IMG/VR virus record: IMGVR_UViG_3300021356_000145
Span: 1 to 25,989 of that record
DNA: 25,989 nucleotides
From: a virus
Strand: one strand, 5' to 3'
The notes under the pieces are model-generated. The model had not been told where the DNA came from. It saw only the letters and a list, made by a program, of their open reading frames with translations, and did no database searches. Below are positions 1 through 25,989 of this stretch, piece after piece (the first letter of the stretch is position 1; the number at the start of each line of letters is the position of its first letter). The position numbers and the translations under genes are program-made.

Positions 1-1
1 A

Positions 2-196
2 CTTACATCAACTCAAGTTTCCAATCTCTATAATTCTGGGACACCAACTGACCTTACTGCCTTCAGTCCATCAGCTGCTCACGTTTATAGGATGGGTGAC
101 GGTGATACCTTCCCAACTATTGAGGATAGAGTCGGAAACGCAGACCAGACAATGACCAATATGGCATCCTCTAACTTTGTAACTGATACTCCTTGA
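2..196 (+). CDS. 3' end of a probable virion structural protein (partial)
   Basis: An open frame enters from the left edge and ends at a TGA at 194-196, giving 64 residues. The residues are rich in Asn, Thr, Ser, Asp and Gly (for example RMGDGDTFPTI and ending TNMASSNFVTDTP), as in tail or fibre proteins of T4-like cyanophages. No domain can be recognised from this fragment. An extended -10 promoter overlaps its last codons, so the following gene probably starts a new transcript. The coding call is good and the structural role is a guess. Confidence 0.55.
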   Translation, partial: LTSTQVSNLYNSGTPTDLTAFSPSAAHVYRMGDGDTFPTIEDRVGNADQTMTNMASSNFVTDTP

Positions 197-211
197 TTTT
201 TGTGGTATAAT
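183..211 (+). promoter_or_regulatory. sigma70-type promoter with extended -10
   Basis: CTGATA at 183-188 and TATAAT at 206-211 are separated by 17 bp, and TGG just before the -10 supplies the TGn extension. It sits at the end of the upstream gene. It would start transcription near 217, just ahead of the antitoxin-like gene and the two tRNAs. Confidence 0.6.
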
Positions 212-232
212 AACCTTATACATAATGGCAAG

Positions 233-403
233 ATGCAATTTTATTCTGTGGAATACTGGCAGCAGAACTGGGAAACTCTTATGAAGAGAGTGGAGAATGG
301 AGAGACTATAGGTGTTGAAAACGATAACGGGGAAAGAGCAGTGATGGTTCCAGCGGATGATGAACTCATACGCTTATACACGGATCATAATGAAGGATCC
401 TGA
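233..403 (+). CDS. Phd/YefM-like antitoxin-fold protein (orphan)
   Basis: This 56-residue protein begins MQFYSVEYWQQNW and continues with a VENGETIGVENDNGERAVMVPADDE segment. That pattern matches the N-terminal half of Phd/YefM antitoxins: a Ser-Val-x-x-(W/F) start, an LMKRVENGE helix, then a strand ending in a VMVPADDE loop. In toxin-antitoxin pairs such proteins bind DNA as dimers and neutralise a toxin with a separate C-terminal tail. Here the tail is only about 15 residues and no toxin gene lies beside it. The ATG at 233 is chosen over an in-frame TTG at 200, which lies upstream of the -10 box. The stop codon directly abuts the first base of tRNA-Ile. It may act as a stand-alone regulator or block a host toxin. 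Confidence 0.6.
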   Translation: MQFYSVEYWQQNWETLMKRVENGETIGVENDNGERAVMVPADDELIRLYTDHNEGS

Positions 404-475
404 GGGACTGTCGCCTAACGGTCAAGGCCCACTGCTTATAACGGTGTGACCTGGGTTCAACTCCCAGCAGTCCTA
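404..475 (+). tRNA. tRNA-Ile (anticodon UAU)
   Basis: A complete cloverleaf can be drawn. The acceptor is GGGACTG (404-410) with CAGTCCT (468-474), the first pair being G-U. The D arm is GCCT/AGGC (413-416, 425-428). The anticodon arm is CACTG/CGGTG (430-434, 442-446) around loop CTTATAA with anticodon TAT at 437-439. The T arm is CTGGG/CCCAG (451-455, 463-467) around TTCAACT. The 3' CCA is not encoded. The tRNA reads AUA, a codon that is rare in many hosts. It begins one base after the preceding stop codon. Confidence 0.88.
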
Positions 476-479
476 CCTT

Positions 480-552
480 GGGGGTTTAGCAATCTGGTGA
501 ATGCAGCAAACTCATAATTTGCCTAAGGTGAGTTCGATCCTCACAATCCCTA
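480..552 (+). tRNA. tRNA-Met (anticodon CAU)
   Basis: Cloverleaf elements: acceptor GGGGGTT (480-486) with AATCCCT (545-551), D stem GCA/TGC, anticodon arm GCAAA/TTTGC around CTCATAA with CAT at 513-515, and T arm GTGAG/CTCAC around TTCGATC. CCA is not encoded. A normal first acceptor pairing (G-U wobble, not an unpaired C) argues against an initiator tRNA. It may be an elongator Met tRNA or a lysidine-modified Ile tRNA that reads AUA, and sequence alone does not decide. Only four bases separate it from tRNA-Ile, so the two are probably processed from one transcript. Confidence 0.85.
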
Positions 553-581
553 TTGACGGATCTCCGTCAAACCCTTATAAT
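553..581 (+). promoter_or_regulatory. sigma70 promoter with palindrome over the -35
   Basis: TTGACG (553-558) and TATAAT (576-581) are spaced by exactly 17 bp, close to an ideal sigma70 promoter. The -35 forms one arm of a perfect inverted repeat TTGACGGA-TC-TCCGTCAA (553-570) that starts right after the tRNA-Met discriminator base. As DNA it could be an operator. As RNA it would form an 8-bp hairpin behind the tRNA, but no U-tract follows, so it is not a standard terminator. It probably drives the small genes from 604. Confidence 0.75.
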
Positions 582-603
582 AACAAGGTCAACACACAAG
601 ACA

Positions 604-819
604 ATGACACTGACTAGTAAATTCAAGAAAGACATTCAAACCCTTAAGGGTGCTGTAAATGGTGAATTTTTCCTGGATGTGAAGAATCCGAAACTTCTCA
701 AAAAGGTCCGTCGTTATTATGAAAATGAAGGCGTCGTCTTCTCTGGCGATCCCCTTGATGATTATGATATTTTGATGGAGCAAGTTGCCGTCGATCTTGA
801 GTCCGTGGAGGTAGCGTGA
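604..819 (+). CDS. Small conserved-type phage protein, unknown function
   Basis: This encodes 71 residues beginning MTLTSKFKKDIQTLKGAVNG. The N-terminal half is basic and the C-terminal half acidic (DPLDDYDILMEQVAVDLESVEVA), with no signal peptide or membrane segment. The ATG at 604 lies about 20 bases downstream of the -10 at 576-581. The next gene starts on a GTG that overlaps the stop codon (GTGA), so the two are probably translationally coupled. I recognise no family. The position behind a strong early-type promoter suggests early host-takeover expression, which is inference. Confidence 0.7.
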   Translation: MTLTSKFKKDIQTLKGAVNGEFFLDVKNPKLLKKVRRYYENEGVVFSGDPLDDYDILMEQVAVDLESVEVA

Positions 820-1049
820 AGGTTCTCCTAGAACGTTTTCCTTACCGTTATGTTGAATGTGGAACCCTGGAAAATGGGTTCCCTGACTATCGTATTCAGA
901 AGGCACACCATTATACTAAGAGATACAGTGACATGTATCTTCTTGATAATAAGATGCAACTTCTGACTGCGATTGATGACCCAGAGTATACTAAATGGTT
1001 AGATCCTGAAGGTGTACCTTGTTATGTCAAAGACTCGGTAAGTCGTTAA
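816..1049 (+). CDS. Small phage protein, unknown function
   Basis: This encodes 77 residues starting at GTG 816, which overlaps the upstream TGA. The protein begins MKVLLERFPYRYVECGTLENG and is rich in Tyr and charged residues, with two Cys (including WLDPEGVPCYVKDS near the end) and no membrane segment. It looks like a compact soluble protein. Coupling to the gene at 604-819 suggests a joint early role. No family is recognised. Confidence 0.65.
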   Translation: MKVLLERFPYRYVECGTLENGFPDYRIQKAHHYTKRYSDMYLLDNKMQLLTAIDDPEYTKWLDPEGVPCYVKDSVSR

Positions 1050-1161
1050 ACTAGCCCTGGTCGGGATTAGACCCCTGCGTTTCTTAGTTCGTAAAACTAA
1101 GTGGTGGAGTCATTTGACCCTCATAAAAACTAAATAGTCAAAGAGTTTATTCATTAGTAAA
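1050..1161 (+). other. Structured intergenic stretch
   Basis: No gene is seen. The stretch contains a 7-bp hairpin CTTAGTT-CGTAA-AACTAAG, a GGTC/GACC hairpin and a GTCA-TT-TGAC hairpin. It ends with ACTAAATA (1129-1136), one mismatch from the T4-type late promoter TATAAATA and about 25 bases before the next ATG. It is tRNA-sized but lacks a T-loop and a consistent cloverleaf. Confidence 0.4.
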
Positions 1162-1356
1162 ATGGCAGCAAAAGGAAGTGCAGCAAAATCTGCATCTGGT
1201 GCAGCGATGTCAAAGTATGACGTAGAAGTCGAAGGGAGACTTCAAAAACTTGAAGCCGCTGTTCATTCGCATGAAGGCGGTGAAGTAAGTTCAGACCTAG
1301 AGGCAATGATCAAGGAAGTATACACCTGGTATCTTAGCGCTAGAACTAAAGTCTGA
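1162..1356 (+). CDS. Small Ala/Ser-rich phage protein, unknown
   Basis: This encodes 64 residues starting MAAKGSAAKSASGAAMSKYD, an Ala/Ser/Lys-rich and probably flexible N-terminus. A short amphipathic helical part follows (VEGRLQKLEAAVHSHEGG and SSDLEAMIKEVYTWYLSART). The late-type box TAAATA upstream would fit expression with virion genes. No family is recognised. A structural or DNA-binding role is possible but unsupported. Confidence 0.6.
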   Translation: MAAKGSAAKSASGAAMSKYDVEVEGRLQKLEAAVHSHEGGEVSSDLEAMIKEVYTWYLSARTKV

Positions 1357-1357
1357 G

Positions 1358-1450
1358 GTTTCTTGTTTTACTTAAAAGCAAGTGGTGCGGATGGAGGAAA
1401 CTCCCGCCCTGTTTCTTGCTTCAGGTAAAAGAGCAAGTGGCGTGCATGAA
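1358..1450 (+). repeat. Imperfect direct repeat with hairpins in non-coding DNA
   Basis: Two related copies of about 37 bases start at 1358 and 1411. Both begin GTTTCTTG, contain TAAAAG...GCAAGTGG and end near GGATG/GCATG. Each can form a CTTG...CAAG stem. Between them is GGAG-GAAA-CTCC (1393-1404), a GNRA-capped hairpin extended by GCG/CGC. No ORF is convincing here. It may be a small RNA or a processed leader between two operons. Confidence 0.5.
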
Positions 1451-1460
1451 AGACCTTATA

Positions 1461-1488
1461 AAGACCCTTGACTCCAAGGGTCTTTTTT
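1461..1488 (+). terminator. Rho-independent terminator overlapping a promoter
   Basis: The stem is AAGACCCTT (1461-1469) with AAGGGTCTT (1476-1484), the loop is GACTCC, and the T-tract ends at 1488. The loop supplies most of the -35 box of the next promoter. Confidence 0.85.
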
Positions 1489-1496
1489 AGTATGAT
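1468..1496 (+). promoter_or_regulatory. sigma70 promoter of the polysaccharide operon
   Basis: TTGACT (1468-1473) lies in the terminator loop. TATGAT (1491-1496) follows after a 17-bp spacer that holds the 3' stem and T-tract. The predicted start near 1503 leaves a leader of fewer than 20 bases before the ATG at 1521. It is the only clear promoter seen for the operon running to 15063. Confidence 0.75.
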
Positions 1497-1520
1497 ATAT
1501 ACTAGGCAATTATAAATTTT

Positions 1521-2579
1521 ATGTCTGAATATAAGAAGACTGCACTGGTGCTTGGTGCAGGTGGCTTTATTGGTAGTCATATGGTGAAACGCCTACGCGC
1601 AGAAGGATACTGGGTGCGTGGTGTTGACCTAAAGCATACCGAATTTTCTAAATCGGAAGCGAACGAATTCATCACGGGTGATCTTCGTGATGTAGGTTTT
1701 GTTCGTCGGTGTATTAGATATGCTGGTGAACAGGGTAACTTCTACGAACAGATTGTAGATAAGTTCCTTGAACCTTTTGATGAGATCTATCAGTTCGCTG
1801 CTGATATGGGTGGTGCAGGTTTCGTCTTCACTGGTGAGAATGATGCGGATATTATGCATAATTCTGTTACCATTAACTTGAATGTTCTGGAAGAACAGCG
1901 TAAACTAAACGAATTGAAGGAAGTTAATAAGACTAAGATCTTCTATTCTGGATCGGCATGTATGTATCCAGAACATAATCAACTTGATCCTGATAACCCT
2001 GACTGTCGTGAAGAATCAGCATACCCAGCAAACCCCGACTCCGAGTATGGATGGGAGAAACTCTTCAGTGAGCGGTTGTATCTCGCTTATAATCGGAATC
2101 ACGGCATTCCTGTTAGGATTGCTCGCTACCACAATATCTTCGGACCAGAAGGAACCTGGGACGGTGGAAGAGAGAAAGCGCCAGCTGCAATCTGCCGTAA
2201 AGTCGCTTACCTCCCGGAGTCGGGTGGAGCAATCGAGGTGTGGGGAGATGGCTTACAGACTCGTTCCTTCCTGTTCATTGATGAATGCATTGAAGCGACT
2301 AGAAGGTTAATGGATGGTGAGTTCATTGGTCCAGTGAACATTGGTTCTGAAGAGATGGTCACTATCAATGAACTGGTAGATACTGCTGCTAGAGTTTCTG
2401 GTAAGGCAGTACAAAAGATTCATGTTGATGGCCCTCTGGGTGTTCGTGGACGGAACTCTAACAATGATCTGATCCGCGAAAAACTTGGATGGGATTATTC
2501 ACAAACTCTTGAAGAAGGGATCCGTATCACGTATAATTGGATCAGCGAACAAATTGAAAACAAGAAAGGACACCTCTGA
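1521..2579 (+). CDS. GDP-mannose 3,5-epimerase
   Basis: This 352-residue extended short-chain dehydrogenase/reductase has the NAD site GAGGFIG at 12-18. It carries the GME hallmarks: ADMGGAG (94-100), SACMYPE with Cys147, YGWEK with Tyr176 and Lys180, GGREKAPAA with Lys219, WGDGLQTRSF (241-250) and GPLGVRGRNS near 304-313. Plant GME uses the equivalent Cys and Lys as the acid/base pair and the YxxxK pair with NAD. The enzyme converts GDP-D-mannose to GDP-L-galactose or GDP-L-gulose. It is the first gene of the operon, 25 bp after the -10 box, and its stop overlaps the next ATG (TGATG). About 20 residues around 66-86 look like an insertion relative to plant enzymes. Family assignment is firm. 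The actual nucleotide sugar in the phage-infected cell is inferred. Confidence 0.93.
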   Translation: MSEYKKTALVLGAGGFIGSHMVKRLRAEGYWVRGVDLKHTEFSKSEANEFITGDLRDVGFVRRCIRYAGEQGNFYEQIVDKFLEPFDEIYQFAADMGGAGFVFTGENDADIMHNSVTINLNVLEEQRKLNELKEVNKTKIFYSGSACMYPEHNQLDPDNPDCREESAYPANPDSEYGWEKLFSERLYLAYNRNHGIPVRIARYHNIFGPEGTWDGGREKAPAAICRKVAYLPESGGAIEVWGDGLQTRSFLFIDECIEATRRLMDGEFIGPVNIGSEEMVTINELVDTAARVSGKAVQKIHVDGPLGVRGRNSNNDLIREKLGWDYSQTLEEGIRITYNWISEQIENKKGHL

Positions 2580-3238
2580 TGGCAAAACTTCAAAACGCAA
2601 TTAACCTTCGTCCAACCTTTGAGGACTTTGGTATTCAACATTATGTCGAAACGGGAACTGGTGGTATCCTAGATTCCTATGGGCAGAACTCTCTACTTCA
2701 GGTATCTCAACTGCAGAAACCTGACCTGACGATGCATTCGATTGAGATCCTTGATCGTATTCATGACGAGGCAGCAGAGTTCTTCAAAGATAATGACCGT
2801 GTTGTAATGCACCTGGGCAACAGTCACGATGAACTCCCTAAGGTTCTGGATATTCTGGATGAAAATCCTGCACTGTTCTTTCTTGATGCACACTTCCCTG
2901 ATTCATATCGCGATGAGTTTCATCGTGAAGTGATTCGTGATGACCCTGATTACATCAAGATTCCCCTGGAAGGAGAACTTCGTATCCTGTGTCAGAAGCG
3001 TGACGTAAGCAAGGACATTATTGTTATTGATGATATCCGTATCTACAAGGATGGTCCTTACGAGAATGGTAACTTTGAGAACAAGGCCCTGCACGGTGGA
3101 CAGAACCTGGACTTTGTTTATGAACTGCTTGATGACACTCACATTATTGTTGAGTCTTATCTGCAAGAAGGTTATCTGATCTGTTTCCCTGTTTCTACTG
3201 AAGAAGAGAAAGTCCGTAGTTACGTTGTTGGTGCATAA
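2579..3238 (+). CDS. Methyltransferase-like protein (SAM-fold), putative
   Basis: This encodes 219 residues. YVETGTGG (22-29) resembles the first SAM-binding loop of class I methyltransferases found in polysaccharide clusters. SIEILD (54-59) fits strand 2, FFLDAHF (100-106) fits the motif IV strand, and VIDDIR fits strand 5. No signal peptide or membrane segment is present. The start overlaps the epimerase stop by one base and its stop overlaps the following start, indicating tight coupling. It may O-methylate a sugar. The first loop is Thr-rich and less canonical than in the gene at 4097, so activity is uncertain. Confidence 0.6.
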   Translation: MAKLQNAINLRPTFEDFGIQHYVETGTGGILDSYGQNSLLQVSQLQKPDLTMHSIEILDRIHDEAAEFFKDNDRVVMHLGNSHDELPKVLDILDENPALFFLDAHFPDSYRDEFHREVIRDDPDYIKIPLEGELRILCQKRDVSKDIIVIDDIRIYKDGPYENGNFENKALHGGQNLDFVYELLDDTHIIVESYLQEGYLICFPVSTEEEKVRSYVVGA

Positions 3239-4104
3239 TGAGACTTCAGAATTGTAAGTATGTGGTTGCCAGTGGCACCACTGGGAGATATGCTGGGTGT
3301 GACCTCTTGGCACATCCAGAGTTGGATGAACTCTATTGTCTTTGGAATTGTGGATTCTATTCCAATGAATTCCAAGTCTTCAATTCACTTCTTACTCTTT
3401 TGAGTCATGGCATTGTCCCAGAGAGGATTGATTACTCTCTGGGTTTTCGTCATTTCAAGAAAGATCCAGAGCAAGATATCTATCCTGAATTTCATGAGAT
3501 CAATCCTAGTGTGGAACTAGAATTGTATACGGGTGTAGAACTTCCAGACTCTAATAGGTTTGAGCCAAACCTTTATGACTTTCATGTCTACAATAAGATC
3601 ACTGATAGGTTCTTTGGTCCTAGTAAGAATGTCTTGGATAAAGTTGATGTCTTAAACACTAAGTATTCACTTGATCCAGATAAAATGATTTCTGTTCTCT
3701 ATCGTGGAACAGACAAAGGAACAGAACTTTCCCTTGCACATCCCCAAGACTATTTGACTGTAACTCAGAGTTTGCTTGAAAAGAATCCAGATTTCAAGGT
3801 TCTTCTTCAAACAGATCAGACTCAAGTCATTCAATATTTCATTAGTGAACTTGGCGAAAAAGTTGTGTTTTTTGAAGAAACTCCAAGCACTACATCCAAC
3901 AGTGTGATTTGGAATCTAATGGAACAGAATGGTGCAGACAGTATTGAATGGTCTCAATGGTTTGATGCAGCTCTCAGATGTGTATCTGACTGTAAGTATG
4001 TTGTAAATCATACTGGTAATGTTGCATTCTTTGCTAATCTGTATCGTGGTAGTTTAGATGGTGTCTATCAATTTAATGAACTGGGAGCAATAGTCCTTGA
4101 ATGA
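3238..4104 (+). CDS. Fucosyltransferase-like glycosyltransferase (GT-B type)
   Basis: This encodes 288 residues. The key motif is VLYRGTDKGTE (153-163), like the (H/Y)xRGTDK loop that binds GDP-fucose in NodZ/FUT8 and O-fucosyltransferase-type enzymes. A second motif LLQTDQTQV (189-197) matches the donor-site strand, and the C-terminus holds a DCKYVVNHTGNVAFFANLYR segment typical of the last GT-B helix-loop. A related RGTD enzyme is encoded at 12698. Because GDP-L-galactose is a 6-hydroxy analogue of GDP-L-fucose and GME starts this operon, this protein is a good candidate to transfer L-galactose. That link is inference. The family call is by motif only. Confidence 0.68.
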   Translation: MRLQNCKYVVASGTTGRYAGCDLLAHPELDELYCLWNCGFYSNEFQVFNSLLTLLSHGIVPERIDYSLGFRHFKKDPEQDIYPEFHEINPSVELELYTGVELPDSNRFEPNLYDFHVYNKITDRFFGPSKNVLDKVDVLNTKYSLDPDKMISVLYRGTDKGTELSLAHPQDYLTVTQSLLEKNPDFKVLLQTDQTQVIQYFISELGEKVVFFEETPSTTSNSVIWNLMEQNGADSIEWSQWFDAALRCVSDCKYVVNHTGNVAFFANLYRGSLDGVYQFNELGAIVLE

Positions 4105-4669
4105 TGTAGATGAAATCGAAAAACTAGGTTCATACAACTGGAGTTCTAAAGAATACTTCCATAAAACTATTGATAATTTAGAAATTGATGGACTGTGGTT
4201 GGAGTTTGGAGTTGCTAGTGGTAGAACCATCAACATTATCTCAGAAAAAACAGAGAACAAAGTATTTGGATTCGACACCTTTACGGGTCTTCCAGAAGAC
4301 TGGGGTAATGGTTGGCAAGCAAAGGGTGCATTCTCTCAAGATGGGGAACTTCCAAAAGTCAATTCTAATGTTGAATTAATTGTTGGATTATTTCAAGACA
4401 CTCTGGAATCATTTTTGGAAAAAAATCCCAGTCAAGCAGCATATATCCATATTGATTGTGACTTATATTCTTCAACAAAATATGTTCTGGACCAATTAGA
4501 ATCCAGAATTGTTCCAGGAACAATTATATCTTTTGATGAAATTTGGAATAATCAAGTTTATCTGGATAGTGAAATGAAAGCATGGACAGAATTTGTAGAA
4601 AGAACTAATATAAAATACAAGTGGATTTCCCGAACATCGTTTGAACAAGCATCATTGATAATCTTATGA
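4097..4669 (+). CDS. TylF/MycF-type (Methyltransferase_24-like) O-methyltransferase
   Basis: This encodes 190 residues. LWLEFGVASGRTI (33-45) is SAM motif I, VFGFDTFTGLPEDW (56-69) is motif II, HIDCDLYSSTK (118-128) carries the metal and catalytic acidic residues typical of this family, and PGTIISFDE (140-148) follows. Family members methylate sugar hydroxyls using SAM and Mg. Translation must start at TTG 4097 because there is no in-frame ATG or GTG near the N-terminus. It overlaps the end of the upstream gene by 8 bases. By eye the gene is more AT-rich, with more AAA and ATA codons than its neighbours, hinting at separate acquisition. Confidence 0.82.
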   Translation: MNDVDEIEKLGSYNWSSKEYFHKTIDNLEIDGLWLEFGVASGRTINIISEKTENKVFGFDTFTGLPEDWGNGWQAKGAFSQDGELPKVNSNVELIVGLFQDTLESFLEKNPSQAAYIHIDCDLYSSTKYVLDQLESRIVPGTIISFDEIWNNQVYLDSEMKAWTEFVERTNIKYKWISRTSFEQASLIIL

Positions 4670-5460
4670 ATAAAGTACCCGACCTAGTATTTCATCACCA
4701 CACATCACTTGGTGATAATTTTATCTGTAATGGTATCGTCCATACTTATGCAGAACAACTTTGCGATAGACTTCATATTCCTATTCATCGTAGATATCAA
4801 GAGACTATTGAATGTCTCTATCAGGATTTTGATAACATCATTATCCACCCATTCAATGATGACTGGGCAACTCTTGAGAGGGAGATGTTTCCTTGGGCAC
4901 AAGAAAAAGGATGGCCTGTTACCCGTATTGGATTTGAGAAGGTTGTCTATCGTCGGTTGAAGCGAGAAAATACTCCACCAGAATTCTTTGCTGTCAACTT
5001 TGATAGGCAGTTCTATGAAGAAGCAAATATCTTATTCAAAGAAAGATACGATAAGTTTACTCTTCCCAAAGAGATTCCTGGATCTGATGAGGTCTATGAG
5101 AACTTGACGCAAGGTGAAGAGGAGTATATTATCGTACATAAGAACTCTAGTGCAGAGGGAGATTATCCTATCGACCTCTGGAGTTGGAGACGCAACCAGA
5201 TTGGTGCTATTCCTGACACTAAAATCATTGAGATTGCTTTGGGTCAGACAACTAATATGCTTGCATATATGAAACTGATTGAGAATGCAAAAGAAATTCA
5301 CTGTGTCAACAGTAGTTTCTTCTGCCTTGTTGATAGTGTGGCGAAGAGAATCAAACCAAATCTTTTCTACCATGATATTCGTATGAATAACATCACACAA
5401 ACAAATTGTGCCGCTAATGGCAACCGCTGGTTAGTTATTGATTATCCATTTAAGAAATGA
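4666..5460 (+). CDS. Putative GT-B glycosyltransferase (heptosyltransferase-like)
   Basis: This encodes 264 residues. The N-terminal segment TSLGDNFICNGIVHTYAE (13-30) resembles the GD-x(2)-hydrophobic acceptor loop of GT9 and related GT-B enzymes. The C-terminal IHCVNSSFFCLVDSVA resembles the donor-site region where a conserved Ser/Thr precedes a helix. No membrane segment is present. ATG 4666 overlaps the previous stop (ATGA-type) and the stop overlaps the next ATG. Acceptor and donor are unknown. The assignment rests on weak motifs and context. Confidence 0.5.
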   Translation: MNKVPDLVFHHHTSLGDNFICNGIVHTYAEQLCDRLHIPIHRRYQETIECLYQDFDNIIIHPFNDDWATLEREMFPWAQEKGWPVTRIGFEKVVYRRLKRENTPPEFFAVNFDRQFYEEANILFKERYDKFTLPKEIPGSDEVYENLTQGEEEYIIVHKNSSAEGDYPIDLWSWRRNQIGAIPDTKIIEIALGQTTNMLAYMKLIENAKEIHCVNSSFFCLVDSVAKRIKPNLFYHDIRMNNITQTNCAANGNRWLVIDYPFKK

Positions 5461-6335
5461 AGAAGATTGCTGTATCGACTTGGTGTACTGATGATTATGC
5501 AGTACATCTTCGTCCCGACAAACTGAAGAAACTTGTAAATCATTTTCACCCAGAAATTGATTTTCATATTGTAGATACAGCACAGACTGAGGAAATCAAG
5601 AAAGAGAATCCTTGGATGCTTGCTGAGACTGTCAGATATCCAGATTGGATGATGGTTATGTCATGTCTCCCCTTTGTGGAGGATTATGATATGGTTATTC
5701 ATATGGATGCTGACTCTTTCTGTATCGGTAGTCTTGATCGTGTGATCAATTCTGAGGCAGAACTGATCGGTGTTCGTAACAACAATCCATATGGTAAGGC
5801 AGGTGCTGCTAATCCTTGTGTAAGTCCTTTCTATGCTCCTTATGGGGATAATGGAATGATTGGTGTTAATGAGTTTCTGAATGCAGGATTCATTGCATCA
5901 AACGACAAGCAGTTCTGGTATGAATGGAGAGACTTCAATAAGTTTGTTGCTGAGCAGAGTGATGGTCGAACCTTTACATACCAACCATGGCCTATGATTC
6001 GCAATGAACAAGATACTTGGAATCATATTTTCCATGCCAAAAACAAATACACTAGTGAAATTATCGATAGAGAAGGAACTGGAGTTACTTATGGTATTGT
6101 GAATCAATGGGGTCAGACCGAACATTGTGAAAGTTGGAAAGAACTTTATATGAAAGATGGAGAAGTTTATATTGATCATCCTCTGACTAAAGAACCCTTG
6201 AGAACCAGTGTTCTTCATGCTGCGGGAGTTGGAACTATGGAAACTATTAAGGAATATGGTGACCAATATCAATGGTTATATGGTATAATTAGTGAAGATG
6301 TTGCAGACCACATTCGTTCTATTGTAGGAGATTGA
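5457..6335 (+). CDS. GT-A glycosyltransferase with DxD motif (GT8-like)
   Basis: This encodes 292 residues. MVIHMDADSFCIGSLD (79-94) contains the metal and nucleotide-binding DAD triad at 84-86, followed by EFLNAGFIAS and EQDTWNHIF. The same order of motifs (DxD, NAG, catalytic acidic residue) is seen in GT8-type retaining galactosyl- and glucosyltransferases. No signal or membrane segment is present, so it is probably cytoplasmic, working on a lipid-linked or protein acceptor. Both ends overlap neighbours by 1-4 bases. Substrate unknown. Confidence 0.7.
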   Translation: MKKIAVSTWCTDDYAVHLRPDKLKKLVNHFHPEIDFHIVDTAQTEEIKKENPWMLAETVRYPDWMMVMSCLPFVEDYDMVIHMDADSFCIGSLDRVINSEAELIGVRNNNPYGKAGAANPCVSPFYAPYGDNGMIGVNEFLNAGFIASNDKQFWYEWRDFNKFVAEQSDGRTFTYQPWPMIRNEQDTWNHIFHAKNKYTSEIIDREGTGVTYGIVNQWGQTEHCESWKELYMKDGEVYIDHPLTKEPLRTSVLHAAGVGTMETIKEYGDQYQWLYGIISEDVADHIRSIVGD

Positions 6336-7627
6336 TGAAGCAAGTACAAGATTTTTTGGAGTCTATCTCTAGTGAAGAAGGACTCTATCCTTATATGGCC
6401 AATCGCAGGGAGTTTATCCCTGGAGAGTCTCCTGTATATTACTCTGGTCCTTATTGGGATAATAAAGAAATTGAAACTATTTTCAATTGTTTCTTGAAGG
6501 GGAAGTGGTTGGCATCTGGTGAAGAGGTTAATAAGTTTGAACGCTTGTTCTCCAAGAAGTTTAACAAACAGTCTTCTTTGATGGTGAACTCTGGTAGTTC
6601 TGCCAACCTGGTGATGATTGCTGCATTGAAGAAGTATTTTGGATGGGCAGATGGTGATGAGATCATTGTATCCTGCGTTGGATTCCCAACTACTATCGCT
6701 CCCATTGTCCAGAATGGATTGAAACCAGTCTTCGTTGATATTGATTTTTCTGATTTGAATTGGGATGTCAATGAGATTGAAGATAAGATTACTACACGAA
6801 CTAAGGCCCTGTTCTCTTCTCCCGTCCTTGGTAATCCATATGATTATGATGCTATCTTGGACATCTGTGATCGTTATAAACTTGAACTAATCTCTGACAA
6901 TTGTGATAGTTTAGGTAGTAAGTGGAACGGCCATTATCTGACTGACCACTCTATTGCTGCTTCTTGTTCATTTTACCCAGCACACCATATCTGCACGGGT
7001 GAGGGTGGTATGATCTCCTCTGATAACACGGATCTGATCAACATTGCTCGTAGCATTGCTTGGTGGGGACGTGACTGCTACTGTGTGGGTCAACAGAATC
7101 TGCTGTCTTGTGGAACTTGTGGTAAGCGATTTGATAAGTGGATTGAAAAGTATGATGGCATCATTGATCACAAGTATGTGTATTCTCAGATGGGATACAA
7201 CTTGAAACCAATGGACTTCCAAGGTGCTATCGGTTCAGTTCAAATGGAAAAGCAGGATGAGATCCATGCACTCCGTCGTAAGAATAAGTTTGCAATTCAA
7301 GAACACCTTGAGAAGATCCCTGGTGTCCGTAGTGTGAATGAACTGCCAGAGGCAGAGACGAGTTGGTTTGGTGTTCCTATCATCTGTGATAATGCAGAAA
7401 TTAAAAATACTTTGACTCAACACTTGGAGAAGAACAAGGTTCAGACTCGTAATTACTTTGCAGGTAATATTCTAATGCACCCTGGTTACAGTCACCTTGA
7501 CTACTACAAGAACTATCCTAATGCATGTAAGGTTCTTGATACTGTATTCTTTGTTGGTTGTTCTCCTACAATCACAGAAGAGATGGTTGAATATATTGGA
7601 ACTGTAACGCAATCGTTTAAACTATGA
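6335..7627 (+). CDS. RfbH/E1-type NDP-4-keto-6-deoxyhexose 3-dehydratase
   Basis: This 430-residue PLP-fold protein belongs to the DegT/DnrJ/EryC1 family. The lysine that normally holds PLP is replaced by His217 in SFYPAHHICTGEGG, as in CDP-6-deoxy-xylo-4-hexulose 3-dehydrase (E1, RfbH). The region GRDCYC...CGTCGKRF plus DHKYVYSQMGYNLKPMDFQ matches E1 closely. Cys190, Cys248 and Cys250 reproduce the C-x57-C-x-C spacing of the E1 [2Fe-2S] cluster, with Cys259 or Cys262 as the fourth ligand. E1 removes the C3 hydroxyl of a 4-keto-6-deoxy sugar with electrons from a reductase (E3/RfbI). No reductase, 4,6-dehydratase or cytidylyltransferase for this route is seen in the window. ATG 6335 is preferred over an in-frame TTG at 6332. 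Confidence 0.87.
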   Translation: MKQVQDFLESISSEEGLYPYMANRREFIPGESPVYYSGPYWDNKEIETIFNCFLKGKWLASGEEVNKFERLFSKKFNKQSSLMVNSGSSANLVMIAALKKYFGWADGDEIIVSCVGFPTTIAPIVQNGLKPVFVDIDFSDLNWDVNEIEDKITTRTKALFSSPVLGNPYDYDAILDICDRYKLELISDNCDSLGSKWNGHYLTDHSIAASCSFYPAHHICTGEGGMISSDNTDLINIARSIAWWGRDCYCVGQQNLLSCGTCGKRFDKWIEKYDGIIDHKYVYSQMGYNLKPMDFQGAIGSVQMEKQDEIHALRRKNKFAIQEHLEKIPGVRSVNELPEAETSWFGVPIICDNAEIKNTLTQHLEKNKVQTRNYFAGNILMHPGYSHLDYYKNYPNACKVLDTVFFVGCSPTITEEMVEYIGTVTQSFKL

Positions 7628-9309
7628 GAGTAGCGGATTATGTAATCGACCAGATTTACAAGGCAGGTTGTGAACATATCTTCCTTGTAACTGGTGGCGG
7701 AGCAATGCATCTCAACGATGCAGTTGCTGCACACGGAAAGATTAAACCTGTATGTAATCATCACGAACAAGCATCTGCTATGGCTGCTGTAGCATATGCC
7801 AAATACAATAATAGTCTGGCAGCAGTCAATGTAACTACAGGTTGTGGTGGCACCAACGCTATCACAGGACTCCTAGATGCCTGGCAAGACAGCGTTCCTG
7901 TTATCTTTGTTTCTGGCAATGTCAACCGCCCACACATGGCACCAGAGGGTAGCAGAAACCTTGGTGTGCAGGAAGCAAACATCATTGATATTGTGAAACC
8001 CATCACTAAATATGCCGTGGTGGTCAATGATCCCCAAGACATCGATGAGGTAATGAAAGATGCGATTCGGATTGCTACTCACGGTCGTCCTGGTCCTGTA
8101 TGGATTGACATTCCTATGGACGTACAAGGGGCTCAGTTTACTACCATTACCGAACTGATTGAGAGAGCAGAAAGACCTTTGATTCTTGCTGGTAATGGTA
8201 TTAACTGTGCTCATGCTAGAGAAGAGTTTGTTGATTTTGTTCAGACAACAAACATTCCCGTAGTCACTTCATATAACGCAGTCGATCTGTTCCCTTCTGT
8301 TTATTCAAATTTTGTAGGTAGAGTTGGTGTCAAGGGAACTCGTGCTGGTAACTTTGCAATGCAGAACTGCGATTTGCTCTTAGTAATTGGTTGCCGTCTT
8401 CCTGTCCCTGTGACTGGATACAACTACACCACGTTTGCTAGAGAGGCAACAGTTATTGTAGTTGACATTGATAAAGATGAGCACTCAAAGAATACTGTTG
8501 ATATTGATTGGTTTATTCACAGAGATGCCAAAGACTTCCTTACTCTGAATAAGTTTGATCGTGAGAAGACTGATTGGAATAAGACTTGTTCTGGATGGAG
8601 AGACCAATGGCCTGTCTGTCCTAGCGAAAACCCATCAGAAAAAGTAGATCTTTACTACTTTATGAAGGTGCTAAATGAACGTAAGCGTATTAACGATGTA
8701 GTAATCTCAGATGCTGGTTCTGCATTTTATGTTTGCTCTCAGGCAACAGAGATTAAAGGAAAGCAGAGATATATTACCTCCAGTTCCCAGGCAGAGATGG
8801 GATTCACTATCCCTGCTTGTATTGGTGCAGCATTTGCTAAGGATGGTGAGGTGATTGGTGTGACTGGTGATGGTTCATTTATGATGAATCTGCAAGAACT
8901 GCAAACTATCAAACACTACAATCTACCCATTAAGTTGTTCGTATGGAATAATGATGGTTATCTCTCTATCCGCACCACACAGAAGAAGTTCTTTGAGGGA
9001 AGAGAGATTGGAACCGATGCTGAGAGTGGTGTATCTATTCCAAACATCCGTGAGGTGGTAAAGAGTTTTGGTATCGAGCATGTGTATGCTGATGCTAAGG
9101 AACTAGACCATGCAGTCCGCACCACACTTGATCATGATGGACCCATTGTTTGTGAAGTTCTCTGTGAGAAGTGGCAAGAGGTTGTCCCTACGATGCAAGG
9201 TAGAAAGAACCCAGACGGAACGATTAGCGCACCACCCTTAGAAGATATGTATCCTTTCTTGTCGAGAGAGGAGTTCTATGATAACATGATCATTAAGCCT
9301 CTAGACTGA
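7624..9309 (+). CDS. ThDP-dependent acetolactate synthase-like carboligase
   Basis: This 561-residue protein has the full three-domain plan of ThDP enzymes. The N-terminal Pyr domain has catalytic Glu48 in CNHHEQA. A central domain spans about 185-310. The C-terminal PP domain has ThDP/Mg motif GDGSFMMN (415-422) ending at NNDGY (442-446). The tail KNPDGTISAPPLEDMYPFL is typical of homologues found in O-antigen clusters rather than of branched amino acid synthesis. The nearest functional model is YerE, which joins a two-carbon unit from pyruvate to C4 of a 3,6-dideoxy-4-keto sugar made by an E1 enzyme. An E1 gene is immediately upstream (ATGA overlap). FAD binding cannot be judged from sequence alone. 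Confidence 0.82.
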   Translation: MRVADYVIDQIYKAGCEHIFLVTGGGAMHLNDAVAAHGKIKPVCNHHEQASAMAAVAYAKYNNSLAAVNVTTGCGGTNAITGLLDAWQDSVPVIFVSGNVNRPHMAPEGSRNLGVQEANIIDIVKPITKYAVVVNDPQDIDEVMKDAIRIATHGRPGPVWIDIPMDVQGAQFTTITELIERAERPLILAGNGINCAHAREEFVDFVQTTNIPVVTSYNAVDLFPSVYSNFVGRVGVKGTRAGNFAMQNCDLLLVIGCRLPVPVTGYNYTTFAREATVIVVDIDKDEHSKNTVDIDWFIHRDAKDFLTLNKFDREKTDWNKTCSGWRDQWPVCPSENPSEKVDLYYFMKVLNERKRINDVVISDAGSAFYVCSQATEIKGKQRYITSSSQAEMGFTIPACIGAAFAKDGEVIGVTGDGSFMMNLQELQTIKHYNLPIKLFVWNNDGYLSIRTTQKKFFEGREIGTDAESGVSIPNIREVVKSFGIEHVYADAKELDHAVRTTLDHDGPIVCEVLCEKWQEVVPTMQGRKNPDGTISAPPLEDMYPFLSREEFYDNMIIKPLD

Positions 9310-9310
9310 T

Positions 9311-10177
9311 ATGCCTGCTGATAATAAAGATAAAGTAACTATCCTAAAGTTACGCAAGCAAAAACAGAATAACGTAAAGACTGTTGGTGTCACTGCTTAC
9401 GATTATCCACAGGCACTTATGGCAGATAATGCAGGTGTCGATTGGATTCTAGTTGGTGACTCTCTTGGCATGACCACTCTTGGATACAAGAGCACGATTC
9501 CTGTCACTATGGATGACATGCTCCGCTCTGCCAGAGCAGTTGCAAGGGGTTCTAGTCGTGCCTTTACTGTAGGCGACTTGCCCTACATGTCCTATCAGGT
9601 CTCTAATGAAGAAGCAGTTAAGAACGCTGGTGACTTTATCCAAGCAGGCATGGATGCAGTCAAGGTAGAAGGGTGTATGGTAGAGAGGGTCAAGGCAATC
9701 TGTGATGCAGGTATTATGGTGATGAGTCACCTTGGTCTGACTCCACACACTAGGGCAAAACTTGGTGGATACCGTGTTCAAGGTAAGACTGCAGATCAGG
9801 CAAAGATTATTCTTGATCAAGCCCTACGTCTTCAAGATGCTGGTTGCACGTTCCTTCTGCTTGAAGGTATGCCTAGAGAATCTGCTGAAATGATTGCAAC
9901 CAATCTTGAAATTCCTGTATATGGAATCGGTGCTGGTGATAAGGTTGATGGTCAACTGGTTATTATGCATGACTTGGTTGGACTCTTCTGGGAGTTCAAG
10001 TCTAAGTTTGTGAAGCGATACTGTGAAGCAGGACAGATGATTCAGTCTGCTCTGACTGATTATGTTAATGAAGTCCGTGATCTTAAGTTCCCTTCAGAGG
10101 AGAACTTCTATGCAATCAAGGATGAAGAACTAGAAAAACTTCTGGGACAAGGAGCAGGTTGGAAGCATGACAAGTAA
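9311..10177 (+). CDS. panB: PanB-like 3-methyl-2-oxobutanoate hydroxymethyltransferase
   Basis: This 288-residue TIM-barrel protein keeps the PanB signature. VGVTAYDYPQA (25-35) is present. Metal ligands sit in LVGDSLGM (Asp50), TVGDLPYMSY (Asp89) and VKVEGC (Glu120). MSHLGLTPH (138-146) is conserved, and the catalytic Glu is in LLLEGMP (Glu185). GIGAGDKVDGQLVI is the usual GIGAG-x(4)-DGQ stretch. PanB transfers a hydroxymethyl group from methylene-tetrahydrofolate to a 2-oxo acid. It starts one base after the ThDP gene and overlaps the next reductase, so it is more likely part of a sugar or branch-building route than of pantothenate supply. The true 2-oxo acid is unknown. Confidence 0.88.
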   Translation: MPADNKDKVTILKLRKQKQNNVKTVGVTAYDYPQALMADNAGVDWILVGDSLGMTTLGYKSTIPVTMDDMLRSARAVARGSSRAFTVGDLPYMSYQVSNEEAVKNAGDFIQAGMDAVKVEGCMVERVKAICDAGIMVMSHLGLTPHTRAKLGGYRVQGKTADQAKIILDQALRLQDAGCTFLLLEGMPRESAEMIATNLEIPVYGIGAGDKVDGQLVIMHDLVGLFWEFKSKFVKRYCEAGQMIQSALTDYVNEVRDLKFPSEENFYAIKDEELEKLLGQGAGWKHDK

Positions 10178-10958
10178 GAAGATCTTCTTTACAGGTGGTG
10201 GGGGATTTATGGGGAGAGAGATTATTCCCCTTCTAAAAAAATCGGGACATAAAGTTATCGCCCCAAAGTCCAGAGAACTTAATCTTTTAGATACTTCTGC
10301 TGTTTCTGAGTTTGTCAAAAAGAATGAGTTTGATATAATTATCCATGCTGCTATGTGTAGTGGCACTGGAAGATATGGAAAACCAGACGGACTAGAAGTT
10401 CTTGATAAAAATCTAAGGATGTTTGAGAACGTGTTCCGATATGCTGGCGATATTGAAAAGTTTATCAACTTTGATAGTGGAGCATCTCTTTTTAGAGATG
10501 CAGATATCCCAGATACCACATATGGATTTTCAAAATACACTATTGCTAGAAGCGTTGATGCGATAGACAATGGAATTAATTTAAGAATATATGGTTGTTT
10601 TGGTGCTACAGAAGAAAGCAATAGATTTTTTGCAACCAATATTCAAAATTATATTAACAAGAAACCAATCACTATTTTTAGAGATAGGTTAATGGATTTC
10701 ACATATGCTGGAGATATTCATTTAATCTTGGAGTATGCTCTTCAGAAGAATATTAAAGACTGTGACTGTGTATACTCTTCTAAGTATCGCTTGACTGATA
10801 TTGCGGAGATGATTAATAGTCTTGATAGATATGATGTGCCAATCATTGTTAAGAATCGTGGTATGGATCCAAACTATTGTGGTTCTTGTTCTATATTTGA
10901 TCTAGACTTTATTGGATTGGAAGATGGAATCAAGAGGTGTTATGAAAGTTTTTGTTAA
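10167..10958 (+). CDS. NAD(P)-dependent sugar epimerase/reductase (extended SDR)
   Basis: This encodes 263 residues with the nucleotide-binding motif GGGGFMG (10-16), DIIIHAAM (56-63) and the catalytic YGFSK (Tyr119, Lys123). The pattern SRELNLLD...IIHAA is like GDP-fucose synthase and 4-keto reductases. A plausible role is reducing the keto group of the sugar formed by the RfbH and ThDP steps, the role YerF has in yersiniose synthesis. It overlaps panB by 11 bases and the next gene by 17. By eye it is richer in ATA, TTA and AAA codons than its neighbours. The exact reaction is not determined. Confidence 0.72.
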   Translation: MTSKKIFFTGGGGFMGREIIPLLKKSGHKVIAPKSRELNLLDTSAVSEFVKKNEFDIIIHAAMCSGTGRYGKPDGLEVLDKNLRMFENVFRYAGDIEKFINFDSGASLFRDADIPDTTYGFSKYTIARSVDAIDNGINLRIYGCFGATEESNRFFATNIQNYINKKPITIFRDRLMDFTYAGDIHLILEYALQKNIKDCDCVYSSKYRLTDIAEMINSLDRYDVPIIVKNRGMDPNYCGSCSIFDLDFIGLEDGIKRCYESFC

Positions 10959-11334
10959 TGGTTGCTTTGATGTCTTGCATCGCGGTCATTATGAATTGAT
11001 ACATTATGCATCTAGTCTAGGAGAACTGACTGTTGCTCTAGATAGTGACGAGAAGGTATCAAGAGACAAAGGCCCTGATAGACCGATCTATCCTCTTGAG
11101 GATAGAGTTTATCAAATGACCCGTCTTCGAGGAGTGAATGAAGTTTTATCATTCTCTACAAGAGAAGAACTAGAAAGGTTGGTAGAAGTCATTAAACCTG
11201 ATATAATGATCGTAGGTTCTGATTGGAAAGGTAAAGAGGTTGTAGGATCACAGTATGCAAAAGAGGTCAAGTTCTTCGACAGACTCGGAGATTACTCCAC
11301 TACAAAAACAATTCAAGGTTCTCCTTATCGGTGA
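10942..11334 (+). CDS. Cytidylyl/adenylyltransferase (HldE C-domain/TagD-like)
   Basis: This encodes 130 residues beginning MKVFVNGCFDVLHRGHYELI. The HxGH site is His13-x-x-His16. PLEDRVYQMTRLRGVNEV and the closing YSTTKTI are typical of the HldE/RfaE2 nucleotidyltransferase domain. The ATG at 10942 begins exactly at the family N-terminus, so an in-frame ATG at 10912 is not used. It activates a sugar- or polyol-phosphate to an NDP derivative. Normally this domain follows the kinase in HldE. Here it is separate and precedes the kinase gene, overlapping it by 80 bases. Confidence 0.85.
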   Translation: MKVFVNGCFDVLHRGHYELIHYASSLGELTVALDSDEKVSRDKGPDRPIYPLEDRVYQMTRLRGVNEVLSFSTREELERLVEVIKPDIMIVGSDWKGKEVVGSQYAKEVKFFDRLGDYSTTKTIQGSPYR

Positions 11335-12046
11335 TAGTTGCATAGATCAATACGTCTATGGAACCTGCGATAGAATCAACCCAGAGGCACCTGTTCCTAT
11401 TCTTAAGTATAAGAGACAGGAAAGTGTTGATGGAATGGCATACAACGTCAGGAACAACCTGCAGGCATTTGGTCTTGATGTTACTACAATCACACAGGAA
11501 GAGACTATCTTCAAGACACGATATATTGATGAAAGATATAGTCAGCAGATCTTGAGAGTTGATACTGAAGGAGAACTTAAACCTTTGGGTTATGATCTCC
11601 CACAAGAAAGATTTAATGCCCTTGTCATATCTGATTATGACAAGGGATTTATCACGTCTAGACGATTGTTTGAATTGGTTGAATGGTTCGATGGTCCTAT
11701 CTTTATTGATAGTAAGAAGACAGTTCTCCCAGTAGATAGTGCCTTCATTAAGATCAACAATTATGAGTATGACAAACTAGAAAATCAGAACACTGATAAC
11801 CTGATTATCACTAGAGGATCCAAAGGAGCAGAGTATCGTGGAACACTATATCCAGGGGAAGAAGTGAGCACTTACGATGTATGTGGTGCAGGTGATACTT
11901 TCTTGTCTGCTCTAGTTTACTTTTATCTTTTGTATGGTAAAATAGAAACTGCTATACCATATGCAAACAAAGCAGCATCGATTGCTGTATCTAACTTTGG
12001 AACTTACATACTAAACAAACAGGATATTGATGAGATACGTAGTTGA
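11255..12046 (+). CDS. PfkB/ribokinase-family sugar kinase (HldE N-domain-like)
   Basis: This encodes 263 residues. VLLIGDSCIDQYVYGTCDR and NPEAPVPIL (22-50) match the start of heptose-7-phosphate kinase. LVISDYDKG (123-131) and the catalytic DVCGAGDTF (208-216, Asp214) are canonical PfkB. It is some 50 residues shorter than usual HldE kinase domains. The first 19 residues lie inside the end of the upstream gene, are Ser-rich and unlike the family. The family-like part begins at Phe20 but no canonical start codon lies there, so ATG 11255 is the best start. Together with the nucleotidyltransferase, HAD protein and cupin it looks like an NDP-heptose-type activation set. Confidence 0.78.
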   Translation: MQKRSSSSTDSEITPLQKQFKVLLIGDSCIDQYVYGTCDRINPEAPVPILKYKRQESVDGMAYNVRNNLQAFGLDVTTITQEETIFKTRYIDERYSQQILRVDTEGELKPLGYDLPQERFNALVISDYDKGFITSRRLFELVEWFDGPIFIDSKKTVLPVDSAFIKINNYEYDKLENQNTDNLIITRGSKGAEYRGTLYPGEEVSTYDVCGAGDTFLSALVYFYLLYGKIETAIPYANKAASIAVSNFGTYILNKQDIDEIRS

Positions 12047-12359
12047 CATTGATGGAACTATCTGCACTCCTGGTCCAACTGAGGAGATGCGTTATGAACA
12101 GGCTATGCCAATTCAGGATAGAATTGATAAAATAAATAAACTATACGACGAGGGTCATACCATCGTGTATCTTACTGCTAGAGGGATGGGACGTTTTAGT
12201 AATATTACGGACCTGGCAGTAAAAGAATTCTACGAATTTACAGAGATACAACTAAGTTTGTGGGGATGTAAGTATCATCAATTATTCTTAGGTAAACCAT
12301 CTGGGGACTATTACATTGACGACAAAGGGGTAAACTCTGATGACTTCTTCGGAGATTAA
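12030..12359 (+). CDS. Small HAD-superfamily phosphatase
   Basis: This encodes 109 residues starting MRYVVDIDGTICTP. The DxDGT loop is at 7-11 with nucleophile Asp7 and Asp9, YLTARG is motif II, and GKPSGDYYIDDKG supplies the motif III lysine and motif IV acidic pair. There is essentially no cap domain, as in sugar-phosphate phosphatases of capsule and LPS clusters. ATG 12030 is preferred to the TTG at 12027. It overlaps the kinase stop and the cupin start. It probably removes a phosphate from a bis-phosphorylated sugar, as GmhB does, though it is much shorter than GmhB. Confidence 0.78.
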   Translation: MRYVVDIDGTICTPGPTEEMRYEQAMPIQDRIDKINKLYDEGHTIVYLTARGMGRFSNITDLAVKEFYEFTEIQLSLWGCKYHQLFLGKPSGDYYIDDKGVNSDDFFGD

Positions 12360-12696
12360 GTTCGTTCCCAAAGGTTGGGGACATGAAAAGTGGATTGTCA
12401 ATACTGATGAGTATTGTGGTAAACTCCTCTTCTTTGAAGAGGGGAAGAGATGCTCCTGGCATTATCACAAGATTAAGGACGAAACGTTCTACCTTCAGTC
12501 GGGCAAAATTCTTTTATACTATGGAGACACTGATAGTCTTGAAGGTGCAAAAGATACTGTTCTTACACCAGGGGACAAGTTCCACATCTATCGTGGACTT
12601 AGGCATCAGATGATTGCTATTGAACCATCTGAATTATTTGAATTTTCTACACAACATTTTGACGAAGATAGTTATCGAGTATTGAAAGGAGACTAA
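12340..12696 (+). CDS. Cupin protein (sugar isomerase/epimerase-like)
   Basis: This 118-residue single-domain cupin contains GWGHEKWIVN, the metal motif WHYHKIKDETFYLQSG (His-x-His and a following Glu) and a second motif HIYRGLRHQM with its His. The C-terminus FSTQHFDEDSYRV resembles the EST-H-x-DSYR ending of D-lyxose isomerase-like cupins. It begins 20 bases inside the HAD gene. It may isomerise a sugar phosphate or act as a metal-dependent accessory protein. The reaction is unknown. Confidence 0.7.
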   Translation: MTSSEIKFVPKGWGHEKWIVNTDEYCGKLLFFEEGKRCSWHYHKIKDETFYLQSGKILLYYGDTDSLEGAKDTVLTPGDKFHIYRGLRHQMIAIEPSELFEFSTQHFDEDSYRVLKGD

Positions 12697-12697
12697 A

Positions 12698-14242
12698 ATG
12701 AGTTTTGAGATTAGATTGACGGAGGGTAATCACCGAGGTTTCCTTTCCAACTTCATCACTATTTTGACAGGATACAGAGCACTTGAGAAAGCAGGAGTAG
12801 ATCTGGATAAGGTTTGTGTTGATCCTTCAATGTTTATGTTGTATGGCAATCCAAACAACTGGTTTGATCCTGCTAAGGTATCTGATGATGCACCACAGGT
12901 AGCAAATACACAGGACTTGTTTGACTGCGATTATCCTTGGGCATCATTCAGAGATTTTGATCTTAACAAATACAGGAAATACATTCCCTTCAATGATAGG
13001 ATGCAAGCAATCCTTGATAGTATTCCAGCGGAGAAGTATGCAAACTGTTTGGCTGTACATTATCGCGGCACTGATGGTGTGGGTCATACTGAGTTTGTTG
13101 GTGTAGAGAAGTATCTGAATGCAGCAGCAGAAGAACTTGAGTCTGGTGACTATGATGGTATCTTCCTTGCCACAGACCAGACAGACATCGTTGACATTTT
13201 CAAGGAAAGATTCAAGGATGTTGAGGTTCACTGCTATGACCACCAGAGGACGATGAGTAGGGCAGGACTGCACTATTCCATTCAGGCACAACCAAACTCT
13301 CCTGAGAGGATTCTGGCTGGGGATGAGGTGTTGATCGATGCCACTACCCTATCTCTGTGTAAGACGATGATTGGAAAGTCTTCCAACATCACAAACTATG
13401 CACGCATTCTAAATCCATTCTTGGAGACTCTCTACCAAGATTTGGATAGTAGTAATGAGCATGGAGATCATCGTGACTTTAGCGAGCACGGATATATTGA
13501 AAGGTTCCCACAGATTAGAACCAAGGACATTCAACCATTCATCTTTAACTGGAGAAACCAGTTTGAAAAGACCTGCGCGATTGAAGATTCTCTGAAAGAA
13601 ATCTTTGGTGAAGTGACTGTTATCAATAGTGATGAAGAGAATACACGCGAAGGTTGGATTGACCTTGGTGATGAGGCATACTTCACAATGCAGTTCCGAA
13701 AGGCTCTAGAACTTCTGAAACCAGACAAGAAAGTTCTGATGCATTGTCAAGGTGATACTGTGTTTGAAAATTACGAACAACTTGTCAAAGACGCAAGGAA
13801 GTATTATAATCTGTATGAGTGGGGGGTGTATGCTCCTGACGTAACGAACGTCTGGTATACACCTGAGCACACCGACATTGATGGTATTGAATCGGAAGAT
13901 GAAAATATCAAGATGGTTGCTTGTACTGACGAGACGGTATGGTTTGTGCATAGAGACATCATTGATGAATACTATGCAAGGAACTTGCCTGATGTTATGA
14001 CCCACGAACGCATGAAGATGGGTTGGGGATGGGATCTAGTAATGAACGGTATTTCCTTCTTGAAAGGTAGACCCGTCATCCGTGACTATGCCCACCAGAT
14101 TCAACACGCCAAAGGAACCAACTACAATAAGAATTCTGCAGGCGAAGAGATGGCAGGACTTTGGAATAGTCTTCAAGATGATCTGAAAGAATGCATCTCT
14201 TACATCAAAGGAGATAGAGAAAAACTGACTAAGTATTTTTGA
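12698..14242 (+). CDS. Two-domain glycosyltransferase (RGTD domain + second GT domain)
   Basis: This encodes 514 residues. The N-terminal part (1-260) has LAVHYRGTDGVGHTE (118-132) and FLATDQTDI (156-164), paralogous to the fucosyltransferase-like enzyme at 3238. The C-terminal part (about 275-514) starts QIRTKDIQPFIFNWRNQ and contains VLMHCQGDTVFENY and YEWGVYAPDVTNVWYT. It looks like a separate GT-A-type domain common in phage and cyanobacterial polysaccharide clusters. The fusion suggests two successive transfers by one polypeptide. It starts two bases after the cupin stop, with a GGAG-type ribosome site upstream. Confidence 0.68.
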   Translation: MSFEIRLTEGNHRGFLSNFITILTGYRALEKAGVDLDKVCVDPSMFMLYGNPNNWFDPAKVSDDAPQVANTQDLFDCDYPWASFRDFDLNKYRKYIPFNDRMQAILDSIPAEKYANCLAVHYRGTDGVGHTEFVGVEKYLNAAAEELESGDYDGIFLATDQTDIVDIFKERFKDVEVHCYDHQRTMSRAGLHYSIQAQPNSPERILAGDEVLIDATTLSLCKTMIGKSSNITNYARILNPFLETLYQDLDSSNEHGDHRDFSEHGYIERFPQIRTKDIQPFIFNWRNQFEKTCAIEDSLKEIFGEVTVINSDEENTREGWIDLGDEAYFTMQFRKALELLKPDKKVLMHCQGDTVFENYEQLVKDARKYYNLYEWGVYAPDVTNVWYTPEHTDIDGIESEDENIKMVACTDETVWFVHRDIIDEYYARNLPDVMTHERMKMGWGWDLVMNGISFLKGRPVIRDYAHQIQHAKGTNYNKNSAGEEMAGLWNSLQDDLKECISYIKGDREKLTKYF

Positions 14243-14244
14243 TA

Positions 14245-15063
14245 ATGGATAAAAATAAATCTGCTTTCAAGTTACAAGGTCTTCCACACATTTACTGGTT
14301 GAATCTAGATGCTGACGAACAACGTCGCATCTATATGGAAACTCAGTTCAAGTATTGGGAGATTGAGAATCATACTCGTATCTCTGGATTTGATGGCCGA
14401 ACAGATGATTGTGCATATCACCTGAAAGGTAAAGTTCCCGATAATATCTCTCCAGGAGAACTTGGTTGTTGTCTGACTCATATCAAGGCAATCAAGCATT
14501 TCTATGAAGAGACCGATGATGATTATTGTATGATCGTTGAGGATGACGTGAGTTTTGATATCGCACGGTATTGGAACTTTACCTGGAAAGAATTCTTCAG
14601 TCTTGTTCCTTATGATTGGGACTGCCTTCAGTTGACTACAATCTGTACTGGAGACATTCACGTCAAACTTCATCTGAAGTTCATTAATGACTTCTCTGCT
14701 GCCGTCTACTTGATTTCTAGGCACCATGCTGCTAAGATTATCAAGAACCACGTCCGTGGGGATAAGTTCAAACTGGATAATGGAGTTAAACCTAGGGCAG
14801 TATCTGAGGATGTAATCCTTGAGACTGGTAAAACCTATACGATTCCTATTTTCTTGTACAATATGAACTTTGGTTCTACAATACATCAAGAACACATTGG
14901 TGTGTTCCACAAAGGCCCACATGATGCTCTCCTTAACTGGTGGCAACAGACTGGTGCTAGTATTGACATCCGTGATCATATGAACTATGATCCTTATCTT
15001 GGGAGGATTACTGAAAACTCTGCCGCGAAAGCAGCACAGAATTCGGAAAACCAACCAAGTTAA
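14245..15063 (+). CDS. Glycosyltransferase family 25 (LPS-type) protein
   Basis: This encodes 272 residues. IYWLNLDADEQRR (16-28) near the N-terminus, ISPGELGCCLTHIKAI (68-83) and MIVEDDVSF (96-104) are the GT25 signature in order; the EDD group binds the metal-nucleotide. GT25 enzymes add galactose or glucose to LPS or protein. ATG 14245 is preferred to TTG 14239, which lies before the upstream stop. It is the last gene of the operon. No hairpin-T-tract terminator is obvious before the late promoter at 15086. Confidence 0.85.
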   Translation: MDKNKSAFKLQGLPHIYWLNLDADEQRRIYMETQFKYWEIENHTRISGFDGRTDDCAYHLKGKVPDNISPGELGCCLTHIKAIKHFYEETDDDYCMIVEDDVSFDIARYWNFTWKEFFSLVPYDWDCLQLTTICTGDIHVKLHLKFINDFSAAVYLISRHHAAKIIKNHVRGDKFKLDNGVKPRAVSEDVILETGKTYTIPIFLYNMNFGSTIHQEHIGVFHKGPHDALLNWWQQTGASIDIRDHMNYDPYLGRITENSAAKAAQNSENQPS

Positions 15064-15085
15064 CAGATTCTTTGGATTCTGTTAG

Positions 15086-15093
15086 TATAAATA
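15086..15093 (+). promoter_or_regulatory. T4-type late promoter
   Basis: TATAAATA is identical to the T4 late promoter core recognised by gp55-type sigma. It lies 105 bp before the beta-barrel gene, giving a leader of about 95 nt. Confidence 0.8.
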
Positions 15094-15099
15094 CTTAAC

Positions 15100-15197
15100 C
15101 TTTTGTTGTAATATAACAGAAGGTAACAACGGGGAGTTGTCGATTCCCCTTTCATCTGCGGGTAACCATTCCGCAAGTAAACAAAGAGGTAAAACAA
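15100..15197 (+). other. Structured 5' leader of the beta-barrel gene
   Basis: The leader holds GGGGA...TCCCC (15131-15149 region) and GCGG...CCGC hairpins, then an AGAGGT ribosome site at 15185-15190, eight bases before ATG 15198. The hairpins may protect the message or tune translation. Confidence 0.45.
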
Positions 15198-15569
15198 ATG
15201 ATCAAATCTGTATTCGCAGCTACTGCTGCTCTGTCTATGTCAGCAGGCGCTGCCCTTGCAGGCCCATATGTAAACGTGGAAACCAATGCCGGTTGGACTG
15301 GTTCTGATTACGAAGGTGCGGCTACCGATCTGCACGTAGGTTACGAAGGCGCTCTCGGTGAGCGTGGTTCTTACTACGTCCAAGGCGGCGGCACCATCCT
15401 GAGCCCTGACAGCGGCGACAGCGAAGTTGTTCCTTCTGGTAAGGCAGGAATCGGTTTCGAAGTCACCGAAGCACTGGGTGCATATGGAGAGGTCTCCTTC
15501 GTTGGCTCTGGCGATGACGACCTGGACAAGGGTTACGGCGCTAAAGTCGGCCTGAAGTACAACTTCTGA
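15198..15569 (+). CDS. Small secreted outer-membrane beta-barrel-like protein
   Basis: This encodes 123 residues with a signal peptide MIKSVFAATAALSMSAGAALA cut before GPYV. The mature chain has alternating hydrophobic and polar strands (for example YYVQGGGTI, LGAYGEVSFV, YGAKVGLKYNF) separated by Asp/Gly turns and ends in Phe, the usual outer-membrane assembly signal. About 100 mature residues fit a small barrel of roughly 6-8 strands. It has a strong ribosome site and its own late promoter and terminator. GC content is higher than in the rest of the window (many GGC, GAC and CTG codons), suggesting high expression or host origin. It is a paralogue of the gene at 15794. Its role in the infected outer membrane is unknown. 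Confidence 0.78.
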   Translation: MIKSVFAATAALSMSAGAALAGPYVNVETNAGWTGSDYEGAATDLHVGYEGALGERGSYYVQGGGTILSPDSGDSEVVPSGKAGIGFEVTEALGAYGEVSFVGSGDDDLDKGYGAKVGLKYNF

Positions 15570-15612
15570 GTTGTATCGTTGTAAAAGTTAATATATACCC
15601 ATCTAGATGTTC

Positions 15613-15642
15613 GGGGTTCCTGACGAGGAACCCCTTTTTTTT
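15613..15642 (+). terminator. Rho-independent terminator
   Basis: The stem is GGGGTTCCT (15613-15621) with AGGAACCCC (15626-15634), loop GACG, then eight T. The loop carries CTGACG, and TATGCT lies 16 bp downstream (15642-15647), a weak version of the terminator/promoter unit seen elsewhere in the window. Confidence 0.92.
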
Positions 15643-15680
15643 ATGCTTAGTTTAAGGTAAGTAAAATTACGGTTAACTTG

Positions 15681-15686
15681 TATAAT
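15681..15686 (+). promoter_or_regulatory. Possible -10 box upstream of the pstS unit
   Basis: TATAAT lies in an AT-rich non-coding stretch (15643-15793). No good -35 is visible at 16-18 bp. A further late-like box CTTAAATA is at 15717-15724 and a CAGATTT-TATG-AAATCTG hairpin at 15725-15742. Confidence 0.4.
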
Positions 15687-15695
15687 ATACTAAGG

Positions 15696-15724
15696 TTTAA
15701 ATCAATTTAACTTGATCTTAAATA
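15696..15724 (+). promoter_or_regulatory. Candidate Pho box (tandem TTAA repeats)
   Basis: TTAA cores at 15697, 15707 and 15718 repeat at 10-11 bp. The middle unit TTTAACTT fits the cyanobacterial Pho-box half-site PyTTAAPyPyT, and a 3-bp gap separates it from CTTAAATA. It lies upstream of the second barrel gene and pstS, as expected for host PhoB control. AT-like boxes near 15744-15755 could serve as the -10. Confidence 0.45.
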
Positions 15725-15793
15725 CAGATTTTATGAAATCTGTTATATTAATAATGTCTTGATAGACAACCAAGTAGTTTACAAAACAAACAA

Positions 15794-16150
15794 ATGAAAA
15801 GCATTGCAGTTGCCCTGCTCGGTTTGGCGATTACCGCCCCAGCAATGGCAGGTCCATACGTAGAGTCCAAGCACGAGTTCAAGGGAACTGATGAGGACTT
15901 TACTAAGCAAGTCCATCAAGGTCGTGTGGGATATGAATGGAAGTTGGGTAAAGCAACCCCTTACATTGAAGGTGGTCTTGGTGTCGCTACTCCCGATGGT
16001 GGTGACAACGAAACCTTCACTGCTCTAGAGATTGGTAGTAAGTATAAGATCACCGATAGTTTCTCTGCTTATGCTAAGTATGAGAACATCTTCCAAGAAG
16101 ATGACACCACTGATTGGAAAGTTGAACTCGGCACCAAGTACAAGTTCTGA
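15794..16150 (+). CDS. Secreted outer-membrane beta-barrel-like protein, pstS partner
   Basis: This encodes 118 residues with a signal peptide MKSIAVALLGLAITAPAMA cut before GPYV. The mature part shares its start AGPYV, a GYE..LG segment, a P-D-G-G-D-N/S-E turn and the terminal GTKYKF/GLKYNF with the gene at 15198, so the two are tandem paralogues. The final Phe and alternating strands suggest an outer-membrane barrel. The gene lies 10 bp before pstS with no terminator between, so the two form an operon. It may widen outer-membrane passage for phosphate, which is inference from context. Confidence 0.75.
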   Translation: MKSIAVALLGLAITAPAMAGPYVESKHEFKGTDEDFTKQVHQGRVGYEWKLGKATPYIEGGLGVATPDGGDNETFTALEIGSKYKITDSFSAYAKYENIFQEDDTTDWKVELGTKYKF

Positions 16151-16160
16151 TAGGAAATAA

Positions 16161-17123
16161 ATGAAACTCAAAGCACTCGCAGCAGTTATTGCTGCCACTC
16201 CTCTGATGGTTGCCTGCGGTAGCGCAGAGAAAACTTCTTTCAAATTGAATGGCGCAGGTGCTACCTTCCCTGCTCCACTTTATAATGCATGGTTCGCATC
16301 TTTTGCTAAAGAAACTGGCAATCAAGTGAACTACCAAGCAGTTGGTAGTGGTGCTGGTGTTCGTCAGTACACTGCTCAGACTGTTGACTTCGGTGCCAGC
16401 GATGGTGCTGTGTCAGATGCTAAGCAGAAACTGCCGATGATTCATATTCCTATGACTGGTGGTGCCATCGTTCCTGCTTATAATCTTCCTGGATGTGATG
16501 CCAAGATGACTCAGACTCAACTTGCTGATGTCTTCCTTGGTAAGATTACTAACTGGAGCACCTTTGGTTGTGCTAATAAGCAGATCGTCACTGTTCACCG
16601 CTCTGATGGTAGTGGTACTACCAAAGGATTTACCAATTCCCTGTCTGCATTCTCTCCTGAGTGGAAGAAGACTGTAGGTGTTGGTAAATCAGTGAAGTGG
16701 CCTGTTGGTATTGGTGGTAAAGGTAACGCTGGTGTTGCTGGAGTCATCAAGAGTCAAGTTGGTGCTATTGGATATTTGAACTATGGTTATGTGAATGGCG
16801 ACAAGTTCCAACAGGTTGCTCTGCAAAACAAGGCAGGTAACTTTGTGAAAGCAAACAGTGAAACTTCTGCTGCAGGTCTTGCCAAGATTGTTCTAGACGA
16901 TAAACTTCGCGGAGCAGATCCTAACCCTGCAGGTGCCAATGCTTATCCTATTGTGTCCCTGACTTGGATCCTTGCTTATCCTGAATCCAAAGATGGAGTA
17001 AAGGAAACTCTTCGTTTTATGTTGAGTGAAAAGTCGCAATCGATTTCAGATTCTCTGGGATATGTACCTCTCCCTGAGTCTCTTCGACAGAAATCTCTTG
17101 CTGCTGTTGACACTATTAAGTGA
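16161..17123 (+). CDS. pstS: Phosphate ABC transporter substrate-binding lipoprotein PstS
   Basis: This encodes 320 residues. The signal MKLKALAAVIAATPLMVAC ends in a lipobox-like MVAC with Cys19 as the lipid anchor. LNGAGATFPAPLYNAW, AVGSGAGVRQY, FGASDGAVSD and RSDGSGTTKGF are PstS phosphate-binding and fold signatures. PstS binds periplasmic phosphate and passes it to the PstCAB permease, which the host supplies. AGGA sits 5-6 bases before ATG 16161. The pairing with an upstream barrel gene and a candidate Pho box fits expression under host phosphate stress, which has been shown experimentally for pstS of a related cyanophage. A T/P unit follows. Confidence 0.96.
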   Translation: MKLKALAAVIAATPLMVACGSAEKTSFKLNGAGATFPAPLYNAWFASFAKETGNQVNYQAVGSGAGVRQYTAQTVDFGASDGAVSDAKQKLPMIHIPMTGGAIVPAYNLPGCDAKMTQTQLADVFLGKITNWSTFGCANKQIVTVHRSDGSGTTKGFTNSLSAFSPEWKKTVGVGKSVKWPVGIGGKGNAGVAGVIKSQVGAIGYLNYGYVNGDKFQQVALQNKAGNFVKANSETSAAGLAKIVLDDKLRGADPNPAGANAYPIVSLTWILAYPESKDGVKETLRFMLSEKSQSISDSLGYVPLPESLRQKSLAAVDTIK

Positions 17124-17144
17124 TAATTAAGTAATAGTTACTAC

Positions 17145-17174
17145 AAAGAGGGCCTTGACAGGCCCTCTTTTTTT
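17145..17174 (+). terminator. Rho-independent terminator fused to hli promoter
   Basis: The 11-bp stem is AAAGAGGGCCT (17145-17155) with AGGCCCTCTTT (17160-17170), capped by a TGAC tetraloop and followed by more T to 17174. It ends the pstS transcript. Confidence 0.93.
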
Positions 17175-17183
17175 CTATATAAT
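17155..17183 (+). promoter_or_regulatory. Consensus sigma70 promoter of hli cluster
   Basis: A perfect TTGACA (17155-17160) spans the terminator loop. A perfect TATAAT (17178-17183) lies after exactly 17 bp made of the 3' stem and T-tract. Transcription would start near 17190, 20 bases before hli. Both boxes match consensus fully. Confidence 0.85.
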
Positions 17184-17209
17184 ATGTAAAGATTTACAAC
17201 ATTAAGTAA

Positions 17210-17413
17210 ATGACTGTAACAACAAATGAATATGGGCAACAGAATCTCTTTGCTAAAGAGCCCCAAATGGTTGTAGAATCTTATAACCGTAAGGGTCTTG
17301 AGTCTCCCCAACAATACGCAGAGACTTACAATGGTCGCTGGGCAATGATGGGTATCGTCTCTGGATTCCTGTCCTATGCAATCACTGGTAAATTCTTCTT
17401 CGGTATCTTCTGA
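17210..17413 (+). CDS. hli: High-light-inducible protein (Hli)
   Basis: This encodes 67 residues. The C-terminal half carries the LHC-like motif AETYNGRWAMMGIVSGFLSYAITG (about 38-61), with the Glu, Asn and Arg of ExxNGRxAM that bind chlorophyll, within one transmembrane helix. Hli proteins protect photosystems against excess light and assist pigment delivery to PSII during repair. The N-terminal 35 residues are hydrophilic (NEYGQQNLFAKEPQMVVESY) and longer than in the minimal Hli at 17837. It is transcribed from the strong promoter 27 bp upstream. Its stop overlaps the next start (TGATG). Confidence 0.92.
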   Translation: MTVTTNEYGQQNLFAKEPQMVVESYNRKGLESPQQYAETYNGRWAMMGIVSGFLSYAITGKFFFGIF

Positions 17414-17499
17414 TGACCGCAGCACTGTTTACCGCAACTTCGGTTGCATTCTTTGTACTTCTTTCCTATTCTGTAGAACAACTTTCTGAGACTTACTGA
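17413..17499 (+). CDS. 28-residue single-span membrane microprotein
   Basis: The protein MTAALFTATSVAFFVLLSYS continues for eight residues (VEQLSETY). One hydrophobic helix covers about residues 4-20. Start and stop each overlap neighbours in TGATG form, which supports translation. It resembles in size the small subunits of photosystems and cytochrome b6f, but I cannot match it to PetG, PetL, PetN, PsbN, PsbT or PsaI. Location between hli genes suggests thylakoid targeting (inference). Confidence 0.62.
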   Translation: MTAALFTATSVAFFVLLSYSVEQLSETY

Positions 17500-17687
17500 T
17501 GCCTGACATTGCTGAACTGCTTACTTATTATGTGATTGCGAGTCTCCTATTCGTAGGAGCACCAGCAGTTTTCTTTCTGATTGCCTTTATGCCAGCCCTT
17601 CAAAATACTAAGGGCCGTATGGTAGGATATAAGGACCATAAGACTTATGGTGATTCTACTATATACGAAGTTAACAGAACTATTTGA
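17499..17687 (+). CDS. 62-residue membrane protein, unknown, photosynthesis context
   Basis: It begins MPDIAELLTYYVIASLLFVG. A hydrophobic segment of 25 or more residues (about 8-34, with GAPAVFFLIAF in the middle) is followed by a basic tail PALQNTKGRMVGYKDHKTYGD. This looks like a single-span (or tight double-span) protein with a positively charged C-terminus. It is not recognisable as PsbZ, PsbN or PsbX. The start overlaps the previous stop. It may interact with photosystems alongside Hli. Confidence 0.68.
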   Translation: MPDIAELLTYYVIASLLFVGAPAVFFLIAFMPALQNTKGRMVGYKDHKTYGDSTIYEVNRTI

Positions 17688-17688
17688 C

Positions 17689-17844
17689 ATGCCAGACCCA
17701 GATGCACTTTGGAAGGATATTCAGAAACTCGACGACATGTACGAAGAGTTGCTTTGGCATCCTGACGACGAATTACAATTCACACATGATGGCAAACGAG
17801 TCATCATTATTAATAAAACACTAGAGGAACAAGAAAATGTTTAA
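17689..17844 (+). CDS. 51-residue acidic soluble protein, unknown
   Basis: It begins MPDPDALWKDIQKLDDMYEE. The protein is acidic, helical and without a membrane segment, and ends VIIINKTLEEQENV. ATG 17689 starts one base after the upstream TGA; an in-frame upstream start at 17647 would lie inside the previous gene. Its stop overlaps the second hli gene by 8 bases, so it probably couples to it. Function unknown. Confidence 0.62.
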   Translation: MPDPDALWKDIQKLDDMYEELLWHPDDELQFTHDGKRVIIINKTLEEQENV

Positions 17845-17947
17845 TGAAAAAGCAGAAAAACTGAATGGTCGTGCAGCAATGGTTGGATTCATTGCAGCAG
17901 TAGGTTCTTACCTTGCAACTGGTCAAGTAATCCCAGGTGTATGGTGA
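17837..17947 (+). CDS. hli: Minimal high-light-inducible protein (Hli)
   Basis: This encodes 36 residues beginning MFNEKAEKLNGRAAMVGFIA and ending VGSYLATGQVIPGVW. The EKLNGRAAMVGF chlorophyll-binding core is exact and almost the whole protein is one helix, the shortest common Hli form. It overlaps the upstream stop by 8 bases, and a GTG at 17944 overlaps its own stop. It acts in the thylakoid membrane of the infected host in photoprotection, as for the gene at 17210. Confidence 0.93.
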   Translation: MFNEKAEKLNGRAAMVGFIAAVGSYLATGQVIPGVW

Positions 17948-17952
17948 ACGAT

Positions 17953-18078
17953 ATGTTACTCATTGCAGCTTCCATGATAGGAGGGTTTATCTTTGCCGCC
18001 CTATTGACTGATGGAAATGTTGATGATGATGACGACATGAGTGGTGGGATGATGATTCCCGCAGCCAACGAAATCTAA
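17953..18078 (+). CDS. 41-residue membrane microprotein with Asp run
   Basis: It begins MLLIAASMIGGFIFAALLTD, one hydrophobic span of about 18 residues. The rest is acidic and Gly/Met-rich (five Asp in a row, then MSGGMMIPAANEI). An alternative GTG start at 17944 adds three residues and overlaps the hli stop. It closes the hli unit, and a terminator follows 7 bases later. No family with known function is recognised. The hydrophobic helix with acidic tail resembles small membrane proteins common in T4-like cyanophages. Confidence 0.65.
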   Translation: MLLIAASMIGGFIFAALLTDGNVDDDDDMSGGMMIPAANEI

Positions 18079-18084
18079 ATAGAG

Positions 18085-18110
18085 GGAGATCTTGACGGAT
18101 CTCCTTTTTT
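18085..18110 (+). terminator. Rho-independent terminator fused to lysis-region promoter
   Basis: The stem is GGAGATC (18085-18091) with GATCTCC (18098-18104), the loop is TTGACG, then six T. The loop is exactly the -35 box of the next promoter. TCTAAATA (18073-18080), a late-like box, overlaps the preceding stop. Confidence 0.9.
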
Positions 18111-18120
18111 AATGTAATAT
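18092..18120 (+). promoter_or_regulatory. sigma70 promoter before the endolysin
   Basis: TTGACG (18092-18097) forms the terminator loop and TAATAT (18115-18120) follows after 17 bp. The start would lie near 18127, leaving an almost leaderless message for ATG 18133. Confidence 0.65.
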
Positions 18121-18132
18121 AGGTTTGTTCAA

Positions 18133-18714
18133 ATGAGATTTATGATTTCGTCACTAATTGGTACGCTTGGTGCGTCAGCAGCTCTAGTTGCATTTTTTAC
18201 AAGCATAAAGACAGCAGAAGTGCAACCGATTGTGGTTCAACCTTATATTCCAACTACTTGGGAATGCCCCGATTGCACTCCATCAGAACAATACGTGCTA
18301 GAGCAACTTCAAGAAAAAACTAACATTAAGGATAGAAATGCTCTGGCAACGATTTTGGGGAACATTAAATCAGAAAGTAACTTCCATGCCAATATATGTG
18401 AGGGAGGTGCTAGAGTTCCTTACCCTGATTGTCATCGGGGTGGTTACGGGATCATTCAGTGGACCACTGAGAGCCGTTATATGGGGTTAGGATTATTCTG
18501 TAAAAAGTATGGTTGTGATCCCAGTAGTCTGGAAGGTCAGACAAGTTATATGATTAATGAAATCCACTTTCAAAAGGTTCTTCCAGATTTTGAAGGTAGT
18601 GGACAAACAGTCAGTCAATATATGACTCCCTCTTACCGTTGGTTGGGATGGGGGATCAAGGGTCACAGAGAGACCTATGCATACGATTACACAAAACGAA
18701 TGGTACTGGTATGA
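18133..18714 (+). CDS. Phage tail-lysozyme-type endolysin with N-terminal anchor
   Basis: This encodes 193 residues. Residues 70-180 match the phage tail lysozyme family (PF18013): ATILGNIKSESNF with probable catalytic Glu81, GGYGIIQWT (103-111), GLGLFCKKYG and SSLEGQTSYMINE (131-143). It cleaves peptidoglycan glycan strands. The first about 24 residues (SSLIGTLGASAALVAFFTS) form a moderately hydrophobic Gly/Ala/Ser-rich helix, which fits a signal-anchor-release endolysin that reaches the periplasm without a large holin hole. Five Cys in the mature part suggest periplasmic disulfides. An in-frame ATG at 18142 is an alternative start. Confidence 0.82.
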   Translation: MRFMISSLIGTLGASAALVAFFTSIKTAEVQPIVVQPYIPTTWECPDCTPSEQYVLEQLQEKTNIKDRNALATILGNIKSESNFHANICEGGARVPYPDCHRGGYGIIQWTTESRYMGLGLFCKKYGCDPSSLEGQTSYMINEIHFQKVLPDFEGSGQTVSQYMTPSYRWLGWGIKGHRETYAYDYTKRMVLV

Positions 18715-19115
18715 TCAATACAATCACAGCGGCACTTAAAGACATTCTTGCAGAATTCGGGTTTACAAAAACAATCACTGATGATGAGATTGAATGTGCA
18801 ATTGACGAGAACATTGTAGACTGCACAGAGATGGAAGAAGAACCCTATACTGGTGTACCTGCACCAGTAGTTCTTACAGAAGATCCCTGGTTTGGTCCTG
18901 CTGTGGTCTCAGATGCTAATAAAGACTACATGGAACGTGAGTATGAAGTATTCAAACAAGATGCTTTGAATTACTATTCAGATAGTAAAGAACCTGAGAA
19001 CATTCATCAGGTAATGTATGAGATGGCAACAAACAATGCTGCCACTACGCTTCAACTTGATCCCATTGGCGGATCCGAAAACTTTCAAGGCGGTTCAGAA
19101 AATGTCCATCGATGA
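18711..19115 (+). CDS. Acidic protein of unknown function
   Basis: This encodes 134 residues beginning MINTITAALKDILAEFGFTK. The chain is strongly acidic (TDDEIECAIDENIVDCTEMEEE) and ends in an Asn/Gly-rich tail (IGGSENFQGGSENVHR) with a near repeat of GGSEN. No membrane segment or signal peptide is seen. ATG 18711 overlaps the endolysin stop (ATGA). Possibly a scaffold, inhibitor or virion-associated protein; not recognised. Confidence 0.65.
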   Translation: MINTITAALKDILAEFGFTKTITDDEIECAIDENIVDCTEMEEEPYTGVPAPVVLTEDPWFGPAVVSDANKDYMEREYEVFKQDALNYYSDSKEPENIHQVMYEMATNNAATTLQLDPIGGSENFQGGSENVHR

Positions 19116-19323
19116 TTGGCGCTACAGTGATCAGAAGATGAAAGTTAGGGAACAGGCACTCAAAGTTTTGCTTTCAAAGTTTGGAGGACAAATGGAGGGT
19201 CCCCGACCTAAATACTCTAGTCAATCAATCTACGAGTGTGCTCAAGACTGGGTATCTCAGGGCAATATGCATACTGCAGGGATTGTAAAATATTACGAGG
19301 CATATTATGCAAAAAGTAATTAA
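19102..19323 (+). CDS. Small phage protein, unknown function
   Basis: This encodes 73 residues beginning MSIDDWRYSDQKMKVREQAL, basic and helical, with FGGQMEGPRPKYSSQS in the centre and a YYEAYYAKSN end. ATG 19102 is preferred because it lies just inside the previous gene (14-base overlap). It shares 17 bases with the next gene. Family unknown. Confidence 0.62.
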   Translation: MSIDDWRYSDQKMKVREQALKVLLSKFGGQMEGPRPKYSSQSIYECAQDWVSQGNMHTAGIVKYYEAYYAKSN

Positions 19324-19549
19324 CGTCTTAGCAGTCCTATCATTTGTAGGAACTGCGGGTATCATCGGCGGAGGAACAGTTGTTTATTTGCGCCGAGATG
19401 CTATCATTGAACAAGTAAAGGAGAATGTTGCTAAAGCAGCAACAGAAGCAATCGCAGAATCACTTCCTGCTATGCTTGACGCTGCTGTTCCTGAACTTCC
19501 CTCTACAACAGGTGGAGCACTTCCACCATCTACCATTCCTTCTTTCTAA
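19307..19549 (+). CDS. Single-span membrane protein, unknown
   Basis: This encodes 80 residues with an N-terminal span VINVLAVLSFVGTAGIIGGG (about 4-23). An amphipathic Ala/Glu helix (EQVKENVAKAATEAIAESLP) and a Pro/Ser/Thr-rich tail PELPSTTGGALPPSTIPSF follow. It overlaps the upstream gene by 17 bases and ends one base before the next ATG. The topology (anchor, helix, flexible tail) would fit an envelope or lysis accessory protein. Confidence 0.65.
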   Translation: MQKVINVLAVLSFVGTAGIIGGGTVVYLRRDAIIEQVKENVAKAATEAIAESLPAMLDAAVPELPSTTGGALPPSTIPSF

Positions 19550-19550
19550 T

Positions 19551-20222
19551 ATGAAAAAGATTATTATGAGTCTGCTGGCAGCAGCATCACTTGCTGCTCC
19601 TGCTGTTGCTGACCCAATCACTGAAGATGATTACAATACGAATCATGCCATGGGTTGTATGCTCTTACGCGAATGTACCGATGGAGTCAAAAAAGTCACT
19701 AGTCTTTTGGATATTGCTAGTGAGTATTCCAATACTATTAGTTTTACTACAATTGCTTTTGAGTTCAACTCCATGCTTACATCCCTTAGTAGGGTCGGAG
19801 TTAATGTGTTTCTAGCAGATGAAAAGTATTTCCCATTCGGACACCGTGGTGTCTATCATACTGTGGGTAATAATTTCTTCTTGAACAAACGTCATATGAG
19901 TCGTCCACACATTCTTATGAGTGTGATGCGTCATGAAGGATGGCACGCTGCACAGGATTGTATGGCAGGCACTATTGATAATAGTTTGATTGCTATCATC
20001 AAACCTGAAGAAGAAGTTCCTGCAATGTGGAAAGAGTTGGTTGAACGTACATATCCTAAATCAGCACAACCTTGGGAAGCAGAAGCAACCTGGGCAGGTA
20101 AGACTGCTGGTATGACACAGAAAGCACTTGCTGCCTGTGCCACTGGAAAGATGTGGGAAGTGTATGAACCTACACCATTGACCCGTGAGTTTCTTGTCGA
20201 GAAAGGGTACATTGCTAAATAG
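19551..20222 (+). CDS. Secreted HExxH protein (putative zinc metallopeptidase)
   Basis: This encodes 223 residues with signal peptide MKKIIMSLLAAASLAAPAVA cut before DPI. SVMRHEGWHAAQDC contains HEGWH (128-132), the HExxH zinc site, in a hydrophobic helix context. Downstream QPWEAEATWAG offers Glu176 or Glu178 as a third ligand, as in gluzincins (HExxH ... E). Cys36, Cys42 and Cys137 could pair in the periplasm. ATG 19551 is chosen because it starts the signal peptide one base after the previous stop. It may be a periplasmic or envelope protease acting at lysis. I do not recognise a named family, so activity is a prediction. Confidence 0.7.
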   Translation: MKKIIMSLLAAASLAAPAVADPITEDDYNTNHAMGCMLLRECTDGVKKVTSLLDIASEYSNTISFTTIAFEFNSMLTSLSRVGVNVFLADEKYFPFGHRGVYHTVGNNFFLNKRHMSRPHILMSVMRHEGWHAAQDCMAGTIDNSLIAIIKPEEEVPAMWKELVERTYPKSAQPWEAEATWAGKTAGMTQKALAACATGKMWEVYEPTPLTREFLVEKGYIAK

Positions 20223-20243
20223 CATTGCCTTTGCTGTTGACTC

Positions 20244-20693
20244 ATGCCTGAAGAAGTAAAGAAGGAAGAAGTTAAACAAGAAAAACCAAAAGGACCATTA
20301 GGAAAGTTGAAAGAAAAGGTAGAGGACTCTGAGGAGCACCTTGCCATTCTTTCAACTTTTGTTCGTTTAGGGATTCTTGTTTGGTCTGGTGGTATCTTGA
20401 CACTCAACTACGTCACGATTCCTAACTTGCCACAACAGAAGATCGATCCGACTTTTATAGCCAGTGTCTTCACTGGAGTTTTGGCCACGTTCGGGGTCCA
20501 GACAGCGAAGAAATCTAATGATGGCACGATGAAGATGCAGAACGGTGGTGCCGCAGCTGCTGGTGGTGGAATCACTAAGGCAGACCTTGAAAAACTGATT
20601 GCTGCTGCTAAGGAAACAGCACCTGCTCAGACCATCAGAGTAGAGCAAGGCCCAATCAAAATCGTAACCGATCAACCTCCATACAAGATGTAA
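20244..20693 (+). CDS. Two-span membrane protein, holin candidate
   Basis: This encodes 149 residues. The N-terminus is highly charged (MPEEVKKEEVKQEKPKG...). Two hydrophobic spans follow, about 34-57 (AILSTFVRLGILVWSGGILTL) and 69-87 (TFIASVFTGVLATFGVQTA). After these come a Gly/Ala linker (GGAAAAGGG) and a charged tail ending DQPPYKM. A short protein with two spans and charged termini near an endolysin is the usual holin plan, but no specific holin family is recognised. Confidence 0.6.
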   Translation: MPEEVKKEEVKQEKPKGPLGKLKEKVEDSEEHLAILSTFVRLGILVWSGGILTLNYVTIPNLPQQKIDPTFIASVFTGVLATFGVQTAKKSNDGTMKMQNGGAAAAGGGITKADLEKLIAAAKETAPAQTIRVEQGPIKIVTDQPPYKM

Positions 20694-20695
20694 CC

Positions 20696-21277
20696 ATGAA
20701 ACCTTATCTCAAGTGGACTGCCATCAGTATTGGTGGTGTCGTAGCAATCGCACATGTCGGTGTGTTGGGGCATTTAATTGGCAAAGATTCAGTTGTTGGA
20801 CCCCCAACTATTAATATTCCGAATGGTACACCATACTCTTCATATAAAATTGAAGCAGATAAGGAAGGATATAAAATTGAATATAAAGCAAATGATCCTG
20901 CTATTTTAGAATCTCAGAAATCTTTGAGTCTTGATAAAGAGAAGAAGGGAATCTTTGGTTTTGGTGCAGGAAATGAGAGAAGAAGAGAGTGGAGACGCGA
21001 TCAATTCACTATGCATGGTACTCGAAACTTAGGAGGTGTCGCTGATGGCGGCGAGGGAAAGTTAACTGCGAAAGAAGAAGAGTGTCTCGTGGCGGACGCT
21101 GGAGCACGGTCACAAGGTGCGATGGCAGGTAGTGCTATAGCTGCTGGTGTTGGTGTTCCTGCAGCAATGAGTATTCCCTATGTTGGATGGTTAGCAGCAG
21201 GTTGGACTGCTCTCATAGGTCAACAGGTTGGTGAGACTGTTGGATCAACTGTAGGTGGTGTATTCAACGATTGCTGA
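20696..21277 (+). CDS. Membrane protein with Gly-rich C-terminal domain, unknown
   Basis: This encodes 193 residues. An N-terminal span (about 8-28, TAISIGGVVAIAHVGVLGHL) precedes a polar part with KIEADKEGYKIEYKAND and NERRREWRRDQF. The C-terminal 60 residues (AMAGSAIAAGVGVPAAMSIP, then GQQVGETVGSTVGGVFNDC) look like a glycine-zipper membrane region. Glycine-zipper segments occur in pore-forming and membrane-inserting proteins. Starts 2 bases after the holin candidate. Function not recognised. Confidence 0.6.
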   Translation: MKPYLKWTAISIGGVVAIAHVGVLGHLIGKDSVVGPPTINIPNGTPYSSYKIEADKEGYKIEYKANDPAILESQKSLSLDKEKKGIFGFGAGNERRREWRRDQFTMHGTRNLGGVADGGEGKLTAKEEECLVADAGARSQGAMAGSAIAAGVGVPAAMSIPYVGWLAAGWTALIGQQVGETVGSTVGGVFNDC

Positions 21278-21480
21278 TGAACTTTGAACTGACAATGGAG
21301 GAGTTCACGATTATCCAGAACGCCCTCCATTACTATAAACATGTTGAGAAACGCGGACATTTCCAACAATATGATATTGAACGTATAAATCGTTTAAGAG
21401 ATAAACTCTCTTACCAATTGATACCTAGTCCGAATAGTAAAGATGGAACTGTTCCTTCGCCCCCTAGAGAATCCAAATGA
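21277..21480 (+). CDS. Small helical protein, unknown
   Basis: This encodes 67 residues beginning MNFELTMEEFTIIQNALHYY. The Met-Glu-Glu-Phe, IIQNALHYYKH and DIERINRLRDKL pattern is typical of short helical phage proteins of unknown role. ATG 21277 forms TGATG with the previous stop. Its last 13 codons overlap the next gene in another frame. Confidence 0.6.
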   Translation: MNFELTMEEFTIIQNALHYYKHVEKRGHFQQYDIERINRLRDKLSYQLIPSPNSKDGTVPSPPRESK

Positions 21481-21640
21481 CCCCGTATGGAGTGTAATTA
21501 TTTCCATAATCATACTTTTAGTGGGTGTTGGATATTGTATTGTCTATATAATGTCGATGGCTTTTGATGAATTGAACCATGACTACAATAAATCAGAAGG
21601 ACGCGGATCAGGATCAACTGATAGCCCTCCTGACGCATAG
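21443..21640 (+). CDS. Single-span membrane microprotein
   Basis: This encodes 65 residues: PLENPNDPVWSVIISIIILL leads into one span (about 16-41), then an acidic and Gly/Ser tail (DELNHDYNKSEGRGSGSTDS). It overlaps the preceding gene by 38 bases and the following one by 62, both in different frames. Such nesting is common for small lysis genes. Function unknown. Confidence 0.58.
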   Translation: MELFLRPLENPNDPVWSVIISIIILLVGVGYCIVYIMSMAFDELNHDYNKSEGRGSGSTDSPPDA

Positions 21641-21896
21641 AGTTGAAGACGCTGAAAAAATGTCACAGGAACTCCGTGATCGTGTTCGTAAATTAGAACG
21701 CTGGGTTTGGGGTGCAGGTGCTGTAATCTCTGCTGCAATTACAATTATTGGCATTGCGATAGCAGTGGAATCAAAACCCGCACATGCTTTTACTGATGAT
21801 AGTTTAACCGATGCTCCTTGTGCCACTGAATTGGCTGCTCAAAGTCTTGTAGAAGAAGTCAGCATTAGACAAAAATCCTCAGAGGAGAAAGAGTAA
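21579..21896 (+). CDS. XhlA-like membrane protein (coiled coil + one span)
   Basis: This encodes 105 residues. HRVEDAEKMSQELRDRVRKLERWVW (about 20-44) is a coiled coil directly abutting a span GAGAVISAAITIIGIAIAV (about 46-64), the layout of hemolysin XhlA/holin-associated proteins. After the span comes a polar C-terminus with one Cys. Such proteins associate with holins at the membrane. It starts 62 bases inside the previous gene, and its stop shares one base with the nuclease ATG. Confidence 0.6.
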   Translation: MTTINQKDADQDQLIALLTHRVEDAEKMSQELRDRVRKLERWVWGAGAVISAAITIIGIAIAVESKPAHAFTDDSLTDAPCATELAAQSLVEEVSIRQKSSEEKE

Positions 21897-22357
21897 TGGG
21901 TGCAATGGTTCCGCCAAGTCGTAAGAGTTGTTACAATTTTAGAGTGGTATCGATAGATAGAGTGTTGGATGGCGACACTATCGATGTCACGATTGATCTC
22001 GGTTTTGACCTTTATAAAAAAGAGAGAGTTAGAGTTGCTGGTGTGGACACACCAGAGAAAAGAACCCGCGACCTTGAAGAGAAAGCACTTGGAATCGATG
22101 CAACAAACTGGCTCAAAGAGAAGTTAGATGGTGCTATTTCTGGCGAAGACGAACTCGCTGTTAGAACTGAACTTGTTGGTGGTATGGGTAAGTATGGTCG
22201 CCTTCTTGGTTGGTTATATATTGGAGACGCAGAACTATCATTAAATGAGCAAATGATCACCGAAGGATATGCATGGGCATACGATGGTGGAACCAAACAA
22301 AAGAACTTTGAAGAGTTGCGTGAGATCCGTAGAGCACACGGTACATTAATTGACTGA
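21896..22357 (+). CDS. Staphylococcal-nuclease-like (thermonuclease) endonuclease
   Basis: This encodes 153 residues. RVLDGDTIDVTID (22-34) carries the calcium Asp. RVRVAGVDTPEK (44-55) carries the catalytic Arg46, Asp51 and Glu54. GKYGRLLGWLY (98-108) supplies the second Arg (Arg102), and LNEQMITEGYAWAY closes the OB fold. All catalytic residues of the family are present. No signal peptide is present, so it probably works in the cytoplasm on host DNA or RNA. It is coupled to both neighbours by one-base overlaps. Confidence 0.88.
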   Translation: MGAMVPPSRKSCYNFRVVSIDRVLDGDTIDVTIDLGFDLYKKERVRVAGVDTPEKRTRDLEEKALGIDATNWLKEKLDGAISGEDELAVRTELVGGMGKYGRLLGWLYIGDAELSLNEQMITEGYAWAYDGGTKQKNFEELREIRRAHGTLID

Positions 22358-23130
22358 TGCCAATCCCTGATATACGAATTAATCGACTTAATATCAGGGA
22401 TATTTTTATTCCTGGAAATCTGACAACTCAACCACCCATAGCATTGCCTATACAACCACCTGTCACATCGATGGTTGGTGTTCCTATTGTTAATATGCCT
22501 GGGTGTGTTGAGGCACACAAAGATAGTGGTAAAAATGTAAATCTGAAAGATGCTGACGATAAGGGTGTTATGACTCTGTGTGATGCAGGGACACCCTATT
22601 TCGTTGCTATTGATTATAATGCAAATAAAATAGAACTAGAGCAAGAACCTCCTAAACCACCACCAGTAGCACCACCAAAAGAACCAAAATCTCCAGAGAC
22701 TAAAACTCCACCAGTTCCTAAGACTGAAGCACCATTACCTGAGTGTCCTACAAGAGCACAACAGTTAAAGGATCCTGTCGGAAAGATTGTAGAAGGAAAT
22801 AAAAAAATTGTTGCATATGAAACGGTCGGGAAAGAATGTCTCCCTGTATTTGAGGAGTTGTCTATCCCTGACCAGATTATTCAAAACATACCATCACCAG
22901 GTATGGTGACTACTACCGCCTCCATTGCGGTGGTAGCGACGAGTTCTGCACTGCTCGCAAAGCCTCTTGCTGATCTTTTGTTAAAGGTTGTGAAACCGGT
23001 AGTGAAGAAGGTACTGAAGAAGATTGCGACCTTACGGGGTAAGAAGATCCCGCCGCAGACGGTACGGGAGAAGCGGCAGGAGCAGCGGTTGCGGAACCAC
23101 GCGATTCGGAAGTTGAAGGGGAGGGAATAG
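22357..23130 (+). CDS. Proline-rich protein with C-terminal membrane span and basic tail
   Basis: This encodes 257 residues. The N-terminus is MPIPDIRINRLNIRDIFIPG, then a domain with Cys50, Cys75 and ADDKGVMTLCDAGTPYFVAI. A Pro/Lys/Glu linker follows (PPKPPPVAPPKEPKSPETK, about 98-128), a third Cys-bearing stretch, a span about 184-208 (ASIAVVATSSALLAKPLADL) and a very basic tail. Residues 186-257 lie over the end of the opposite-strand gene. In that stretch codons switch to CGG, CCG and ACG, which are scarce upstream. A virion or membrane role is possible; no family with known function is recognised. Confidence 0.7.
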   Translation: MPIPDIRINRLNIRDIFIPGNLTTQPPIALPIQPPVTSMVGVPIVNMPGCVEAHKDSGKNVNLKDADDKGVMTLCDAGTPYFVAIDYNANKIELEQEPPKPPPVAPPKEPKSPETKTPPVPKTEAPLPECPTRAQQLKDPVGKIVEGNKKIVAYETVGKECLPVFEELSIPDQIIQNIPSPGMVTTTASIAVVATSSALLAKPLADLLLKVVKPVVKKVLKKIATLRGKKIPPQTVREKRQEQRLRNHAIRKLKGRE

Positions 23131-23881
23131 AATGTCTATGCGGTTTGATATAAGACACGTTATTTACAACCACGTCCGCACATATTCCCCTGTAAGGGCT
23201 AGCTGGGTGAAAAGTAATTCCCTGCTTTTTTAACTCACCACAATTCTTAAGTCTAGCCAATTCAAAGTCTAATCTCTTGTTAGCAAGCAATTGACCCTGT
23301 AAAGCGATCTGTGTTTCTGCTGCTTGCTTACAACGTTCTTGTAATCCACCATCAAGTGGAAAAGAAATTGTTGCAGATAAGCCAATACTAGTACTGAAGT
23401 TTCTGGTCATACCAGTTCTTACCGGTTTCTGCCAGAGAACTTTACCTGGATTATCGGGAACACCATCTCCCTGCATTTCCATAACAGTGATGGTCATATC
23501 TGCGCCATCTTCATATGCTCTTACTGTTTCGCCATCAGCATTGACATAAGTTCTATCGTCATACCATTCTTCCCAAGGGTGATTCTTTACAGTTTTTTGA
23601 ACTTCTACCATCCTTCCTTCAAAGTCTCTTGCATCATATTGAGGTTCATTATAATAAGTTTCAAATGGTTCTTTATCGTTTCTAGCGTGTGTAAAATACG
23701 GGGTAAAGTTAGCAGTTGGCCCTTGGCAACTGATCACACCCCCGTAAGTATTAGTGATATATGGACCCTGTAAAACCTGGATGGCCTGGTTGGTCACAGA
23801 ACCCGATGAGTTTGCGATTGGATTAGCAGTCGCAGAAACACCTCCCACATCAGCAGCACTGACGGGGGAGGATACTAGCAA
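22913..23881 (-). CDS. Secreted protein, unknown, irregular start
   Basis: The reading frame codes for a protein with a hydrophobic leader (YLYPVIALLVSSPVSAA), then VGGVSATANPIANSSGSV, an acidic middle (HPWEEWYDDRTYVNADG), a helical part (ERCKQAAETQIALQGQLLAN) and a Pro/Ser/Ala-rich tail ending VQNSSLPPQWRR. TTG 23881 is the only canonical start near the leader but cuts it. The leader reading extends up to Lys at 23905, inside the preceding gene, and the next canonical start is an ATG at 24178. ATT at 23887, overlapping the upstream stop, is another possibility. The last 72 codons are antisense to the plus-strand gene. The 5' end is uncertain. Confidence 0.6.
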   Translation of the reverse strand: MLVSSPVSAADVGGVSATANPIANSSGSVTNQAIQVLQGPYITNTYGGVISCQGPTANFTPYFTHARNDKEPFETYYNEPQYDARDFEGRMVEVQKTVKNHPWEEWYDDRTYVNADGETVRAYEDGADMTITVMEMQGDGVPDNPGKVLWQKPVRTGMTRNFSTSIGLSATISFPLDGGLQERCKQAAETQIALQGQLLANKRLDFELARLKNCGELKKQGITFHPASPYRGICADVVVNNVSYIKPHRHSIPSPSTSESRGSATAAPAASPVPSAAGSSYPVRSQSSSVPSSLPVSQPLTKDQQEALRAVQNSSLPPQWRR

Positions 23882-23886
23882 CGCAA

Positions 23887-24357
23887 TTACTGGGTAAAGA
23901 TACTTGTGGTATCCGTTACGCTTGTAACTTCTGTTGTCCTTTGGATTATAGTTTGATTCGTCATTCCTGGTCCCATGTAAGACGACGTGAATTGGAACGC
24001 TTCTCCTGGTTTTGTTATAGTGAAGTTTGCATTGGAGAAGTTTAATCCAGTTGTCGAACTTGTTACCTGTCCTTCGATTCCTCCCAATGGAGTCACATTC
24101 ACGTTGTTGGTTACTGTTGGGGGAAGAAGTGACGCTCCGTTGTTGGATACGTTTGTTCCCGAAACTGAATATTGCCATCCTGTTGCATAGTCTATAGAGT
24201 TGATTGTCTCAGTTTGCTTAGAAGTCGTTTCAGTGTGGCTGGTCATTGAACCCTGTGTAAAGTTCGGGACTACTGGAACCGCCCCAGCAGATTGAACCAG
24301 TCCGTGAAGAACTCCAAGAACCAATCCGAGACCGATTGCTTCTTGTAATCTATCCAT
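23887..24357 (-). CDS. Secreted or surface protein, unknown (paralogue of 24357-24860)
   Basis: This encodes 156 residues with N-terminus MDRLQEAIGLGLVLGVLHGL, a hydrophobic anchor or signal, followed by a Thr/Ser/Asn-rich chain. QYSVSGTNVSNNG and GEAFQFTSSYMGPG closely match QYSVSGSNVGTSDG and GEAFSFSTSFLQGD of the neighbouring gene, so the two share a repeated module. Its ATG overlaps the upstream stop (TAATG). The low-complexity beta-rich composition suggests a surface or fibre-like protein. Function unknown. Confidence 0.68.
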   Translation of the reverse strand: MDRLQEAIGLGLVLGVLHGLVQSAGAVPVVPNFTQGSMTSHTETTSKQTETINSIDYATGWQYSVSGTNVSNNGASLLPPTVTNNVNVTPLGGIEGQVTSSTTGLNFSNANFTITKPGEAFQFTSSYMGPGMTNQTIIQRTTEVTSVTDTTSIFTQ

Positions 24358-24860
24358 TAGTCGATCACCGTGATTTCACTTACAAATTGACCGACAGCAG
24401 TAGATCCAGATCCGCCAGCTGTAATCGAAATAGCACCATCAGTACCAATTGTACCAGCAAGATTACCTGCAGTACCTGCAGTATAAGAAGTCTGACTAGA
24501 GAAGTTACTAACTTCACCAACAGTAGGAGCACTCGTGCTCAGAGCATCACCTTGTAAGAATGATGTACTAAAGGAGAATGCTTCTCCACTTGTAGCATCT
24601 AATTGGCTTGCTGTGATAGTACCAGGAGAATAAACTCCACTGCTTACAGTTCCACTGGTCAGCATCCCTGCAGTTGTACCATCAGAGGTACCAACATTAC
24701 TTCCCGACACGGAGTATTGGTTGCCCAGTCTAGTTGCAGTAGATCTTGCAGAATCAACGGTCAGTTGAACTGAGGAAGACATACTATGAACAAGTCCACC
24801 AGCATTGGCTGCACTTGCGCTCATCAATAACATTACAATGGGAAGAAATCTTCTCATCAT
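24357..24860 (-). CDS. Secreted Ser/Thr/Gly-rich protein, unknown
   Basis: This encodes 167 residues from ATG 24860 (a second ATG follows at 24857). The signal peptide MMRRFLPIVMLLMSASAANA is cut before GGL. The mature chain is Ser/Thr/Gly-rich, with YSVSGSNVGTSDG and GEAFSFSTSFLQGD motifs shared with the next gene and a C-terminal AGTIGTDGAISITAGGSGS. An upstream in-frame start at 24896 would place the signal peptide internally and lies before the late promoter box, so it is rejected. First gene of the minus-strand unit. Possibly displayed on the infected cell surface or in the virion. Confidence 0.72.
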   Translation of the reverse strand: MMRRFLPIVMLLMSASAANAGGLVHSMSSSVQLTVDSARSTATRLGNQYSVSGSNVGTSDGTTAGMLTSGTVSSGVYSPGTITASQLDATSGEAFSFSTSFLQGDALSTSAPTVGEVSNFSSQTSYTAGTAGNLAGTIGTDGAISITAGGSGSTAVGQFVSEITVID

Positions 24861-24879
24861 GTATACCGATATAGATCTG

Positions 24880-24887
24880 TATTTATT
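24880..24887 (-). promoter_or_regulatory. Late promoter for the minus-strand secreted-protein unit
   Basis: On the minus strand the sequence reads AATAAATA, matching the NATAAATA form reported for cyanophage late promoters. It lies about 20 bases before ATG 24860, so the leader is very short. No Shine-Dalgarno is visible. Confidence 0.55.
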
Positions 24888-24943
24888 TAGAGACAAACTT
24901 TTTCTAGATCAATTTTAAGTTTAGGACGATACCATTTATGGCC

Positions 24944-24972
24944 TTGACAGGTGGGGTAAACCCTAGTATTAT
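24944..24972 (+). promoter_or_regulatory. sigma70 promoter of psbA
   Basis: TTGACA (24944-24949) and TATTAT (24967-24972) are 17 bp apart. CCT-TGAC-AGG around the -35 is a remnant of the terminator loop seen at 17145, without the long stem or T-tract. The predicted start is near 24979, leaving a leader of about 165 nt. Confidence 0.7.
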
Positions 24973-24977
24973 AAATA
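24970..24977 (+). promoter_or_regulatory. T4-type late promoter of psbA
   Basis: TATAAATA overlaps the last three bases of the sigma70 -10 box, so early and late polymerases would start within a few bases of each other. TATAAATC at 25050-25057 is a weaker second match. Confidence 0.7.
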
Positions 24978-25004
24978 AGTCAACGGATTAAGAAACATAA
25001 AGTT

Positions 25005-25033
25005 CCTTAAACTGCTGTAAACACTCCTTAAAC
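25005..25033 (+). repeat. Direct repeat CCTTAAAC, 21 bp apart, in psbA leader
   Basis: CCTTAAAC occurs at 25005-25012 and 25026-25033, two helical turns apart, each followed by a G one or two bases on. It lies in the transcribed leader and could be a DNA operator or an RNA site. Confidence 0.45.
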
Positions 25034-25069
25034 CGAGACCTATAGGGTGTATAAATCACGTCTCTAATA

Positions 25070-25092
25070 TCTAACCTGGAGGGTAGGTTAGA
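25070..25092 (+). promoter_or_regulatory. psbA leader hairpin with GGAGG in loop
   Basis: The 8-bp stem TCTAACCT (25070-25077) with AGGTTAGA (25085-25092) encloses GGAGGGT. It can be extended by AATAT/ATATT with a one-base bulge. The loop is a perfect Shine-Dalgarno sequence but lies about 60 bases before ATG 25143, and no Shine-Dalgarno is adjacent to the start codon. It may bind a protein, a small RNA or the 30S subunit in standby. Confidence 0.55.
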
Positions 25093-25142
25093 AATATTTT
25101 ACTTAGTGTTCCCCGCACTTATACTTAACCCTTTAACGACAA

Positions 25143-25989
25143 ATGGCTCAAACAACTCTTTCGCGTCAGCAAGGCGCGTCCACTTGGGATAACTTCTGCG
25201 AGTGGGTAACTTCAACTAACAACCGTCTCTATGTCGGTTGGTTCGGTGTGCTGATGATCCCAACTCTGTTGGCAGCAACCATCTGCTTCATCACTGCATT
25301 CGTCGCTGCTCCCCCTGTGGACATCGACGGCATCCGTGAACCAGTCGCTGGTTCTCTGATGTATGGTAACAACATCATCTCTGGTGCTGTTGTTCCCAGC
25401 TCCAACGCAATTGGTCTTCACTTCTATCCCATCTGGGAAGCAGCATCACTCGACGAGTGGCTGTACAATGGTGGTCCTTACCAACTCGTAGTTTTCCACT
25501 TCCTCATTGGCGTCTTCTGCTACATGGGTCGTGAATGGGAACTCTCCTACCGCCTTGGAATGCGTCCTTGGATCTGTGTTGCTTACTCTGCACCTGTTGC
25601 AGCAGCATCCGCAGTCTTCCTGGTCTATCCTTTCGGTCAAGGTTCCTTCTCTGACGGTATGCCCCTCGGCATCTCTGGTACGTTCAACTACATGCTTGTC
25701 TTCCAAGCAGAACACAACATCCTGATGCACCCCTTCCACATGTTGGGTGTCGCTGGTGTCTTCGGTGGTTCACTGTTCTCCGCAATGCATGGTTCACTGG
25801 TTACTTCTTCGCTGGTTCGTGAAACCACCGAAACCGAGTCCCAGAACTATGGTTACAAGTTCGGTCAAGAAGAAGAGACCTACAACATCGTTGCTGCTCA
25901 TGGATACTTCGGTCGTCTGATCTTCCAGTATGCATCGTTCAACAACTCCCGTTCACTTCACTTCTTCCTGGCAGCATGGCCTGTCGTTG
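25143..25989 (+). CDS. psbA: Photosystem II D1 protein PsbA (5' part)
   Basis: The first 282 codons of D1 run off the right edge, starting [18 protein letters not shown]. Core motifs are intact: [52 protein letters not shown] with the redox tyrosine (canonical Tyr161, here 162), [10 protein letters not shown] with the manganese ligand Asp (canonical 170), [12 protein letters not shown] with His190 and His198 equivalents, and SAMHGSL. Phage D1 replaces the rapidly photodamaged host D1 so that light reactions continue through infection. The position equivalent to residue 130 is Glu (GREWELS), the high-light D1:2 state. No intron is present in the visible part. Confidence 0.98.

Follow-up and report, generated by a model that had tools for sequence, protein, structure and literature searches.

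We identified, in the 25,989 nt of viral DNA analysed here (the window, identical to its source record of 25,989 bases), two sites at which a sigma70-type promoter and a T4-type late promoter octamer are stacked in one fixed register, one upstream of psbA, which encodes the photosystem II protein D1, and the other upstream of an outer-membrane-like Phage_OMP gene. The virus, a marine T4-like cyanomyovirus, has Bellamy and S-SM2 as its nearest GenBank relatives over the remainder of the window. New in this analysis is that the stack is a rare and specific promoter type of psbA and Phage_OMP. It is likely that it acts as a dual-use promoter, used first with sigma70 and then with the phage late sigma gp55, and that the same device serves both genes.

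Upstream of psbA (25143..25988, + strand; ATG at 25143, truncated by the window end and annotated as psbA/D1 in the phage matches), inspection of the sequence revealed a -35 hexamer TTGACA (24944..24949, +), at the offset conserved in psbA relatives, followed after 17 nt by a -10 hexamer TATTAT (24967..24972, +), whose leading TA is conserved in the stacks of relatives. Compared with a sigma70-type promoter (TTGACA as -35, a 16-18 nt spacer and a TATAAT-like -10 with an initial TA and a final T), the site has 11 of 12 matches. An exact T4-type late (gp55) octamer, TATAAATA (24970..24977, +), shares positions 24970-24972 with the -10, so that the three-base overlap claimed in the earlier note is exact letter by letter, and the stack lies 165 nt upstream of psbA.

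Puxty et al. (2018; PMC5931967) described, upstream of cyanomyoviral psbA, a -35 in one motif and a -10 with a gp55 site in another, with early-and-late expression retained. The -10 and the gp55 site are likewise joined in one motif upstream of psbA here, and given this precedent the psbA stack of the window is a further example of an arrangement already published, with the same gene, the same motif split and the same proposed early and late use. On the other hand, the fixed register across diverged phages, Phage_OMP and the unstacked forms do not appear in section 6 of that paper. Two overlapping late-like octamers (TCTAAATA and AATAAATA) were also observed on the minus strand at 24880-24891, just before the divergent phrog_564 gene, and with them the psbA upstream region resembles a pair of divergent late promoters.

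Taken singly, the two motifs are close to their chance frequency in the window, as would be expected of a chance overlap in A+T-rich DNA. The sigma70 site at 24944 ranks second among the 21 sites of 16000-25989, where 18.9 sites of any quality were expected, and is thus weak evidence by itself; the same applies to TATAAATA, with 2 occurrences in the window versus 0.97 expected. Full stacks, defined in the simulations as NATAAATA preceded at exactly 26 nt by TTGACA (at least 5/6), with the -10 beginning in TA, were found twice in the window versus none in each of 200 Markov simulations, and each of the two exact TATAAATA octamers present in the window has a -35 at the identical 26-nt offset. 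Allowing for one mismatch at most, the pattern of the stack matched 29 times in 12 complete cyanophage genomes, while the reversed control gave no match. Conservation across relatives is strong evidence that the stack is real, and it refutes a chance overlap, to which we assign next to no probability. A scan of viral contigs with the stack pattern, which returned at least 120 stretches, many of them probably due to chance, was set aside. A perfect TTGACA-17-TATAAT promoter is also present at 17145-17183 (+); it begins within a terminator-like hairpin that follows pstS, and it precedes an hli gene (17210-17413). A comparable site, TTGACAGGGTTCC...TATAAT, is present in S-SM2 and Bellamy.

We collected 93 psbA loci (80 viral loci, 12 from named phages and the window), of which 79 were usable (with a suitable ATG and no fewer than 60 nt of upstream sequence), and 69 upstream regions were retained after the removal of near-duplicates. 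An [AC]TAAATA late site was detected in 46 of the 69, with 50 sites in total. At 40 of these 50 sites, distributed over 40 of the 46 regions, a -35 hexamer (at least 5/6 to TTGACA) was located exactly at -26, whereas at any other offset between -45 and -15 it was found at no more than 4% of the sites. The initial TA of the -10, for which no selection was made, was present in 40/40 stacks versus 2/10 of the other psbA late sites. These two results speak against the view that only the late half works and that the -35 and -10 matches are coincidental, a view which we regard as very improbable although at Phage_OMP the octamer has no stacked -35 in about half of the late sites.

The late octamer of the relatives occurs as NATAAATA and NCTAAATA. 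The variable position of TATNATAAATA is a weak position of the -10. In the cyanophage late consensus NATAAATA, as given in PMC2984593, the first base is free, and the variable position coincides with this base as well. The spacers between the hexamers of the psbA stacks showed a mean identity of 36%, versus 26% expected from composition, and 19 of the stacks are independent at less than 60% spacer identity. Such spacers are little more alike than random sequence, and the fixed bases are thus not explained by shared ancestry alone.

When the selection was reversed and made on the sigma70 site, 41 of the 50 such sites upstream of viral psbA had AAATA following in register. In host psbA, a sigma70-like site was found in 10 of 78 loci, and AAATA followed none of the 10; the host -10 criterion (5/6 + 5/6) was stricter by one match than that of the viral count (4/6). 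The 78 host loci were the usable ones of 80 and came mostly from freshwater and filamentous species other than the phages' own hosts. This agrees with Puxty et al. (PMC5931967), who reported no motif common to S-PM2d and host psbA. The remaining 29 of the 69 viral psbA representatives have no exact stack; most of them have neither motif, and some may not be T4-like phages.

The difference between viral and host loci bears on another explanation, in which only the sigma70 half works and AAATA is an A+T-rich stretch that aids the opening of that promoter. It is consistent with the psbA forms that have the sigma70 site only (P-SSM4 and the loci L026 and L029) and with the middle-class psbA of P-HM2. 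However, AAATA is also rare at the other sigma70 sites of these phages: TTGACA-17-TANNNT, in the six genomes for which the listing was complete, gave 137 sites, and the 9 stacks among them each precede psbA or Phage_OMP. In addition, late-only Phage_OMP forms retain the octamer with no -10. We therefore consider a promoter working through its sigma70 half only to be unlikely, though it is the most probable of the alternatives to a dual-use stack.

The specificity of the stack was also evident when the gap was left free. In the 12 genomes, TTGAC-N(8..38)-ATAAATA had 39 matches, 16 of them at the single gap of the stack, and the CTAAATA version had 21 matches, with 6 at that gap. Among these 22 exact-gap matches, 10 are before psbA and 7 before Phage_OMP; the others are upstream of psbD in S-PM2, upstream of talC in P-SSM4, before a small gene of P-HM2, within a gene of S-PM2 and at 153287 in P-SSM4. 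With up to one mismatch, the psbA stack is present in 10 of the 12 named phages, including Syn9 and S-PM2 (W08 135214-135247), and S-SCSM1 has a variant of it with an 18-nt spacer. S-T4 and S-SM2 carry the stack at psbA and at Phage_OMP alike. CTAAATA is a recurrent late variant in these phages and is also the late consensus given for phage Aeh1 (PMC1524935). The upstream regions of gp23, intended as a late-gene positive control, did not serve as one: [AC]TAAATA was present within 150 nt in only 3 of 12 genomes, a count in which some sites may be coding coincidences and the Syn9 frame was wrongly chosen.

The second stack of the window (15060..15093, +) consists of TTAACA, 17 nt and TAGTAT overlapping TATAAATA (15086-15093), with the same 26-nt offset as at psbA. 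It precedes the Phage_OMP gene (PF24653, phrog_417; older annotation DUF680 / T4-GC 241) at 15198..15569 (+), which was assigned by Pfam (166.6 bits) and PHROGs. The TTAACA of this stack covers the stop codon at the end of the glucosyltransferase gene upstream (14239-15063), and in Bellamy and S-SM2 a TTGACA likewise lies over the glucosyltransferase stop codon. A second Phage_OMP copy, at 15794-16150 (+) directly before pstS, has neither the stack nor the leader RNA described below, and similarly the second copies in other phages have no stack or leader RNA.

We found 98 Phage_OMP places, of which 97 were kept and 62 remained after the removal of near-duplicates. Among these 62 upstream regions, 21 have an exact stack, 22 have an unstacked late site and 19 have no late site. 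A separate sigma70 site within 300 nt was detected in 19 of the 22 regions with an unstacked late site, compared to about 3% in shuffles, and NATAAATA was present in 19 of the 41 non-stack regions, versus a simulated mean of 2.6 and a maximum of 11. In Syn9 and Syn33, the late and sigma70 sites of Phage_OMP lie apart, and two well separated starts are predicted there. Both inputs are thus kept at Phage_OMP even when they are unstacked, which is an argument for independent function of the two halves, and from their sequences the sigma70 half and the late half look like working modules. The same observation weighs against the composite being a single site that serves one polymerase modified by the phage, or one activator, namely a cyanophage class of middle promoter, as a single site would not tolerate halves lying apart before one gene family. 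The very rigid register and the restriction to two gene families would suit such a single site, as would the statement in PMC2984593 that cyanomyoviruses have no MotA/AsiA and that their middle mode is unclear; we nevertheless find it improbable.

We found no description of the Phage_OMP stack in the literature on cyanophage DUF680 / PhCOG173. The word "promoter" is absent from PMC9146016 and PMC6224464, and promoter passages of PMC3037559 make no mention of this stack. Phage_OMP itself was reported to be under strong host-dependent selection in evolution experiments (PMC6224464).

Both stacks are followed by a structured leader. In the psbA leader, cmscan identified a PhotoRC-II RNA (RF01717) at 25009..25105 (+), with 77.5 bits versus a gathering threshold of 39, and PhotoRC-II is likewise found in the psbA leader of 10 of the 12 named phages. 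S-PM2 has the psbA stack with no PhotoRC-II match, and thus PhotoRC-II is an element separate from the stack. The loop GAGAC of PhotoRC-II is complementary to a downstream GUCUC, within 60 nt, in 31 of the 32 psbA representatives that have the loop. A pseudoknot in the psbA leader is therefore possible, with the reservation that the letters are invariant and so do not prove the pairing. Elsewhere in the window, a wcaG RNA (RF01761; 93.7 bits) is located at 1354-1451 (+), before the gene starting at 1521.

In the Phage_OMP leader, a two-hairpin RNA was identified at 15119..15189 (+) from covariation and from our model R1, to which the window, one of its 43 training rows, scored 80.3 bits. The same RNA was found in Phage_OMP leaders of the loci L358-L445. 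The alignment comprised 42 loci and the window, chosen from 80 distinct leaders, mostly of genes starting at locus position 1501. Over 12 pairs, 98.8% of the cells of these 43 sequences pair and 8 pairs change on both sides, counts which lean to the regular members since leaders of divergent shape were excluded (e.g. L361, L364, L377, S-RSM4, P-HM2 and P-SSM2). The covariation score was 0.497, compared to 0.200 (sd 0.014) for shuffles and no more than 0.209 for slid alignments.

The covariance model gave one match each in 10 of the 12 genomes, 5 of which had also supplied training rows, and the match was always just upstream of Phage_OMP; in genomes with two Phage_OMP genes, it precedes the first. 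In S-PM2 the model found no match, and neither the Phage_OMP gene nor the RNA is present there, while in P-HM2, which also had no match, either the strict filter missed the RNA or the RNA has diverged. Against Rfam 15, the Phage_OMP leader had no match at gathering, and the matches obtained up to E = 10 were all at chance level. Judged by Rfam 15 and the literature search, the leader RNA is an undescribed family.

The arrangement of the stack suggests how a dual-use promoter may be read. The host RNA polymerase with its housekeeping sigma would recognise TTGACA-17-TATTAT, most likely from the middle phase, and later a polymerase equipped with gp55, the phage sigma, and both bound and activated by the replication clamp, would recognise TATAAATA, which reuses the last three bases of the -10. 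In sigma70 promoters, the -10 ends at -7. From consensus geometry, in which the late octamer is at -13 to -6 (PMC1524935), starts are predicted at ~24979 for sigma70 and at ~24983 for the late polymerase, namely 26-30 nt before PhotoRC-II. As these starts are only ~4 nt apart, the leader and the D1 message would be identical in both phases. The two polymerases would be mutually exclusive at the stack, so that the site would change hands and its output would not be doubled. An identical device would drive the Phage_OMP gene at 15198. gp55 is not encoded in the 25,989 bases of the record; g55 was present in all cyanophages sequenced up to the date of PMC2984593.

The earlier note had proposed that host sigma70 and the phage late sigma start nearly the same transcript, with the sigma70 half as an early promoter. 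The first part is in line with two overlapping, separately conserved elements and with the closely spaced predicted starts, but the term "early" is probably wrong for psbA. Doron et al. in 2016 reportedly assigned host-like promoters to middle genes in Syn9. The auxiliary metabolic genes of P-HM2, including psbA, were placed exclusively in the middle cluster (PMC5082946), and in S-PM2d under high light the rise in psbA message, in its spliced form, was most pronounced late in infection (PMC5931967). Taken together, these reports favour a "middle plus late" reading over "early plus late". Although the stack is present at psbA of P-HM2, expression of that gene peaks in the middle class, and strong late use is thus not obvious in that phage. 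For the further proposal that D1 is made throughout infection, production in the later part is plausible, and a benefit for the supply of D1 may follow.

Two other known systems resemble the stack. In RB49-type phages, a sigma70 early promoter and a late promoter overlap instead of a MotA middle promoter, which was proposed for S-PM2 and Syn9 too (PMC2984593); that arrangement was invoked there for homologues of T4 middle genes, whereas the stack here marks psbA and Phage_OMP. The T4 late promoter, served by gp55, gp33 and gp45, has the TATAAATA octamer in common with the stack (PMC1524935, PMC2988020). However, T4 late promoters have no conserved -35 (PMC2988020), and the stack conserves one, which would serve the other polymerase.

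It is conceivable, though we put it at slightly less than an even chance, that psbA and Phage_OMP, sometimes with psbD or talC, form a small regulon, switched on by the host polymerase in the middle phase and kept on with gp55 late, through promoters that share bases, in which each message has its own structured leader and the Phage_OMP leader belongs to an undescribed RNA family controlling the translation or stability of a host-envelope phage protein. For psbA, the stack offers a sequence-level account, already published, of how D1 messages may persist from the middle to the late phase with a constant leader. The extension to Phage_OMP matters more, as a rare device marks one other gene family and would link both as one regulon. 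The stack gives a testable start-site prediction for psbA and Phage_OMP, and the leader RNA of Phage_OMP offers a concrete new target.
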